This document shows, in pieces, positions 1 to 64,000 of a DNA stretch of 64,000 nt (the stretch's first letter is position 1; the number at the start of each line of letters is the position of its first letter). The notes beneath the pieces are model-generated. The model did not search any database, had not been told where the DNA came from, and worked only from the letters and a program-made list of their open reading frames with translations. Source of the stretch: Ferruginibacter sp. HRS2-29 (GTDB lineage Bacteria > Bacteroidota > Bacteroidia > Chitinophagales > Chitinophagaceae). Where the stretch lies: assembly GCF_024343615.1 (NCBI RefSeq), contig NZ_RJUB01000003.1, positions 62,001-126,000 of the forward strand, given 5' to 3'. The position numbers and the translations under genes were made by a program.

Positions 1-468
1 AACGTGACCGCTGTTTCGCAGGATGCATTGTGGAGTATGTTTGGGAAATTCAACAGTAATTTCAAATTGCCTTCCAACTTTGCTATACAGCTGACCACTA
101 CTTATCAATCGAAAACCAACCTGCCGGTAAACACAGGCAGTAGTATGGGTGGCAACCCGATGGGACAAAGCCAGAGTTCTTCACAGGGATATATCAAATC
201 ATCCTGGGGGATGGATATAGCGTTCAAGAAAAGTTTTATGAAAAACAATGCCGCCTCTGTTTCGTTGAGTGTGAGCGATATCTTCAGGACCCGCATCAAC
301 ACCCAATATTCGAGCAGCGATTATTTTGTGCAAACCTACAGCAGGTTACGTGACCCGCAGATGGTAAGGCTCACATTGGCTTACAAATTTGGAAAAGTGG
401 ATGCTTCTCTATTTAAGAGAAAAAGCAACGGAGTAAATATAAATGCAACTGAAAGTATTCAGCAATAG
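1..468 (+). CDS. Outer-membrane beta-barrel protein, C-terminal part (5' end outside window)
   Basis: The reading frame is open from the first base, so the gene starts upstream of the window. The visible 155 residues alternate polar and hydrophobic residues with many aromatic and Ser/Asn positions, as in the last strands of a TonB-dependent receptor-like barrel of the OMP_b-brl_3 type (carboxypeptidase-regulatory domain plus barrel) common in Bacteroidota. The segment near residue 120 (VRLTLAYKFGK) resembles the closing strand, followed by an unstructured tail. The substrate cannot be told from this fragment. A rho-independent terminator follows at 514-544. Confidence 0.75.
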   Translation, partial: NVTAVSQDALWSMFGKFNSNFKLPSNFAIQLTTTYQSKTNLPVNTGSSMGGNPMGQSQSSSQGYIKSSWGMDIAFKKSFMKNNAASVSLSVSDIFRTRINTQYSSSDYFVQTYSRLRDPQMVRLTLAYKFGKVDASLFKRKSNGVNINATESIQQ

Positions 469-513
469 AAATTGCAAATAAAAAAGTAGTTTTCATGAAT
501 GGGGATTAAGAGT

Positions 514-544
514 AGTCATGTCGGTTTTCCGGCATGACTTTTTT
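514..544 (+). terminator. Rho-independent terminator after the barrel gene
   Basis: An 11-bp stem (AGTCATGTCGG with CCGGCATGACT, one G-U pair) with a TTTT loop is followed directly by a T-run. It lies 46 bases after the stop codon of the barrel gene and before a convergent operon. Confidence 0.8.
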
Positions 545-647
545 AATTAATTACGGGCTGCGGGTGACCGGTTAATTGATCGTTTGCGAAGGGAGACGGG
601 AAGTTCATATATGATCTGTCCCTTCTTATGTGGACAGAGTTTTTAAA

Positions 648-732
648 CCGCAGAGAACAAGAGGGAGCAGAGTTTTCGCAGAGCCTGCAAATATTGGTCT
701 GCGAAAACTCTGCTCCCTCTTGTTCTCCGCGG
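648..732. repeat. Long inverted repeat, 35-bp arms
   Basis: Arms 648-682 and 698-732 are reverse complements with one mismatch (a 30-bp inner part is perfect), around a 15-base loop. The left arm itself holds three GCAGAG words. It sits between two converging transcription units, so a bidirectional terminator is possible, but there is no T-run next to it. The 341-base spacer 469-809 otherwise holds only the terminator at 514 and a small GAAGATATCTTC palindrome at 734-745. Confidence 0.85.
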
Positions 733-809
733 TGAAGATATCTTCGCTAATTATAAAGCAACAGAAGACAACCGAAATTGCTACCGAAACTCCGGTCACG
801 CACAACTCC

Positions 810-1583
810 CTATTTCTTCTTGTGTGAAAATAACCACGGCAAAAGTTCGGGCTCAGCAAATGTTGCATCCCAACTGTTGTGGTTCGCTTCCGGATATACC
901 GTCATTTTAACTTCGGCATTGAGTTTCAGCAAAGCTTCGGCCATATCGAGCGAATATTTCGGCGGCACTACATCGTCTTTTGCACCATGAAATAACCATA
1001 GGGGAATATTTTTTATTTTTCTTGCAGTTTTGGGATTTGCGCCGCCACAGATAGAAAATGCTGCCGCAAAAAATTTCGGGTTACGCCTTAACAATTCCAA
1101 GGTACCCATTCCGCCCATGGATAATCCGCCGACGTATATCTTATTGCGCTGAACAGGATATACATTTATCAGGTCACGCATGAGATATTCGAGTAGCGCC
1201 ATAGAAACTGTTGGCGCACCTGCTTCCAAAAATTTGAACACGCGGGGTGTATCTTCCGAAACAGGTAATTGCACATTGCTCCAGAAGCTGTTATCAGGGC
1301 ACTGCGGAAACACTACGATCGCCGGGAACTTTGTGCGGTTACTATCAGCTAAAAATAATTTGCTGCCATGTACCAACTGAGCTTCATTATCATTTCCTCT
1401 TTCGCCCGAGCCATGAAGAAAAATGACCATCGGGTATCTTTTACCGGGATCGTAATTTTTGGGAAGCAGAATGCGGTAAGGTAAAGTATCGCCGTTCCCG
1501 ATAAACATTTTTTTCTGAAAGAGACTATCCTGCGCCTGCAATACGAATGGAAAAATAAAAAGTACCAATAACAATTTCTTCAT
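810..1583 (-). CDS. Secreted alpha/beta-hydrolase esterase (LpqC/PHB-depolymerase-like)
   Basis: The 257-residue protein has a signal peptide (MKKLLLVLFIFPFVLQAQ). It carries an alpha/beta-hydrolase core: the oxyanion-side HGSGERG near residue 52, nucleophile elbow GLSMGG near residue 154, an acidic residue in AKDDV near 201 and a histidine in NHNSW near 234. Bacteroidota proteins of this type are often annotated as phospholipase/carboxylesterase or feruloyl-esterase-like. It starts 8 bases after the GH3 gene upstream on the same strand, so it is the last gene of the PUL operon. An ester-removing role on the glycan is inferred from this position; the actual substrate is unknown. Confidence 0.8.
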   Translation of the reverse strand: MKKLLLVLFIFPFVLQAQDSLFQKKMFIGNGDTLPYRILLPKNYDPGKRYPMVIFLHGSGERGNDNEAQLVHGSKLFLADSNRTKFPAIVVFPQCPDNSFWSNVQLPVSEDTPRVFKFLEAGAPTVSMALLEYLMRDLINVYPVQRNKIYVGGLSMGGMGTLELLRRNPKFFAAAFSICGGANPKTARKIKNIPLWLFHGAKDDVVPPKYSLDMAEALLKLNAEVKMTVYPEANHNSWDATFAEPELLPWLFSHKKK

Positions 1584-1591
1584 GCGGATGA

Positions 1592-3817
1592 TTATTTTAT
1601 CAGTTTAAAATCTGTTTCTTTAACATTATCACTATTCGTGCCAATGAACAATTTAAAATCACCAGGCTCTGCTACATATTTCAATTGGTCGTTATAAAAC
1701 TTAAGGTCTTCAACAGTCAGTGTAAAACTGACCGTCTTCGTTTCTCCTTTTTTGAAAAATATTTTTTGGAATTTTTTCAACTCTTTTACAGGTCTGCTTA
1801 CACTTGCGGCAAGATCGCGGATGTAGAGCTGCACTGTTTCTTCGCCATCGGCATTGCCCGTATTTGTTACGGATATGTCCGCAACCAGTTTACCTGATGA
1901 ATTGATGGTTGTTTTATTAAGCTTTATATCACCATAAGAAAAACCGGTATAACTAAGTCCGTACCCGAACGGGTAAGCCGGGCTGTTACGCAGATCGATA
2001 TAACCTGTTACATAAAAATTAATCGTATCACTTGCTGCTGCATGCCCCGTGTTGAGATGATTGTAATAGATCGGCGACTGCCCTTCTGTTCGGGGAAAAC
2101 TGATAGGTAATTTTCCGGAAGGGTTATATGCACCCGTAAGTACATCACCAATTGCATTGCCCGCCTGCGATCCGAGCCACCAGGTATAAAGAATCGCATC
2201 GGCCTGAGCAGCCGCTTTATCAAAAACCAATGGCCTTCCGGCGTTGATCATGAGGACTATTTTTTTTCCGGTAGAATGCACCGCTTTTATCAGCGCTTCC
2301 TGCATACCCGGCAAATGCAGGTTGCTCCTGCTCTTGGCTTCACCACTCATATCCCTGGCTTCACCAACACTCATGATCACTACATCTGCTTTCGCTGCAA
2401 CTTCCATTGCTTCCGCAAAGCCGGATGTATCTGTGTCATTGATATTACAACCTTTGGCATATAACATTTCTGTATTCCTGCCGAGGGCATTTTTTATTCC
2501 ATCCCATTGTGTCACGATAGTCAAAGAATCATCGGGCCATTCCATGCTCCAGAAGCCGAGATTGTCTTTTACCGCTTTCGCAAATGGGCCGATCATAGCG
2601 ACCGTTTTTATTTGAGCGGAGAGAGGCAACAAATGATTTTCATTCTTTAACAAGACGATACTTTTACGGGAGAGGTCACGTGCGGCGGCCATGTGCGCCG
2701 GTACATTTTTCTGTGCTTCTTCTCTTGCCTCGTTAGAAAATTTGTAAGGGTCGTCAAATAAACCGAGTTCAAATTTTTTGATCAGGATCCTTTTTACTGA
2801 TTCATCCACGAGTTTCAACGGCACTTTTCCCTCCTTCACCAATTTTGCCAGGTGGTCTTTGTAGGCGCGGCTTTCCATATCCATATCACACCCGGCAAGT
2901 ATCGCATCCATCGCGGCTTCTTTGTAAGTAGCCGCATATCCGTGGCGTATGATACCGCCGACTGATCCCCAATCGCTCACAACGATGCCATCAAATTTCC
3001 ATTGTTTCTTCAAGATATCTTTTACAAGATAAATATTGGCAGTGGCAGGGATGCCATTCAAAGTATTGAACGAGTTCATCACCGAGCCCACACCTGCGTC
3101 TACAGCAGCTTTGAAGGGAGGAAGATAATATTGCCAGAGTGTATTGAGGCTCATATCTACAGAATTATAATCACGGCCACCAACGGCCGCACCGTAGGCC
3201 GCATAATGTTTCACGCAAGCCATTACGGCATCTGTATTCCCGATCCCCTTACCCTGAAAACCTCTTACCCTTGCAGCCGCGATCAGCGAACCGAGATAAG
3301 TATCTTCTCCCGACCCTTCCATTACCCTGCCCCAGCGGGCATCACGGGCTATGTCTACCATGGGGGAAAATGTCCAGTGGATGCCACTTGCAGCCGCTTC
3401 AGTACCGGCTATGCGTTCGGCCAGTTCGATGGCTGTGATATCCCAACTCGCTGCCTGTCCGAGGGGAATGGGAAATGTGGTACGAAATCCGTGTATCACG
3501 TCCTGCCCGAAAAGCAGCGGTATTTTCAACCGCGACTGCATAGCCATTTCCTGTATTTCCCTTGTGTGTTGCACTCCCATCACGTTGAGCATGGATCCTA
3601 ACTGGCCATTACGCAACTGGGTTTGCTTATCGCCATCTTTGGTGATAGGCCCTGTATGCGCCCAATCGCCGCTATATTGATTGAGCTGCCCGACTTTTTC
3701 ATCGAGCGTCATCAGCTTCAACACCGAGTCTGCCCGTTGCGCAAAAGTCTTACGTTGTGCCTGGCTGAAGGAAATTCCATTGGCCAATAAAATGAGGAGG
3801 AATAATTGCTTTTTCAT
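1592..3817 (-). CDS. bglX: GH3 beta-glucosidase (BglX-like), PUL copy 1
   Basis: The 741-residue exo-acting beta-glucosidase is predicted periplasmic, with signal peptide MKKQLFLLILLANGISFSQAQ. I chose the ATG at 3817 because the frame could open 14 codons earlier but only this start gives a signal peptide. Layout is GH3 N-terminal barrel, GH3 C-terminal domain and a C-terminal fibronectin-III-like domain. The catalytic nucleophile is the Asp of VVSDW near residue 281, the KHYAAYGAA substrate-binding motif is intact, and the acid/base Glu lies in the GEARDMSGEA region. It follows the second GH3 gene in the same operon. In beta-1,2-glucan PULs GH3 enzymes cleave sophoro-oligosaccharides to glucose; that linkage here is inferred from the neighbours. 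Confidence 0.9.
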   Translation of the reverse strand: MKKQLFLLILLANGISFSQAQRKTFAQRADSVLKLMTLDEKVGQLNQYSGDWAHTGPITKDGDKQTQLRNGQLGSMLNVMGVQHTREIQEMAMQSRLKIPLLFGQDVIHGFRTTFPIPLGQAASWDITAIELAERIAGTEAAASGIHWTFSPMVDIARDARWGRVMEGSGEDTYLGSLIAAARVRGFQGKGIGNTDAVMACVKHYAAYGAAVGGRDYNSVDMSLNTLWQYYLPPFKAAVDAGVGSVMNSFNTLNGIPATANIYLVKDILKKQWKFDGIVVSDWGSVGGIIRHGYAATYKEAAMDAILAGCDMDMESRAYKDHLAKLVKEGKVPLKLVDESVKRILIKKFELGLFDDPYKFSNEAREEAQKNVPAHMAAARDLSRKSIVLLKNENHLLPLSAQIKTVAMIGPFAKAVKDNLGFWSMEWPDDSLTIVTQWDGIKNALGRNTEMLYAKGCNINDTDTSGFAEAMEVAAKADVVIMSVGEARDMSGEAKSRSNLHLPGMQEALIKAVHSTGKKIVLMINAGRPLVFDKAAAQADAILYTWWLGSQAGNAIGDVLTGAYNPSGKLPISFPRTEGQSPIYYNHLNTGHAAASDTINFYVTGYIDLRNSPAYPFGYGLSYTGFSYGDIKLNKTTINSSGKLVADISVTNTGNADGEETVQLYIRDLAASVSRPVKELKKFQKIFFKKGETKTVSFTLTVEDLKFYNDQLKYVAEPGDFKLFIGTNSDNVKETDFKLIK

Positions 3818-3867
3818 GCTGGTTATTTTACAATCGATAAAATAAGATGATCGCCTCAATGATAGAC

Positions 3868-3891
3868 GGGCAAACCTATTGGTTTGCCCGC
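3868..3891. other. Intercistronic hairpin between two GH3 genes
   Basis: A perfect 10-bp stem (CGGGCAAACC with GGTTTGCCCG) has a TATT loop, with outer GATAG/CTATC complementarity. There is no T-run on the minus strand, so it is more likely an RNA-stabilising or processing hairpin in the operon than a terminator. Confidence 0.55.
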
Positions 3892-3916
3892 AAACTATCC
3901 TGTTTATTTTTATGCT

Positions 3917-6202
3917 TTACAATAATTTAAAAGATGCTTCTTTTACATCGACACTGTTACCTCCGATGAATACTTTGAAGTCACCAGGTTCTGCAACGAA
4001 TTTGTATTCGCTGTTGTAGAACTTAAGATCTTCTGCAGAGATCGTAAAAGTTACTGCTTTACTTTCGCCTGCTTTCAGGAATATCTTCTGAAAACCTTTC
4101 AATTCTTTCACCGGGCGTGTAACGCTTCCTACAAGATCGCGGGTGTACAACTGCACTACTTCCGCACCATCCCTGTTGCCGGTATTTTTTAGTGTAACCG
4201 TAGCCGTTATGTTACCCGTTTTACCAAGTGTAGCGCTGCTCAATCTGATATCGCTGTAGCTGAAAGTTGTGTAGCTCAGGCCATATCCAAAAGGATATAA
4301 AGGAAGATTGGATACATCGAGGTAATTGGAACGGAATTTCTGAAACCAGAGGCTGTCAGTCAGCGGACGACCGGTGTTTTTGTGGTTGTAATAAAGCGGT
4401 ATCTGGCCTACATTCTGAGGAAATGTGGTCGTCAATTTACCCGAAGGGTTCACATCACCAAACAATACATCTGCAATCGCGTTACCAGCTTCAGAGCCAC
4501 CAAACCATACGTTGAGGATGGAAGGAACATTCGCTTTTTCCCAGTTCAATACCAACGGCCTTCCGGTGAATAATACCAGTACCACAGGTTTCCCGGTTTT
4601 TACCAATACCATCAAAAGATCTTTTTGTGCCTGTGGAATTTCGATGTTGGAGCGGCTGGAACTTTCCCCGCTCATTTCGGAAGATTCACCCAGCGCCGCT
4701 ATGATAACATCCGATTGATTGGCAATCGCCAATGCTTCATCCATCATCTGCTGTGCAGTACGGCCATCTCTTACCAGATCACGGCCAAACATGGTAGCCC
4801 TTTGTTCAAATAAAGAATCAGCATCGAGGTTCGAGCCTTTGGCATATAATATTTTTGCATTGCTGCCCAGCACATTCTGCAATCCTTCCCTCACAGTGAT
4901 GGCGGTTTTGAGGTCGGTTGCCACACTCCATGTTCCCGGCATATTTTCTTTTGTATCCGCCAGAGGCCCTATCAACGCTATAGTTCCGCCTTTTTTCAGC
5001 GGCAATAAATTGTTCTGATTTTTCATCAACACAAAACTTTCTGCGGCTGTTGTTCTGGCTGCTTTGATATGTGCAGGAGTGTAAATATCCGTTTTAGCCC
5101 TTTCTTCATTCAGGTATTTGTATGGATCCTTAAAAAGCCCGAGTTTGTATTTTGCCTCCAGTATCAGGCGACAGGCATCATCGATATCCTTCTGGGTTAC
5201 TTTTCCTTCCGCCAGCGATTTTTTCAATGTAGTAAGAAATCCTTCACCCACCATATCCATATCCACACCTGCCTTCAAAGCCAGTGCTGACACGGTCTGC
5301 AGGTTGCCCATACCATGATCGATCATTTCATTGATACCCGTGTAATCCGTTACCACAAAACCTTTGAAGCCCCATTGTTTACGCAAAACATCCGTAAGCA
5401 GCCACTTGTTACCAGTTGCAGGAATACCATCCACCTCGTTGAAGGAAGCCATCAGGCTACCGGCGCCCGCATCCACAGCGGCTTTGTAAGGAGGCAGATA
5501 ATTGTTGTACATGCTGATGCGGCTGATATCTGTTGTGTTATAATCACGGCCGGCTTCGGCGGCTCCATAAGCTGCATAATGTTTCACACAAGCCATGATG
5601 CTGGTATTGCTGCTGTAATCATTTTGCTGGTAACCTTTCACCATTGCCCTGGCGATCTGCGAACCGAGGTACGGATCCTCACCGCTACCTTCTGAAATAC
5701 GGCCCCAGCGTGGATCCCGGCTGATATCCACCATCGGGCTGAATGTCCAGCAGATGCCATCGGCGCTGGCTTCCACCGCAGCTATCCTTGCGCTGTTCTC
5801 AATCAGTTTCAAATCCCAGGTGCAGGACAAACCCAATGGAATCGGGAAAGTTGTCTGGTAACCGTGGATCACATCCATACCGAAGATCATCGGGATTTTG
5901 AGGCGGCTTTCTTCCACTGCTACTTTTTGCACGGCACGGATCTTTGCAGCAGTCTTAATGTTGAACAAACCTCCTACTGCCCCTTCCTTTATCTTTTTAC
6001 CTATATCGGAGTTAGATGCCTGCCCCGTTACGATATCTCCTGACCCAGGCAGATTGAGTTGACCGATCTTTTCATCGAGGGTCATTTTTTTCATCAATGC
6101 ATCGATGAAGGGTTTCATCTTTGGATCGGTAGTGGTCTGTGCTGTTGAATTGATGGCCGCAAACAATGCGATCAGCATCATCAACCTTTGCATACTTTTC
6201 AT
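3917..6202 (-). CDS. bglX: GH3 beta-glucosidase (BglX-like), PUL copy 2
   Basis: This 761-residue protein is a paralogue of the next GH3 gene. The start at 6202 (MKSMQRLMMLIALFAAINSTAQ) yields a clean signal peptide; an ATG six codons earlier is possible. It has GH3 N and C domains and an FnIII-like tail. The nucleophile Asp is in VVTDY near residue 283, KHYAAYGAAEAGRDYN is the binding motif, and the GESSEMSGESSSRSN region holds the acid/base Glu. Two consecutive GH3 genes of the same architecture suggest different oligosaccharide length or linkage preferences. A 282-base spacer without a gene separates it from the SGNH gene upstream in the same orientation. Confidence 0.9.
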   Translation of the reverse strand: MKSMQRLMMLIALFAAINSTAQTTTDPKMKPFIDALMKKMTLDEKIGQLNLPGSGDIVTGQASNSDIGKKIKEGAVGGLFNIKTAAKIRAVQKVAVEESRLKIPMIFGMDVIHGYQTTFPIPLGLSCTWDLKLIENSARIAAVEASADGICWTFSPMVDISRDPRWGRISEGSGEDPYLGSQIARAMVKGYQQNDYSSNTSIMACVKHYAAYGAAEAGRDYNTTDISRISMYNNYLPPYKAAVDAGAGSLMASFNEVDGIPATGNKWLLTDVLRKQWGFKGFVVTDYTGINEMIDHGMGNLQTVSALALKAGVDMDMVGEGFLTTLKKSLAEGKVTQKDIDDACRLILEAKYKLGLFKDPYKYLNEERAKTDIYTPAHIKAARTTAAESFVLMKNQNNLLPLKKGGTIALIGPLADTKENMPGTWSVATDLKTAITVREGLQNVLGSNAKILYAKGSNLDADSLFEQRATMFGRDLVRDGRTAQQMMDEALAIANQSDVIIAALGESSEMSGESSSRSNIEIPQAQKDLLMVLVKTGKPVVLVLFTGRPLVLNWEKANVPSILNVWFGGSEAGNAIADVLFGDVNPSGKLTTTFPQNVGQIPLYYNHKNTGRPLTDSLWFQKFRSNYLDVSNLPLYPFGYGLSYTTFSYSDIRLSSATLGKTGNITATVTLKNTGNRDGAEVVQLYTRDLVGSVTRPVKELKGFQKIFLKAGESKAVTFTISAEDLKFYNSEYKFVAEPGDFKVFIGGNSVDVKEASFKLL

Positions 6203-6484
6203 GTTGTGTCGTTTTATCATATCAAAAAATATCCAGGCAAGCTCACCTGATTTTCAGTTAATTTATTTTATCAAAAATAACAATACTTCCGCCACCGGCC
6301 GAGAGCCTTGAAAGGAGGCGGAAAATATTCGCTTCTATTTGAAGCAATGGCCTCAAGATACCAATGTTTTCAATACTATCGAGCAATTAAAGCATAATAA
6401 TTCATTCGTTCCTCTGTTGTTTTTATCTTATTAAAATAATTTAAAAAAACAGGCAAATATGAATACTATTAACTTTCATCTTAC

Positions 6485-7147
6485 TCATTTGACCAGGTAA
6501 GGCTCTATCGCTTTTTGCCAGATGGCATATCCTTTTGCATTCATGTGTAAACGATCTCCAATGAATATATCCGCCATGACTGTCCCATCCGCATTGAACA
6601 TTTTAGTGTAAACGTCTATGTAAGCCGCCTTTTTTTTCTTCTTCAAAAACTTCCGGATCGCTTTATTGGATGCTATCATTTTTGTCCATAAGTGCTCGCG
6701 GCTCGGACTTGGCTTGATGGAAACGAATGCGATAGGCACACCCGGTAAATTTTCGCGGATCATGTTGAACAAAGTCTTGAAACGACCGGTGACCATCTCC
6801 GCAGTAACTGTGTCGGAAGATGCAAAATCATTTTCACCACAATAGATCACCACTTGTTTTGGATGATACGGATAAATGATATCCGGTGCATAACGGATCA
6901 CATCGGGCAACGATGAGCCGCCGAAGCCACGATTGATGATAGGATACGCTGGAAAATATTGCTGCACATCCTTCCACTTGGTAAAAGAAGAGCTACCTAC
7001 AAACAATACCTGGCCCTTTGCAGGAAAAGAAATGGAATCGGCTTTTTTGAAAGCGGCTATATCGTTGGCGAAGGGTTGGGCTGTTGCCGCTGAGATCACC
7101 ACAAAAAATGCGATAGAAAAAAATCCGGTAATTTTTCTGAAGTTCAT
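6485..7147 (-). CDS. Secreted SGNH/GDSL-family hydrolase
   Basis: The 220-residue protein has a signal peptide (ending AATAQ). SGNH blocks are all visible: block I as VGSSSF (Ser near residue 51), block II Gly in NRGFGGSS, block III Asn in YCGEND near residue 101, and block V DRLHM near residue 200 with the catalytic Asp and His. The family hydrolyses esters, including acetyl and other acyl groups on polysaccharides. Lying within the PUL between GH43 and GH3 genes, it probably removes acyl substituents from the imported glycan. Which acyl group is unknown. A run of six lysines around residue 168 is unusual. Confidence 0.82.
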   Translation of the reverse strand: MNFRKITGFFSIAFFVVISAATAQPFANDIAAFKKADSISFPAKGQVLFVGSSSFTKWKDVQQYFPAYPIINRGFGGSSLPDVIRYAPDIIYPYHPKQVVIYCGENDFASSDTVTAEMVTGRFKTLFNMIRENLPGVPIAFVSIKPSPSREHLWTKMIASNKAIRKFLKKKKKAAYIDVYTKMFNADGTVMADIFIGDRLHMNAKGYAIWQKAIEPYLVK

Positions 7148-7225
7148 TTTGATGTTATTTTATAAGATAAACACCCGGAGGTTTGTTTTGCATTTTGATG
7201 TTCATAAAGGAAGATGCTCTGTCAG

Positions 7226-7253
7226 ACCCGGAAGTTTTAAAAACCTCCGGGGT
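7226..7253. repeat. ACCTCCGGGG palindromic element, copy 1
   Basis: An imperfect hairpin (ACCCGGAAGTTTT with AAAACCTCCGGGGT) lies just downstream of the GH43 stop codon on the minus strand. The same word, as a longer perfect palindrome, recurs at 14107-14140. Confidence 0.6.
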
Positions 7254-7254
7254 T

Positions 7255-9021
7255 TTATTCCACCTTCATCACTTTGGTCCTTTCCGAAACGCCGTTTTCA
7301 TTAATGGCTTCGATAGAGAAATAATATGCCTTCTGGCTATCCATTGTTTTCAACCAATACTCATTTACATCGTGCACCATGATGCAGGTGTACAATTTAT
7401 CAGGAGCTGTGCCGTACCAGATATTCCATGCCCAGGCTTTTTCATCGGGGCTCCATTTTACCCAGGCACTGCGTTTGTCTTTTTCTGTACGGAGCACAAC
7501 CAGTTGTTTCACTGCGGATGGTTTTTCCCCGGTACCTTTTCCAAAAACCCGCAATCCGCTGATAGCAAATTTGCCGGTTGGCATATGTACATTTTCGAGC
7601 CTGATATAACGTGCCTGAACTGCCTTTGGCAATTCTATATAGTCGTGCGGCACGTCTGTTTTATTTTTACTTTTATCCATCAACATGTTCCACTTTTTTC
7701 CATCAAGTGAATAAAATAATTTATACTGATGATAGGTGGTCGTTTGTTTTCCAAGAAACTCTGCATCCTGATCGGCGTAATTTATCTGCACTGCATTTAC
7801 TGTTGATACAGCGCCCAGATCGGATTGTATCCATTCCCCCGCATTGCCGGTGGTAGCGCTCCAGTAGGTCTTGATACTTTCGTCTACCGCGTTATTGGCA
7901 TTATACGCATTCAGTGTGGAAGAAACCATCACTGGCTTTTTGTAATTGAGCAGCATCCAGCCGGTGAAACCTCCATTACCACCGGGTGCATTTTCTGCCG
8001 CAGTAGAAGCGGAAGGAATGTGATGCGGATAATCGCCGAAGGAAGTATTGCAGTACATCACATCATCCTTGTCAAACCCTGCCGGCCAGATACCGATCCT
8101 GCGCTCGAAATTATTTTTTACAGAAATGGATATGGTAGATACATGCCAGTAATTTTTCAGGTTATCCGTGAAGGTTGCTCCATGACCAGCGCCTCTTGCA
8201 AATCCGCCGGGTTTGAAACTCAACGGATCCGATTGTGGCGTGAACGGCCCCAATGGTGTTTCGCCAACAATCACCCCGTCCGCATAACCACTGAATTCGG
8301 TCCCCGGCGCACCATACTGGAAATAGTATTTGCCATTGTGTTTGATCACTTCCGAACCTTCGATGAACGGATCCAGGAAAGTATTGTCCATGTATTCGCC
8401 GAAACGCTGCCAGCCGTAACGCCAGTCTTCCAGCAGGTACATTTCTTTTCGTGTGCCGATGGGCTGCATCGTTTTCCTGTTCAGTTCCACTCCGTAAGTC
8501 GGATAACGGTTGCTGCTTCCGTTATACATATAAAAACGTCCGTCGTCATCCGTGAAGAAAGCTGGATCCCAGCCGCCGATGGCGAAGGAATCTACCAGTG
8601 GTTTCCAGACATTATTTTTAGGATCGGTGCTCATCCAGATGGTAAATTTATCGGTGTAGGTAGAACCGAACACCAGCATCGTATCGCCGATGATGCCTAC
8701 TGCCGGTGCACAGAGTTCATCGTATACACCGCCATTCCAGGGGCGCAGGAATTTTTTGGAATTGAAAGTCCAGTTGAGCATGTCATGGCTCCACCAGTAT
8801 CCCCATTGGTTGGTGCTGAACAAATAAAAATCTCCCTTGTAATTTACGATCACAGGATCCGCTGTGGCCCTGTGTTTTCCCCACTCACTGAAGTTTGGGA
8901 TCGGCGTGTAACCGTAGTCGATATTGATGGGATTGCAGTAGGTGGTTTGTTGCGCAGACGAATCTGTGAAGCTGAACAGGCAACACATGACTGCGAGAGA
9001 ATATCCGGTTAGTTTTTTCAT
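7255..9021 (-). CDS. GH43-family glycosidase with discoidin-like and FnIII domains
   Basis: The 588-residue protein has signal peptide MKKLTGYSLAVMCCLFSFTDSSAQ; the ATG at 9021 is preferred to a GTG three codons upstream. The N-terminal five-bladed propeller has the expected GH43 triad: base Asp in TADPV (about residue 52), pKa-modulating Asp in GGWDPAF (about 150) and acid Glu in IEGSEV (about 221). Residues about 365-500 look like an F5/8 type C (discoidin/CBM32-like) domain and about 505-588 like FnIII. GH43 members act on arabinosides, xylosides or galactosides, so in a glucan PUL it suggests a decorated substrate. The subfamily cannot be assigned by eye. Confidence 0.85.
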   Translation of the reverse strand: MKKLTGYSLAVMCCLFSFTDSSAQQTTYCNPINIDYGYTPIPNFSEWGKHRATADPVIVNYKGDFYLFSTNQWGYWWSHDMLNWTFNSKKFLRPWNGGVYDELCAPAVGIIGDTMLVFGSTYTDKFTIWMSTDPKNNVWKPLVDSFAIGGWDPAFFTDDDGRFYMYNGSSNRYPTYGVELNRKTMQPIGTRKEMYLLEDWRYGWQRFGEYMDNTFLDPFIEGSEVIKHNGKYYFQYGAPGTEFSGYADGVIVGETPLGPFTPQSDPLSFKPGGFARGAGHGATFTDNLKNYWHVSTISISVKNNFERRIGIWPAGFDKDDVMYCNTSFGDYPHHIPSASTAAENAPGGNGGFTGWMLLNYKKPVMVSSTLNAYNANNAVDESIKTYWSATTGNAGEWIQSDLGAVSTVNAVQINYADQDAEFLGKQTTTYHQYKLFYSLDGKKWNMLMDKSKNKTDVPHDYIELPKAVQARYIRLENVHMPTGKFAISGLRVFGKGTGEKPSAVKQLVVLRTEKDKRSAWVKWSPDEKAWAWNIWYGTAPDKLYTCIMVHDVNEYWLKTMDSQKAYYFSIEAINENGVSERTKVMKVE

Positions 9022-9064
9022 TACTATCACTTTTGTTTTTTAAGATCGAAGCCGGGGCTTCAGC

Positions 9065-10498
9065 CTACTTAATCCATTTACTTTTAAAACCAAGCTTTGT
9101 CAAACCATTCTGCACATCTTTATTTTGCATGAACAATTTCCATATCAATCCGCTCCGGTAATTTTCTATCATCACGATGATCGGCCCCTGATCGATGGCC
9201 AGGTGCGTTTTTGCATACCAGTTTTTTTCTTCGCTGAAACCATCGGCGAATCCGTAATCGCTCCAGATCTTACTGCCGAGGTTGTAATAAAAATGTTTCA
9301 GGGCCTGCATCGAATATTCGGGCGTAAAAGGAAATGAAGACAGGGCGGCGGTAGGTTGAATTACACCGAGGTCAACCTCGGGGCAATGCGCCACGTAGCC
9401 TTTATAACTGTCACCTGCTGTCAGGCCCCAGCAATTCTCTCCATAACCTTTAAATTTTTTCGGGTTCTCGATACAGTATGCCCGATTGATGAGTGTGTGG
9501 TTCTTCGTTTGCAAAGCATAATCGATCCTGTTATCATCGGTGAGCCCGGTGGGATCGATTCCCATAAATGTATATTGCTCAAAAAACAACGGGCCGCCTT
9601 TATCGAAGTTGCCTAACGGTAACGTGTAGCCGTAATATTCTTTGCCGTTTTTCCACGAGGGGCTGCCTACCCAGCAATTGTTGTATACCTCTCTTGATAT
9701 GGGGTGCCATTTGGAAGATGCCGACATGATATAAGTGATGAGCGCTTCATCATACCCGTATACAGGAAAATTCATCTGGAAATCATTTGTCGGGCTCCAA
9801 TGCCAGTACAGGTTTTTATTATCGTTGTTGGTATGCCAGTTCCAGTTGGCGGAATTCCACATCTGCTCTACCCTTTTTTGAAAATAACGTTCCTTCAGTG
9901 TGGTACCATTAAAATATTCTTTGGCGGTGAGCAATCCCATCATTAGATAGGAAGTTTCTACAATATCTGCTCCATCATCGATCCGGTCGAATGGAATCGT
10001 TTTGCCGGTAATGCCATTCATGAAATGGGGATAGATGCCATGATAACAATCTGCTTTTATGAGGAAGTCGACGATCTTTATCAGTCGGCCCAATGCCGTA
10101 TCCCTTCCTATCCAGCCGCGATTGACCGCTACTACGGTCGACATGATGCCAAATCCTGTTCCGCCGATAGCGCAGGCGTCTTTTCCAAATGTACCTTTAC
10201 TGAGGTTGGGTTCATCGTATGCTTCATTGATGTAATCCCAGTAATATTCAGCATGTACCGTATTGTCTCTTTCAAGCGCCAATCCGCTTACAGGATGCGC
10301 CCCATGCCAGAAGAACCTGAATGTTTGCCGCTGAACGATATCCAGCAAAATGCTGTCGCTCACGCCACGCATGATCCCTGTTGGTGCGATGCTATCCGGA
10401 CCGTTTCCATATTTACCTTTTGTGAGCGATACACTTTTCTGGGCATTCACATTTGTCAATGCAAGGAGCAATACAATCGATAAAAAGCTTTTCATCAT
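9065..10498 (-). CDS. GH144-like endo-/exo-beta-1,2-glucanase (glucoamylase-fold), paralogue A
   Basis: The 477-residue protein has a signal peptide cleaved after VNAQ; an ATG at 10495 is equally possible. Family hallmarks are QRQTFRFFWHGAHPVSGL, the acidic cluster DDGADIVETSYL near residue 171, LYWHWSP, and the C-terminal AIDQGPIIVMIENYRSGL. In the family-founding Chitinophaga enzyme the acidic residues of the DxGADxxE cluster are, to my memory, important for catalysis, and they are all kept here. Unlike its neighbours it has an extra 20-25 residues between the ERDN and GGTGFG motifs, which should line the substrate cavity. It follows paralogue B by 10 bases in one operon. Older annotation calls this fold glucoamylase (PF10091). 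Confidence 0.85.
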   Translation of the reverse strand: MMKSFLSIVLLLALTNVNAQKSVSLTKGKYGNGPDSIAPTGIMRGVSDSILLDIVQRQTFRFFWHGAHPVSGLALERDNTVHAEYYWDYINEAYDEPNLSKGTFGKDACAIGGTGFGIMSTVVAVNRGWIGRDTALGRLIKIVDFLIKADCYHGIYPHFMNGITGKTIPFDRIDDGADIVETSYLMMGLLTAKEYFNGTTLKERYFQKRVEQMWNSANWNWHTNNDNKNLYWHWSPTNDFQMNFPVYGYDEALITYIMSASSKWHPISREVYNNCWVGSPSWKNGKEYYGYTLPLGNFDKGGPLFFEQYTFMGIDPTGLTDDNRIDYALQTKNHTLINRAYCIENPKKFKGYGENCWGLTAGDSYKGYVAHCPEVDLGVIQPTAALSSFPFTPEYSMQALKHFYYNLGSKIWSDYGFADGFSEEKNWYAKTHLAIDQGPIIVMIENYRSGLIWKLFMQNKDVQNGLTKLGFKSKWIK

Positions 10499-10508
10499 CT
10501 GTAATTTT

Positions 10509-12671
10509 TTATTTCGTGATGCTTGTTTCTTTTTGCAATTTTTGTAACCCGATCATCACTTCCGGATTTGCCATGAACATTTTCCAGATCAATCCCGACC
10601 GGTAATTTTCTATCATCACCGTCATGGGAGCCTGGTTCAATCCCATGTATATTTCAGAGCACCAGTTGTTGGTGAGGTCGAATGCATCCCTGAAACCATA
10701 TTCACCCCAAAGAAATTTACCATGATTGTAATAATAATTTTTGAGTGCTTTCATCGATTCAACAGGAGTATATGGAAAAGATGAAATGGCGCCTGTTGGG
10801 GCGATCTTTCCATGATCCTGGGCGATGTTAGGCTCATCGGCAGAATAACTGAAAGGCCCGTCACTGGCAGTAAGCCCCCATGCACTATCACTGTAGCCAA
10901 GGTATTTTTTCGGGTTCTCCACACAATAAGTATAATTGATCTTCGCGATATTCTGGTTATTGACAAAATAATTATTCGTGTATTTATCCTTCAGGTAAGC
11001 GGGATCGTAGCCCATGTAAGAATAATGTGTAAAGAACAACGGGCCGCCGTTTGAAACCCCTACATCGAGTTTGATGCCAAAGTAAGTTTTGCCATTGCTG
11101 TACTTTGATCCATCAGTTGTTCCGCCCCATGCAGAACGATATTGCTGCCCCGTTGAATCCTGGTTGGCCCAGCCTGAATAATACATCGATGCCGGAACGC
11201 CATGTGTGGGTGAAGCAATGGCCAGCAGGTAAGTTACCATGGTTTCGTTCCAGCCGATGAGTTTGTGATTGATCACCCATTGTTTGTCCGGGGACCAATG
11301 CCAGTAAAGGAATTTGCTGTTCGGATATTGTTTGAACCAATCCCATTCCACACCAAGCCAGAGATCACTGATCTTATCGCGGATGAATTTTTCTTTTTCA
11401 TTATCCGCCGAAAAATATTGTTTGGCTGCCAGCAACCCTTCCATCAAAAAGGAAGTTTCCACGAGGTCGGCGCCATTATCTTTCCTTCCGAAAAACGGCT
11501 CTGCTTTTCCATCCGGGCCATTGATGAAGTGAGGAAAAGCGCCATGAAATTTTTCTGCCTTCGATAAAAAGTTCACCACTTTCACAAATCGTTCTACCGC
11601 TTCTTCGCGTGTGATGAATTTACGTTCAGTGGCCGCAATGATGGCCATCAACCCAAAACCTGCAGCACCGGAAGCTATCATACTTTGCCTGCCGGGAATA
11701 TTTTCTTTTGCCAGCCCGCTGAAGTTTTCAGCTCCTTCCCAGTAATAACGAAAGGATGCTTCCTGCACCATGTCTAATAATTCGCCATCTGTCATCGTTC
11801 TCGTAGCGGCAGCAACAATATCCGACATGGGGGATTCCTGGAAATCATTTCCCAGGTAACTGATCTTGTAAGAATATTTTTTACCTGTTTCACCAGTGTA
11901 ATCCGAATAACGTCCGATCGCTGCATCCTGTATCCCTACAGGGTTGTATGCCCGTCCCTCTTCAGACCGATAGACCTGTACATAACGAATAGCAGATGAT
12001 GTATCTTTTAGCCAGGTAATGTCTACATGTTTTGCATACCCTTTTGCAGACAATAACTGCGGCGCTTTTGCAACAGGTTGGAAAAATTCTTTTACTGTAA
12101 AACCGATATCATCGATATATATCGTATTACTCTTTCCATCTTTCGATTGCTGTTCAAAAACGATAGCAATCACCCTGTTCGGGTACGATAATTCACTTCC
12201 AAAAGTGCTGGTATGGATGAGTACACTTTCCCAGTCCTTTGTTTTTTTTACCCGGAAAGAAACCGGTTTGCTATATGTGCTATCTGTGTATTGGAAACGC
12301 ACCAGCGGCAGATCTTTATCATAAGTGCTGTCGCTTTCTACTTTTATATGAAAAGAGAGGAATGTAGGTTTACGGAAAAAATCCATGCCGCGTTTTTCCT
12401 GGTGAAAAACGGAAGCCCTCCAGGTACCTGTAGAACCATTGATGTATTGCAAGCGCAGAGAATTGCCGGGGGTAAAAAAAAATTCGCCACTTACCGGAAG
12501 TTTATTTTTTTGCTGCGCAATGAATGAATTTCCTTTGGAACTTGTGTTGCTGAAAAAATAATTTCCTTCCATCATACTATTGGTGAAGAAATCGTAGTTG
12601 TATAATTTTTCCTGCGCACCAGCGCCAAGGGAGGATGCAAGAGCCAAAATGGCGAATAATTTTTTCAGCAT
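10509..12671 (-). CDS. GH144-like glucanase with N-terminal beta-sandwich and FnIII domain, paralogue B
   Basis: The 720-residue protein starts at 12671 (MLKKLFAILALASSLGAGAQ); the frame opens 19 codons earlier but that stretch overlaps the upstream gene. Residues about 25-205 form a carbohydrate-binding-like beta-sandwich, about 210-300 an FnIII-like domain, and about 310-715 the (alpha/alpha)6 catalytic domain with DNGADLVETSFL near residue 398, YWHWSP and MIENYRSGLIWK. The catalytic part diverges most from the other three paralogues, for example SFRYYWEGAENFSGL where the others have FGHPVSGL. An N-terminally extended GH144 enzyme of Parabacteroides that releases sophorose is a plausible functional match. 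An exo mode is inferred, not shown. Confidence 0.83.
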   Translation of the reverse strand: MLKKLFAILALASSLGAGAQEKLYNYDFFTNSMMEGNYFFSNTSSKGNSFIAQQKNKLPVSGEFFFTPGNSLRLQYINGSTGTWRASVFHQEKRGMDFFRKPTFLSFHIKVESDSTYDKDLPLVRFQYTDSTYSKPVSFRVKKTKDWESVLIHTSTFGSELSYPNRVIAIVFEQQSKDGKSNTIYIDDIGFTVKEFFQPVAKAPQLLSAKGYAKHVDITWLKDTSSAIRYVQVYRSEEGRAYNPVGIQDAAIGRYSDYTGETGKKYSYKISYLGNDFQESPMSDIVAAATRTMTDGELLDMVQEASFRYYWEGAENFSGLAKENIPGRQSMIASGAAGFGLMAIIAATERKFITREEAVERFVKVVNFLSKAEKFHGAFPHFINGPDGKAEPFFGRKDNGADLVETSFLMEGLLAAKQYFSADNEKEKFIRDKISDLWLGVEWDWFKQYPNSKFLYWHWSPDKQWVINHKLIGWNETMVTYLLAIASPTHGVPASMYYSGWANQDSTGQQYRSAWGGTTDGSKYSNGKTYFGIKLDVGVSNGGPLFFTHYSYMGYDPAYLKDKYTNNYFVNNQNIAKINYTYCVENPKKYLGYSDSAWGLTASDGPFSYSADEPNIAQDHGKIAPTGAISSFPYTPVESMKALKNYYYNHGKFLWGEYGFRDAFDLTNNWCSEIYMGLNQAPMTVMIENYRSGLIWKMFMANPEVMIGLQKLQKETSITK

Positions 12672-12688
12672 GCAATCGGTTTTAAAGA

Positions 12689-14059
12689 TTAATCGGATAT
12701 AGCGGGACTTTTTTGCGGAACCAGCCATGGGCTTCTGAAATCAAACTTTTTCAATCCTGCCTGTATCTCCGGACAACTCATGAAAAGTTTCCACAAAAGC
12801 CCGGTGCGGTAATTCTCCATCATCACTATGATGGGGCCCTGGTCGATGGCGAGATGCGATTCAGCATACCAGTTCTTTGTTTCGTTGAACGCATCCACGA
12901 ATCCGTATTCGCTCCATATCTTATTGCCGAGGTCATCATAAAAATGGCGCAGTGCTTTCATTGATTTATCGGGGGTGTATGGAAATGCTGAAAGCGCTGC
13001 TGTCGGCGTTATCGTACCTGCATCGTTGGTAGGTGAATAGGCATTGTATCCATCGTAAGTATCTCCTGCGGTTAGGCCCCAGCAATTGGGACCATAGCCT
13101 TTGAATTGTTTTGGATTGTCTACGCAATACGAATAATTGATGAGTGTGTGATTCTGATTCTGTTCCCAATAATCGGCATACCTGTCTTTCAATCCACGGG
13201 GATCAAGCCCCAGGAAAGAATACTGCGAAAAAAATAACGGGCCGCCATAATCGAAACCTAACGGTAACTTATACCCGTAAAAAGTTTTCCCGTTGGTGAA
13301 AAAATTACTTTCTGCCCAGCCGCGATGGTATACTGCCGACGACACAGGATAACGGTCACCCGCAGACGCTAATACATACATGATGAGGCATTCGTTGAAA
13401 CCACGTACCGGGAAATTCATCGCCCAGCCATTATTGGGGCTCCAATGCCAGTACAACACTTCCTGGCCACCTTGCGTAAACCAGTTCCATTCTATACCCT
13501 CCCACAGCCAATTGATTCGGCTGCGCAATTCCCTTTCTACCCTATTGTCTTTATTATTAAAATATTGCCGTGCGCAAAGCAATCCCTGGAAGAGGTAGGA
13601 TGACTCAACAAGGTCTGCCCCGTCATCTTTTCTGCTGAATGGGATCGTTTTGCCGGTGCTGCCATTCATCCAATGCGGGAACACGCCGTGATAGCTGTCT
13701 GCCTTGAGTAAAAAATTAACCATCTTCAGAAGAAATTTGGCCGCGGTATCACGGCTGATCCAGTTCCTTTCTGCTGCCACGATCACCGACATTACACCGA
13801 AACCCGTACCACCGCTGGTCACCACATCATTTCCGTAACCAAAATTCTCATTGCTGCGTTCCCTCGAAAGACCGCTTACAGGATGTGCAAAATCCCAGAA
13901 ATAACGAAAGGTCTGTTTTTGTACCAGCTCTATCAAAGCGGTATCCGACAAGTTCTTCGGCCGTTTCAGCGGATCGAATACCGGTGTTTTTTTCTGCGCT
14001 TCGCAGGAAAAGCTGGTAGCAGTAATAAGGAGTACAAGAATGAAATTGAAATGTTTCAT
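12689..14059 (-). CDS. GH144-like endo-beta-1,2-glucanase, paralogue C
   Basis: The 456-residue protein is the minimal version: a signal peptide with a possible lipobox (TSFSC) and a single catalytic domain. It contains QKQTFRYFWDFAHPVSGL, the acidic cluster KDDGADLVESSYL near residue 145, LYWHWSPNNGW, NHTLINYSYC and AIDQGPIIVMMENYRTGL. Length and domain content are closest to the founding Chitinophaga endo-beta-1,2-glucanase. The gene lies 17 bases upstream of paralogue B and 82 bases downstream of paralogue D, with a heptamer repeat and a palindrome in that spacer. Confidence 0.85.
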   Translation of the reverse strand: MKHFNFILVLLITATSFSCEAQKKTPVFDPLKRPKNLSDTALIELVQKQTFRYFWDFAHPVSGLSRERSNENFGYGNDVVTSGGTGFGVMSVIVAAERNWISRDTAAKFLLKMVNFLLKADSYHGVFPHWMNGSTGKTIPFSRKDDGADLVESSYLFQGLLCARQYFNNKDNRVERELRSRINWLWEGIEWNWFTQGGQEVLYWHWSPNNGWAMNFPVRGFNECLIMYVLASAGDRYPVSSAVYHRGWAESNFFTNGKTFYGYKLPLGFDYGGPLFFSQYSFLGLDPRGLKDRYADYWEQNQNHTLINYSYCVDNPKQFKGYGPNCWGLTAGDTYDGYNAYSPTNDAGTITPTAALSAFPYTPDKSMKALRHFYDDLGNKIWSEYGFVDAFNETKNWYAESHLAIDQGPIIVMMENYRTGLLWKLFMSCPEIQAGLKKFDFRSPWLVPQKSPAISD

Positions 14060-14072
14060 ACTATCAGGTTAA

Positions 14073-14107
14073 AAGTTGAAAGTTCAAGGTTCAAGGTTCA
14101 AGGTCCA
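14073..14107. repeat. Heptamer tandem repeat (AGGTTCA-type, five units)
   Basis: Five consecutive 7-bp units read AAGTTGA, AAGTTCA, AGGTTCA, AGGTTCA and AGGTCCA. It lies between two glucanase genes and abuts the palindrome at 14107. Confidence 0.85.
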
Positions 14108-14143
14108 AACCTCCGGGGTTTTAAAAACCCCGGAGGTTTTTTT
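14107..14143. repeat. Palindrome AAACCTCCGGGGTTTT, copy 2
   Basis: Sixteen-base arms are perfectly complementary around a one-base loop. A T-run follows on the plus strand only, so it would terminate antisense rather than operon transcription. On the minus strand it would form an intercistronic hairpin right after the paralogue D stop codon. The core word is shared with the element at 7226-7253. Confidence 0.7.
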
Positions 14144-15827
14144 ATAAATACGGTGCTGTAAAACCAAGCGCTGTCATGCCTGCTTTTACCTCAGGTGCGC
14201 TGGTAAACAGGTTCCACAATAATTGAGTGCGGTAATTTTCTATCATCACTATGATCGGCCCCTGGTCGATCGCCAGATATGAATCTGCAAACCATTGATC
14301 ATGCAGGGAGAAAGCGTCGACAAATCCGTATTCCTTGAAAAGTTTATCGCCAAGTACATAATAATAAAACTTCAATGCTTTCATTGATTCGGTGGGGGTA
14401 TAAGGAAAAGATGAAAGTGCCGCTGTTGGCGCTATTACCCCTACATCATTGGTGGGAGAACTCGCGGTATATCCACCGGAAATATCACTTGCAGTAAGTC
14501 CCCATACAGAATCACTATAGCCGTAATAATTTTTCGGATTGGCTTTGCAATAATTGTAATTGATAAGTGTATGATTTTTCGTTTGCGTAGCATAGTTAGC
14601 ATATACATCCGTCAATCCGTTTGGATTAATACCAAGAAAAGAATAATGTTCAAAAAATAACGGGCCGCCGAGATTGGGACCTAACGGCAACGTGTAGCCG
14701 TAATAAGTATTTCCGTTTACAAATCCTGCACCTCCATTATTCGCCCAGCCATTGGTGTACACAGCTTTCGGAATGCTATGTGTAGCAGAAGATGCCCCCA
14801 ATACATATGTGATGAGCGATTCGTTCCACCCCTGTATCTTCATATTGATGCTGAACCCGCCGGTATTGCTGTAATGCCAGTACAAAACATTCTGGTTGTT
14901 CTGCCTGAACCAATCCCATTCTACCCTGTTCACGATCGTATTGATATCGGCCCGTAACGTGGCTTCATCACCTGCATTGGAAAAATATTGACGGGCGCAG
15001 ATAAGTCCCTGGATGAGATAAGATGTTTCAACAAGATCGGCGCCGTTGTCTGCAGCGCTGAAAGGAATGATCGCGCCGGTTGTACCGTTGAGCCAATGCG
15101 GGTAAGCGCCTTTTACGGTTTGCGCCGTATTTTTCAAAAACCCTACTATCTTTTGCATACGCGCCAACCCTTCGGCACGTGTGATAAAATTCCTGCTCAC
15201 GCCTGTGATCAGTGCCATGATACCGAAACCGGAACCTCCGCTGGTAACGGTTTCGCCGGAGGTATTACGCTCCCTTGCCAATCCACTTACCGGATGTCCG
15301 AAGTCGTAGAAATATTTAAACGTTTGTTTTTGTACGAGGTCCAGCAATGCATTGTCGGTGATGTCAGGAAATTTTCTTGTAGAATCAATCCCGGTGGTAA
15401 GATTGATGGTGACCGCAGAAAGGAGATTTCCACCTGTTGCAGATTTAAGACCTGTTGATGCGAGTATGGAATATTTTGCTAAATAAGGTAATGGTGCTGT
15501 TGGCTGAAGCACTACAGTACTATCGCCGTTTTCGTAGCTGTATGTTGTCAACACCGTGGCATTGCTGTTGTTCCTGAAACTGATAGCGCCATTGGCTACA
15601 CTGGTCCTGCTCAATGCCGCATTGAATGAAAGCTTTATGACAGGACTAGCATTTAACCCGATATAATTCAAACCGGAACTTACTCCATTTACTCTTACAG
15701 AATTAAACGAAAAGCTTGCCGGCGGGGGATCCACAGGCGGTGTAGGGCCACCTCCATCACTGCTTTTTTTGCAGGAATTAAAACATACCAGCAAAGCCAG
15801 GCAAACCAACAACCCTTTTGTTTTCAT
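14142..15827 (-). CDS. GH144-like endo-beta-1,2-glucanase lipoprotein with Ig-like domain, paralogue D
   Basis: The 561-residue protein starts at 15827 (MKTKGLLVCLALLVCFNSC); an ATG four codons earlier is possible. Cys in LVCFNSC followed by KKSSDGG is a lipobox plus the charged stretch typical of surface-exposed Bacteroidota lipoproteins. Residues about 40-150 resemble a bacterial Ig-like (Big_5) domain. The catalytic domain then follows with QKQTFKYFYDFGHPVSGL, DNGADLVETSYL near residue 261, LYWHYSNTGG and AIDQGPIIVMIENYRTQL. As the only clear lipoprotein with a spacer domain among the four, it is the best candidate for the surface endo-enzyme that makes fragments for SusCD import. Confidence 0.85.
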   Translation of the reverse strand: MKTKGLLVCLALLVCFNSCKKSSDGGGPTPPVDPPPASFSFNSVRVNGVSSGLNYIGLNASPVIKLSFNAALSRTSVANGAISFRNNSNATVLTTYSYENGDSTVVLQPTAPLPYLAKYSILASTGLKSATGGNLLSAVTINLTTGIDSTRKFPDITDNALLDLVQKQTFKYFYDFGHPVSGLARERNTSGETVTSGGSGFGIMALITGVSRNFITRAEGLARMQKIVGFLKNTAQTVKGAYPHWLNGTTGAIIPFSAADNGADLVETSYLIQGLICARQYFSNAGDEATLRADINTIVNRVEWDWFRQNNQNVLYWHYSNTGGFSINMKIQGWNESLITYVLGASSATHSIPKAVYTNGWANNGGAGFVNGNTYYGYTLPLGPNLGGPLFFEHYSFLGINPNGLTDVYANYATQTKNHTLINYNYCKANPKNYYGYSDSVWGLTASDISGGYTASSPTNDVGVIAPTAALSSFPYTPTESMKALKFYYYVLGDKLFKEYGFVDAFSLHDQWFADSYLAIDQGPIIVMIENYRTQLLWNLFTSAPEVKAGMTALGFTAPYL

Positions 15828-15874
15828 GATAATATTCATCGGTTATATTTTTTATTCAAAACAGTATTCAGCAA

Positions 15875-17299
15875 TTACCAGGTAAAAGTGGCTACAGCCC
15901 CGGCAGGAATATTTGCCGTGGCCTGTTTTTTATTTGATTCAATATTAAATATTGCGTCCGTTTTATTTTCATTCAGCACCAGCAGGACTGTTTTTCCCGC
16001 AGGTGTTTTAAATGCTACGTTTGGCAGATTTGCAGGCAACGAACTTTCGATACGCACCGAGCCGGCCGGAACAAATTTTGAAGCATGGGCAATGATATAA
16101 TAACTCACATTCCTTTTGATATCGTTGCCGGGGCCTATCGTAAGTGCGCCCTTGCATTCGGTGCAGCCACCCGGCGTATGCGGTTTGAACTCCGGATCGT
16201 TGGCCAGGTTCCATTCAAGCGCATTCCTGCTCCAGTTGCGCATGGTGCAAATGATCACATTTTTGATGGCCCATTGGAGGTCGCCATCGAAAGTGCCGTT
16301 TGACCCGGTCCATTGCTCGGTGAAGTAAAGATGTTTGTCAGGATGCGCTTTGTGCACAGCCGACATCGCTTCCACTTCGCCTACGTACAAATGGAACGCC
16401 GAGCCATCGATATATTTTCTTGCTTCTTTATCATTGAGTATGGTGATGGGATATTCGGGGTGATCGCAGTTGTGATCAAACAAAATGATCTTCGTTTTGA
16501 TACCTGCTTTTTTAAAAGCTGGGCCAAGATGATTTTTGATGAAGTCTGCCTGTTGCAAGGCTGTCATCCAAAGACTGGGATTGTTCTTCGGATTTTCCGG
16601 TTCATTCTGTATTGTGATGGCATCCACCGGAATTCCTTTTGCTTTCATCTGCTGAATGTATTTCACAAAATAGTTAGCGTACACGCTGTAATATTTTGGC
16701 AGCAGTTCTCCGCCTTTTGAGTTCTCATTATCTTTCATCCACTCCGGGGGGCTCCAGGGTGAACCTAATATTTTTATTTTCGGATTGATGGCCAGTATCT
16801 TTTTCAAAACGGGGATAAGATTGGCTTCATCGGGTGCCAGGCTGAAATTTTTCAGCTGCACATCTGTTTGCCCTTTAGGCATATCATCATAACTGAACAC
16901 TACTGAATCAAGATCGGAAGCGCCGATGCTGATGCGTATATAACTCACACCGATGGAATTTTTATCACGTCTGAATAATTCGTTGAGTATTTTTTTCTTC
17001 TTTGAAGGTTCGAGGTTGTTGATCAGCCAGGCACTGCCGCCGGTGAGGGCGTAGCCGAAGCCGTCGATCTGTTGAAATGTTTTTTGTGGCTGGATGGTAA
17101 TAACGGGATGATCACTTTTCTGAACAGAGAATGGGATAGCTGGTTGCTGCTGCAGCAATGCCGACTGATCCGGTTTGGTAAGCCAATATTCAACTCCGGT
17201 ATTTTTCACCTGCTGGCTGTACACATTTTCTCTTGCCAGTAATGCCAGGCAAACAAGCAGGAAATGAGCTGCGACCGCAACTGTTTTTCTTTGAATCAT
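15875..17299 (-). CDS. GH30-family beta-glycosidase
   Basis: The 474-residue protein has a signal peptide ending VYSQ. It carries the GH30 (beta/alpha)8 signatures: QIDGFGYALTGGSAW near residue 75, acid/base Glu in TIQNEPENP near residue 231, and nucleophile Glu in LYFTEQWTG near residue 328, then the C-terminal beta-domain. GH30 enzymes of Bacteroidota PULs act as beta-1,6-glucanases, glucosylceramidase-type beta-glucosidases or beta-xylosidases. Next to beta-glucanases, a beta-1,6- or other beta-glucoside specificity is likely. It is the first enzyme gene after the susCD terminator. Confidence 0.88.
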   Translation of the reverse strand: MIQRKTVAVAAHFLLVCLALLARENVYSQQVKNTGVEYWLTKPDQSALLQQQPAIPFSVQKSDHPVITIQPQKTFQQIDGFGYALTGGSAWLINNLEPSKKKKILNELFRRDKNSIGVSYIRISIGASDLDSVVFSYDDMPKGQTDVQLKNFSLAPDEANLIPVLKKILAINPKIKILGSPWSPPEWMKDNENSKGGELLPKYYSVYANYFVKYIQQMKAKGIPVDAITIQNEPENPKNNPSLWMTALQQADFIKNHLGPAFKKAGIKTKIILFDHNCDHPEYPITILNDKEARKYIDGSAFHLYVGEVEAMSAVHKAHPDKHLYFTEQWTGSNGTFDGDLQWAIKNVIICTMRNWSRNALEWNLANDPEFKPHTPGGCTECKGALTIGPGNDIKRNVSYYIIAHASKFVPAGSVRIESSLPANLPNVAFKTPAGKTVLLVLNENKTDAIFNIESNKKQATANIPAGAVATFTW

Positions 17300-17365
17300 G
17301 ATCTGTTTATTTGGTGGGCAACCGGATAATTTTTCTCCATTTCACACTTTATCGGAAAGAGAAAA

Positions 17366-17400
17366 TTAAGGCTGTCATTGTTGAAATATGACAGCCTTAA
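17366..17400. other. Hairpin upstream of the enzyme genes
   Basis: A 13-bp perfect stem (TTAAGGCTGTCAT with its complement) has a 9-base loop. It lies between the susCD terminator and the GH30 start, so it would fall in the GH30 leader RNA. It lacks a clear T-run on the minus strand. Confidence 0.5.
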
Positions 17401-17427
17401 AGGTACTTAATTATATCGTGGTGAAGA

Positions 17428-17466
17428 TTAAAAAAGGGTGCTCGATTTTACCGAAGCACCCTTTTA
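17428..17466 (-). terminator. Rho-independent terminator after the susC-susD-LamG genes
   Basis: Read on the minus strand, the stem AAAAGGGTGCT/AGCACCCTTTT is followed by a run of T. It begins about 11 bases after the LamG gene stop codon. It should separate the highly expressed binding and transport genes from the downstream enzymes, either fully or by partial read-through. Confidence 0.8.
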
Positions 17467-17476
17467 AAATTAAATT

Positions 17477-18307
17477 TTATTTCCCTTTACCCTGAAGGAT
17501 CACCATAGCGTTCACTTCCTGATCGGTCAATACTGATTTGTAAAGACGAACTTCATCCAGTTGGCCTGTAAGGAAACTTGCCCATGGTTCAGGACCATGA
17601 TTGGTCAAAGATGGAGTAGTCATAAAATGGGTACATCCAAACACCAGATTACCTGAGTTGGTAAAATTCAGATTACCGTAACCGGCAAAAGTTTGTGTAT
17701 GGATCAGGTTACCATCTTTGTAAACTTTAGCGGTAGATGTAGCACCATCGTAAGAGATCGTAATGTTTGTCCATGCATCAAACAAGCCATTGATACCATC
17801 CTTTGAAATGGTCCTGTCTCCGGTTCCATTATAAATGAAAGCCCTTAATTTACCAGCGGTGGCTGTACTTCCATTTTCATAGAATACATCAATATCACCC
17901 CAGAAATTTCCATTGTGAGATAAAGATACTGTACCAACGATCCCGACTGAAGGCGGTGGATTTTTAACCCAATAGCTCAAAGTCATGCTCGTAAGTGCTT
18001 TGATAGCTGCGCCTGGAGTAAATTGAACATATTTATTGATACCACCCTGCATTGCCTGTCCTTTGAAACCAGGTGTGAAGCTGGTACCTGTATTAACACC
18101 TGAAGTTCCCGATACGCTATCCACAAGGCTTCCATCAAATGACCAGTACCCTACGAGGTTAGCAGGTTGTATTTGAGATACGCTTGAGTAACCACTAATG
18201 GTAAACGGTGGCGCGTATGTCTTCGGATCGAATTTGTCGTAGCACGAAGCCAGCGCAAGGCCGAGCGTCAGGCTACCCAAAATCATTTTGAAAGATATTT
18301 TTTTCAT
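17477..18307 (-). CDS. LamG-domain surface lipoprotein at the SusE position
   Basis: The 276-residue protein has a lipobox (LALASC, Cys near residue 22). From about residue 50 on it is one concanavalin-like jelly roll of the LamG/Laminin_G_3 type: VGYWSFDGSLVDSVSG, LTLSYWVK-like strand, WTNITISYDG and GQLDEVRLYKSVLTDQEV. Catalytic Glu motifs of GH16 are absent, so binding rather than hydrolysis is expected. Being third after susC and susD, it occupies the place of SusE/F-type surface glycan-binding proteins. The gene ends at a strong terminator. Confidence 0.82.
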   Translation of the reverse strand: MKKISFKMILGSLTLGLALASCYDKFDPKTYAPPFTISGYSSVSQIQPANLVGYWSFDGSLVDSVSGTSGVNTGTSFTPGFKGQAMQGGINKYVQFTPGAAIKALTSMTLSYWVKNPPPSVGIVGTVSLSHNGNFWGDIDVFYENGSTATAGKLRAFIYNGTGDRTISKDGINGLFDAWTNITISYDGATSTAKVYKDGNLIHTQTFAGYGNLNFTNSGNLVFGCTHFMTTPSLTNHGPEPWASFLTGQLDEVRLYKSVLTDQEVNAMVILQGKGK

Positions 18308-18330
18308 ATCAATATTTTTATGAGTAATGA

Positions 18331-19815
18331 TTAATAATTCGGGTTTTGCGTCAATAAGCCTGCGCTCAGATCGATCTCGTTCTGCGGGATCGGCATGAGT
18401 TCGCTCTTACCTGCCACGAAACCTTTGCTACCGAATACTGCGGGACCACGGCCCTGGCGGATCACGTCGAAAAGACGATCGAATTCCATTGCCATTTCAG
18501 ACCTCCTTTCGCGATAGATAGCGGCACGCAGCGTGGCCTGATCGGTAGTAGTTACCGGCGGCAATACTGTCAATGGGTTTGAACCCCTTGCACGTGCCCT
18601 TACCGCGTTCAATGAAGTAAGCGCCTGTGCTGTATTTGCACCGCCCAATTCATTGGCAGCTTCTGCATTCATCAGCAGAATTTCTGCATACCTCATTACC
18701 CTGATATTCTGTTCAGCACCTTCGTTACATGCACCCGGGTATTGACCAAACGGAACATATGATTTCTGGTTGTACATCGGGTTGTCGCCAGTTGCCGGGA
18801 TCACATCACCTTCAGGGGTAGTTTCTCCGCGGAAGATGATGGTAGCATCCCTGCGTGGATCGCCTGGCTCGTAAGAAGCAGCGAGGTCAGCAGTAGGAAC
18901 GTTGAAACCCCAGCCGCCGCCAACTGATCCCCTTACACCCTGTACCTGTGAGTACTGGGAATTGGATGCGTCGCAATTACCTGCGATGTATTTTGCCTGG
19001 ATCTCAAAGATAGATTCCACGCTGTTTTCGTTCGCCACCCTGAAGAGCGCTTCGTAATCAGGATACAGCTGATAACCCATTCCCATTACCTGGTTGGTAT
19101 AGGTCAGTACATCTGCCCATTTTTTCTGATACAAAGCAACTTTTGCATGCAGGCCAAGAGCGGCACCTTTGGTGGCACGGCCTACATCGGCTGCAGGGTA
19201 TGACTGTGGCAATACTGCTGCGGCATCGGTCAGGTCTTTTTCAATTGCTGCCCATACATCCGCTTTAGGCGTACGTGGAAGGTTATATTCAGAGGCATCT
19301 TTAGGTACATTCAACCTCAATGGCACATCGCCGAAGGCACGCACCAGCCTGAAGTAAGAATATGCCCTTACAAATTTCGCTTCCGCGAAATAACGTGCTT
19401 TCAATGTTTCGTCCATGGTGATAGCAGGAACGTTGTCCAGTATCTGGTTGGCGAAATTGATATTCTGGTATTGCCCTGTCCAGAAATCAGCCAGCTGGCC
19501 ATCTGTAGGGCTGATACCGAAATTGTCATAAGAATTGAAGAAAGTTGCATCCGTCGGGCTGCTTCCTTTTTCAGCATCATCGGAACCCATGCTTTCGATG
19601 GCGATAGGTGCAAATGATACGTTCTTCCATTCCCTGAGGTTGGCGTACATCGCGTTCACCGCTTTGGCAGCATCTTCCGGAGTTTTCCAGAACTCAACGC
19701 TTGGCTGTGTAGCCTGCGGAGGCACATCAAGAAAAGTTTTCTTACATGCCCCAAGCAACAGCATCGATGCAAGTACCGAAGCTGAAGCGACTCTTTTAAT
19801 ATTATTATTTTTCAT
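18331..19815 (-). CDS. susD: SusD/RagB-family surface glycan-binding lipoprotein
   Basis: The 494-residue protein has a lipobox LLLGACKKTFLDVPP near residue 23. It has the SusD N-terminal pattern of TPR helices (FWKTPEDAAKAVNAMY), the RAYSYFRLVRAFGDVPL motif near residue 150, and the C-terminal NAVRARA, RRSEMAMEFDRLFDVIRQG and LMPIPQNEIDLS motifs. It caps the SusC channel and delivers oligosaccharides. The gene is 18 bases downstream of susC, the usual tight pairing. Confidence 0.95.
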   Translation of the reverse strand: MKNNNIKRVASASVLASMLLLGACKKTFLDVPPQATQPSVEFWKTPEDAAKAVNAMYANLREWKNVSFAPIAIESMGSDDAEKGSSPTDATFFNSYDNFGISPTDGQLADFWTGQYQNINFANQILDNVPAITMDETLKARYFAEAKFVRAYSYFRLVRAFGDVPLRLNVPKDASEYNLPRTPKADVWAAIEKDLTDAAAVLPQSYPAADVGRATKGAALGLHAKVALYQKKWADVLTYTNQVMGMGYQLYPDYEALFRVANENSVESIFEIQAKYIAGNCDASNSQYSQVQGVRGSVGGGWGFNVPTADLAASYEPGDPRRDATIIFRGETTPEGDVIPATGDNPMYNQKSYVPFGQYPGACNEGAEQNIRVMRYAEILLMNAEAANELGGANTAQALTSLNAVRARARGSNPLTVLPPVTTTDQATLRAAIYRERRSEMAMEFDRLFDVIRQGRGPAVFGSKGFVAGKSELMPIPQNEIDLSAGLLTQNPNY

Positions 19816-19833
19816 ATCGAAACTGTTTATTTA

Positions 19834-22800
19834 TTAGAAAGTAACGTTTACACCTAAGTTATAAGTAGCAAACAACGGATATACATTCGCATCGATTCCG
19901 GCATTGGTTGGTGTACCACCAACTTCAGGAGAGAAACCGTTGTATTTGAATACAGTCAGGATGTTCTGCGCATTTGCATAGGCCCTGATCTTTTTGATAC
20001 CCCACCTGTCGGTCATTTTTGAAGCGATGGTATAACCCAGTTGCAGGTTCCTGATCCTGAAATAGCTTCCGCTTTCTACATAGAAGGAATTCGGCAGGTA
20101 GTTGTTGCCACCACCGATGCTTGCAGAAGGGTAAGTATTGGAAGTACCTGCACCATGCCAGCGGTTGTCGTAAAACTCTTTAGAGAAGTTTTCGTTACCA
20201 TACCTCAGGCCAAGGTTAGCATTGTAAACGTCTACATCCGCTACACCCTGCAGGTCAACTGTAAGATCAAATTGTTTGTATGCCCAGTTGGTGCTGAGGC
20301 CATAAGTGTATTTAGGATTCGGGTTACCCAAAGCAACTTTATCCCTGCCATCGATCACACCATCGTTGTTCTGGTCAACATATTTGAAATCACCTGGTTT
20401 GGTATTGATCTTCTGTGCAGAAGCATCTACTTCAGCCTGTGTCTGGAAAATACCTGCTACCTGGTATCCGTAGAACTGGCCGATCGGCTGTCCGAGTACG
20501 GTACGTGTTGCAAGCCCACCACCTGTAGAAGCTGCGCCACCTGCATAGATCGGGTTAGCACCTGTGGTTACTTTCAATACTTTGTTTTCGTTGGCACTGA
20601 AGTTACCAGCGATTGAATAGCTCAGGTTGCTGTTGATGGTACTTCTCCATGATGCTGCAAATTCAAGACCCTGGTTCTGGAAGGTAGCCTGGTTACCAAT
20701 GATAGAGGCAGAACCTGTACCGATGGAAGTTAGTACCGGAATACCGAAGATCGCATCTTCTGTTTTTTTATTGTACCAATCGATCTCAACAGTCAAAGCG
20801 TCGTTCAGGAAACCAGCTTCGAGGCCGATATCCGTACCAACACCTGTTTCCCATTTGATGAATGGAGGAACGATAGAGTTAACGCTTGCACCTGTATAAG
20901 CTGCACCGCCAAAGATCGCTGTAAGGTATGCACCCTGGTTAACGGTCAATACGGAAGGATTGATAGGTACTACGCTGTTACCAATCTTACCGTAGCTACC
21001 CCTGAGTTTCAATGTGCTGAAAATTTTCTGGGTTTCCATGAATTTTTCTTTGCTGATCACCCAGCCCGCACCTACTGAAGGGAAATAACCCCAAAGGTCG
21101 CTGCCGAAAAACTGTGAGCTCGCATCCGCACGCATAGAAGCCGTAAGGAGATATTTGTTTTTGTAAGCATAGTTCAACCTTCCGAAATAAGAAGTGCTGG
21201 TGTTCAATGAACCGCCATCTACCACATTCCTTGTGGCATTGTTGCCTAAAGCAAGGTAAAGATCGCCTTCACTGCTGTATGGAACACCTTGTGCGGTACC
21301 TGTCACTGTATAATATTTATTGCGTTGGGCAGACTGGCCAACCAGTACCTTGAAAGTATGGTCGCCAAATTTATTATCATAAGTAACGGTATTTTCCAAT
21401 ATCCAGTTTCTTGTCTGATTTTTATTGATGCTCAGCTGGCTGATGAGGTTACGTTGTTTCAATGTAGCGGTATATACCGGGGTATAACCACGTACATCGC
21501 CATCGCCGAACTCACCACCGAAACTGCTGCGGAGGGTGAAATGTTTCGCGAATTTGAATTCACCGAATACGCTACCGGTAAAACGGTAGTTCTGTGATTT
21601 CTGGTTGAAGTAATCGATCGTTACCTGCGGGTTGAAGTTATTACCATCACCCAATGCGTAATCGCTTGGATCTCCATATGTACCATCTGCGTAATATACA
21701 GGTACTACCGGACCTGCAGCGTACAACTGGTGGAAGATACCACCCGGGATGTCATTCGATTTGCTGAATGCACCTGTAATGTTATACCCTATTTTCAGGT
21801 TAGGGATGATCTGGAAATTATTTACAAAACGGGCTGTATACCTTTTGTAGTTATTGGTTTCCACATTACCATCCTGGTTGAGGTAGCTCAATGACAGGTT
21901 GTAATCGGATTTATCCGTACCGCCACTTACAGAAACCTGGTGGCTGGTTACCAGTGCATCCCTCATTATCTGGTGGTACCAGTCTGTTCCTTTACCAAAG
22001 TTGGTATTGGCAAACAAAGGCTGAGCACCATTTTGTGCATATAATTCGTTGATGATAGTGGCGTATTCGGTTGCGTTAGCCATTTTCACCTGGTTGGTTA
22101 CCGTCTGGAAACCTACATAACCGTTGTAGTTAACAACAGCTTTGCCGGCACGTCCTTTTTTGGTTGTGATCAAGACCACCCCATTGGCGGCCCTTACACC
22201 GTAGATAGATTCACTGGATGCATCTTTCAATACACTCAATGTTTCGATATCATTATTGTTAAGGAAAGAGATATCATTATACCATACCCCATCAACAACA
22301 TACAACGGGCTTGCAGTACCATAGATGGTACCTACACCACGGATGCGGATCTCAGGTGAAGCACCCGGAGCCCCGGAGTTAGTGATCTGCACACCCGCCA
22401 CTTTACCTTGCAAAGCGCCGATCGGGTTGATGGAAGCCTGTTTTGCCAATTCTTCCCCTTTGATATTTGTAACTGCACCGGTCACATCAATTTTCCTCTG
22501 GCTGCCATAACCAACCACGATCACCTGTTCGCCGGTTTTGATAGAAGGGAACAATTGAACGCTTACATCTGTACGGCCACCTACTGCTACTTCTTTTGGT
22601 TCGTAACCAACATAACTGAATACCAGGATGGCATTATCTGCCACGTTCAGGCTATAGTTACCATTACCATCGGTAGAAACACCGCCGCCGTTCTTTACAT
22701 TTACGCTGGCACCCGCTAACGGACGGCCATTTTCATCAGTTACCGTACCCGTTACACGGACATCGGCCACCACTTCATTTCCGGTTGGTTTATACAAAAC

Positions 22801-23148
22801 AACCAGGTCATCTTTCATCATTTTGTAAGACAAACCGGAGTTTTTAAGCAAGGTACTCAACACTTCCGGAAGATCCGCTTCCCTGAAATTCGCATCAATT
22901 TTCAATTCAGAAGGGATAAGGCTGTTGTTGTACACAAAGCGGTATTCGCTTTTACTTTCCAGCATGCTGATCGCTTTGGTGAGGTCAACACTTTTTAATT
23001 TGAGGGTTATCTTACTCTGGCTCTTTGCCTGTACCGATAACTGCATGAAGAACAGAAGCAGTACTGTAGATACCAGCTTCATGCTATTCATCACCTTTCT
23101 CCTGAATTTCTCACTTCTGAAGAAAGCAATTTGTTTGGCAATAATCAT
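19834..23148 (-). CDS. susC: SusC/RagA-family TonB-dependent receptor with STN signalling domain
   Basis: The 1104-residue outer-membrane importer is energised by TonB. Order: long signal region; STN domain about residues 45-115 (LKSVDLTKAISMLESKSEYRF); carboxypeptidase-regulatory domain about 130-205 (VTGTVTDENGRPLAGASV); plug about 215-325 with GYGSQRKIDVTGAV and SPLYVVDGV; then the 22-strand barrel. The STN domain marks it as a transducer that signals through the FecR anti-sigma encoded just upstream. A start 19 codons later (MNSMKLVSTVLLLFF) is possible. The gene heads the susC-susD-LamG unit. Confidence 0.95.
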   Translation of the reverse strand: MIIAKQIAFFRSEKFRRKVMNSMKLVSTVLLLFFMQLSVQAKSQSKITLKLKSVDLTKAISMLESKSEYRFVYNNSLIPSELKIDANFREADLPEVLSTLLKNSGLSYKMMKDDLVVLYKPTGNEVVADVRVTGTVTDENGRPLAGASVNVKNGGGVSTDGNGNYSLNVADNAILVFSYVGYEPKEVAVGGRTDVSVQLFPSIKTGEQVIVVGYGSQRKIDVTGAVTNIKGEELAKQASINPIGALQGKVAGVQITNSGAPGASPEIRIRGVGTIYGTASPLYVVDGVWYNDISFLNNNDIETLSVLKDASSESIYGVRAANGVVLITTKKGRAGKAVVNYNGYVGFQTVTNQVKMANATEYATIINELYAQNGAQPLFANTNFGKGTDWYHQIMRDALVTSHQVSVSGGTDKSDYNLSLSYLNQDGNVETNNYKRYTARFVNNFQIIPNLKIGYNITGAFSKSNDIPGGIFHQLYAAGPVVPVYYADGTYGDPSDYALGDGNNFNPQVTIDYFNQKSQNYRFTGSVFGEFKFAKHFTLRSSFGGEFGDGDVRGYTPVYTATLKQRNLISQLSINKNQTRNWILENTVTYDNKFGDHTFKVLVGQSAQRNKYYTVTGTAQGVPYSSEGDLYLALGNNATRNVVDGGSLNTSTSYFGRLNYAYKNKYLLTASMRADASSQFFGSDLWGYFPSVGAGWVISKEKFMETQKIFSTLKLRGSYGKIGNSVVPINPSVLTVNQGAYLTAIFGGAAYTGASVNSIVPPFIKWETGVGTDIGLEAGFLNDALTVEIDWYNKKTEDAIFGIPVLTSIGTGSASIIGNQATFQNQGLEFAASWRSTINSNLSYSIAGNFSANENKVLKVTTGANPIYAGGAASTGGGLATRTVLGQPIGQFYGYQVAGIFQTQAEVDASAQKINTKPGDFKYVDQNNDGVIDGRDKVALGNPNPKYTYGLSTNWAYKQFDLTVDLQGVADVDVYNANLGLRYGNENFSKEFYDNRWHGAGTSNTYPSASIGGGNNYLPNSFYVESGSYFRIRNLQLGYTIASKMTDRWGIKKIRAYANAQNILTVFKYNGFSPEVGGTPTNAGIDANVYPLFATYNLGVNVTF

Positions 23149-23208
23149 GTTTTACTTTTTAAGATTAAACAATAGCTAATTAATCGTTTTTTTGGTTTTA
23201 GCAGTGCC

Positions 23209-23228
23209 GGGTTGCAGCCCGGTGCTGG
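23209..23228. other. Hairpin between fecR and susC
   Basis: A GC-rich stem-loop, GCCGGGTTGCAGCCCGGTGC, lies in the 125-base spacer between the anti-sigma gene and susC. It may end the sigma/fecR transcript before the sigma-dependent susC promoter. No clear T-run follows on the minus strand. Confidence 0.45.
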
Positions 23229-23273
23229 TTTTGGATGTTTGTCTTTTCGTTTTATGGCATAGATCGTATTTAA

Positions 23274-24410
23274 TTAATAAATGATGATGGAATTATTTTC
23301 TGTCTTGTAATTAAAATTATAAGAAACCTGCAGCGCCTGTATTACCTGCATGAGGCTTTCGTTGTTGAAATTGCCGGTAAACTTCTGGCTTTTCAGTTTC
23401 TCCGATTGAATATCTATTGGTCGTCCGTACCAACGCTGTAAGGTCGTTGCGATAGCGCCTAGGTCTTCATTGCGGAACATCAGCTTGTTTTGTGTCCAGC
23501 CGATCTCTTTGATGATATGTTCTTTCTCATCCATATCCAGGTGGGCTACAGCTATAAGGGGAGCCACAGTGGTATTGTGCTGCTTTGGATCTGCAGATTT
23601 AACATCTTTGGCCAGGGCAGAATTTTCATTTTCGCCCGTACTCAGCACCGATATTTTTTCGTTGGGCTTGAGTATGATCTTTTCGTTGCGGCGGTTCTTC
23701 AGTGTTACTTCTATGGAACCTTTTATCAGCGAGGCTTCCGAAGATTGTTCACCCGGGTATGCCTTTACATTGAAAGTGGTGCCCAACACTTTTATATCCA
23801 TCGCCGGAAGGTGTATCACAAACGGCTTGGATTTATTTTCTGTCACTTCAAAATAAGCCTCCCCTTCCAGCGTCACCTCACGGGTATTGCCAAGGAAATT
23901 ATCGGGGTAACTCAGTTTACTGTCAGAATTCAGGATAACATTCGTTCCATCCGGCAATTTCACCTGCGAGCGGGATCCCGGCCGGGTGGCGATATTGTTC
24001 TCCGAATGTTTGAGGGTATCTTCTTTTACAGAACCGTTACCGGAGAGTATCATGAACAGCAACGCCAATCCTGCCGTAACAAGAAAAGACGATAAGACTA
24101 TTTTCTTTTTGTAAGTAGCCCAGAAACTACGTGGTTGTTCCTGTTCTTCCGGCAACTCAACAGGTAATGTATCTTGAACTTCTTCACTGAGCGGTTCTAC
24201 AGAAGCAATTTTCAAACGAAGGTTGCGAAGGGCTTTTTCTTCCGCTTCCGCTGTCAGTTGTTTGTATTTATGGGAAATAGCAAGATTGGAAATGATATCC
24301 CTGTATTGGGGATAGTGTATATATAACAACTCCAGTTCAGTTGTTTCATCAACCGAAAGCTCTCCAGCAATCTGTTTGGAAGCTAATATCCAGAACCTGT
24401 TTTCGTCCAA
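23274..24410 (-). CDS. fecR: FecR-family anti-sigma factor
   Basis: The 378-residue inner-membrane protein has a cytoplasmic N-terminal part beginning MDENRFWILASKQIAGELS, one membrane segment about residues 105-127 (IVLSSFLVTAGLALLFMIL), a FecR domain about 140-240 (ATRPGSRSQVKLPDGTNVILNSDSKLSYP is its start), and a C-terminal DUF4974 domain about 300-378 that should bind the STN domain of SusC. The start codon is TTG; no ATG fits without losing the conserved N-terminus. It holds the ECF sigma inactive until SusC reports glycan. Confidence 0.9.
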   Translation of the reverse strand: MDENRFWILASKQIAGELSVDETTELELLYIHYPQYRDIISNLAISHKYKQLTAEAEEKALRNLRLKIASVEPLSEEVQDTLPVELPEEQEQPRSFWATYKKKIVLSSFLVTAGLALLFMILSGNGSVKEDTLKHSENNIATRPGSRSQVKLPDGTNVILNSDSKLSYPDNFLGNTREVTLEGEAYFEVTENKSKPFVIHLPAMDIKVLGTTFNVKAYPGEQSSEASLIKGSIEVTLKNRRNEKIILKPNEKISVLSTGENENSALAKDVKSADPKQHNTTVAPLIAVAHLDMDEKEHIIKEIGWTQNKLMFRNEDLGAIATTLQRWYGRPIDIQSEKLKSQKFTGNFNNESLMQVIQALQVSYNFNYKTENNSIIIY

Positions 24411-24493
24411 TATGGCAGTTTATACATGGAAGGACTTAAAAATGGAAGGATACCCCCAAAGGGACGTTAACTTTTTTTTAAGAATTTGAAGAG

Positions 24494-24574
24494 GATTAGA
24501 GATTAGGGGTTAGGAGAGGTTTAGAGGTCGTTCTAACAGCGAATAATTCTAAACTCTAATCCCTGATCCCTAAA
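24494..24574. repeat. Paired heptamer repeats (GATTAGG / CCCTAAA types)
   Basis: Three 7-bp units at 24494-24514 (GATTAGA, GATTAGG, GGTTAGG) and four at 24547-24574 (TTCTAAA, CTCTAAT, CCCTGAT, CCCTAAA) are roughly complementary and can fold together. The second block overlaps the sigma-factor stop codon. The same words recur at 25701-25758. Confidence 0.75.
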
Positions 24575-25148
24575 CGTGTCGGTATGATTTCATCGCCGTG
24601 GCAATTTTTTTCAGGGCTATACCCATTTGATTTTCAACGGTTTTGATAGACAGGTTGAGGACTTTGGCTGCTTCTGCGTATTTGAGCCCGTCTTCTTTCA
24701 CCAGCTTGAAGACCGCTTTGCATTTATCGGGAAGATTGTTGATAGCTTTTTGCAAACTCCCTGATAACTCCTTGGCAATCAATAATTCATCTGAATTACC
24801 CGTAGTTACCTGGATATCTGTTCCATTGGCATATTCTTCTATCCAGCAGACTTTTTGCTTTTTTGCCTTGTATAAATAAGTGAGGGAAAGATTTTTTACT
24901 GCCACATAGAGAAATACCCGGAGGTTTTTGATCTCGGGAAGTGAGGCCCTTTTTTTCCAGAGTTGCACAAACACATCAGATACAACCTCCTCGGCAATAT
25001 GCTGGGATTTGATGATGCTGAAAGCAAACCTGTGCAGGTCGCGGTAAAGCAGCAGGTATAATTTTTCGAAAATAGCCGTATCGCCGCTGGCGGCAAATGA
25101 AACTTGCAGGTCCTCTATAGAAGTATGTATGTCATTGGTTTTTGACAT
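24570..25148 (-). CDS. ECF-type RNA polymerase sigma factor of the PUL
   Basis: The 192-residue sigma-70 family protein has region 2 about residues 25-95 (LYRDLHRFAFSIIKSQHIAEEVVSDVFVQLWKKR) and region 4 about 125-185 (LPDKCKAVFKLVKEDGLKYAEAAKVLNLSIKTVENQMGIALKKI). It lies directly upstream of fecR and susC on the same strand. This is the standard trans-envelope switch of Bacteroidota: glycan binding at SusC frees the sigma factor, which then transcribes the PUL. It is divergent from a receiver gene; no confident -7 box was found in the 166-base spacer. Confidence 0.92.
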   Translation of the reverse strand: MSKTNDIHTSIEDLQVSFAASGDTAIFEKLYLLLYRDLHRFAFSIIKSQHIAEEVVSDVFVQLWKKRASLPEIKNLRVFLYVAVKNLSLTYLYKAKKQKVCWIEEYANGTDIQVTTGNSDELLIAKELSGSLQKAINNLPDKCKAVFKLVKEDGLKYAEAAKVLNLSIKTVENQMGIALKKIATAMKSYRHV

Positions 25149-25314
25149 TGCGGCAAAACAATTTGATTTTTTAAAGGTAGGTAAAAATAGTATTTCTCAA
25201 ATAGAAGCAATGAAAAAATGCAATATGGACAATAATAGCTTCAAAATAATTAACTTACAGCCCGATTGATTTTTCAGAAAACGGTCAAACAACCGCATTG
25301 AAACAACTTTATTT

Positions 25315-25695
25315 ATGGCTTATAAGATATTGATCTACGATGACGACAAGGATATCCTGGAAGTAACCGCCGCGATCTTAAAGATGCGTGGCTTTGAAGT
25401 ATCGTGCAGGGATAATTGTCGCGAGATCACCCAGGATGTTGAACAACAACAACCGGATGTGATATTGATGGATAACTGGCTCCCGGATATCGGCGGCGTG
25501 AAAGCCGTTCAGTTTTTGAAGAGCACCGAAGAATTTAAAAATATCCCCGTAGTATTTTTCAGCGCCAACAGCCACGTGGAAGAATTAGCCCGCGAAGCCG
25601 GTGCAGATTACATGCTGAAAAAACCTTTTGAAATAGCGGACCTGCAGGCGTTGGTGACGGAAGCAGCCGAGAAATTCAGAGCAAATCTGGTTTAG
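25315..25695 (+). CDS. Single-domain response regulator
   Basis: The 126-residue protein is one receiver domain. The acidic pocket is YDDDKD, the phospho-acceptor Asp is in VILMDNWLPD near residue 52, Thr/Ser is in FFSAN and Lys in LKKPFE. It has no output domain, so it acts as a phosphate shuttle or sink, or through protein contact. It converges with the CheB-CheR-kinase cluster and may take phosphate from one of those kinases. Convergent heptamer repeats follow its stop codon. Confidence 0.88.
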   Translation: MAYKILIYDDDKDILEVTAAILKMRGFEVSCRDNCREITQDVEQQQPDVILMDNWLPDIGGVKAVQFLKSTEEFKNIPVVFFSANSHVEELAREAGADYMLKKPFEIADLQALVTEAAEKFRANLV

Positions 25696-25700
25696 CAGGA

Positions 25701-25758
25701 GATTAGGGTTTAGGGTTTAGAAAGATCTTCGGTTTGAACAACCTTCTAATCCCTAAAC
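25701..25758. repeat. Paired heptamer repeats forming a hairpin between convergent genes
   Basis: Units GATTAGG, GTTTAGG and GTTTAGA (25701-25721) face TTCTAAT and CCCTAAA (25744-25757). Arms 25708-25722 and 25744-25758 pair over 15 bp with one mismatch. It sits between the receiver gene and cheB, a possible bidirectional terminator. Confidence 0.75.
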
Positions 25759-26318
25759 TCTGTATTTATCCATTCTGCAATTTCAACCACTCCTAAAATC
25801 ATATCCACATCATTCTGTTCTATCGCCTGCCTCGGCATATACCCAACTAATGCTTCATCGGGATCCTGCACAATGAGTTTCCCCCCGCATTCCTTTACAT
25901 AGATCATGGCATCGGCGCCATCTGCGTTAGCACCGGATAAAAGTATGGCTGTAAGACCTTTTCCAAATACATCGGCTGCAGAGCTGAACGTGACATCAAT
26001 GCTCGGACGGCTGAAATTCACTTTTGCGGAAGCATCCAGCGAAAGTGTCTTATCCTGCTCTATGAGTAAATGATAATCCGGTGCCGCAATGTAAACCGTG
26101 CCAGGCACAAGGATATCTTTTTCATCAGCTTCCTTTACGGTGAGTTTTGTCTTGCTGGCAAATAATTCTACCAGGCCGTTATCCGATTGATTGTTGCGGT
26201 GCAATACGATGATAACGGGAACGGGTAGCCGCTTACCTAACAGCGGCAGCAGATTCATCAGCACTTCCAGGCTACCGGAAGAGCCGCCGATCACGATCAG
26301 TTTTTCGGGAGAAGTCAT
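25746..26318 (-). CDS. cheB: CheB-type protein-glutamate methylesterase, receiver-less
   Basis: The 190-residue protein holds only the CheB catalytic domain. Catalytic Ser lies in VIGGSSGS, His in VLHRNN and Asp in SGANADGADA; the N-terminal receiver of classical CheB is missing. I chose the ATG at 26318 because it overlaps the cheR stop as ATGA, the same coupling as between receiver and cheR; an ATG at 26333 is also possible. No chemoreceptor, CheA or CheW is in the window. It probably modifies a glutamate on a neighbouring sensor kinase. Confidence 0.85.
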   Translation of the reverse strand: MTSPEKLIVIGGSSGSLEVLMNLLPLLGKRLPVPVIIVLHRNNQSDNGLVELFASKTKLTVKEADEKDILVPGTVYIAAPDYHLLIEQDKTLSLDASAKVNFSRPSIDVTFSSAADVFGKGLTAILLSGANADGADAMIYVKECGGKLIVQDPDEALVGYMPRQAIEQNDVDMILGVVEIAEWINTEFRD

Positions 26319-27127
26319 CGTTTCTTTCTCCATATCTTTTCTTTGTTAGCTATTTGCGAATAATAGGGCGCAATGGCCGAAAACTTCAGCGACTCTTTGC
26401 TACCCAGTGCCAGGAAACCCAATGAATCCAGGCTTTTATCAAACAATTGCAATACCCTCGCCTGCAGATCCTTGTCGAAATAAATGAGCACATTACGGCA
26501 GAGTATCAGCTGAAATTCGTTGAAAGAAGAATCCGACACCAGGTTGTGCGTGGAAAAAACCATCTTATCAGACAAAGCCTTATCGAACCGGGCAAAATTA
26601 TAATTAGCGGTATAATAAGAAGAGAATTCGTGCCGGCCACCGGCCTTGATATAATTCTCCGAATTCTGCCTCATCTGGCTCATCGGAAAAATTCCTGCCT
26701 TGGCTTTCTCCAATACTTTCTGATTGAGGTCGGTTGCATAGAGGATCGCTTTGTGCAGCAAACCTGCTTCCTTTAAAAGTATGGCCATGGAATAAACTTC
26801 TTCGCCTGTTGAACAACCGGCATGCCATATCCTGATGAACGGATAAGTGGCGAGCACAGGCACGATCTCGGTCCGCAGCGTATTGTAGAATCCCGGATCG
26901 CGAAACATTTCCGTCACATTCACCGTAACTTCCTCTACGAAATGAATAAAGAATGCCTGGTTTTCCAATACCCTTTGCCTGAGGTCGGCAAAACTGTTAC
27001 ACCTTTCTTTTACATAAAAGGCATTCACTCTCCGCATCAGCGATGCCCGAGAATAACCGGTGAAATCATACCCATAATATTGTATGATCTCTTCCAGTAA
27101 ACCTTCCAGTTCTTCATTTGTTGTCAT
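26315..27127 (-). CDS. cheR: CheR-type protein-glutamate methyltransferase
   Basis: The 270-residue SAM-dependent enzyme has the CheR N-terminal helical domain about residues 5-75 and the methyltransferase fold after it. The SAM motif is WHAGCSTGEEVYSMAI near residue 107, ILYATDLNQ and the ILCRNVLIYFD motif near 215 are intact. It methylates glutamates, classically on chemoreceptors. Its start overlaps the stop of the upstream receiver gene (ATGA), and its stop overlaps cheB, so the three are translationally coupled. Confidence 0.9.
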   Translation of the reverse strand: MTTNEELEGLLEEIIQYYGYDFTGYSRASLMRRVNAFYVKERCNSFADLRQRVLENQAFFIHFVEEVTVNVTEMFRDPGFYNTLRTEIVPVLATYPFIRIWHAGCSTGEEVYSMAILLKEAGLLHKAILYATDLNQKVLEKAKAGIFPMSQMRQNSENYIKAGGRHEFSSYYTANYNFARFDKALSDKMVFSTHNLVSDSSFNEFQLILCRNVLIYFDKDLQARVLQLFDKSLDSLGFLALGSKESLKFSAIAPYYSQIANKEKIWRKKR

Positions 27128-27510
27128 CCTCTCGAATTATTTCCGGTAAGCAATCCCCCCATCACCTGCAGCAATTTATCTACATCCACGGGCTTGGATA
27201 CATAACCATCAGCACCCGCTGCAAGGCATTTTTCTTCGTCGCCTGGCATAGCCTGCGCTGTTACTGCTATCAGCGGAAGATGCCGCAGCAATGGCTCATG
27301 GCGTATCTGCCCGATGAGTTCGTACCCATCCATACCGGGCATCATCATATCTACCAAAGCCACATCTATGGCCGGATCTTCTTTGAGCAGCTGCAATCCG
27401 TCCTGTCCGCTGAAAGCAGAAAGGCAGTTGAAATTCCTGGCTTTCAGTACAGCATTCAACGCGAATATGTTCCGTTCATCGTCATCGATGATGAGGATCT
27501 TTTTATGCAT
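27124..27510 (-). CDS. Single-domain response regulator of the CheR-CheB cluster
   Basis: The 128-residue receiver domain has acidic pocket IIDDDERN, phospho-acceptor Asp in VALVDMMMPGMDG near residue 53, TAQAM and the VSKPVD lysine. It closely resembles the third receiver of the large hybrid kinase upstream (same ILxxDDDxRNIF start and EKCxAAGAxxYxSKPVD end), so it probably arose by duplication and may compete for the same phosphate. Coupled to cheR by a 4-base overlap. Confidence 0.9.
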   Translation of the reverse strand: MHKKILIIDDDERNIFALNAVLKARNFNCLSAFSGQDGLQLLKEDPAIDVALVDMMMPGMDGYELIGQIRHEPLLRHLPLIAVTAQAMPGDEEKCLAAGADGYVSKPVDVDKLLQVMGGLLTGNNSRG

Positions 27511-27594
27511 ATATTTTTATTACACGAATTTGACGAATTACACGAATCAAAGCGCAAGCCTGAAATTTTCACCCCGCTAAAAAAAACCGATAGT

Positions 27595-27650
27595 TTCACC
27601 ATTCACTATTCACTATTCACTATTCACTATTCACCTTTCACCATTCCCTA
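27595..27650. repeat. Heptamer tandem repeat (TTCACTA-type, eight units)
   Basis: Eight head-to-tail 7-bp units, mostly TTCACTA with TTCACCA and TTCACCT variants. The array runs into the stop codon of the hybrid kinase gene. The same word forms the 11-unit array at 39193-39269. Confidence 0.9.
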
Positions 27651-30600
27651 CCTGTTCTCATACAACCAGATCCTCAATAACGATACCAGCTGATCCATGT
27701 CCACCGGCTTGGAAATATAATCCGAAGCGCCTGCCGCAATACATTTTTCCCTGTCGCCACTCATCGCCTTTGCCGTCACTGCTATGATAGGAAGATTTTT
27801 GTAGCGCTTTTGTTTACGTATGTTCCGGATGCTTTCGTAACCGTCCATCTCGGGCATCATGATATCCATCAGTACGATGTCGATAGCAGAATTTGCTGTC
27901 AGCAGATCGATCGCTTCCTTACCATCCATCGCCGGAATGATGCGCAGCCCGTATTTCTCCATCGCTTTTGTCATGGAAAAAATATTGCGCACATCATCAT
28001 CCGCAAGCAGTACAGTTTTTCCTTTCAACACACTTTCCTGCATTACGGAATGCTCAAAATTAGGGAGCCCCTTTTTACTATTCTCCTGCACCATATGGAG
28101 GAAGAGGGTCACTTCATCGAGGATGCGCTGGTAAGAATTAGCGGTCTTCAATACGATCGCGTCTGCATATTTTTTCAACTTGAACTCTTCCGGCTGCGAT
28201 AATTGTTTGCCGGTAAAAAGTATCACCGGCATGCTTTCCAGCCCTTCGCTCTGTTTCACTTTTTCCAGCAATTCTTCATAACTATTATCCGTAATACCCA
28301 TATCGAGTATCACACAATCAACTTCACTTTTGTGCAACGAAGTGATACTGTCTTCGAGGCTCTGGTTGATCTCTGTATGCACATTATAAGTGCCGAGGTA
28401 ATAAGCCAATGCCTTAGCATGTTTGTAATTCTCTTCGATGATCAGTACTTTTTTCTCTTTCTTACTCAATACAAATTCTATCTTATCAAATATCGTATTC
28501 AGCTGCTCGAACGCTACCGGCTTGTTGATGAAATCGATCGCACCTTTCAACAGGCTTTCTTTTTTCACTTCAAAAGAAGACATGATATGAACCGGGATAT
28601 GCCTGGTGGCCGCATTGTTTTTCAGGGTTTCCAATACTTCCCAGCCATTCTTCACAGGTAACTGGATATCGAGCAAGATCCCCGCAGGTAAATATTGTTT
28701 CGCCAGTTCGATCCCCACATCGCCCCTTACAGCAGCCACTGCCTTATACCCTTTCTGGCGGGCATATTCCACCAGCGCTTTTGCGAATGCGGTATCGTCT
28801 TCAATGATCAATAATATCTTGTCATCGGCTGTAATAACTGCACGATCGTCTTCAATGTCTTCGGGAATGATATCGGTATGATAACGTTTGTCTTCCGCTT
28901 TGATCCCGATACCGCTTATGGGCGCTGCCTGTTTCTTTTGAACCTTTGGTTCCGGCTCTTTTTCCCCCGCAGGAAACTGCACATAATGTACGGGAATGCA
29001 CAATACAAACTCGCTTCCTTCGCCAGGCGTGCTGGTAACAGTGATCTCTCCACCCAGTAATTTCGCCAGCTCGCGGCTGATGGATAATCCAAGCCCGGTG
29101 CCGCCAAACTTACGGCGGGTAGAGCCATCTTCCTGCTGAAACGCTTCAAAGATCAGGTCGAGTTTATCTGAACTGATACCGATGCCGGAATCTTTTACAA
29201 GAAAACAAATGAAGCCTGGCCTGTTTTCCGGACAATTCAGCGTAAGCTGTACAAATCCTTTCTGGGTAAATTTGAAAGCATTCGATAATAGATTTTTCAA
29301 CACCTGCTCCAGGCGCATCTTATCCGTTTCTATTACGGCAGGTACGTTAGAATGTACATCTATCCTCCACTCCACGTTGTTCATTTTCGCCATCGGCTCA
29401 AACAGGCCATTCACATCATGGATCATTTCGCTGATCGGTACAGGCAGGGGCTCGATGGTCATTTTGCCTGCTTCAATTTTTGAAAGGTCCAGTATCTCGT
29501 CTATCAGTTGCAGCAATCCATTGCCCGAACTTTGTATCACCTGTGCATACTGCACCTGGTCGGGAGTAAGATTTTGCTCATTGTTTTCCGACATCAGCCG
29601 CGAAAGCAATAAGATCGAATTCAGCGGTGTACGCAACTCATGCGACATATTTGCCAGGAACTCCGATTTATATTTTGTAGACAAGGCAAGTTCTTCCGAA
29701 CGTTTCTGTATCTCATTATTTTTCTCAATGATGAGCTCATTTTGTTGCGACAGCATCCCTGCCCTTTCTTCCAGCAGGGTATTTGTTTCAATGAGTTCTT
29801 CAGACTGCACTTTCAATTCTTCTTCCGATGTCTGCAGTTGCTGTGCCTGCATTTCCAGCTCTACGTTGATCTGTTCGAGCTCGCTTTGCTGGCTCATCAG
29901 TTCTTCTGCCTGCGCCTGTGTCTCTTCCAATAGTTCCTGTACCTTCTGGCGTGTCTGAACAGTATTTACAGCTATGCCGATATTTTCCCCGATCGAGCCG
30001 AAAAAGGCTTTATCCCTTTCCGTATAGTTATTGACAGAACCCAGTTCGATCACCGCTTTGATATTTCCCTGGTAAAGAACGGGCAGCAGTGCAATGTTGG
30101 TGGGTTGTACGCTGGCGGCAGCAAAACTTATGCTGATTTCATTTTCAGGAATATCTTTCACCACGATCATCTTACGGGTGCGGGCGCATTCTCCGGGAAG
30201 CCCTTCACCCATTCTGAATGTCTGCATGGATGGGTTTTCGGCCAGGGCGAAACCATTTTGCAAAGAAAAGCTTTCATCGCTTTCCGCGATATAAAATGCC
30301 CCCACCAGGCTATCCGTATAAGACGAGATAAAACTCATCAGTTTTTGCGAAAGGCTGTTCATGTCATTTTCGCCCAGTATTGCATCATTGAGGCCGGCTA
30401 CCCCGGTCTTGAGCCATTCCCTGTCGGCAAGCTCGGTAAAGGAAACCTCCAGCGAATGTGCCATCTTGTTGAGTGCGCCTGAAATGCTGGCCAGGCTATC
30501 CGTATCAGCATCCTGTACCCGAACGCTGTAATCGCCGGAAGATATCTGCCCGGCAATATGATTGATCATTTCTATACGGTTACTGATGGCGATATCTTTG

Positions 30601-31250
30601 TTCAGCAATTCTTCCTGTAATCTTGTTTTATCTGCAATGTCTTTTTTCACTTTCAGGTAAAACACGATGGTGATGAGTAACGCAAAAAATGCGGCAACTA
30701 CTATCAACACAGGTGTAAAGGCGGAAAACCTGTTCATCGTTGCCGTCCTTGCATCAAGCAGCGTACGTTCACGATCCGTCATATTTTTTACGATGGCACG
30801 CACACTATCCATGAAAGATTTACCCCTGTACAATTCATTCAGTTCAATCGGGGCATTATTTTTACGCATATCTATCAAAGCCTGCAGACTGGAAAACCTT
30901 CGTGTTACCAATTCGCTCAACTCTGCCAGCCTTACCTGCTGCATGTTATTATCGATGGTCAATTCTTTTAATGCTGAAATATGCACTTTTACTTTATCGA
31001 ATGCGCCATTGTACGGATCGAGAAAAATTTCTTTGCCGGTCAGTAAAAAACCACGTTGCCCGGTTTCCGCATCTTTCATATCGGAAATGGTCTGATCAAG
31101 ATGCTGCACCACTTCAGTGGTATGCGCTACTTCGGCCGAACTGTGCAGCAGGCTGCGGATGCTGATAAAAGATGCGGCGGAACTAAGTATCAGGATCAGC
31201 AGTGAGATGCTGAATCCAATGAGAAGGTTTCGGTTCAGGGATGACTTCAT
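27648..31250 (-). CDS. Hybrid sensor histidine kinase CHASE3-HAMP-GAF-HisKA-HATPase-three receivers
   Basis: The 1200-residue protein has TM1 about residues 9-30, a periplasmic CHASE3 sensor (DAETGQRGFLLTG), TM2 about 175-198, HAMP, GAF about 290-435, and a long Glu/Gln-rich coiled coil about 437-535. It then has HisKA with His near 537 (NMSHELRTPLNS), HATPase with DSGIGI and GTGLGLS, and receivers from about 805, 930 and 1077. The middle receiver has EENYK instead of a canonical acidic pocket but keeps the Asp of ILDMGITD. This architecture recurs beside CheB/CheR genes in other bacteria; methylation of the coiled coil is an attractive but unproven idea. Confidence 0.9.
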   Translation of the reverse strand: MKSSLNRNLLIGFSISLLILILSSAASFISIRSLLHSSAEVAHTTEVVQHLDQTISDMKDAETGQRGFLLTGKEIFLDPYNGAFDKVKVHISALKELTIDNNMQQVRLAELSELVTRRFSSLQALIDMRKNNAPIELNELYRGKSFMDSVRAIVKNMTDRERTLLDARTATMNRFSAFTPVLIVVAAFFALLITIVFYLKVKKDIADKTRLQEELLNKDIAISNRIEMINHIAGQISSGDYSVRVQDADTDSLASISGALNKMAHSLEVSFTELADREWLKTGVAGLNDAILGENDMNSLSQKLMSFISSYTDSLVGAFYIAESDESFSLQNGFALAENPSMQTFRMGEGLPGECARTRKMIVVKDIPENEISISFAAASVQPTNIALLPVLYQGNIKAVIELGSVNNYTERDKAFFGSIGENIGIAVNTVQTRQKVQELLEETQAQAEELMSQQSELEQINVELEMQAQQLQTSEEELKVQSEELIETNTLLEERAGMLSQQNELIIEKNNEIQKRSEELALSTKYKSEFLANMSHELRTPLNSILLLSRLMSENNEQNLTPDQVQYAQVIQSSGNGLLQLIDEILDLSKIEAGKMTIEPLPVPISEMIHDVNGLFEPMAKMNNVEWRIDVHSNVPAVIETDKMRLEQVLKNLLSNAFKFTQKGFVQLTLNCPENRPGFICFLVKDSGIGISSDKLDLIFEAFQQEDGSTRRKFGGTGLGLSISRELAKLLGGEITVTSTPGEGSEFVLCIPVHYVQFPAGEKEPEPKVQKKQAAPISGIGIKAEDKRYHTDIIPEDIEDDRAVITADDKILLIIEDDTAFAKALVEYARQKGYKAVAAVRGDVGIELAKQYLPAGILLDIQLPVKNGWEVLETLKNNAATRHIPVHIMSSFEVKKESLLKGAIDFINKPVAFEQLNTIFDKIEFVLSKKEKKVLIIEENYKHAKALAYYLGTYNVHTEINQSLEDSITSLHKSEVDCVILDMGITDNSYEELLEKVKQSEGLESMPVILFTGKQLSQPEEFKLKKYADAIVLKTANSYQRILDEVTLFLHMVQENSKKGLPNFEHSVMQESVLKGKTVLLADDDVRNIFSMTKAMEKYGLRIIPAMDGKEAIDLLTANSAIDIVLMDIMMPEMDGYESIRNIRKQKRYKNLPIIAVTAKAMSGDREKCIAAGASDYISKPVDMDQLVSLLRIWLYENR

Positions 31251-31277
31251 AAATCAGTTACAGTTTTATTTTAAGGT

Positions 31278-31379
31278 GATGCTGGTTGCTGGATGCTGGA
31301 TGCTGGTTATCGTAGCGAAGAAAGAAGCAGTTCACAAAAATTATGAACATCCACTATCCAGTATCCAGCAACCAGCATC
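31278..31379. repeat. Heptamer repeat pair forming a 24-bp stem (GCTGGAT-type)
   Basis: Left array (GCTGGTT, GCTGGAT, GCTGGAT, GCTGGTT) at 31281-31308 and right array (ATCCAGT, ATCCAGC, AACCAGC) pair. Arms 31278-31301 and 31356-31379 match over 24 bp with one mismatch. It lies between two co-directional kinase genes. Confidence 0.85.
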
Positions 31380-31383
31380 GGTT

Positions 31384-32841
31384 TTACTTTTGCGGCAATT
31401 CGATCCAGAATACGGAACCCTTGCCCGGCTCACTTTCTACACCAAAACCGGCGTGATGTTTTCGCAGTATCTCTGCGCAGATGTAAAGCCCTATGCCGAG
31501 CCCCTGCGGCGTTGAATCCGTATCGGATACCCGGAAAAATTTATTGAAAATATTTTCACTGTCGGCCCGGGAAATGCCGATACCAAAATCCTGCACGCCA
31601 AAATAAACCTTTCCATCTTCCTGTTTGCGGGTGATGAGTTTTATCTCTTTCGAATTGGGCGCATATTTTACCGCATTACTTACAAAATTGATGATCACCT
31701 GCTCGAGGCGCACTTCATTGGCCATCACTTTCACTCCTGCCCTGCCTTCGCGGGTGATATCCCGGGAAGGATATATCTGCTGCAGCATTTCCACCGTACG
31801 GTCGATCAATTGATCGAAATCCGTTTCTTTCAGATCAAAATTCAGCTTGCCGTTTTCAATTTTAGAAATATCCAGCAGATCGTTGATGAGTGTATCCAGT
31901 TTGTTTACCTGCATCAGAGTCCTGTCTACATAAGGTTTTGTTTCCGTTTCAGGCGGGGTAACAGTGTCGAGTAATTGCACATAAGCCTTGATGCTGGTGA
32001 GCGGCGTTTTCAGTTCATGGCTCGCGATGGTAAGAAAATCATCCTTACGTTTTACCGCCATTTTTTGCTCATTGATATCGGTGAATGTGCCCACCCATTT
32101 TACCACGGCACCATTTTCGATGATGGGTATCGCGGTAAGCAGGTGATAATGCCATACCTCACTTTTCAGCTTGCGGATGCGCACTTCCGCTTCCAGTTCC
32201 CTGCCCGACATCACGGCATTGTTCCACAGGTCTTTTATAGGAGCGTCTTCGGGATGGCTGGAAATGAATTTGGTAATGGAATCGCTGTACAGGTACCAGT
32301 TTTCATTTACGAAGTCGATCAAACCTGCGGAAGTCGCTGTGAAAGCGATCTGCGGAATGGCTTCCAGTATACCGTGCAGTTCCTGGGCTTTTTCCTGTAT
32401 CTGCTGCTCCGTCTTTTTGCGGAATTCTATTTCCGACCGAAGGCTTTCCTGCATCAGGTTGAGCTCGCGGTTTTGTTCGTATAAGCGGACGAATGTTTTT
32501 ACTTTAAGCAACAAGATATCCGGATCGATGGGTTTGATGATATAATCGATAGCGCCGGAATTATACCCTTTTGTAATGAACTTTTTTTCTGTGCTTACCG
32601 CTGAAAGAAAAATGATGGGAATATCTTTTGTCTGGCTGTTGCCCGAAAGTATCTCCGCCACTTCAAAACCATCCATTCCCGGCATTTGAACATCCAGGAT
32701 GATGAGTGCATATTTTTGCTTGAGTGTTTTTTTGAGGGCTTCTTCACCGCTGCCTGCCGAGTCTACCGGGAACGAATGCAACTCAAGAATAGACTTGAGG
32801 GAGAAAATGTTTTCCGGCCGGTCATCTACAATCAGGATCAT
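31384..32841 (-). CDS. Receiver-PAS-histidine kinase
   Basis: The 485-residue cytoplasmic protein has an N-terminal receiver about residues 1-118 (ILIVDDRPENIFSL; Asp in ALIILDVQMPGMDG), a short coiled coil, a PAS/PAC domain about 155-265, HisKA with His in TIASHELKTPLTS near residue 278, and HATPase about 375-483 (DFGIGIS, GLGIGLYI). With an input receiver in front, it can relay phosphate from an upstream kinase, likely the big hybrid kinase, to its own catalytic core. No membrane segments. It is the first gene of the minus-strand signalling cluster. Confidence 0.9.
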   Translation of the reverse strand: MILIVDDRPENIFSLKSILELHSFPVDSAGSGEEALKKTLKQKYALIILDVQMPGMDGFEVAEILSGNSQTKDIPIIFLSAVSTEKKFITKGYNSGAIDYIIKPIDPDILLLKVKTFVRLYEQNRELNLMQESLRSEIEFRKKTEQQIQEKAQELHGILEAIPQIAFTATSAGLIDFVNENWYLYSDSITKFISSHPEDAPIKDLWNNAVMSGRELEAEVRIRKLKSEVWHYHLLTAIPIIENGAVVKWVGTFTDINEQKMAVKRKDDFLTIASHELKTPLTSIKAYVQLLDTVTPPETETKPYVDRTLMQVNKLDTLINDLLDISKIENGKLNFDLKETDFDQLIDRTVEMLQQIYPSRDITREGRAGVKVMANEVRLEQVIINFVSNAVKYAPNSKEIKLITRKQEDGKVYFGVQDFGIGISRADSENIFNKFFRVSDTDSTPQGLGIGLYICAEILRKHHAGFGVESEPGKGSVFWIELPQK

Positions 32842-33297
32842 GCTTGCGGGTTAATGAATACAGTCAGTTAAATTTTTAATATTTTATTGAATGTGTGCTA
32901 AGATACGTTATGAATAGCGGTAAAAAACCTATATATTATATAACATCCGCACACAACAATTCCACCTGGATTTTATCCGGATGGGTTATGATATCCTAAA
33001 ATGTGCCAAAAATTTTTACGTAGTAAAGCTTTGTATCCCGCGGGCAAGGTAAAGATGAATGGGGAAAAAGATGCCTGATTGGGGAATCGGCATGTTTCAA
33101 TATTATTTGGATAGTATCAACCAAGAACATAAAAACCCGGTCATTTATCATTGGTACTTTTTTGCCTGGCGGTAAATTTTTCCTCGACAGGCCGGCAACA
33201 GTATTCCCTGCCAACTCCTTCCCTTGCTACTGCCAGTCAGCTGGTCACTATTTCTCCACAAAAAAATACAAAGATCATATCAGGTGCAACTCTGGGA
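32842..33297. other. Intergenic region without a recognisable gene
   Basis: 456 bases lie between the receiver-kinase start and the MFS gene stop. A 72-codon minus-strand frame at 32996-33214 shows no family features and no convincing start. I see no RNA gene or clear terminator. It must hold the promoter of the signalling cluster near its left edge. Confidence 0.5.
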
Positions 33298-34539
33298 TCA
33301 TAAGATCACTTGCTGTCCCGCCTTAGTTCTTTTCCTGTTTAACCTTACCACCGCATACATCACAACCGCGGACAAGCCGATCAGTAACGCGTAGCTTAAA
33401 CCCAGGTTGCGCTCGTCTTTGGCGGGAATGGTAAACACTACTGCATAACTCAGTATAGAAACGATCACATACACTATACCTCCCGCCAGGCCACCGGCTA
33501 TGGCCGCGTTTTCAGGAAACTGGCGCATGCTGAAAGTGAAATAATTATTGTAAGTGTAACCCGCCGTTACATGAATTAAAAATGCGAACAGCACCAGTGT
33601 GAAAAGATTGCTCACAAAGCCCACACTGAGCAACATGAGCACGACAAAAAATATCTGCAGGATTATATTCACCGAAAGTTTTTTGAAGAAAGGCCTGTTA
33701 ATCGTGGCTTTACCAATAAACCCACCAGTCATCCATGCAAGACCGAGTATGAGTGAACAATACCCGGCAACTACCGGTGTAAGATGAAATTCGTGCTCGA
33801 TGATGAATGGGCCGGTCATATTATACACCATCACCATGGAGTATGCAAAACCGAGGATCACCAGCCCCAGCGTGAAATGTGCCGTGCGGATCATTTTGGC
33901 ATATACTTTTATAATGCGGCCCAGATCAAAACCTTTGATCTCTTTCAATGTTTCCCCACCGAAAATGATCTCCAGTACCAGTATCACTACCGCATAAACT
34001 GCCAGGAAATAAAAATTAGATTGCCAACCAAATACATCCTGCAGGTAACCGCCCAGGAACGGCGCCAGTATGGGCCCGGTAGACCAGATGATGGTGAATA
34101 TGCTGAGGTAATATTTCAATTTATCGCCGGTAAATACATCCACGAAATACGCCCGTTTGGAAACCACTATCAATGCTACCGTAATGCCGTGCACTGCCCG
34201 CATGGCGTAGATCAGGTAGATATTATGCGTCATGCCGATGATGATGCTCGCCAAGGCAAAAACCACCAGTCCGCCGAGGCCGATCTTATACCTTCCGTAA
34301 CTATCGAGCAGGCTGCCGACAAATAATTGCGAGAGGCCATAACTGATGAGAAATATCGTGATCGTCATTTGCACCTGTATGCTGCCTGCGTGCAAACCTA
34401 CCCCCATAGAAGGTAATGAAGGAATATAAATATCAATCGCAAAACCTGATAACGGTATCAGTGCCAATGATAAGAAGGTGGCGATGCCCTGGTTATTTTG
34501 TTTGATCCTTTTTATAGGCCCCTGTGTTGCTATGTCCAT
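33298..34539 (-). CDS. MFS multidrug transporter, Bcr/CflA-type
   Basis: The 413-residue inner-membrane protein has 12 predicted membrane segments. The first helix motif LSGFAIDIYIPSLPSM and the motif-A-like GSLLDSYGRYKIGL between helices 2 and 3 fit drug:proton antiporters of the Bcr/CflA group. Export of a small toxic compound is likely, substrate unknown. It is divergent from the AraC-type regulator at 34909, with a 369-base spacer that also contains an oxidoreductase remnant. Confidence 0.87.
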   Translation of the reverse strand: MDIATQGPIKRIKQNNQGIATFLSLALIPLSGFAIDIYIPSLPSMGVGLHAGSIQVQMTITIFLISYGLSQLFVGSLLDSYGRYKIGLGGLVVFALASIIIGMTHNIYLIYAMRAVHGITVALIVVSKRAYFVDVFTGDKLKYYLSIFTIIWSTGPILAPFLGGYLQDVFGWQSNFYFLAVYAVVILVLEIIFGGETLKEIKGFDLGRIIKVYAKMIRTAHFTLGLVILGFAYSMVMVYNMTGPFIIEHEFHLTPVVAGYCSLILGLAWMTGGFIGKATINRPFFKKLSVNIILQIFFVVLMLLSVGFVSNLFTLVLFAFLIHVTAGYTYNNYFTFSMRQFPENAAIAGGLAGGIVYVIVSILSYAVVFTIPAKDERNLGLSYALLIGLSAVVMYAVVRLNRKRTKAGQQVIL

Positions 34540-34675
34540 ATCCTTGATTCTTTAGATATATAATTTGAAATACGAATTACACGAATTATACGCGTACCCT
34601 GTTCAATAATTAGATGAACGGGCATTTTCACCCGTTGAGGCGTGTTGGTTAGATGCCGGGATTAAACTACCGTCG

Positions 34676-34819
34676 CTATTGGAATAGCGGGATTTGACTA
34701 TTCCCCGTGCTAACAACATTCAACATGTCAGGAACTACTTCCCCATTCCCCCTTACCCTCGACACCTTTATAACGAGATTTTCTATCCCACCGAATGTTT
34801 CCGGAATGATTGCTTTCAT
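34676..34819 (-). pseudogene. Remnant of a zinc-type alcohol dehydrogenase/quinone oxidoreductase N-terminus
   Basis: Reading from an ATG at 34819, the first 17 or so residues, MKAIIPETFGGIENLVIK, match the invariant start of medium-chain dehydrogenase/reductase proteins (MKAxxxxxFGGxExLxxxE). After that the frame diverges and stops within 48 codons. It is divergent from an AraC regulator, the usual position of a regulated oxidoreductase gene. I read it as the leftover 5' end of a deleted gene. The match is short, so chance is not excluded. Confidence 0.45.
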
Positions 34820-34868
34820 ATTAATTATCTTAAAACAGAAAAACAAAATTATACCATTAATGACAAAC

Positions 34869-34898
34869 AAATTGGTACAATTATGATATAAATTGGTA
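34869..34898. promoter_or_regulatory. Direct repeat AAATTGGTA x2, probable AraC-family operator
   Basis: The identical 9-mer occurs at 34869-34877 and 34890-34898, 21 bp apart, two turns on the same helix face. The second copy ends 10 bases before the regulator's ATG. AraC-family proteins bind direct repeats of this spacing; autoregulation is inferred. Confidence 0.45.
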
Positions 34899-34908
34899 TT
34901 TTTACCCC

Positions 34909-35754
34909 ATGCAAAAGGAAAATATTTACGAACCGTTCTCTATAAAGTTTGTGACGGCAGATGATTGCCCCAGGCCCGGGCACGGGCATAATTTTTTTGA
35001 ACTGGTGTATGTGATCTCGGGCACCGGCACTCAATCCATCAATGATAATACTTTTCATTACCGTGCCGGGCATATGTTCCTTATCACACCGGAAGATTCC
35101 CATTCGTTTGAGATTGAAACAACGACGGAATTTTTCTTTCTTCGTTTTACCGATATCTATCTAAAGAACAGCAGCCTGCTTTCCGATAATATCCAGCGGC
35201 TCGAATTCATTTTGCACAATGCCAATCACCGCCCTGGTTGCATATTAAAAAACCATAGCGACAAACCTTTTGTGGGATCCACTGTGGAAGCCATCCGGCA
35301 TGAATTTGAAAACAAAGATCTGTACAACCGGGAGTTGGTGCAGCAAATGGTGAATACACTGATCATCATCGTGGCACGCAACATAGCCCGTTATCTTCCG
35401 GAGCAGGTGAATATGGGTACTGAAGAAAAAGCGATGGATATTCTGCAATACATCCAGCAGAATATTTATTATCCCGAAAAATTGAAAGCATCCAGCATCA
35501 GCAGCAACTTCGCGGTTTCAGAGGCATATATCGGACGCTATTTCAAACGCCATGCAAATGAGACTTTGCAGCAGTACATCACCAATTATAAAACTAAGAT
35601 GATCGAGCACAGGCTGCAGTTCAGCGACAAACGCCTGAACGAGATCGCGGGTGAATTCGGTTTTACTGATGAAAGCCATTTCAATAAATTCTTTCGCAAA
35701 CAAAGCGGGCAAAGCCCGAAGGCATACAGGAAGGAAATGAGGGAAGCTGTTTAG
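34909..35754 (+). CDS. AraC-family transcriptional regulator
   Basis: The 281-residue protein has an N-terminal cupin-like sensor about residues 10-100 (HGHNFFELVYVISGTG, YRAGHMFLITPEDSH) and a C-terminal AraC double helix-turn-helix about 180-275, with NFAVSEAYIGRYFKRH and LNEIAGEFGFTDESHFNKFFRKQSGQSP. It probably senses a small molecule and acts on the divergent MFS gene and formerly on the decayed oxidoreductase. Direct repeats just before its start may be its own operator. Confidence 0.9.
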   Translation: MQKENIYEPFSIKFVTADDCPRPGHGHNFFELVYVISGTGTQSINDNTFHYRAGHMFLITPEDSHSFEIETTTEFFFLRFTDIYLKNSSLLSDNIQRLEFILHNANHRPGCILKNHSDKPFVGSTVEAIRHEFENKDLYNRELVQQMVNTLIIIVARNIARYLPEQVNMGTEEKAMDILQYIQQNIYYPEKLKASSISSNFAVSEAYIGRYFKRHANETLQQYITNYKTKMIEHRLQFSDKRLNEIAGEFGFTDESHFNKFFRKQSGQSPKAYRKEMREAV

Positions 35755-35758
35755 ATCA

Positions 35759-35789
35759 TAAAAAAGCCGCCGCATATCTCAGCGACGGT
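35759..35789 (-). terminator. Terminator of the lipoprotein gene at 35834
   Basis: On the minus strand, the stem CCGTCGC/GCGGCGG (one G-U) is followed by GC and a run of six T. It lies about 45 bases after the stop codon of the minus-strand gene and just beyond the AraC stop. Confidence 0.65.
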
Positions 35790-35833
35790 TAAATGTTGAA
35801 CTGACTCCATTCAGCCTGACAACTATTTTTTAA

Positions 35834-36604
35834 TTATTTGTCGTACTTATATACCACTTTTGATACATCGCCGAAAGAATTTTTTGACTCCAGCTTTACA
35901 GGATAACCTTGTGAATCGAGTGTATACATAAAATCAACAGAAAAAGAAGGAGTGCTGTCTGCATAACTTGTTGTCGATTTCTTTACCAGGTGTTTGGAAT
36001 TTACCCCGATGATATCTGTGACAGCACATTCAAACCTATACAGATCAATTCCTGTGATATCCTCGAGGTTGAAGTATTCGTAAGTTATATAGTATTTCAA
36101 CACGCCATTGATCCATACATCAAAGCGGGTGATGTCGCCATTTGTCCAGGTATACACTTTTTTTATCACATTTCCATTGCTTCGTGTATCCGTAACAGAT
36201 AGTAGTTCACCTGCCTGGCCATATGTATAAACGTATTCGGTTGTATAGGGCGAGTTCGCTACGTAAGCCGCATTCCCATTAAGTTTCACCACACGTTTGT
36301 TTGCATCCAGGGTTGCTGTCGCATCCAGCACCAGCCTGTTTTCCAATGGCCTGAAGTCTTTTACAGATATCGAGTTGCCATTGTATACTAATGTATAAAC
36401 ATCTTCAGGGTAACCAGCTTTGATAACACGCCCCTGAACATCATATTCATAATTTACTGTGTCGGTATAATACCCGCTGAACGCCTGCTGTACAAGGTGC
36501 TTTTTCGCATTTGCGGGAACAGGTGTTGGAGCAACAACCTCTTTGTTACAGGAAGACAATAAGATGCCCGTAAGCGCCAGGGCGCTGAAAAATACAGATT
36601 TCAT
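35834..36604 (-). CDS. Lipoprotein of unknown function with YD-like strands
   Basis: The 256-residue protein starts at 36604 (MKSVFFSALALTGILLSSCNKE), where the lipobox LLSSC is found; the longer frame has no signal. The rest is a run of short beta strands of the type YEYDVQGRVIKAG, YTYGQAGELLSVTD and YTLDSQGYPVKLES, resembling DUF4595 or YD-repeat lipoproteins of Bacteroidota. No catalytic motif is visible. It is monocistronic. Confidence 0.75.
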   Translation of the reverse strand: MKSVFFSALALTGILLSSCNKEVVAPTPVPANAKKHLVQQAFSGYYTDTVNYEYDVQGRVIKAGYPEDVYTLVYNGNSISVKDFRPLENRLVLDATATLDANKRVVKLNGNAAYVANSPYTTEYVYTYGQAGELLSVTDTRSNGNVIKKVYTWTNGDITRFDVWINGVLKYYITYEYFNLEDITGIDLYRFECAVTDIIGVNSKHLVKKSTTSYADSTPSFSVDFMYTLDSQGYPVKLESKNSFGDVSKVVYKYDK

Positions 36605-36763
36605 TTTGTTATTTTTTAAGTGGATCAACGAGGATGTTTTGTTGGTATCCTCAATTCGGATGCAATGATAAAACGCGTTACCGGAATGAGAAAGCATTGC
36701 TATCCCAACGGCTGACCTGAATGATTTAACGGAAATAGCATCCTTATAATAAAGAGAAGATAT

Positions 36764-36935
36764 ATCGCAGATTACAAATGGATGAAGGGGATTGCGCAGA
36801 TTGTTTTCACTGCGTGAAAACGGAAATGCAGTTTATGCTAATAGAAACAATTACATATACTGGATTTCTTATAAAACTACCGAAACATTTTAAAAGAAAT
36901 CTGTGCAATCACACCAATCCCTTATAATCTGCGAT
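36764..36935. repeat. Interspersed palindromic element, copy 1
   Basis: Ends ATCGCAGATTA and TAATCTGCGAT are complementary and flank imperfect inner arms containing GGATTGCGCAGATT and its partner AATCTGTGCAATC. A central block reads TTTTCACTGCGTGAAAA and AAATGCAGTTTATG. Related copies lie at 38445-38550 and 59574-59760. It fills most of the 408-base spacer before the gene at 37013. Confidence 0.75.
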
Positions 36936-37012
36936 TTCCCTATTAAAAAACAGGAAAAACCCTGTAGGACGGAAATTTCAGTATAACTAATATTGCATTC
37001 TAATTCTAACTT

Positions 37013-37525
37013 ATGTTCTGGAAAAAGAAATCAGCAACCCTATTATCGGCTTTCAAAGAGAGGTTTGTCTGCCTGGGACCTGAATACCTCAAAGAAAGTT
37101 TTTCAGACCAGGGAGATTTTCATGATGCCGCCAAAGAGAAGCTGATGGCCTGCATCAGCAACAGGGAACTTACCCACAAGGAAATAGAAGAACTCAATAA
37201 CCGCTATGACTTTGACCTCTGGCAGGGAATGGTGTGGATCAATGCGCCCGATTATAAAAGATATTCGAAAAACATCATCGAATCGCCCCGGTACCGCCTC
37301 ACGGATTTTGCAGCTACGCTGAACCAACAGGAGATCGGCAAAATAATGGAATACTTCAATTTTGAATTGTTTTATAGCGCCAACGATATCGCCCTCGTAT
37401 CAGGTATATTGGGAAGAGATCTGCTGATCGATTGCCTCTGGAACCAATATTCGAAAGTGACATTGCGGGTAGAGCACAAACAGGCGGAATATAATTATTA
37501 CCGCAGGGAATTTAAAAGACCCTGA
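37013..37525 (+). CDS. Hypothetical cytoplasmic protein
   Basis: I do not recognise this 170-residue protein. It has no signal peptide or membrane segment, is rich in charged and aromatic residues, and looks mostly helical (KEIEELNNRYDFDLWQGMVW, LNQQEIGKIMEYFNFELF). It stands 32 bases before an esterase gene on the same strand, so the two may be co-transcribed. Confidence 0.6.
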   Translation: MFWKKKSATLLSAFKERFVCLGPEYLKESFSDQGDFHDAAKEKLMACISNRELTHKEIEELNNRYDFDLWQGMVWINAPDYKRYSKNIIESPRYRLTDFAATLNQQEIGKIMEYFNFELFYSANDIALVSGILGRDLLIDCLWNQYSKVTLRVEHKQAEYNYYRREFKRP

Positions 37526-37557
37526 TAGCTGCAACTAAATATTCTTATATTTATGGC

Positions 37558-38409
37558 ATGAGATACGGCATCATTTTACTGGCATTGCTGGCCGCATGCA
37601 GCAACACAAAAAATACTGCCAGCACACTCACACAACTCAGGCTCAACGATGTGGCCTACGGATCGTTCCCCAGCAGCAAAATGGATGTGGCATTGCCTGC
37701 AGGCAGGACGTCCAAAACGCCTTTCGTGATCATATTACACGGCGGTGCCTGGACATTGGGCGATAAGGTTTGGGGCGGCAGAACGCAGGATAGCCTGCTG
37801 GCGCATGGCATCGCTTCTGTAAATATCAATTACCGGTATGCCGACAACGACCGCACCCACTACCAGGAATTACTGAAGGATATAGATACTGTTATCAGCT
37901 TTTGCAGACGCTACTCTTCGGAATGGAATACCCGCAGAACGAATTTCGTCATGAATGGCGAAAGTGCCGGGGCCCATCTGGCGCTCCTGTATGCCTATAC
38001 CACTTCCAATAAGATCAGCACTGTCATTGCAGAATGCTCCCCTACTGATTTTTCAGACACCGCCATGCTCAATCATTATGCGCAGGCCGATGCGAACGTG
38101 CTTTCGGCGATCGGTAAAATGACCGGGGCTGTTTATACAAAAGGGAGACCGCTGCCTGCGCAATATATTGCTGCAAGCCCGGTGAGCCATGTAAAAAATA
38201 TCCCGGCTTTATTTTTTCACGGTACTGCCGATCAGCTGGTACCTTACTCACAGGCACTCAAGCTGGAAGCGGTGCTGAAGCAAAAGAATTTTACACACAA
38301 ACTCGTATCGATGCCGGGCGCAGGCCATGATGTAGGATTCAATACCCCGGAAGGAAGAAAACTGATCTATGGGGAAATGGTGGATTGGGTGTGGAAATAT
38401 GGAAAATGA
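37558..38409 (+). CDS. Lipoprotein esterase/lipase of the BD-FAE / HSL-like type
   Basis: The 283-residue protein has a short signal and lipobox (LLALLAACSN). The alpha/beta-hydrolase core shows oxyanion motif LHGGAWTLGD near residue 62, nucleophile elbow NGESAGAHLA near 138, Asp in HGTADQLVPY and His in GAGHDVG. The family hydrolyses carboxyl esters, sometimes feruloyl or acetyl groups on polysaccharides. There is no PUL around it, so the substrate is open. A palindromic element follows the stop codon. Confidence 0.82.
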   Translation: MRYGIILLALLAACSNTKNTASTLTQLRLNDVAYGSFPSSKMDVALPAGRTSKTPFVIILHGGAWTLGDKVWGGRTQDSLLAHGIASVNINYRYADNDRTHYQELLKDIDTVISFCRRYSSEWNTRRTNFVMNGESAGAHLALLYAYTTSNKISTVIAECSPTDFSDTAMLNHYAQADANVLSAIGKMTGAVYTKGRPLPAQYIAASPVSHVKNIPALFFHGTADQLVPYSQALKLEAVLKQKNFTHKLVSMPGAGHDVGFNTPEGRKLIYGEMVDWVWKYGK

Positions 38410-38444
38410 AGCCTGATAAAGCAAAATGGGGCACGAATAAAAAA

Positions 38445-38550
38445 CACAGATTTTAAAAAGACAAAAGGATTGCGCATTTTTATTTTGCGCACGCGAAATA
38501 AAAATGCAGTTTATACAATAATTCGCCTGTATAAACTGCATTTCTAACCT
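38445..38550. repeat. Interspersed palindromic element, copy 2
   Basis: It contains a perfect 15-bp stem AAATGCAGTTTATAC (38502-38516) with its complement at 38529-38543, and a second hairpin around 38475-38506. GGATTGCGCA and AAATGCAGTTTAT are the words shared with the copies at 36764 and 59574. It lies between convergent genes. Confidence 0.75.
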
Positions 38551-38575
38551 TTTAAGACCAACGTGCATTCAAAGC

Positions 38576-39112
38576 TTATTTATTCAGCACAGCATTTTTA
38601 ATCCCGATCAATATCACTCCCTGTACATTATAGGGAGCCGTGGCCAATCCAAAATCTTTCGGATCGATGATCAGTTCTGCATTTAGCCGTGGCTGATAAA
38701 TATTGTCATTCCCATTCGCCGCAAAAGGCGCATCGGTCGAAATAAACAAAGTAAACGGTAATTCCATCTCTTTGGACACTTCATTCAGTTGGGCCGTCAA
38801 CAACATCTTCGACATTTTCCCATTGTCTGCCGTAGTCATAAAATCTATTTTTTCCAAAGGAAAAGTGCCTTTCAGAACCAGCTTCAATTCTGGTGCATCA
38901 TCCATACTACCGCCCGGTATCAAAGGGTTCAGCACAATGGAAGCTTTAAATTCGCGGGTGGATTCCCCAATAAAAAAATACGCTTCAGTTTTGGCCGTAC
39001 CACTCACCACATCATTGATCTTTTTTGCCAACACCACTTCGCTGACGGCCTGTTGAGCAAATACCGCCGGAAACTTCAATAACAAAGTGAAAAGAAGGAG
39101 GATTGTTTTCAT
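38576..39112 (-). CDS. Periplasmic YceI-like protein
   Basis: The 178-residue protein starts at 39112 (MKTILLLFTLLLKFPAVFAQ), which gives a signal peptide. Paired strands such as AYFFIGESTREFKASIVLNPL, MTTADNGKMSKMLLTAQL and DPKDFGLATAPYNVQGVILIGI fit the YceI lipocalin-like fold, whose members bind polyisoprenoids or other amphiphiles. The similarity is at the level of fold pattern, so the call is tentative. Confidence 0.55.
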   Translation of the reverse strand: MKTILLLFTLLLKFPAVFAQQAVSEVVLAKKINDVVSGTAKTEAYFFIGESTREFKASIVLNPLIPGGSMDDAPELKLVLKGTFPLEKIDFMTTADNGKMSKMLLTAQLNEVSKEMELPFTLFISTDAPFAANGNDNIYQPRLNAELIIDPKDFGLATAPYNVQGVILIGIKNAVLNK

Positions 39113-39192
39113 TGCCAACTTTTTAAAAATTACGAATGGAAAGGTAATCTTAATAATATTTCTATTCAGTAAATACCCCAAAGATTTGACTA

Positions 39193-39269
39193 TTTACCAT
39201 TCACTATTCACCATTCACCATTCACCATTCACTATTCACTATTCACTATTCACTATTCACTATTCACTA
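39193..39269. repeat. Heptamer tandem repeat (TTCACTA-type, 11 units)
   Basis: Eleven consecutive 7-bp units: one TTTACCA, then TTCACTA and TTCACCA variants, the last six identical. It ends two bases before the Dps stop codon. It shares its word with 27595-27650, 11.6 kb away. Confidence 0.92.
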
Positions 39270-39271
39270 TC

Positions 39272-39748
39272 TCACCCCCTGAAATGCGATCTTAAGAACC
39301 ACGCCATCTGTTCGTGTTTTTCCAGCAACCCTGTAATGAAATCGCTGGTGCCCAGATCCCCATAGTCGTTGGCAAATGCGTTGATATTGCCGCGGATGAA
39401 TTCAATCACACTTTCGTGATCTTCCAGTAATTCTTTGAGGAAACCCATGCTGTCGTTTTTGCGTTCGCTGTACTCCGACAAATGCGTGAGCTGAAGCAAT
39501 TGTGCAAGTGTGGCCGGTGCATAATGGCCGATCATGCGGATGCGTTCCGCAACACTATCCATCAGTTCGTCGAGCTGTTCGTACTGCCCTTCAAAAAAAA
39601 TGTGCATGCTATGAAAATCCGGCCCTTCCACATTCCAATGCGCATTGCGGGTTTTGGTGTACAATACAAATTCATCCGCCAGGAGTTTTCCCAATTGAGC
39701 TGCCACCTGGCTCCTGTTTTCTTCGCTGATCCCGATATTCGTTTTCAT
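39272..39748 (-). CDS. dps: Dps-family ferritin-like DNA-protection protein
   Basis: The 158-residue four-helix protein stores iron and protects DNA under starvation and oxidative stress. The intersubunit ferroxidase ligands are visible: His in TRNAHWNVEG near residue 37, and Asp/Glu in FFEGQYEQLDELMDSVAERIRMIG. Length fits the family. It is monocistronic, in a 0.5-kb neighbourhood without other genes upstream. Confidence 0.93.
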   Translation of the reverse strand: MKTNIGISEENRSQVAAQLGKLLADEFVLYTKTRNAHWNVEGPDFHSMHIFFEGQYEQLDELMDSVAERIRMIGHYAPATLAQLLQLTHLSEYSERKNDSMGFLKELLEDHESVIEFIRGNINAFANDYGDLGTSDFITGLLEKHEQMAWFLRSHFRG

Positions 39749-40218
39749 GTTGTTTAGTTTTTAAAATGATTAATTTTTTTGAATGATTGTACTGTAAAGC
39801 TATATTTTACCCAGGCTAAATGCAAACTGTTTTCGTTGAAAAGGCAATTTGAATCGTTGAAACCGGTAGTATGTAGCCGCAAAATTTTGCAAGGGCTAAA
39901 ATAATAAAGGGCGAATGAAACGGAGATCAGGAGATGCGGTGTATATTGTATAATATTTTGCATGTTCTATATTCTTACGGGCATCATACGCTCCTTCCGC
40001 ATCCACCGCGGATTTCAGCCTCTTTTGAAAACGAAATACCCCCCGTTGGCCTGTTCATTCAATGATACCGGGATAAACATTTTAGAAATCTACCCGGATC
40101 GTAATGAGCTGTTGTGAAAGACCAGGCTTAAATAAAAAACTGTTGTTAAATAATTGTCACGGGGATACATTTACAACTGTGGCATTCTGTTTATCTTGCG
40201 TCCATCAAAACACTTTTT
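39749..40218. other. Intergenic region with divergent promoters
   Basis: 470 bases lie between the divergent dps and LytTR-regulator genes. I see no gene. Besides the candidate promoter at 40143 it holds a GCAAAATTTTGC palindrome near 39882. Confidence 0.5.
40143..40173 (+). promoter_or_regulatory. Candidate promoter of the LytTR regulator
   Basis: TTG at 40143-40145, 20 bases, then TACATTTA at 40166-40173, one base off the Bacteroidota -7 consensus TAnnTTTG. It lies about 45 bases before the ATG. Confidence 0.35.
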
Positions 40219-40914
40219 ATGAAATGCCTCATCATCGATGATAACGAAATAGCCAGGACGATGCTGGCGCAACTGGTCAGCCAGGTGGACGACCTTACCG
40301 TGAGCGCCGAATGCAGCAATGCGATGGAAGCCTATAATTTCATCCAGAAAGATCCTGTAGACCTCTTTTTCCTGGACATCGAAATGCCTGGCATGACGGG
40401 GCTTGAACTCACACGCAACCTGGGCGACTGCTGCCCTGTGATCATTTTCACTACTTCCAATAAGGAATATGCCCTGGAAGCATTTGAACTCAATGTGGCG
40501 GACTACCTGTTGAAACCTGTTACCCCGGCAAGGTTCCTGCAAGCCGTCAACAAAGCCCGCGACATCCTCAACAGCCAGCAGGAGGAAGTGAAGTCGACGG
40601 GTGAAGAATTTATTTTCATCCGCGATTCAAACGTGATCCGCAGGCTCAGCATGAATGATATCCTATATGCGGAAGCCCTTGGCGATTACGTAAAATTATA
40701 TACCACCGAAAAAATGTACGCCATTCACAACACGCTGAAATCTGTGGAGGAGCGATTGCCATCGGATAAGTTCCTGCGCATCCACCGCTCATTCATCGTG
40801 GCATTGAATAAGATAGATACGCTGCAGGATGGCGCCGTGGTGATCGGGCGAAAACCTTTACCCGTAGCCGATTCGTACCGAAAAGCGCTGAACCGGAAAA
40901 TGAACGTACTATAG
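40219..40914 (+). CDS. LytTR-family response regulator
   Basis: The 231-residue protein has a receiver about residues 1-118 (IIDDNEIAR; Asp in LFFLDIEMPGMTG near 55; LLKPVTP) and a LytTR DNA-binding domain about 130-230 (DSNVIRRLSMNDILYAEALGDYVKLYTT, KFLRIHRSFIVALNKID). LytTR regulators normally pair with 5TM/7TM LytS-type kinases; here the next gene, 101 bases on, encodes a hybrid kinase with an HPt domain instead, suggesting a His-Asp-His-Asp relay. Confidence 0.92.
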   Translation: MKCLIIDDNEIARTMLAQLVSQVDDLTVSAECSNAMEAYNFIQKDPVDLFFLDIEMPGMTGLELTRNLGDCCPVIIFTTSNKEYALEAFELNVADYLLKPVTPARFLQAVNKARDILNSQQEEVKSTGEEFIFIRDSNVIRRLSMNDILYAEALGDYVKLYTTEKMYAIHNTLKSVEERLPSDKFLRIHRSFIVALNKIDTLQDGAVVIGRKPLPVADSYRKALNRKMNVL

Positions 40915-41015
40915 CTTTCCCAACGACAGATATCCGGCATTCACCGTCCTGAAAAGCCATTCCGGCGAACAATATCGCGGCAACTATTTTTTTAACTGAA
41001 ATTACTTCTTTTGCT

Positions 41016-43217
41016 ATGATCAATTTTGACAAGATGAGCACCAGGCAGTTTATTTCAATGATAGTTGTACTTTTTGTAACAGGCACTTTATCGCTCGTTT
41101 TTGTACAATACAATTCTTCTTCCAATGTAAACAGGTTGATCAACGGCAACAGCCGCTTGCTGAAAGAGCTGCGCACCAGCAACCATCTCCGCGAAGTGGA
41201 ACGGGACATCATATGGGTGGAAAGCCGCATCAGGGCCGCGATTGCCACGGATGACATATCGCACCTGGAAGGTGTGGACGACAAAGTGGAAGAAGTGCAG
41301 AATTACCTGGATACATTGATAACGTTAAGCCCGGATCAAAAAAACATCGGCTACATCAAGCGCCTCGGTGTGCTGATCGATAAAAAAAAGGATACCAAAG
41401 ATCAGCTGGTGACGGAATATACCAGCACCGGCAAAATGGATAACACGATCATGATCTCTAACCCCGGGGCAAGGATCATTTCGAATGAGATCAGCCAGCT
41501 TACCAAAAAGATCAATGATAACCGGCAACTCGTAATGCAGCAACTGACCACTTCTGTAGAACGGGATGCCCGGCGGGCCAAACTGTGGAACGGCGCCATG
41601 ATAGGCCTGATAGTGCTGCTCGGCAGCGGCTGGCTCTGGTTTATCATCAGCAGGATACGCCAGCAAAACAGCCTGATACAACAGCTTGATATTTCAGAGA
41701 AAAAAGCCCGCGAATCGGCCGCCGTAAAGGAAAATTTCATGGCAAACATGAGCCACGAAATACGCACACCGCTCAATTCTATCCTGGGTTTCACGAATCT
41801 TCTTTCGCAGAAAAAACTGGATGCCGACTCAGGAAAATTTGTTTCATCCATACAAAAGGCAGGCGAAAACCTGCTCGCCATCATTAACGATATTCTGGAT
41901 CTCTCGAAGATCGAGGCAGGCATGATGCGGATTGAACATACCCGGTTCAGTGTGCGTGGGCTATTCGATTCCATCCGCACTTTGTTTCACGAGCGGGCCA
42001 GGGAAAAGGCGTTGGCATTACAGCTTACGATCGACCCGGATGTTCCCGATACATTGATAGGCGATGCCACGAGGCTTACCCAGGTACTGGTAAATCTTAT
42101 CGGAAATGCCATCAAGTTTACTGCTGCCGGCAGCATTTACATTGATGTGTATGTAAAAAATAAAATTGAACAGAATATAGATTTAGGTATCCGTATCACT
42201 GATACGGGCATCGGAATTCCGAAGGAAAAATTAACGGAAGTGTTCGATCGTTTTCACCAGGCAGAAGATTCCACAACACGAAATTACGGTGGTACCGGAC
42301 TGGGTTTATCCATCGTAAAAGACCTTCTCGACATACAGCACGGAGGAATTTCGGTAGAAAGCGAACCCGGCACGGGCACTACTTTTACACTTTTCATTCC
42401 GTACCTGATCTCCCCTGAACAGTTGAACGAAGTAGCGGTTACGGAAGATGACCGCTACAAAAACATTTCAGCCTCCTCCGTAAAATTGCTGGTGGTAGAC
42501 GACAATGAAATGAATCAAAGCCTGATGACGCACCTGCTGGGCAACTGGGGTTTTCAGCATGAAGTAGTAGGCAATGCGGCCACCGCGATCGCATTGTTGC
42601 GCCAGCAACCGATAGACCTGGTATTGATGGATATACAGATGCCTGAAATGGATGGTTATGCGGCTACGCGTTTTATCCGCCAGGAAATGGGCTCCGATGT
42701 TCCCATAGTAGCAATGACCGCACATGCGCTCGCGGGAGAAAAAGAGAAATGCCTGAGCTTCGGTATGAATGATTACCTCCCAAAACCTATCATTGAGCAT
42801 CAGCTGTATAATGCCATTTTAAAATTTACGGGTAAAGAAAAAAAGCCACTCGTTTTTTCCGAAAATATAGAAAATGCAGGTTACCAATTCATCCATACCG
42901 GTTACCTCAAAGACATCAGCAAAGGCAATATTGTATATGAGCAAAAAGTGACGGAGCAGTTTTTGCGGCTTGTTCCCGCATCGCTTGACAAGATAGGCAA
43001 TGCCGTATCATCGGGTGATATCGCGGCTTTACGTGCGGAGGCGCATGACCTGAAAACGACTGTTTCGATCATGGGGCTTACAGAAATATTGCAGCCTGTA
43101 CTCGACTCTATTGAGCAGGCGGCGGATGTAAATGCAGCTGCAGCAGGTATTGCAGCATTGAAGAATATTTGTGCAAATGCGTTGCCAGAAGCGCAGCATT
43201 TTTTTGAGGGGTTGTAA
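41016..43217 (+). CDS. Hybrid sensor histidine kinase with receiver and HPt domains
   Basis: The 733-residue protein has TM1 about residues 8-30, an extracytoplasmic helical sensor of CHASE3-like type about 31-185, TM2 about 186-208, HisKA with His near 247 (NMSHEIRTPLNS), HATPase about 350-465 (DTGIGI, GTGLGLS), a receiver about 485-605 (VVDDNEMN; Asp in LVLMDIQMPEMDG), and a C-terminal HPt domain with His in AHDLKTT near 677. All relay residues are intact. The HPt could pass phosphate to the LytTR regulator next door. Confidence 0.92.
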   Translation: MINFDKMSTRQFISMIVVLFVTGTLSLVFVQYNSSSNVNRLINGNSRLLKELRTSNHLREVERDIIWVESRIRAAIATDDISHLEGVDDKVEEVQNYLDTLITLSPDQKNIGYIKRLGVLIDKKKDTKDQLVTEYTSTGKMDNTIMISNPGARIISNEISQLTKKINDNRQLVMQQLTTSVERDARRAKLWNGAMIGLIVLLGSGWLWFIISRIRQQNSLIQQLDISEKKARESAAVKENFMANMSHEIRTPLNSILGFTNLLSQKKLDADSGKFVSSIQKAGENLLAIINDILDLSKIEAGMMRIEHTRFSVRGLFDSIRTLFHERAREKALALQLTIDPDVPDTLIGDATRLTQVLVNLIGNAIKFTAAGSIYIDVYVKNKIEQNIDLGIRITDTGIGIPKEKLTEVFDRFHQAEDSTTRNYGGTGLGLSIVKDLLDIQHGGISVESEPGTGTTFTLFIPYLISPEQLNEVAVTEDDRYKNISASSVKLLVVDDNEMNQSLMTHLLGNWGFQHEVVGNAATAIALLRQQPIDLVLMDIQMPEMDGYAATRFIRQEMGSDVPIVAMTAHALAGEKEKCLSFGMNDYLPKPIIEHQLYNAILKFTGKEKKPLVFSENIENAGYQFIHTGYLKDISKGNIVYEQKVTEQFLRLVPASLDKIGNAVSSGDIAALRAEAHDLKTTVSIMGLTEILQPVLDSIEQAADVNAAAAGIAALKNICANALPEAQHFFEGL

Positions 43218-43292
43218 TAATCCCACACTTTATTTTATTTTACGAATTTTTTTTCAGTTTAAACTCTTTATACTCCACGGCCGTTGGGCCGG

Positions 43293-43333
43293 GCGTTTGC
43301 GCTCCCCACAGTACTGTGCAGGACTGCAAACGC
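43293..43333. repeat. Compound hairpin, REP-like element
   Basis: GCGTTTGC (43293-43300) pairs with GCAAACGC (43326-43333), and between them CACAGTACTGTG (43307-43318) is a perfect palindrome. The 417-base spacer 43218-43634 contains no gene I can support; further along is TTTTGCC/GGCAAAA and a GGCTGAGGCG word. It looks like an old non-coding mobile or REP-type element. Confidence 0.6.
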
Positions 43334-43634
43334 TGGTTTGGAACAAATACCGCTTCGCGATTCATTCCAATTTTGCCTACGGCAAAACCCCACCGGCTGA
43401 GGCGTCTCTGCAAACAATGATATTCTTCGCGAAAGGAACTATGAATTCAAGAATATTCAGATTTTGAAACTTTCAAATTACCGAGGTACTTATTATCCAC
43501 TACCACCCTGCAGATTGAACATTCCAACGACCATAATTGCCTGTTGGACGAATATTGCTTCCAAGCCCTGTATTGCCAGAGTATTTTTATAACAGAAAGC
43601 AGGCAACACTTTTCTTCATCACAAAACTTCTATC

Positions 43635-44672
43635 ATGAACAATCAGCCACTCAGTTTCAAATACGAATTGGAAAAGAAAACCCCACGTACTTCCGATGGC
43701 GGCACTACCAGGGGGGCTTCTGTAAACGATTTCCCGGCGTCGGCAGGCATTGCCGGGGTATCCATGAGATTACAACCCGGCAGCATGCGGGAACTGCACT
43801 GGCACGCCAACGCAGCCGAGTGGGCTTATGTGGTGAGTGGCACCGTACGCACTACCATCATACATCCGGATGGCAGCAGCTATGTCGACAATTTCTCCGA
43901 AGGGGATGTATGGTATTTTCCAAAGGGATATGGCCACTCGATACAGGCCACCGGCACCACCGAATGCCACTTCATCCTGATCTTCGACAATGGAAATTTT
44001 TCGGAAGACCATACTTTCAGCGTTACCGATTTTGTGGCTTCGATGCCCCCGGAAATTGTAGCCCAAAACCTTGGCCTGTCGTTGGAAGAAGTAGCGGCAT
44101 TGCCGAAAAAAGAGGCCTATTTCGCCGCAGGCGTAGTACCGGATGAATCTTCCTTTGTGGCCACACCGAGGCCGGAGATCGAACTCACCACTCCTCATCG
44201 CTATCCTTTGCATGCGCAACAACCCAAGGTGGTTCCCGGCGGCGGCACGCAGCGATTGGTATCGGCTAAAGAATTTCCCATCAGCACTACCATGACAGGT
44301 TCTGTAATAGAACTGCAACCCGGCGCTATGCGTGAAATGCACTGGCATCCCAATGCGGACGAGTGGCAATATTATCTATCCGGCCAGGCCGAAATGTCTG
44401 TCTTCCTTGCGGAAGCCACGGTAGTGAAAGAAGAATTCAATGCAGGCGATGTGGGTTATGTACCCATGGGTGCCGGGCATTACATCAAAAATACCGGCAC
44501 TACGGTTTGCCGGGTGCTGATCGGGTTTAACAGCGGCCGCTACGAATCGATCGATCTCAGCGAATGGCTATCCGGCAACCCGGCTGATGTGGTCAGCACC
44601 AACTTTGGATTAGCGGAGGGTGAGATAGAAAAATTACCGGCAAAAAAATCATTCATTCTTCCAAAGAAATAA
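43635..44672 (+). CDS. Bicupin, oxalate-decarboxylase family
   Basis: The 345-residue protein has two germin-like cupin domains. Metal-binding motifs are RELHWHANAAEWAYV with GYGHS in cupin 1 and REMHWHPNADEWQYY with GAGHY in cupin 2, giving the three His and one Glu in each. The lid loop of cupin 1 reads FSEDH, keeping the Glu that is catalytic in Bacillus OxdC (SENS lid), which argues for decarboxylation of oxalate to formate rather than oxidation. It lacks the N-terminal 40 residues of OxdC and has no signal peptide. It is followed 11 bases later by the DUF1275 gene. Confidence 0.85.
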   Translation: MNNQPLSFKYELEKKTPRTSDGGTTRGASVNDFPASAGIAGVSMRLQPGSMRELHWHANAAEWAYVVSGTVRTTIIHPDGSSYVDNFSEGDVWYFPKGYGHSIQATGTTECHFILIFDNGNFSEDHTFSVTDFVASMPPEIVAQNLGLSLEEVAALPKKEAYFAAGVVPDESSFVATPRPEIELTTPHRYPLHAQQPKVVPGGGTQRLVSAKEFPISTTMTGSVIELQPGAMREMHWHPNADEWQYYLSGQAEMSVFLAEATVVKEEFNAGDVGYVPMGAGHYIKNTGTTVCRVLIGFNSGRYESIDLSEWLSGNPADVVSTNFGLAEGEIEKLPAKKSFILPKK

Positions 44673-44683
44673 ACCGGGCAATT

Positions 44684-45403
44684 ATGAACCAGGCAATTCC
44701 TTCCGCATTGAATGACCAGGCTATTGTATCGCAGAAAACAGGCGTACAGGAAAGGATGGCCATTTTTCTGGCATTGATTGCCGGATATATTGATGCCATC
44801 GGGTTTATCAAATGGAGAACGTATGTTTCATTCATGAGCGGGAATACCACGCAGCTGGGTTTCAACCTTTCACAAAAAAACATAGACCTGGCTTTACCGG
44901 CCGCAACAGCCATCGGTTCATTTGTAACAGGCATATTTCTGGGCACCTCCCTTTCAATGCGCCAAAGACCAGGCATCAGGCCGGTACCTTTCATGATCGT
45001 TGCAGGGCTGCTGCTGATGGATATGATATTGGCATTCAACTTTACCATTCCACCACTGGTATCCATCGCTATGATCAGCCTGGCAATGGGTTTCATGAAT
45101 ACGATCCTCACCACGGTAGGCAAAGAAAAAGTAAATACAGATTTTGTAACAGGTACACTCAACAGCCTTGCGAGGCAGGTGGCCATGGCGGGAATGACAT
45201 CAGACAGGCAACAAAAACAACAGCACAAAACTACCGCCTGGCACCTGTTACTTATCTGGGGCGGGTTTGTTGCAGGAGCATTCAGCGCAGCATTTTGTAT
45301 GCATCAACTGGATGAATGGGCATTGGGGTTTCCGGCGTTGCTGCTTTTATCCGGCATTTTTCTCTGGCATTTGCTATTCACTGAAAACATGGATGATGTA
45401 TGA
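44684..45403 (+). CDS. YoaK/DUF1275-family membrane protein
   Basis: The 239-residue protein has about six membrane segments. It begins the family pattern at LALIAGYIDAIGFIKWRTYVSFMSGNTTQLG near residue 27, with the conserved Gly-Asp-Ala and SGNT motifs, and later MGFMNTILT. Function in the family is not established; transport is suspected. It is probably co-transcribed with the bicupin. Its last codons run into a heptamer array. Confidence 0.88.
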   Translation: MNQAIPSALNDQAIVSQKTGVQERMAIFLALIAGYIDAIGFIKWRTYVSFMSGNTTQLGFNLSQKNIDLALPAATAIGSFVTGIFLGTSLSMRQRPGIRPVPFMIVAGLLLMDMILAFNFTIPPLVSIAMISLAMGFMNTILTTVGKEKVNTDFVTGTLNSLARQVAMAGMTSDRQQKQQHKTTAWHLLLIWGGFVAGAFSAAFCMHQLDEWALGFPALLLLSGIFLWHLLFTENMDDV

Positions 45404-45448
45404 TCTATGATGTATGATAGATGATGTATGATGGATGATGGATGATGG
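45393..45448. repeat. Heptamer tandem repeat (ATGATGT/ATGATGG, eight units)
   Basis: Eight 7-bp units: ATGATGT, ATGATCT, ATGATGT, ATGATAG, ATGATGT, then three ATGATGG. It starts inside the last codons of the DUF1275 gene and continues through its stop codon. Confidence 0.9.
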
Positions 45449-45488
45449 ATGGCCTTAAATTTATTTTTAACTATTAAAATTTACAACA

Positions 45489-46310
45489 ATGAGCACAATC
45501 AAAGTACAAGACGGCACAGAAATCTATTACAAAGACTGGGGCACCGGGCAGCCCATTGTATTTCATCATGGATGGCCATTATCCGGCGACGACTGGGATG
45601 CGCAGATGATGTTTTTCCTGGCGCAGGGTTACCGCGTGATCGCACACGACCGCAGGGGACATGGACGCTCTTCGCAGGTTTCGGAAGGGCATGACATTGA
45701 TACTTACGCAGCAGATGTTGCCGAACTCACCCGCTTCCTCGACCTCAAAGATGCCATTCACATCGGGCATTCTACCGGCGGCGGCGAAGCGATCCGTTAT
45801 GTAGCGAAATACGGGCAGGGCCGTGTAGCCAAAGCGGTATTGATCAGCGCCATTACTCCGCTGATGTTACAGACCCCGGCAAACCCCGATGGTGTACCAC
45901 TTTCTGTATTCGATGAAATACGCGAAGGCACTGCCACACAGCGGGCGCAATATTTCAACGATTTTCCTGTTGCATTTTACGGCTTCAACCGCGAGGGCGC
46001 AAAAGTATCCGAAGGGCTTAAGAAAAACTGGTGGCGCCAGGCCATGATGGGCAGCATCAAAGCACATTATGATGGCATCAAAGCTTTTTCGGAAACGGAT
46101 CTTACCGAAGACCTGAAAGCTGTAGAGGTGCCGGTGTTGGTACTGCATGGCGAAGACGACCAGATCGTTCCTTATGCCAACTCGGGACCAAAAGCGGCAA
46201 AATTATTGAAGAACGGCCAACTCATCTCCTACCCCGGTTTTCCGCATGGCATGCCGGCAACAGAAGCAGCAACGATCAATGCCGATATACTCAAGTTCAT
46301 TAAATCCTGA
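45489..46310 (+). CDS. Alpha/beta hydrolase, cofactor-free haloperoxidase/arylesterase-like
   Basis: The 273-residue cytoplasmic protein has a full triad: HHGWPLSGDDW oxyanion region near residue 26, nucleophile in GHSTGGGEA near 97, Asp in HGEDDQIVPY near 224, and His in GFPHGM near 252. HDRRGHGRS is also typical of the non-haem chloroperoxidase branch. These enzymes are esterases or perhydrolases in practice, physiological substrate unknown. A terminator follows. Confidence 0.9.
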   Translation: MSTIKVQDGTEIYYKDWGTGQPIVFHHGWPLSGDDWDAQMMFFLAQGYRVIAHDRRGHGRSSQVSEGHDIDTYAADVAELTRFLDLKDAIHIGHSTGGGEAIRYVAKYGQGRVAKAVLISAITPLMLQTPANPDGVPLSVFDEIREGTATQRAQYFNDFPVAFYGFNREGAKVSEGLKKNWWRQAMMGSIKAHYDGIKAFSETDLTEDLKAVEVPVLVLHGEDDQIVPYANSGPKAAKLLKNGQLISYPGFPHGMPATEAATINADILKFIKS

Positions 46311-46330
46311 GAAACGCCACAACAGGTCAA

Positions 46331-46363
46331 AGGCCGTCCGTAACCGGATGGCTTTTGTTTTTT
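46331..46363 (+). terminator. Rho-independent terminator after the hydrolase gene
   Basis: GCCGTCCG pairs with CGGATGGC (one G-U) around TAAC, followed by TTTTGTTTTTT. It is about 20 bases after the stop codon. Confidence 0.75.
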
Positions 46364-46442
46364 ATAGAATTCCAGGGTAACTGATACCATTTTATATTTA
46401 CATAATACCCTTTGTTATCGCGATAGTTGCACAATAAAATTT

Positions 46443-46450
46443 TAATTTTG
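46443..46450 (+). promoter_or_regulatory. -7 element TAATTTTG before the GNAT gene
   Basis: It is an exact TAnnTTTG match, 13 bases before the ATG. The nearest upstream TTG is 13 bases away, shorter than the usual spacing, so the -33 element is uncertain. Confidence 0.35.
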
Positions 46451-46463
46451 ATAAAGATCATTT

Positions 46464-46952
46464 ATGTCACAGGAAATCAACGGCAATCCCGATGTAAGGA
46501 TCGTGGAGTATCAGCCGGAACACAAGTCTGCCTTTCGCTCGCTCAATGAAGAATGGATATCCACTTATTTTGAAATGGAAGAAACGGATTACAAGGCACT
46601 TGATCACCCGGAAGAATACATTCTCAGCAAAGGAGGCAAAATATTGGTTGCGCTTTACAATGATGAGCCATCGGGAGTTTGCGCCCTGATAAAAATGAAT
46701 GACGGTAAGTATGATTATGAACTGGCGAAAATGGCGGTTTCGCCTAAGGTACAGGGAAAAGGCATCGGGTGGTTGCTCGGACAAGCCGTGATCAATGCCG
46801 CAAAAGAACTCGGCGCCTCTAAGATCTACCTGGAAAGTAATACTATTTTAAAACCCGCTATCAGCCTGTATTACAAACTGGGGTTTAAAAAGATCGTGGG
46901 GCATCCTACACCGTATAAACGTTGTAATATCCAGATGGAACTGGATTTGTAA
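46464..46952 (+). CDS. GNAT-family N-acetyltransferase
   Basis: The 162-residue protein has the acetyl-CoA-binding motif A: LAKMAVSPKVQGKGIGWLLGQAVINAA is its core (VQGKGIG loop near residue 97), followed by YLESNTILKPAISLYYKLGFKKI, the motif-B segment. The substrate amine is not identifiable. It is monocistronic and lies just upstream of the tmRNA gene. Confidence 0.88.
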   Translation: MSQEINGNPDVRIVEYQPEHKSAFRSLNEEWISTYFEMEETDYKALDHPEEYILSKGGKILVALYNDEPSGVCALIKMNDGKYDYELAKMAVSPKVQGKGIGWLLGQAVINAAKELGASKIYLESNTILKPAISLYYKLGFKKIVGHPTPYKRCNIQMELDL

Positions 46953-46974
46953 TTTCAACTCCCGAAGGCAAACG

Positions 46975-47001
46975 TTGTTTCATTTATATTCCGTAATTTT
47001 G
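46975..47001 (+). promoter_or_regulatory. Promoter of the tmRNA gene
   Basis: TTG at 46975-46977, 16 bases, then TAATTTTG at 46994-47001, an exact -7 consensus. The mature tmRNA begins 11 bases downstream, as expected for this promoter class. Confidence 0.6.
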
Positions 47002-47011
47002 CCCATTACCC

Positions 47012-47380
47012 GGGGCTGACCGGTTTTGACAGCATAGATCTTTGCAAGTGTAAGCATGTAGTGCGTTGGATAATTAGCACTTAAATCTGAATATTCAAAC
47101 TTTATATGGCAATACTCAGTATGCCATGGCTGCTTAATCGATAGATTAGCATCCATTAGGGCCGCCGGGCAGGTTCGCCTGTTACCATGCTCCGCCGCCG
47201 ACTCAAAACAAAAACGGGCTGCTTCAACCGAATGATGTGACGGTTGATTAAGAACATTCTTCTAAGGATATAGTTGGTTGGTTAGGTCCCTGCTTTATCC
47301 CGACAATTAATAACTAAATAAACATGTAGAAAGCTTGTGGCGAATATGTTTGGACCAGGGTTCGATTCCCTGCAGCTCCA
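47012..47380 (+). ncRNA. ssrA: tmRNA (ssrA)
   Basis: The 5' end GGGGCTGAC and 3' end CAGCTCC pair as the acceptor stem, followed by the discriminator A; CCA is not encoded. GTTCGATTCCCTGC gives the T-arm. The tag frame starts at GGC 47108 and ends with TAA 47135-47137. It encodes GNTQYAMAA, preceded by the charged Ala. The YAMAA end is the degradation signal recognised by ClpXP-type proteases; other Bacteroidota have GExxYALAA or YAMAA tags. The RNA rescues stalled ribosomes with SmpB. Confidence 0.95.
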
Positions 47381-47404
47381 CTTTTTCACTTACCAGATTA
47401 TGCT

Positions 47405-47449
47405 AATGCCGGTCCCGACAATAATTTCGGGAGCGGCATTTTTGTTTTT
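47405..47449 (+). terminator. Rho-independent terminator of tmRNA
   Basis: AATGCCGGTCCCGA pairs with TCGGGAGCGGCATT with one mismatch, followed by TTTGTTTTTG. It begins 25 bases after the tmRNA 3' end. Confidence 0.8.
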
Positions 47450-47570
47450 GGTACTTGCCAACATACATATAAGCTCAAAATTTATTAGTAATTGGGTGAA
47501 GGTAGCAGAAGCCTGAATATGTAAACAAACCCTGGCAAAGTCACTTATATACTCATCTGCTTATTTCCAT

Positions 47571-47800
47571 TTATAAGAAGAGCCTGCACAACTGTTGATA
47601 TAATTCTTCGGGTGCAAATGGTTTTGCCAATATATCATCTGTATTCGCGTCATTAACGGAATTAAATTAAGTCCACATTCGACATGCCCTCAGACACTTT
47701 GGTATCCCATTTGTTTAAGGTAAAGCCTGCAAGGATCGCATAGCAGATGAACATTGGGGAATACTTCGGGGTATTATTTGCTCATGTAGAAAAAAGGCCG
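47571..47800 (-). pseudogene. Remnant of a response-regulator receiver domain
   Basis: On the minus strand, 47571-47664 encodes DANTDDILAKPFAPEELYQQ and CRLFL then stop, the unmistakable end of a receiver domain (Lys-Pro-Phe and helix 5). Further upstream, in another piece (about 47678-47770), AGFTLNKWDTKVSEG resembles the helix 1 to strand 2 region. The middle, with the phospho-acceptor Asp, is missing, and in-frame stops separate the parts. It is therefore a decayed response regulator, next to the CheB-CheR-kinase fusion. Confidence 0.65.
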
Positions 47801-47910
47801 GAATCTTTATAAATAAATCATACACCCTCGATTAAATGGTGTAGCTTGAATATAGTCTTCAATTCACCTGATTTCCCTTACCCCCTATCGTTCACTATAA
47901 ATAAGCAATT

Positions 47911-50900
47911 ATGCACTCCGTTCCCCACCACATCATAGCCATTGGCGCTTCTGCCGGCGGCATGGAAGAGATCAATGAATTTTTCGATCATACACCAATG
48001 GATGGAGTGTCGTATGTCATCATCCAGCATTTGTCGCCGGTATTTAAAAGCAGGATGGTAGAGTTACTCGCGAAGCACAGTAAATTATTGGTAAAAGAAG
48101 CGGAAGATGATATGCTGGTACTCACCAATGAAGTGTACCTGATACCCCACGATAAATTTATGACGATTGTGAACGGAAGGTTCATACTAACAGAAAAAGA
48201 ACAAGTGAAAGGGCCCCACCTCACTATCAATACTTTCTTTACCTCCCTGGCGATCGACTGTGGTGAAAAGGCCATTTGTGTGATACTTTCCGGGTTGGGC
48301 TCAGATGGTACGGAGGGTGCGCAGCGGATCAAAGCGGAGGGTGGCATGGTGATAGCCCGCGATCCGCGGAACGCCGAATTTGGCAGCATGCCGGCAAGCG
48401 TGATCTCGGCCGGTGCTGCCGACCTGATACTTGAACCTTCGCAAATGCCACGGGCCATAGAGCAATACCTTGCCCAATACGAAGCCGTATTCATAAGCAG
48501 CTCAACCGACGAAAAGGACCTGAAAGATATCCTTGAATTGATAAAGGAACAGTTGCCGCTGGATTTTAGCGGTTACAAACGGCCCAGGATTTTAAGGAGG
48601 ATAAAAAGAAGGGCTTCCGAAAAAAAGGTCAGCAACCTCGAAGATTATGTTGCTTTGCTGAAAAATGATCCGGAAGAAGTAAAAGCGCTGGCGCAGGACT
48701 TCCTGATCAGCGTAACCTCTTTTTTCAGGGATAAGGAATCATTTGAATTTTTACAATTGAACTGTGTGCCCAAAATATTGGCAAAGCTACAGGATGGGGA
48801 GGAACTCAAGATGTGGGTGGCCGGATGTGCCACCGGAGAGGAAGCCTATTCATTCGCCATCATCATTCATGAGTTGTTGAAGGATGGGCACAAAGATGTT
48901 GTCGTAAAAATATTTGCAACCGATATCGATAACAACGCACTCGCGGTAGCCGGCAAAGGGCTGTACAGCTCAGCCGTTGTAAAGGATATCAGTGCCGAGC
49001 GCCTTGATAAATATTTTACCAAAGAAGGTAACCAATACCGGGTAAAACACGAGATCCGGAAAATGCTGATCTTTGCACAGCACGACCTGGTAAAAAATCC
49101 TCCTTACTGCAACATGAACATGATCAGTTGCCGCAACCTGCTGATCTACATGTCCGTTGACCTCCAAAAGAAAATTTACCTGATGCTGTTGTTCGGGTTA
49201 AAAACGGACGGATACCTGTTTTTAGGCAGCAGTGAAAATCCGGGAACTATTGCTCAACACCTGGAAACGGTCAATAAAAAGTTCAAGATATTTAAGAGCC
49301 TTCAAACAAAAAGATCTGTTTACTTTGATGGTTTTGCCCTGCCACAGATGGCGGATGTAAGAGAGGCGCAGCGTGCGGCAGCGAAGCCGGAAAGTAACCA
49401 GCACATCTTTAACTCCCTCACCGAAGCCGTCAATAAAACATTAATTGCTGACCTCGATTACCTGGCAGTTTGTATCGATGAAAACAATACGGTATTGAGA
49501 ACATATGGCGATACCACCCGGTTCCTGTTGCAAAAGAATTTCACCTCCAACATTGTAGAATTACTTCCTATACCGTTAATGGCTGTATTCAACACCAGCA
49601 TCATCAGCGCCAGGAAGAACAATGAAAGAGTTATTGTTAACGGTGTTCCTCTTAAGGAAAATGGTGGAAAAAGAATAGATCTTTCGGTGTATCCATTGAA
49701 TATCCAGCATGGTTCATCCAGGATATTCCTGGTGGTGTTCAATCATTCAGCTGATGAAGCTACATTGCAAACCATTGCTGCCCCTTATGATGAAAAAAAG
49801 CATTTCGATGAATATATCAATATACTTGAAGACGAACTCAACAACCTGAAAGACAGGCTGCACAATACTTATGCACAACTGGATGCTTCCAACGATAATA
49901 TGCAATCTTATAACGAAGAGTTGCTTTCGGCCAATGAAGAAATGCAAAGTACCAATGAAGAGATGCAAAGCGTAAATGAAGAATTGCAAACCATCAATAC
50001 GGAATACCAGTTAAAAAACAAGGAATTACTGGAGCTGAATGATGACCTCAACAATTATTTCCGAAGCAATATTCATGGCCAGCTTTTCGTGAACAACGAC
50101 ATGTTGCTGATGAAATTTTCTCCGGGAACAGTCAATCTCATCAATTTGTTGCCAACGGATATTGGCCGCCCATTAAGCAATATTTCCACCAATATAAAAT
50201 TCGAGACCCTCATCGATGATATTAAACTGGTGTTATCAAAAGGTACCATCATCACTAAAGAGATCCAAACCAACAACGGTAGCTGGTACCAGGTGGTGAC
50301 CATGCCATATATCCAGCAGATAGGCAATAAAAAGGATGGGGCCATCCTTACCTTCAACGATATTACAGCCTTAAAAACAATGCAGGATGAATTGAGCAAA
50401 AAAAACAAGAGCCTCATCCGGATCAATGGCGACCTCGATAATTTTGTACACACGGCCTCGCATGACCTTTTAGCGCCGTTGAGTAATATCGAGCTCAGCA
50501 TCAATGTGATGAATAAACTGAATGATGTAGATCCCGCCCTCAACAATTTTTTAGCCATCATCAACAACTCCGTAAAAAAATTCCGGTCGTTGATCACAGA
50601 AATATCCACCATCGCTAAAATAGATAGTGATATGCTCCCGGCAGAGATGGTGGATATAGAAGAACTGATCCAGGATGTAGAATGGAGCCTGAATGATAAA
50701 ATAACCGGATGCAATGCCGTGCTCAATTGCCACCTGGATATTACCCGGATCCTCTTTTCGAAAAAGAGTTTGCGGAGCATCTTATTTAATTTGATCTCTA
50801 ACGGGATAAAATTTAACGAAAAATCACCCGTGATTGATATCACGACCACCAAAACCGACGAAGGCTTTCTCCTCACAGTCAGCGATAACGGTATAGGAAT

Positions 50901-51111
50901 GAAAGAAGAAGATGTTGAAAATATCTTTGGAATGTATAAACGGTTAAACCCCACCCTCGAAGGACAGGGAGTAGGATTATATCTTGTGAAGAAAATTGTT
51001 GATGCGGCGGAAGCTACAATTCACGTAAAAACCGAAATTGGCAAAGGCAGCACCTTTAGCATTTACTTCGATAGCAGCGTTGAAACCAACGGGCTAATGG
51101 CAATAAGTTAA
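47911..51111 (+). CDS. CheB-CheR-PAS-histidine kinase fusion protein
   Basis: The 1066-residue cytoplasmic protein fuses a methylesterase domain (residues 1-190: Ser in AIGASAGGME, His in IQHLSP, Asp in GLGSDGTEG), CheR methyltransferase (about 200-475: WVAGCATGEEAYSFAI, ISCRNLLIYM), a coiled coil about 625-720 made of repeated NEEMQS words, and PAS about 720-835. It ends in a kinase with His near 850 (TASHDLLAPLSN) and HATPase about 950-1060 (DNGIGM, GQGVGLYL). The repeated Glu/Gln pairs in the coiled coil are plausible in-cis methylation sites. It is the second CheB/CheR set in the window, independent of chemotaxis genes. Confidence 0.92.
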   Translation: MHSVPHHIIAIGASAGGMEEINEFFDHTPMDGVSYVIIQHLSPVFKSRMVELLAKHSKLLVKEAEDDMLVLTNEVYLIPHDKFMTIVNGRFILTEKEQVKGPHLTINTFFTSLAIDCGEKAICVILSGLGSDGTEGAQRIKAEGGMVIARDPRNAEFGSMPASVISAGAADLILEPSQMPRAIEQYLAQYEAVFISSSTDEKDLKDILELIKEQLPLDFSGYKRPRILRRIKRRASEKKVSNLEDYVALLKNDPEEVKALAQDFLISVTSFFRDKESFEFLQLNCVPKILAKLQDGEELKMWVAGCATGEEAYSFAIIIHELLKDGHKDVVVKIFATDIDNNALAVAGKGLYSSAVVKDISAERLDKYFTKEGNQYRVKHEIRKMLIFAQHDLVKNPPYCNMNMISCRNLLIYMSVDLQKKIYLMLLFGLKTDGYLFLGSSENPGTIAQHLETVNKKFKIFKSLQTKRSVYFDGFALPQMADVREAQRAAAKPESNQHIFNSLTEAVNKTLIADLDYLAVCIDENNTVLRTYGDTTRFLLQKNFTSNIVELLPIPLMAVFNTSIISARKNNERVIVNGVPLKENGGKRIDLSVYPLNIQHGSSRIFLVVFNHSADEATLQTIAAPYDEKKHFDEYINILEDELNNLKDRLHNTYAQLDASNDNMQSYNEELLSANEEMQSTNEEMQSVNEELQTINTEYQLKNKELLELNDDLNNYFRSNIHGQLFVNNDMLLMKFSPGTVNLINLLPTDIGRPLSNISTNIKFETLIDDIKLVLSKGTIITKEIQTNNGSWYQVVTMPYIQQIGNKKDGAILTFNDITALKTMQDELSKKNKSLIRINGDLDNFVHTASHDLLAPLSNIELSINVMNKLNDVDPALNNFLAIINNSVKKFRSLITEISTIAKIDSDMLPAEMVDIEELIQDVEWSLNDKITGCNAVLNCHLDITRILFSKKSLRSILFNLISNGIKFNEKSPVIDITTTKTDEGFLLTVSDNGIGMKEEDVENIFGMYKRLNPTLEGQGVGLYLVKKIVDAAEATIHVKTEIGKGSTFSIYFDSSVETNGLMAIS

Positions 51112-51283
51112 TCCATATCCATGTGCATTCGGGTAGTCAACTCCCATGAGTTGTCAACTCATTTTATCCCATACCGGAAAAATTATCAAAGCGATCGGGT
51201 ATTGGCCGGGTTTTTAAAATAATTAAAAAAGAAAATGTTGTTAATTCATTAATAATCCAATAGGTATATTATATTTCCCCCTT

Positions 51284-51291
51284 TATATTTG
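51284..51291 (+). promoter_or_regulatory. -7 element TATATTTG before the DUF4476 gene
   Basis: It is an exact TAnnTTTG match, 26 bases before the ATG at 51318, in an AT-rich stretch. No TTG is at the normal -33 distance, so the upstream element is weak. Confidence 0.45.
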
Positions 51292-51317
51292 AAAAATAAT
51301 AAACCAAAAACTTAAAT

Positions 51318-52574
51318 ATGCAAAGAAAGTTACTCTGCCTGATCGCTGCCTTTTTTATCGTCTTCGTTTCGTTTGCGCAAAAGAAAGCAAACATGATCTT
51401 TTTTACCCCGAATGAAGAAAAATTTTATTTGATCGTTAATGGTATCCAGCAAAATGCGGAACCGATGTCCAATGTAAAGATCACAGACATGAGTTCACCG
51501 ATGGTGTACAATGTTAAAGTGAGGTTTGACGACAGTAAACTCGCTGTTATCAATGATAAAGTATCCCTCGAACCGGGAACGGAAAAATCGTGGAGTATCC
51601 AGGCGAAGAAGAAAAAAAATGCCGGGGAAAATGAATTTGTAATAAAAACTGCCGGGGAGATTGATCTTGATGAAACCCCCAGTGCCACCAACTTTGCCCC
51701 CGAACAGGTGATCGTTTATCATACCACTCCTTTGCCCAATATCAATGCAGATGGTGTTTCTATCAGTATGAATGTAAATGAACAGAGTGCTAATGTCAGC
51801 TTTAATGTGCAGGGCGGAACCACTACTTCTACCAGTACGAGCGTGCAAACCAGTACTACTACTACAAATATGCACGGCGGTGGTTATTGCCGCAACCCGA
51901 TGGACGCCATCAGTTTCAGGCAGCAACTCGAAAGGGTACGTAGCCAGGGTACCGCCGCAGGCAGAAAGATCATCGCTGAAAAAATAGCGCAGACCAACTG
52001 TCTTACCTCCAGCCAGGTGTACGAATTATGTGACGCCATGTATATGAATGCCGATAAAATGGCACTGGCCAAGTATAGCTACACCCGTTCTTTTGATCCA
52101 CAGAATTACGAAGAAGTTTTTAAGGCGCTTCCCACCAACAGTATGGTGCAGGAACTCAACAACTATATTGAAAGCATCAGAAATTCCGGAGGCAATTTCC
52201 CTCCTGTTCCGCCTACCCCTCCTACTCCCGCCACTCCGGTAGTAATTGAATATGTGCCAGGCTACAATGGACCTTATGGCTGCCCTCAACCCATGAGCCG
52301 GGCAAATTTCGCATCCGCGAAAAGTACCATCGATGATGCCGATTTTGAAAATACGAAACTGAGCACAGCTAAAACAATCGTGGAATCCAATTGTGTAACT
52401 ACCGACCAGGTAGTAGAGATCTGTAAACTGTTTGATTTCGAAAACAGCAAACTCGAATTTGCCAAGTTTGCTTATGCAAAAACATATGATAAAGGGAATT
52501 ATTTCAAAGTGGCGAAAGTGTTTGATTTTGACGCATCCAAACAGGAATTGAATAAATATTTAAAAGGAAAGTAA
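51318..52574 (+). CDS. Exported protein with two DUF4476 domains
   Basis: The 418-residue protein has a signal peptide (ending VSFAQ). An N-terminal beta-rich domain (about 20-170) with FYLIVNGIQQN matches the usual DUF4476 partner. A Ser/Thr-rich linker (about 170-188) follows, then two helical DUF4476 repeats: about 190-290 (CRNPMDAISFRQQLERV, TNCLTSSQVYELC) and about 325-416 (CPQPMSRANFASAKSTI, SNCVTTDQVVEIC). A Pro-rich linker lies between them. Each repeat carries three cysteines at matching positions. Function of the domain is unknown. Single copies are the common form. Confidence 0.8.
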   Translation: MQRKLLCLIAAFFIVFVSFAQKKANMIFFTPNEEKFYLIVNGIQQNAEPMSNVKITDMSSPMVYNVKVRFDDSKLAVINDKVSLEPGTEKSWSIQAKKKKNAGENEFVIKTAGEIDLDETPSATNFAPEQVIVYHTTPLPNINADGVSISMNVNEQSANVSFNVQGGTTTSTSTSVQTSTTTTNMHGGGYCRNPMDAISFRQQLERVRSQGTAAGRKIIAEKIAQTNCLTSSQVYELCDAMYMNADKMALAKYSYTRSFDPQNYEEVFKALPTNSMVQELNNYIESIRNSGGNFPPVPPTPPTPATPVVIEYVPGYNGPYGCPQPMSRANFASAKSTIDDADFENTKLSTAKTIVESNCVTTDQVVEICKLFDFENSKLEFAKFAYAKTYDKGNYFKVAKVFDFDASKQELNKYLKGK

Positions 52575-52595
52575 TCGTCCTGAAAAGTAAGTGCA

Positions 52596-52627
52596 GTCCC
52601 CCGGAAAAAATCCGGGGGACTTTTTTT
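52596..52627 (+). terminator. Rho-independent terminator after the DUF4476 gene
   Basis: A perfect 10-bp stem GTCCCCCGGA/TCCGGGGGAC with an AAAAA loop precedes seven T. It also shows that the downstream pirin frame cannot really begin at 52591. Confidence 0.92.
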
Positions 52628-52716
52628 ATACACGTGTTGATGCTGTTCATGACACCGACGCCGCCGTAGTAACCCTTCACGATACTTTCGTAACTTTATT
52701 CTTTAAACAATCACCC

Positions 52717-53625
52717 ATGTTAGACATCGTAATAGATTCCCGCGAAGCGATATTATCGCCTGGATTTTCTGTTAAACGTATCCTTCCGTTTCGCCAGAGA
52801 AGAATGGTAGGCCCCTTTATATTTATGGATCATGGGGGGCCCATCAGCGTGCCGGCCAGCACCAGCCTGGATGTATTGCCGCACCCGCATATCGGGTTAT
52901 CGACCGTGAGCTACCTGCTGGATGGAAATGTGATGCACAGGGACAGTCTTGGTGTAGAGCAGTTGATAAAACCCGGTGAAGTAAACTGGATGACGGCCGG
53001 AAAAGGCATCGCTCACAGCGAACGTTTTGAAGACCCTTCGGTACTCGCTGCCGGTGGACTGGAGATGATACAGACCTGGGTGGCACTTCCCGAAAAGGAT
53101 GAAGAATCTGATCCTTCTTTTAAAAATTATACCGCAGAAGAATTACCCGTCTTCACCGACAAAGGTGTATGGATGCGGCTGATAGCAGGTGATGCTTACG
53201 GATTAAAAAGTGATGTAAAAACAAGCTCGCCCTTGTTTTATTTACATGTTGAACTGGAGCAGGGCGCCACTTTTACCTTACCCAAAGAACATAGTGAAAG
53301 AGGTATTTATATTGTACGCGGAAGCCTGGAATTAAATGGGGTTACCTATGCCGACGGTAAACTACTTGTGTTTACCAAAGGTGCAGAGCCCATTCTTCTG
53401 GCAAAAGAAAAAACTACCATGATGATGTTGGGTGGTGAACATATTGGCGATCGTTACATCTGGTGGAATTTTGTATCGAGCCGCAAAGAACGGATCGAAC
53501 AGGCGAAAGAAGACTGGAAACAAGGCAGGATATTATTGCCTCTAACCGATAATCATGAATTTGTACCGCTGCCAGACGACCGTACAAAACCTGCAGGCGG
53601 GCCACCTCCGGGGGCATTGTCGTGA
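52717..53625 (+). CDS. Pirin-family bicupin
   Basis: The 302-residue protein is started at the ATG 52717 (MLDIVIDSREAILSPGFSVKR); the frame is open 42 codons earlier but that part is a terminator. Pirin metal ligands are in LPHPHIGLSTVSYLLDG (two His), and His and Glu in GKGIAHSERFE, all conserved in cupin 1; the C-terminal cupin is degenerate. Some pirins have quercetin dioxygenase activity, others bind transcription factors; no particular role can be assigned. Confidence 0.88.
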   Translation: MLDIVIDSREAILSPGFSVKRILPFRQRRMVGPFIFMDHGGPISVPASTSLDVLPHPHIGLSTVSYLLDGNVMHRDSLGVEQLIKPGEVNWMTAGKGIAHSERFEDPSVLAAGGLEMIQTWVALPEKDEESDPSFKNYTAEELPVFTDKGVWMRLIAGDAYGLKSDVKTSSPLFYLHVELEQGATFTLPKEHSERGIYIVRGSLELNGVTYADGKLLVFTKGAEPILLAKEKTTMMMLGGEHIGDRYIWWNFVSSRKERIEQAKEDWKQGRILLPLTDNHEFVPLPDDRTKPAGGPPPGALS

Positions 53626-53848
53626 TTGCCTAAGGTAAAGTACAATCTTACAAAAATGGGCGGTTGCATCTAAAAGCAGTCCATCACAAATTTGCAGATA
53701 CGCTTTTTCATGTCAGCATTAGCGTTCTTACAATTATTTTTCATGACTGTAGTCATACGCTGTCCGATCTACAGTTAGTCAATCAAAAACCCACCAGTAC
53801 TCGCTGATGGGCCGGTTTATATTTCACAAATTATGCACTACTAAAAAC
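53626..53848. other. Intergenic stretch
   Basis: No gene or RNA is recognised in these 223 bases, nor in 54047-54220 beyond. The latter holds two short hairpin words (GCGGGCAAAAACACCCGT at 54136 and a CCCCGTTGAGGC word near 54195), related to a motif at 34613-34642. Confidence 0.45.
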
Positions 53849-54046
53849 TTAATGGGTGATGTAGATCAGGATTGTAACAGCTGGTTCGTTTTTCGGATCA
53901 ATAGCGTTATTACTATATTCTCTCACCGGCATTTCCACTACTATCGCCCCCTCATCCTCTCCGGGACGTTTTGCTATGGTAAGATGAGTATGTGTTACTT
54001 TCCTCGCAAAACCCAATGCTTTCATTATTTTTTTGACGGCAGACAT
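53849..54046 (-). CDS. Possible small hypothetical protein
   Basis: The 65-codon frame encodes MSAVKKIMKALGFARK and a hydrophilic rest with GEDEGAIVVEMPV. Composition looks protein-like (balanced Lys, Glu, Ile, Val) and better than the 125-codon frame on the other strand over the same DNA. There is no recognised family, no clear ribosome-binding site, and it stands alone, so it may be chance or a remnant. Confidence 0.3.
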   Translation of the reverse strand: MSAVKKIMKALGFARKVTHTHLTIAKRPGEDEGAIVVEMPVREYSNNAIDPKNEPAVTILIYITH

Positions 54047-54220
54047 GACTGGATCAGTTTACTTCTGCACCCACAATACAAAAGCCACACCATAGATAAA
54101 ATCCCGGGGATGCCAACGCCATCAATTTTCGATGAGCGGGCAAAAACACCCGTTAAGTGCAATAAAAACTACAGAAATCTCTAACGAGTGGATTCCCCGT
54201 TGAGGCATAAATTACTGAAC

Positions 54221-54967
54221 TCACCAACCCTCTTTCAATCCGTCTTTCAATGCCTGCTGGTATTTTTTTACATTAAAGCAATAAAGATTGGGCGACCGGT
54301 GTGCCCCACCCTTACGGGTTTCTTCAAACTGATCGAGGATATCATAACTGATCATCTTGCGATAAAAGTTTCCACGGTTGAGTTTTTTATTGAGGATAGT
54401 CTCATACAATCTCTGGAGTTCGGGCATGGTAAATTCTGCCGGTAAAAGATTATACCCGATCGGTTTATAATTCAATTCTTTGCGAAGCGTCAGCAACGCC
54501 TTATCGGTGATCTCCCGGTGATCCATCATGAACGGGGGCAGGTCTGAAATATCTTTCCATTCGCAGGCGGCAGAAAAATCATCCGTTATCGGCGTCACAT
54601 CTTCGTAATCTACCAGCGCAAACATCCCTATGGAAATGAACCGTTGTTTGTTCCACAACGAATCAGGGTAATCTTTAAAAAAACCTTCGGAGCGGTTGAG
54701 GCTGGTGAACGTACCAAACTCCTGCAGGTAAATATTTTCGGCGCCCGTACGCTCCTTCAATATCCTGCTGGCCGCTTCATGTACGTTCTCCGTCTTGAGC
54801 ATGTACCCACCGGGTAAGCCCCATAGTTCCTGGTCCTTCAGCTTTGTCAGTAATACTTTCAGCATACCGCCATGAAAACCAAACACCACACAATCCACTG
54901 AAATATGCGGCAGGTAGATCCTTTTAGCTTCCGCGGATTTTTTTTCCAATAGTTTTTTCAGCTGCAT
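54221..54967 (-). CDS. Nudix-related transcriptional regulator (NrtR/AraR-like)
   Basis: The 248-residue protein is started at 54967 (MQLKKLLEKKSAEAKRIY). The Nudix domain covers about residues 20-150; the box GGYMLKTENVHEAASRILKE lacks key Glu residues of GX5EX7REUXEEXGU (Ile and Arg instead of two of them), so hydrolysis is unlikely. About residues 165-245 form the NrtR-type winged helix (FTMPELQRLYETILNKKLNRGNFYRKM, SPNLYCFN). In Bacteroides such proteins control sugar catabolism, binding a sugar or nucleotide-sugar. It is divergent from a GH3 gene with a perfect palindrome in between. Confidence 0.88.
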   Translation of the reverse strand: MQLKKLLEKKSAEAKRIYLPHISVDCVVFGFHGGMLKVLLTKLKDQELWGLPGGYMLKTENVHEAASRILKERTGAENIYLQEFGTFTSLNRSEGFFKDYPDSLWNKQRFISIGMFALVDYEDVTPITDDFSAACEWKDISDLPPFMMDHREITDKALLTLRKELNYKPIGYNLLPAEFTMPELQRLYETILNKKLNRGNFYRKMISYDILDQFEETRKGGAHRSPNLYCFNVKKYQQALKDGLKEGW

Positions 54968-55060
54968 CCTGCAAATGTACGCATGTAAAATATACAGCAC
55001 TATATATAAAATGAGTGGGTAAAAGAAAAATATGGCCGTTTTCAACTTTTATTACTAATA

Positions 55061-55081
55061 TTGCTTCATAATGAAGCAATG
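55061..55081. promoter_or_regulatory. Perfect palindrome, probable operator of the Nudix regulator
   Basis: Arms ATTGCTTCA and TGAAGCAAT are perfectly complementary around TAA (21 bp in all). It lies between the divergent regulator and GH3 genes, 44 bases before the GH3 ATG. NrtR-type regulators bind palindromes of about this size. Confidence 0.6.
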
Positions 55082-55124
55082 AAGTTTCGTTAGCCCGATT
55101 GTTACTTTTCATTTTAAAAAATAA

Positions 55125-57581
55125 ATGATGTACAGCCATATCAGAAAATCTTCCCTCTTCGTCCTCACCGGATTGGTTTTTGCAGGAATTTCCTGGAAAG
55201 AAAAAAGCAACATGGATCATCCTGGAAAAAAAACACCGGTATTAACTATCAATGGTTTCACATTTGCCGATCTGAATGGTAATGGCAAACTCGATGTCTA
55301 TGAAGATACCCGGTTGCCGGTCAGTGCTCGTGCAGCCCATCTTGTGGAGCAGATGACGGATGAGGAAAAAGCGAATTTCCTGATCGGTACCGGTATGCCT
55401 GGCTTCGATGGGCTTACCCCCGTAGCAGGCGCTGTAGAAGGCCGCGTGCCCGGTGCTGCAGGCGGAACGTATGCCATACCGCGACTCGGAATACCGGCAA
55501 TCATCCTGGCAGACGGCCCCGCCGGCTTACGCATCAAACCGGTAAGGTCGGACGATCGCAAAACCTATTATTGCACTGCATTCCCTGTAGGCACATCACT
55601 GGCATCTACCTGGAATACAGACCTGGTGCAGGCTGTAGGCAAAGCCATGGGAAATGAAGTGAAAGAATATGGTGTGGATGTGTTACTGGCCCCCGCACTC
55701 AACATACACCGCAATCCCTTGTGCGGAAGAAATTTTGAATATTATTCGGAAGACCCACTGGTATCGGGCAAGATAGCCGCGGCAATGGTAAATGGCATTC
55801 AATCCAATGGTGTAGGCACTTCTGTAAAACATTTTGCCGCCAACAACCAGGAAACGAATCGCCTTTCAATCAACGAGCATGTGAGCGAAAGGGCTATGCG
55901 TGAAATTTATCTGAAAGGTTTTGAAATAACAGTAAAAGAATCGCAGCCGTGGACGATCATGTCTTCTTACAACCTCGTCAACGGCACATATACTTCCGCG
56001 AGAAAAGATCTGCTGACAGATATCCTGCGCAACGAATGGGGGTATAAAGGTATGGTGATGACAGATTGGTTTGGCGGTTTCGCAGGCTTCGCTTCCATCA
56101 AAGCCGGTACCAGCAACTCTATAGAACAATTGAATGCCGGCAACGATCTGCTGATGCCGGGATTACCTTCGCAACGCGATGCGATACTGGCTGCCATTAA
56201 AAGCGGGGGCATTCCCAAAGAAGTAGCAGACCTGAATGTAAAGAGGATCCTGGAACTTGTAATGCGTTCGCCCGTGATGACGAATTACAAATATTCCGAT
56301 AAGCCCGACCTGAAAGGTAATGCGGATATAACCCGCAAAGCTGCGGCTGAAGGAATGGTGTTGTTGCAGAACAAAGCTAACGTTCTCCCCTACACGAAAA
56401 CAGGCGGAACGATCGCCGGCTTCGGTGTCACCTCCTATGATTTTATTTCGGGAGGAACCGGCAGCGGGGATGTAAACGAAGCCTACACCATTTCATTGAT
56501 TGACGGCCTCACAAATGCAGGGTTGAAAACAGATGAAGAATTGAAAAACCTATATATCCCATTCGTAGCAAAAGAAAAAGCGGCCGAGCTTGAAGGCCGC
56601 AAAAGCAAAGGCATTCTTGCCTTGCCGCAACGCCTGCCGGAGCTGGAGCTGAGCGAGCAACTGATCGCAAAGAAAGCAGCCGGCACGGATATCGCCATCA
56701 TCACCATCGGAAGAAATTCCGGTGAGGGTGGTGACCGGAATGTTGACAACGATTTCAACCTGGCCAAAGATGAAATACAGTTGATCGACCGGGTATCTTT
56801 GGCATATCACAAAGCAGGCAAAAAAGTGGTGGTCATCCTTAACATCGGCGGTGTGATAGAAACCGCCAGCTGGAAAAACAAAGTGGATGCCATCCTGCTC
56901 TCGTGGCAACCCGGCCAGGAAGGCGGTAATTCGGTAGCAGATATCTTTACGGGTAAAGTAAATCCTTCAGGAAAACTTACCATGACTTTTCCGGTAAAAT
57001 ATGAAGACACTCCTTCAGCATCCAATTTTCCGGGCACACCGGCCAATGATCCGAAAGAAGTTACCTATGCCGAAGGTATCTATGTTGGCTATCGTTATTA
57101 CAATACATTCAATGTAAAACCTTCCTTTGAATTCGGCTACGGGTTATCCTATACTGATTTTCAGTACAGCCATATAAAGATCGGAAATACGGATGCCGCT
57201 GGTAACATTACCGTTACAGCCGATATAAAAAACACCGGAAAGACTCCCGGCAAAGAAGTAGTACAATTATACATTTCAGCCCCTTCCGGGAGTATTGACA
57301 AACCTTCGGAAGAACTGAAAGCTTTTGCGAAGACAAAATTACTGGCACCGGGAGAATCAGTTACAGTTTCATTGACACTGGCACCTAAAGATCTTGCCTC
57401 TTTCATACCCGCACAACAGTCATGGATAGCCGAAAAAGGTAAGTATAGAATTTCCCTCGGCACTTCATCAACAAAGATCAGGCAATCCGGCAATCTTTCG
57501 CTGGACAAAGATATGGTAGTGGAAAAAGTACATCCGGCATTTGCGCCCGATTTTAAATTCACCGACCTGAAAGCACGTTAA
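55125..57581 (+). CDS. GH3 beta-glucosidase with N-terminal EF-hand-like loop
   Basis: The 818-residue exported enzyme is of a different GH3 branch from the two PUL copies. After the N-terminal signal region comes a calcium-loop sequence DLNGNGKLDVYED near residue 49, with acidic or Asn ligands at positions 1, 3, 5, 9 and 12. GH3 N domain follows with the KHFAANNQETNR motif and nucleophile Asp in VMTDWFGG near 312, the GH3 C domain with GRNSGEGGDR, and an FnIII-like tail. It probably releases glucose or another sugar from beta-oligosaccharides. Control by the divergent Nudix regulator is inferred from position and the palindrome. Confidence 0.9.
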   Translation: MMYSHIRKSSLFVLTGLVFAGISWKEKSNMDHPGKKTPVLTINGFTFADLNGNGKLDVYEDTRLPVSARAAHLVEQMTDEEKANFLIGTGMPGFDGLTPVAGAVEGRVPGAAGGTYAIPRLGIPAIILADGPAGLRIKPVRSDDRKTYYCTAFPVGTSLASTWNTDLVQAVGKAMGNEVKEYGVDVLLAPALNIHRNPLCGRNFEYYSEDPLVSGKIAAAMVNGIQSNGVGTSVKHFAANNQETNRLSINEHVSERAMREIYLKGFEITVKESQPWTIMSSYNLVNGTYTSARKDLLTDILRNEWGYKGMVMTDWFGGFAGFASIKAGTSNSIEQLNAGNDLLMPGLPSQRDAILAAIKSGGIPKEVADLNVKRILELVMRSPVMTNYKYSDKPDLKGNADITRKAAAEGMVLLQNKANVLPYTKTGGTIAGFGVTSYDFISGGTGSGDVNEAYTISLIDGLTNAGLKTDEELKNLYIPFVAKEKAAELEGRKSKGILALPQRLPELELSEQLIAKKAAGTDIAIITIGRNSGEGGDRNVDNDFNLAKDEIQLIDRVSLAYHKAGKKVVVILNIGGVIETASWKNKVDAILLSWQPGQEGGNSVADIFTGKVNPSGKLTMTFPVKYEDTPSASNFPGTPANDPKEVTYAEGIYVGYRYYNTFNVKPSFEFGYGLSYTDFQYSHIKIGNTDAAGNITVTADIKNTGKTPGKEVVQLYISAPSGSIDKPSEELKAFAKTKLLAPGESVTVSLTLAPKDLASFIPAQQSWIAEKGKYRISLGTSSTKIRQSGNLSLDKDMVVEKVHPAFAPDFKFTDLKAR

Positions 57582-57606
57582 ATGGTAAACGACAAACAGT
57601 GAGTAA

Positions 57607-57638
57607 CGGCCGGTGTTTCCACACCGGCTGTTTTTTTT
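57607..57638 (+). terminator. Rho-independent terminator after the GH3 gene
   Basis: GCCGGTGT pairs with ACACCGGC around TTCC, followed by eight T, 27 bases after the stop codon. Confidence 0.9.
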
Positions 57639-57761
57639 CTGAACAGGTGAATTTTCTTTATAGATTTTAAAACAACGCTACAATTACATTGAGCTACCAC
57701 ATATAATACCGCAGGTACTTTATTTGCCGGTATGAATGTATCTTTCCGGTAAATTGATGCA

Positions 57762-59552
57762 ATGACCCCGGACTCGTATTACAAAGACCGCCTGGCCGAA
57801 TTGACCACCGAACATAAAAGATTATCGAATAAAAAATCAGTGTTCGGCATACTTCGTTTTGGCAGCATAGCGGCATTGATAGCGGCATTTTATTTTTTGT
57901 GGTCGCTGGGATGGCTTTACGTGGCAGTGGCAACAATTGTATTATTGTTTATTTTTATTCAGCTGATATATAAGGACCTTGCCAACAAAGCTGCCATTGA
58001 ACACCTTGCCCACCTGATACAGATCAACAAAGATGAACTGACCGCTCTTACTTCGGGTTATTATCATTTTGCTGATGGGTCATCGCTACAGCCAAAAGAG
58101 CATTATTACGCCAACGATATGGATCTGTTGGGGCATGCGTCACTTTTTCAATTCCTCAACAGGGCCACTTCCGAAATGGGGGCAACTACTCTCGCCGATT
58201 GGTTGCTGGCGCCGGCTACTATAGAAGTAATTGCCAACAGGCAATCTGCCGTCAGAGAACTTTGCGACAAAACCATCTGGCGACAAAAATTACAGGCTTA
58301 TGGAAAAGAAAAAACCATTACACATCGCACACAATCGAGGTTGCAGAACTGGCTTGCGCAACCCGACTCTTTTTCAGCTTTCAAAGCATGGAAATGGCTG
58401 AGATATTTTTTGCCCGCAATCATGTTGGGTGTAAGTGCGGCGGCATGGCTGGATATCGTAAGTATGAATGTATTTTATGGCACCCTGTTCCTTTTCGCGG
58501 TCATCGCTTTCCAGATAAATAAATACGTGGGGCCGGTGCATGAGCAACTCTCTAAAATGGTGGATGAGCTCGATGCACTTTCGCAAAGTATCGCCAGCCT
58601 TGAGCAGGAAAATTTTTCTTCCGGTTTGCTGGTTACATTGCAAAAGAATTTCACGGCCGATGACGGGAATGCTTCCAGGAAATTAAAGCAATTAAAAAAG
58701 ATCTTAGACAAACTAGACCTGAGATATAATATAGTGCTCTCTGCGCCGCTGAATCTTTGGTTACTTTGGAACCTGCAGCAAATGCTGGACCTTGAGAAAT
58801 GGAAAAAGAACAATACCACTTCGATCAGTAATTGGTTTAGCGTGCTGGGTGAGTACGAAGCACTCAATAGCTTTGCCAATACAAAGTTCAATAATCCTGA
58901 ATGGGTCTTCCCGTTGATCACAGAAAATCACTTTTCAATAGAAGCTACTGAACTTGGCCATCCGCTGATCAATGCCGGCAAACGGGTGGATAATTTCATC
59001 AACATTCATCAGCGTGGAGAAGTGATGCTGGTGACGGGCAGCAACATGGCCGGCAAAAGCACCTACCTGAGAAGCGTGGGCATCAACACCATCCTGGCGA
59101 TGGCCGGCGCGCCGGTTTGCGCCCGTTATTTTTCCATCTCCCCGGTACAGGTCATCAGCAGCATGCGCATAGCCGATAACCTTGAAGAAAGCACTTCCAC
59201 TTTTTATGCCGAATTGAAAAAACTGAAAACTGTCATCGACAAAGTAAATGCCGGAGAAAAAGTTTTTGTTTTATTGGATGAGATATTACGCGGCACCAAC
59301 TCTCTCGATCGCCACACTGGTTCTGTTGCTCTGGTAAAACAACTCATCAAACAAAAGGCTGCAGCCATCATTGCAACACATGATATAGCCCTGGCGGAGC
59401 TTCAAAAAGAATATCCCGACAATATCCTCAATTACCATTTTGATGTACAGGTGAATAATGAAGAACTTTATTTCGATTATAAATTAAAGCCGGGAGTTTG
59501 CCAAAGCATGAATGCATCGATATTGATGAAGAAAATCGGCATCGAATTGTGA
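57762..59552 (+). CDS. Membrane-anchored MutS-like ATPase
   Basis: The 596-residue protein has two N-terminal membrane segments (about residues 28-70) and a second hydrophobic pair about 205-250, then MutS core/lever helices. The MutS-type ABC ATPase follows: Walker A TGSNMAGKSTYLRS near residue 425, the Met-rich MRIADNLEESTSTF motif, Walker B FVLLDEILRGTNSLDR near 504, and the ATHD switch His. The DNA mismatch-recognition domains of true MutS are absent. This type is frequent in Bacteroidota; its job at the membrane is unknown. Confidence 0.88.
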   Translation: MTPDSYYKDRLAELTTEHKRLSNKKSVFGILRFGSIAALIAAFYFLWSLGWLYVAVATIVLLFIFIQLIYKDLANKAAIEHLAHLIQINKDELTALTSGYYHFADGSSLQPKEHYYANDMDLLGHASLFQFLNRATSEMGATTLADWLLAPATIEVIANRQSAVRELCDKTIWRQKLQAYGKEKTITHRTQSRLQNWLAQPDSFSAFKAWKWLRYFLPAIMLGVSAAAWLDIVSMNVFYGTLFLFAVIAFQINKYVGPVHEQLSKMVDELDALSQSIASLEQENFSSGLLVTLQKNFTADDGNASRKLKQLKKILDKLDLRYNIVLSAPLNLWLLWNLQQMLDLEKWKKNNTTSISNWFSVLGEYEALNSFANTKFNNPEWVFPLITENHFSIEATELGHPLINAGKRVDNFINIHQRGEVMLVTGSNMAGKSTYLRSVGINTILAMAGAPVCARYFSISPVQVISSMRIADNLEESTSTFYAELKKLKTVIDKVNAGEKVFVLLDEILRGTNSLDRHTGSVALVKQLIKQKAAAIIATHDIALAELQKEYPDNILNYHFDVQVNNEELYFDYKLKPGVCQSMNASILMKKIGIEL

Positions 59553-59573
59553 TGAAGAAGATCAGAAGGAATA

Positions 59574-59760
59574 ATCGCAGATTAAAAAAGGATGAAAGGA
59601 TTTCGCAGATTAATTTCCCCTTGCGTGAAAAATGTAAAATGCAGTTTATAAAAACATCAAGCCTATAATGGTATTGAAGTTTTCATAAACTGCATTTTAG
59701 TTTTCTGCTTTGCAGAAAACAATCTGTGCAATCTCCTTCATCCTTTTTTAATCTGCGATT
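59574..59760. repeat. Interspersed palindromic element, copy 3
   Basis: It begins ATCGCAGATTA and ends TAATCTGCGAT. Outer arms of about 36 bp pair with few mismatches, and inside lie AAAATGCAGTTTAT with its complement plus GTTTTCTGC/GCAGAAAAC. It is the most complete of three related copies (others at 36764 and 38445), here between convergent genes. Confidence 0.8.
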
Positions 59761-59780
59761 CATCTTCGCTTCGATCACCA

Positions 59781-59808
59781 TTCTTAATTCTTAATTCGTA
59801 ATTCTTAA
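59781..59808. repeat. Heptamer tandem repeat (TTCTTAA, four units)
   Basis: TTCTTAA, TTCTTAA, TTCGTAA and TTCTTAA lie four bases before the pcm stop codon. A related array with TTCGTAA units is at 63820-63847. Confidence 0.75.
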
Positions 59809-59812
59809 TTGC

Positions 59813-60475
59813 CTAGTTGCTTTTTCCCTTCAGCATCGGCACAAAAGAAAAATTATGAAAAGCTTCTTCTGAATAACTTCCATCAGCATTTTTTGTAAGG
59901 CGCAACATCCTTTGGTGTTCACCATCTTCATCATCTACCGGGATGATCATTTTGCCGTTGGTCTTAAGTTGTGCTATCAGCTTTGGAGGAACGAAAGGCG
60001 CTGCCGCCGTGATGATCACTTTATCGAAAGGCCCGAAAGTCGGCAAGCCCTCAAAGCCATCGCCGTAAAAGAATTTTAGGTTATGATACTGCGATTTAAA
60101 AACATACTGTTTCGTCTTTTCAAACAGATTTTTTTGCCGTTCGATAGTAAAAACTTTTGCCCCCATTTCGGCCAGCACCGTTGCCTGGTAAATGCTGCCT
60201 GTGCCTATCTCCAGAATTTTTTCGTGTGGTTTTACCTGCAGTAATTGTGTCTGATAGGCTACAGTATACGGTTGTGAGATAGTTTGCCCATCGGAGATCG
60301 GAAATGCCCGGTCTTCGTAAGCAATGTTGTCCAATGCTGTATCTAAAAAAAAGTGTCGGGGAATATTGTTCATAGCTGAAAGCACAGCTTCGTCGGTGAT
60401 ACCTTTTTCACGGAGCAGGTCCATTAGTTTTTTCCTCAGGCCCTTATGCCTGTATGTGTCTTCAAATTTTCTCAT
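59813..60475 (-). CDS. pcm: Protein-L-isoaspartate O-methyltransferase
   Basis: The 220-residue SAM-dependent enzyme repairs isoaspartyl damage in proteins. I start it at the ATG 60475 (MRKFEDTYRHKG); the frame can open four codons earlier at a TTG. Family motifs: DRAFPISDGQTISQPYTVAYQTQLL near residue 75 (substrate loop), SAM motif ILEIGTGSIYQATVLAEMG near 95, and FDKVIITAAAPFVPP. The usual GSGSGY motif is GTGSIY here. A 40-base palindrome sits directly before the start. Confidence 0.93.
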   Translation of the reverse strand: MRKFEDTYRHKGLRKKLMDLLREKGITDEAVLSAMNNIPRHFFLDTALDNIAYEDRAFPISDGQTISQPYTVAYQTQLLQVKPHEKILEIGTGSIYQATVLAEMGAKVFTIERQKNLFEKTKQYVFKSQYHNLKFFYGDGFEGLPTFGPFDKVIITAAAPFVPPKLIAQLKTNGKMIIPVDDEDGEHQRMLRLTKNADGSYSEEAFHNFSFVPMLKGKSN

Positions 60476-60486
60476 TGCAGCCCGCA

Positions 60487-60526
60487 ATTTAATTAATAAT
60501 CAGCAACGACTGATTATTAATTAAAT
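60487..60526. promoter_or_regulatory. Perfect 17-bp inverted repeat before pcm
   Basis: ATTTAATTAATAATCAG (60487-60503) and its exact complement (60510-60526) flank CAACGA. It ends 11 bases before the pcm ATG, so it is either an operator or a leader hairpin that could cover the translation start. Confidence 0.6.
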
Positions 60527-60582
60527 GGGGTTACTGAACAGTTGATTATTTTTTTTAAAAAATTAGCCGGCTTTAAAATTCA

Positions 60583-61620
60583 TTATTTATAATGTGGAGT
60601 ATGCTCATCAAAGAAATGATTGACAGCTTTGTTCCAGTCATTCAAAACTGTATTTCTTTCTTTATTAAGATCCTGGCCCGCTTTATTATAATCCTGGGAT
60701 GCCTTGTTAATTTCATTCACCATTTTATTGTAGTTATCCCTGTCTTCGTTGGTAGGGCTGCTTTTTTTCTCAAATTCTTTCTTCGTGGTTTCGAAACGTT
60801 GTTTGGTCAAAAAGTAATCACTTATTGTGCTCATTTTGCCTTTTGCCTCATTTACATAAAAGTTAAGCATCGTTGAAGTTGCCGATACCAGGTCATTATC
60901 GCCCTCATAACTTTTTATCGACTTCAGCTTTTCCAACCCTTCCTGGGCATATTTAAGCAGCGATCCTTTGCTTTGTTCGATACCTGTAATATTTCCCTTG
61001 GATACTGCTTCCAGCAGGTAATTTTCCTGCACCGAAGCCTTGAAAAATATAAGATAGACTTCGTGGTAATATTTATTCAGCTCACTGACTTTTTTGGTCA
61101 TATCGCCAAGCTTGCTTTTACCTTCTACCAGCGTAACATTATTTTTTGCAGCAAAACTCTCACTCGCGGTTTTCATACGTTCGTTCGCTTCATCCAGCTT
61201 CTTATCTACCATCTCCTGGGCCATCAGGAAAGCCTCCATCTGATCATAACTCTGTTCGGCAATCTCTTCCATGTTCACTATCTTACTATAATCATCATTC
61301 AATACATTGTAGTAAAATTTCATAAAGTTCACCGCCGTATCCCGGAGGCTTTTATCTCCTTTGTAAGATGGCATCCCGCTGATATTCATCCTTGCTTCCT
61401 GAACTTCATCCAGTAATTTCGAGCGTAGGTTCTCTACCTTCTTTGCCCGTTTTCCATGCGCAGCGGCGCTGGCATAACTCATGAATTTTTTCGAAATATT
61501 TTCCTGTTGCTGGCTGATTGCTCCCATATAATCCCCCGGGTTCTCGAAGTTTTGTGCCAGGCTTTTGGTAGAAAAAAGAATTGCAACGCCCATAAAGACG
61601 ATGGGTAGAAATGATCTCAT
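60583..61620 (-). CDS. Exported helical protein of unknown function
   Basis: The 345-residue protein has a signal peptide (ending KSLAQ) and is otherwise almost entirely helical and rich in Lys, Glu and Asn. It has coiled-coil-like stretches (about 150-190 and 270-320) and two similar modules with matching patterns, MPSYKGDKSLRDTAVNFMKFYYN and IKSYEGDNDLVSATSTMLNFYVN, pointing to an internal duplication. It may belong to the LIC11966-like surface-protein group; I am not sure. It is 82 bases downstream of the protease gene on the same strand. Confidence 0.7.
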   Translation of the reverse strand: MRSFLPIVFMGVAILFSTKSLAQNFENPGDYMGAISQQQENISKKFMSYASAAAHGKRAKKVENLRSKLLDEVQEARMNISGMPSYKGDKSLRDTAVNFMKFYYNVLNDDYSKIVNMEEIAEQSYDQMEAFLMAQEMVDKKLDEANERMKTASESFAAKNNVTLVEGKSKLGDMTKKVSELNKYYHEVYLIFFKASVQENYLLEAVSKGNITGIEQSKGSLLKYAQEGLEKLKSIKSYEGDNDLVSATSTMLNFYVNEAKGKMSTISDYFLTKQRFETTKKEFEKKSSPTNEDRDNYNKMVNEINKASQDYNKAGQDLNKERNTVLNDWNKAVNHFFDEHTPHYK

Positions 61621-61702
61621 AAGGTTAATTTTTAAACAAATTAATAATTAATAGGTGAAAAAAGTATTTTTTAAAACTTTTGTTTTGCATTTATTCAACA
61701 GG

Positions 61703-63772
61703 TCACTTTGTCCAGTCCAGCATTATCTTATAAGCTTCTGCCACCGTATGGTCGGCGCTGATATGTTTAAGATAAGTCGCATTGATCATTTTACTTTGTT
61801 CGGTTGATTGATTGACCTGTTGCTGATCAAAATTATTGTTGGTAACGGAAATAAGTGTTTTCTCTTTTTCATCGCTTAATTTATCAAACATACTCATGGT
61901 ATTTTTGTAATAGGCCACATAACTGTTCCATTGCAGCGGCACCGTTCTGCCCGTTTTATATTTAGTGATCCATTCCCCTACAGATTCAATATTTGTAAAA
62001 TATTCATCACCGCTGATCCGTTGCCGGGCAGAGGCTTTCAGTTGCGCAACAGGCAATGCCGGCAATGGCCTGTAAATGCCTTCTTTACTGTTGTCAGGCT
62101 GTAACGCACTGGCGTTGGACTTTTCCTTGTATGAATCGCCGGCGTAGATATCCGGTAAAACGATGTCCGGCTCTACCCCTTTCCATTGTGTGGTGCTCCC
62201 ATTGACCCGGTAAAATTTATTTTCCGTCACTTTCACAAAATCGGTGTAGTTGCCATTTTTCGATATAGTACCGGTATCCATTGGCAATACCACCTGTGCT
62301 GTACCTTTGCCATACGTAGTTCCACCTACTATCAATGCACGGTTGTAATCCTGTAATGCAGCGCTCACAAATTCACTGGCACTGGCACTCGCTCCATTCA
62401 CCAACACCATCAATGGCCCGTCGTATACCGTTCCGTGATTGGGGTCTTTCAGAAAATGGACTTTCCCATCCCTGTCTTTCAAAGAGGCGATAGGCCCGAT
62501 ATCGATAAAGATCCCGGCTAGTTGCATCCCCTCCCACATGCTGCCGCCACCGTTATACCGCAGATCCAATATCAATCCATCGATATTATCTTTTTTCAAC
62601 TTTACAATCTCTTTGCTCACATCGTTGGCACAACCATCGTACTGAGCATCTGTCTGCCCCTCTTCTTCCCGGCTATAAAAGCCAGGCAGGCTGATGTAAC
62701 CGATATTTTTCTGCCCATGCAATACATAACTTTTGACGATGCTTTCATCGTCACTGATCTTTTCCTTGTGAAGCTTAACCGTTTTTATTTCACCCGAAGC
62801 GGTGCGTACCGTAACTTCCAGGTCAGCCTCACTATCACCACTCAATAAATTTTCCAATTCTTCCGCAGACATTTCTTCGACTGTTTTCTCCTTTGCGCCG
62901 GTTTTCACTTTAACCAGCACATCACCGGTATGCAACTGTCCGCTACGCCACGCACTCCCGCCCGGCTGCAGAAAACTGATCACCACTTCTTCCTTTTCAT
63001 TCACCGACAGATCAAGCCCGGCGCTGAATTCGGAGGCACTGGTAGCTGCATCCCATTCTTTTTTCTCAGACAGATCCATGTAGCTGCTGTGTGGATCGTA
63101 ACTCCAGGAAATGGCATTCAGGTAATCATCCTGCATCGATTGGAGCAGTTCGGCAGGTGTTTTCAAAAGATTCCGTATCTGGTTAAGCTGTGCCTTCTTT
63201 CTTTTTTGGCGAGCCGCTGTTTCAAGTGTAGAAAAATCAGTTGGTAAAGTTGGCGGCAATTCTCTTTTTGCAGATACCATATCATCCACTATGGTTCCTA
63301 AGACCTGCCATTTAAGAAACTGTTGCCAGCGTAGGGCAAGTTCCTGGTCGTTGGCTGCATAAGCGGCAAATGGCCAACTGACAGCGTCAGACCGGGTAAG
63401 ATCAATGGGCTTCGCCAATACCTGGCTAATCAGGCTATCCGCTTTTTTCAGTTTTGCCTGGTAAAGGGAAACCGATAAATTAAAGAAACCCCACCCATTT
63501 CCCTGCAACTCATCATCTAGTTTGTACTGGTATGCTGACAATGCAACCATATCCTTTTGTGTAAACAACAACTTGTCATCGTCCAGTATTTCGATCCAAT
63601 GCCTGTACAATAAGGCCGATGCTGAATCATTCCATATCCGTGGCTGGTAATGATATTTATCCAGGAAACGTTTTAAGACCTTCACCTTCTGCGGAAAAAG
63701 ATCGGGCGATTTTTGTTGTGCATTGGCAACTGAGCATGCCAATAGTAAAAATAAGGGCAGGATTTTTCTCAT
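61703..63772 (-). CDS. prc: C-terminal processing peptidase (Tsp/Prc, S41 family)
   Basis: The 689-residue periplasmic protease has a signal peptide (ending SVANAQ), an N-terminal Tsp-type domain with LDDDKLLFTQKD near residue 64, and a PDZ domain about 240-325 (GLDLSVNEKEEVVISFLQPGGSAWRSG region). The S41 domain has the catalytic Ser in VNGASASASEF near 462 and Lys in YGKGTAQ near 485, and a Tsp-specific C-terminal domain follows. It trims or degrades envelope proteins from their C-termini. Confidence 0.93.
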   Translation of the reverse strand: MRKILPLFLLLACSVANAQQKSPDLFPQKVKVLKRFLDKYHYQPRIWNDSASALLYRHWIEILDDDKLLFTQKDMVALSAYQYKLDDELQGNGWGFFNLSVSLYQAKLKKADSLISQVLAKPIDLTRSDAVSWPFAAYAANDQELALRWQQFLKWQVLGTIVDDMVSAKRELPPTLPTDFSTLETAARQKRKKAQLNQIRNLLKTPAELLQSMQDDYLNAISWSYDPHSSYMDLSEKKEWDAATSASEFSAGLDLSVNEKEEVVISFLQPGGSAWRSGQLHTGDVLVKVKTGAKEKTVEEMSAEELENLLSGDSEADLEVTVRTASGEIKTVKLHKEKISDDESIVKSYVLHGQKNIGYISLPGFYSREEEGQTDAQYDGCANDVSKEIVKLKKDNIDGLILDLRYNGGGSMWEGMQLAGIFIDIGPIASLKDRDGKVHFLKDPNHGTVYDGPLMVLVNGASASASEFVSAALQDYNRALIVGGTTYGKGTAQVVLPMDTGTISKNGNYTDFVKVTENKFYRVNGSTTQWKGVEPDIVLPDIYAGDSYKEKSNASALQPDNSKEGIYRPLPALPVAQLKASARQRISGDEYFTNIESVGEWITKYKTGRTVPLQWNSYVAYYKNTMSMFDKLSDEKEKTLISVTNNNFDQQQVNQSTEQSKMINATYLKHISADHTVAEAYKIMLDWTK

Positions 63773-63819
63773 AAAGTTTGTAATAACGAATTACAAATGA
63801 ACACTTATTATCGTCTTCA

Positions 63820-63847
63820 TTCGTAATTCGTATTGGATCATTCGTAA
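63820..63847. repeat. Heptamer repeat (TTCGTAA-type)
   Basis: TTCGTAA, TTCGTAT, TGGATCA (degenerate) and TTCGTAA keep the 7-bp phase. A partly complementary stretch, CGAATTACAAATGAA near 63787, can pair with it. Confidence 0.6.
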
Positions 63848-63851
63848 TTGA

Positions 63852-64000
63852 CTACACCCCAAGTTCTTTCTCGATGCGTTTGATCTTCGCATCCAGCTCC
63901 GCTTCTGTAGCATCGAACTCGTCAGCTGAAGCCAGTGGGGTATTCACACTGAAATAATATTTTATCTTAGGTTCGGTACCGCTGGGCCTTGCAGAGATCA
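63852..64000 (-). CDS. Phosphohexomutase (phosphoglucomutase/phosphomannomutase), C-terminal end
   Basis: Only the last 49 codons lie in the window; the start is beyond 64000. The segment ISARPSGTEPKIKYYFSV is the phosphate-binding loop of domain 4 in alpha-D-phosphohexomutases, followed by a charged helix and the stop TAG at 63852-63854. The enzyme interconverts hexose 1- and 6-phosphates. Its substrate preference cannot be told from this part. Confidence 0.9.
   Translation of the reverse strand, partial: ISARPSGTEPKIKYYFSVNTPLASADEFDATEAELDAKIKRIEKELGV

Follow-up and report, generated by a model that had tools for sequence, protein, structure and literature searches.

Why does one SusC/SusD locus carry four glucanase genes of the same kind in a row, and is beta-1,2-glucan the polymer that they serve? 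The question is raised by a 64,000-nucleotide window (NZ_RJUB01000003.1, positions 62,001 to 126,000) from Ferruginibacter sp. HRS2-29, a relative of Chitinophaga, in which four closely spaced minus-strand neighbours, here called P1 to P4, occupy positions 9065-15839. CpSGL (PDB 5gzh/5gzk) is a proven GH144 endo-beta-1,2-glucanase and BDI_3064 (PDB 5z06) is a GH144 exo enzyme that releases sophorose. We consider it probable that the locus is a polysaccharide utilisation locus (PUL) for beta-1,2-glucan in which four GH144 types have different jobs.

Organisation of the locus

The susC and susD genes stand side by side and the CAZyme genes are contiguous on one strand (Table 1), the arrangement taken here to define a SusCD PUL. 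The original prediction described four adjacent genes with a common catalytic domain, preceded by sigma factor, FecR, SusC, SusD and LamG genes, and this layout is borne out: each of the four encodes a single PF10091 domain on the minus strand, and all of the upstream components are present by domain matches. The locus further contains genes that the prediction had not listed, namely those for GH30, GH43 with its F5/8 type C domain, the GDSL hydrolase, two GH3 enzymes and an alpha/beta hydrolase.

Table 1. Genes of the locus, with positions in the window.
Feature	Positions	Strand	Length	Match
Alpha/beta hydrolase, possible esterase	810..1583	-		Abhydrolase_2 + Esterase
GH3b, second GH3 beta-glucosidase	1592..3859	-		NCBIfam BglX, 824 bits
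GH3a, GH3 beta-glucosidase	3917..6220	-		NCBIfam BglX, 966 bits
GDSL hydrolase, possible deacylase	6485..7147	-		PF13472, 52 bits
GH43 with F5/8 type C domain, 3' of P1	7255..9030	-		Pfam
P1, GH144-type enzyme, extra insert near residues 79-105	9065..10498	-	477 aa	
P2, BDI_3064-type GH144	10509..12728	-	739 aa	
P3, GH144-type enzyme	12689..14059	-	456 aa	
P4, GH144-type enzyme, lipoprotein-like signal + Big_5 Ig-like domain	14142..15839	-	565 aa	
GH30, BT3312 family relative, between LamG and P4	15875..17299	-		NF053856, 399 bits
LamG-like protein, possible surface glycan-binding protein	17477..18307	-		PF13385, 52.5 bits
SusD	18331..19815	-		PF07980, 109 bits
SusC with N-terminal STN domain	19834..23148	-		Plug 61 bits, STN 33 bits
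FecR anti-sigma	23274..24410	-		PF04773, PF16344
ECF sigma factor	24570..25148	-		Sigma70_r2 + Sigma70_r4_2

Family membership of P1 to P4

All four proteins match PF10091 (Glycoamylase) with scores of 217-268 bits where the cut-off is 27 (P4 231, P3 268 and P1 251 bits; the Big_5 domain of P4 scores 31 bits), values at which chance plays no part. The predicted acidic cluster DxGADxVE is found in each of them (DDGADIVE, DNGADLVE, DDGADLVE and DNGADLVE), as is the NYR motif, in the form ENYR close to each of the four C-termini. In the alignment P1 to P4 retain CpSGL residues D135, D139, E142, E211, F268 and Y330, of which E211, F268 and Y330 are the clan-defining residues and E142 the candidate base. 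Across 180 rows tallied by type, with types assigned by percent identity, D139, E142, E211, F268 and Y330 are invariant, and D135 is replaced by Asn in 8 of 43 P4 rows. Other positions vary with type: the position of CpSGL Y325 is Asp in all of the P1-P4 types, the P1 type has Phe in place of W200 and Gln in place of S345, and D400 is Asn in both P2 and BDI_3064. Mutation of D400 left activity in place, according to PMC12102758.

The catalytic domains of P1 to P4 are 46-63% identical to those of CpSGL and 4gl3, and a phmmer search of the four against solved chains (E<=0.01) returned seven matches, none of them from GH162, GH189, GH192 or GH194: GH144 chains 5gzh, 5gzk, 5z06 and 8xul, and the uncharacterised 4gl3, 4qt9 and 3eu8. 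Among the four, the fold was predicted for P1, whose model matched these seven chains with Z scores of 57-46 (best 4gl3 at 57.0, then CpSGL at 55.4) as against 39 for GH189, 34 for GH194, 33 for GH192 and 27.5 for GH162; GH193 was absent from the matches to this model. Placement of all four in GH144 is thus supported by domain, residues and tree, and for P1 by the predicted fold as well, so the outcome named beforehand as refuting the prediction, domains falling outside GH144, did not occur.

Relationships among the four types

Four neighbouring genes of one fold family could be recent tandem copies that raise the dose of a single activity. Their catalytic domains, however, are only 44-58% identical to one another, whereas identities of about 69-81% to P1 are seen in the top 80 of its 330 relatives, which belong to other genera. 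In a quickly built tree with SH-aLRT support only, confined to this family and including five solved chains but not XcSGL, the P1 type forms one clade (79 rows, support 100), the P4 type another (43 rows, support 99) and P2 falls in a clade that includes BDI_3064 (support 100). Rows from the P3 slot are not monophyletic, five P3-type rows clustering with P1, and P1 to P4 all lie outside the CpSGL clade. These identities and separate clades contradict recent tandem duplication, which we regard as extremely improbable; from their sequences, P1 to P4 appear to be old, separately inherited types. All five solved chains in the tree lie outside the P1, P3 and P4 types, three conserved GH144 types for which no characterised member was found.

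P2 is the most readily interpreted. It matches 5z06 at 841 bits across residues 40-733, a stretch that takes in the N-terminal domains, its catalytic domain is 65% identical to that of BDI_3064, and the two have a common 17-residue insertion; alone among the four it combines a full-length match, the N-terminal domains and a place in the same clade. Although about a third of positions differ, P2 is predicted to free sophorose from non-reducing ends. The suggestion that the paralogues have different chain-end activities is thus supported for P2 and finds no such backing for P1, P3 or P4, whose best-scoring solved chain is in each case 4gl3, annotated as a putative glucoamylase (P3 scores 617 bits against 4gl3 and 561 bits against CpSGL). 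P1 belongs to a highly conserved type. P4 starts with a lipobox-like sequence, as do 27 of the 42 relatives scored, signal types being called with a crude pattern.

Related loci and the P3 slot

Among 147 genomes of the family (own genome included), PF10091 matches occur in 101, 86 of which have one to three by hand count, and about 11 of the 147 retain at least four matches after cyclic-glucan-synthase matches were subtracted by hand. These counts bear on the earlier remark that four paralogues in a row are more than expected. We compared the loci around the best 80 of the 330 P1 relatives; these were chosen by similarity to P1, so that P1 is present in all 80 by construction and looser relatives go unseen, and some contigs stop within the locus. 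Twelve further loci, one of which (L107) repeats L081, were kept outside the counts. Other core genes are present in 55 of the 80, and judged by sequence similar gene sets are common among relatives: within the 55 loci we counted P4 in 46, GH43 in 43, GH3a in 40, P3-type in 30, GDSL in 23, CpSGL-type in 19, GH30 in 19, GH31 in 16 and P2 in 7. Four GH144 genes in one locus were seen in 6 of 80, and P1 was the sole GH144 gene in reach in 28 of 80. Locus L034 of Terrimonas pollutisoli H1YJ31 has all four types found here.

The slot occupied here by P3 holds a P3-type gene in 25 of the 46 loci with P4, a CpSGL orthologue in 18, neither in 3 and both in none. This exchange of one type for the other in a single slot ties the locus to beta-1,2-glucan. 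Within the genus, the three loci examined (L106, L109 and L107, the last identical to L081) contain a CpSGL-type gene, and three genomes (G193, G281 and G381) match CpSGL no better than at E 4e-142 to 7e-155. CpSGL's own gene, in the genome with a 100% match (L105), stands apart from this gene set, which is absent within about 9-10 kb except for a cytochrome-like gene.

Some relatives' loci add phosphodiesterase-like genes (PDE/EEP) or GH31. PDE/EEP genes accompany GH30 in 6 of 18 P4 loci as against 2 of 28 without GH30 (unmasked, p 0.04; masked, 5/18 vs 2/25, p 0.11), a result that is not significant since this pair is one of 120 tried; nor is the co-occurrence of GH31 and a CpSGL-type gene in the slot (p 0.02) significant among the 120 pairs. 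The Fisher tests disregard relatedness.

Accessory enzymes

GH30 has its best NCBIfam match in NF053856, and the score, under the cut-off of 700, makes it a relative of the BT3312 endo-beta-1,6-glucanase family and not a filed member; against PDB 5ngk it scores 276 bits. GH43 is 68-79% identical in 34 of 35 aligned relatives (50% in the other) and looks active by its sequence, residues D58, D155 and E224, which we take to be the kind of triad that GH43 enzymes use, being invariant in 36 rows. Its predicted structure (pLDDT 79.7) has the GH43 fold with nearest chains about 20% identical, and searches by fold for a substrate (Foldseek best BT_3662, 19% identity; VIA best Z 26.5, 20%) gave a broad GH43 match only; we know of no pure-glucan substrate for GH43. 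GH3a scores 1235 bits against 3u48, 1134 bits against 5xxl (BT_3567) and 583 bits against Lin1840, and GH3b 720 bits against 3u48. GH30 and GH43 together suggest a substrate that extends beyond plain beta-1,2 links and, taken with the GDSL hydrolase, speak for a polymer that is branched or decorated.

Discussion

The proposed target, beta-1,2-glucan, is favoured by the match of P2 to BDI_3064, by the GH3a scores and by the CpSGL orthologues in the P3 slot of relatives. A dedicated beta-1,2-glucan PUL, as originally predicted, remains likely in outline; the word dedicated overstates the case, given the GH30, GH43 and GDSL genes and the lack of a solved chain in the P1, P3 and P4 types. We base substrate, order of action and location on family, residues, clades and neighbourhood. 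The relay of sigma factor, FecR and STN-bearing SusC would detect the glucan; P4 as a surface lipoprotein, and perhaps P3 as well, would make internal cuts, and the fragments would be imported through SusC/SusD. P1 and P3 may then trim imported fragments, P2 would remove sophorose from non-reducing ends and the GH3 enzymes would complete the breakdown to glucose, while GH30, GH43 and the GDSL hydrolase could strip side groups or other linkages that obstruct the backbone.

Several observations count against this explanation: the Asp at CpSGL Y325, the preference of P1, P3 and P4 for 4gl3, the frequency of GH43, the many loci with P1 alone, the isolated position of the CpSGL gene, the weaker CpSGL matches of G193, G281 and G381, and a Bacteroides xylanisolvens PUL that pairs GH144 with a beta-1,2-galactosidase (PMC11739564). 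A rival reading takes the substrate to be another polysaccharide, or a mixed one, with beta-1,2-glucosyl links as a minor part, P1, P3 and P4 having drifted to new linkages or sugars within the GH144 fold. The presence of GH43 in 43 and GH30 in 19 of the 55 loci, the conservation of GH43 with its invariant residues, and the type-specific residues of the GH144 enzymes (Asp at Y325 in all four, Phe and Gln in P1) speak for such a substrate. The catalytic and clan-defining residues are nevertheless retained, P3 is replaced by CpSGL orthologues in the same slot and P2 belongs to the BDI_3064 type, and we consider the mixed polysaccharide doubtful, if possible.

As donors of the glucan, gammaproteobacterial periplasmic glucans or the organism itself fit as well as the Rhizobium- or Agrobacterium-like neighbours first proposed. 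That the main role of the locus is to recycle cyclic beta-1,2-glucan made by the organism itself is nonetheless quite improbable: the cyclic-glucan synthase is patchy (25 of 147 family genomes), its association with GH144 has no support among these genomes (GH144-type matches in 19/25 with synthase vs 76/122 without, p 0.25, counted by hand), and SusC/SusD uptake fits an external glucan. It is unlikely, in our view, that the locus was built to dismantle decorated proteobacterial periplasmic glucans and not plain cyclic glucan. In Group 1 glucans a beta-1,2 backbone bears beta-1,6 branches along with substituents of three kinds, succinyl, phosphoglycerol and phosphoethanolamine, and alpha-1,6 links are found in the Xanthomonas/Ralstonia cyclic glucan type. 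On such a substrate the GH144 enzymes would cleave the main chain around its branches, GH30 would act on beta-1,6 links and GDSL on acyl groups, and the PDE-like or GH31 additions would look as if each local version fits another donor; carriers of the locus could then feed on glucans of pathogens and symbionts. A literature search, with subscription papers mostly outside it, found no report of periplasmic glucan as a Bacteroidetes PUL substrate.

GH144-containing PULs are described as abundant in Bacteroidetes in PMC6499787. Like them, the present locus joins SusC/SusD to GH144; it has four GH144 types together with GH30, GH43, GDSL and GH3. CpSGL provides the nearest proven endo enzyme, with the same family and catalytic residues and catalytic domains 46-58% identical to those of P1 to P4, though it differs in clade and at Y325. 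The P1, P3 and P4 types are good targets for enzyme discovery next to the predictable P2, and a single slot that takes either a P3-type or a CpSGL-type gene offers a natural comparison of specificity.

Gene boundaries

The end of the gene group had been placed at 15827, which is indeed the second ATG of P4; the open reading frame itself opens at 15839. As called, the P3 and P2 frames overlap by 40 bases, and translation of P2 may start from Met20 (12671), in which case the overlap disappears. The gap between P4 and P3, which contains a hairpin, has a folding energy of -28.7 kcal/mol, as against -17.6 for the strongest of 21 relatives' gaps.

Four GH144 types in one locus

GH144 is a sound label for the four adjacent genes P1-P4, judged by PF10091, retained residues, comparison with solved chains and the fold of P1. 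The original prediction was correct in describing four such genes and in placing them in GH144, with its end coordinate falling at the second ATG of P4. All four surpass the PF10091 cut-off several-fold and, aligned with five solved chains, retain D135, D139, E142, E211, F268 and Y330 of the endo-β-1,2-glucanase CpSGL (5gzh/5gzk). Passages of PMC12102758 assign the general-acid role to the residue at E211, rate the one at E142 as the best candidate for the base, and treat E211, F268 and Y330 as defining the clan. P2 scores highest against BDI_3064, the exo enzyme releasing sophorose (5z06; 841 bits, end to end), and in this alignment only these two carry Asn at CpSGL D400. The top solved structure for P1, P3 and P4 is 4gl3, a 'putative glucoamylase' from Bacteroides uniformis, followed by CpSGL. 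The confident AlphaFold2 model of P1 (pLDDT 87.5) is likewise closest to 4gl3 (Z 57.0, 408 residues, 1.5 Å) and then CpSGL (Z 55.4), with GH189, GH194, GH192 and GH162 chains ranking behind both.

By sequence, P1-P4 are four old types, with pairwise domain identities of 44-58%, lower than the roughly 69-81% that link P1 to its 80 best relatives. In a tree of 182 domains, including the five solved chains, P1 (79 rows, support 100) and P4 (43 rows, 99) form single clades, and P2 groups with BDI_3064 (9 rows, 100). Genes in the P3 position next to P4, here called the slot, divide between a CpSGL clade (22 rows, support 99, containing CpSGL, 3eu8 and 4qt9) and P3-type rows, the majority with the window P3 and five closer to P1. 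The P1, P3-type and P4 rows include no solved chain from this set of five, and all four window types have Asp at the position that is Y325 in the CpSGL clade. Three of the enzyme types in the locus merit assays.

Gene order of the locus in the window
Feature	Position	Strand
ECF sigma	24570-25148	minus
FecR	23274-24410	minus
SusC with STN domain	19834-23148	minus
SusD	18331-19815	minus
LamG protein	17477-18307	minus
GH30	15875-17299	minus
P4	14142-15839	minus
P3	12689-14059	minus
P2	10509-12728	minus
P1	9065-10498	minus
GH43 with F5/8C	7255-9030	minus
GDSL	6485-7147	minus
GH3 (GH3a)	3917-6220	minus
Second GH3	1592-3859	minus
Alpha/beta hydrolase	810-1583	minus

Gaps between and flanking P1-P4 are 10-82 bases, except that P3 and P2 overlap by 40 bases, an overlap that disappears if P2 starts at Met20. 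The P4/P3 gap holds a 15-bp GC-rich palindrome (14107-14139); after it, reading the minus strand, come short repeats in place of a T run. The gap folds at -28.7 kcal/mol, and among 21 P4-to-slot gaps from relatives no fold is stronger than -17.6. The palindrome could set the mRNA level of P4 apart from that of P3-P2-P1.

Neighbourhood in relatives

We compared loci around the best 80 of 330 P1 relatives (about 69-81% identity; Mucilaginibacter, Terrimonas, Ferruginibacter, Lacibacter, Puia and others), counting genes by best match. Other core genes occur in 55 of the 80: P4 in 46, GH43 43, GH3a 40, P3-type 30, GDSL 23, CpSGL-type 19, GH30 19, GH31 16 and P2 7. The remaining 25 have P1 without core genes within reach, partly owing to contig ends. 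Some P1 relatives (73-80% identity, mostly Mucilaginibacter) lack the rest of the locus (L007, L009-L013, L015, L020, L023, L036, L050), and P1 may therefore have a role of its own.

Six of these best 80 loci carry four GH144 genes (L014, L034, L051, L055, L066, L068), without an intervening gene in L014, L034 and L066; five are ordered P4-slot-P1-P2, and L055 shares the window order, P4-slot-P2-P1. The locus is a rich, not unique, example of an already known kind. Where P4 is present (n=46), the slot holds a P3-type gene in 25 loci, a CpSGL-type gene in 18, neither in three, and never the two together (Fisher p 5e-10, a test that ignores relatedness). The CpSGL type occupied the slot in all three same-genus loci examined; three further genomes of the genus have weaker CpSGL matches.

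Substrate

The most likely target of the locus is β-1,2-glucan. The best evidence is the CpSGL orthologue in the slot, since CpSGL is a proven endo-β-1,2-glucanase; against this counts the gene 100% identical to CpSGL, whose surroundings lack this gene set save a cytochrome-like gene. To call the PUL dedicated to β-1,2-glucan, as originally proposed, overstates the case, since GH30 and GH43 would not be expected for an undecorated polymer. The GH30 enzyme is kin to the BT3312 endo-β-1,6-glucanase family, yet below the family cut-off. GH43 is 68-79% identical in 34 of 35 aligned relatives (50% in the other), conservation which argues that it matters to the locus; fold comparisons pointed to no particular substrate for it.

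Parts of PMC10514313 and PMC11842490 describe the periplasmic glucans made by E. coli, Pseudomonas and others as β-1,2 backbones that branch through β-1,6 links and bear phosphoglycerol, phosphoethanolamine and succinate substituents; the GH144, GH30 and GDSL genes together match these features. Phosphodiesterase-like genes occur in some relatives (PDE in 5/55 loci, EEP in 4/55), and their co-occurrence with GH30 is insignificant once the number of pairs tried is allowed for. That the locus dismantles such decorated glucans is our boldest reading, and an improbable one. That it mainly recycles the organism's own cyclic β-1,2-glucan is very unlikely; the kind of synthase concerned is present in 25 of 147 family genomes, across which it shows no link with GH144.

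On β-1,2-glucan, the polymer would be cut at the surface, imported and trimmed, presumably to glucose. By a crude sequence pattern, the P4 start is lipoprotein-like in the window and 27/42 relatives; this start and the Ig-like domain of P4 are together consistent with a location at the surface. Ordinary signals predominate for P1 (53/76), P2 (4/7) and GH3a (32/40), and the P3 start is lipoprotein-like in the window and not so in 19/29 relatives. GH3a scores 1235 bits against JMB19063 (3u48), 1134 against 5xxl, which we take to be BT_3567, and 583 against Lin1840. A β-1,2-glucan association is described for Lin1840 and BT_3567 in sections of PMC12369401.

An approximately 1100-aa FG-GAP/ASPIC-UnbV protein lies upstream of P4 in 32/55 loci, as does a cytochrome-like protein in many relatives (examples of these include L006, L008, L016, L021, L028 and L031); neither occurs between SusD and P4 in the window. 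Relatives also have, after P1, portions of a gene series that looks like an oxidative sugar pathway, made up of Gfo/Idh/MocA oxidoreductases, GMC oxidoreductase, PhyH, DoxX, SDR, ROK, SIS and MetE-like genes (L021, L034, L047, L049, L055, L056, L059, L068-L072, L075). Upstream of the window's sigma gene, on the same strand (25746-31250), are CheB, CheR and a hybrid histidine kinase that combines CHASE3 and GAF domains with three receiver stretches.
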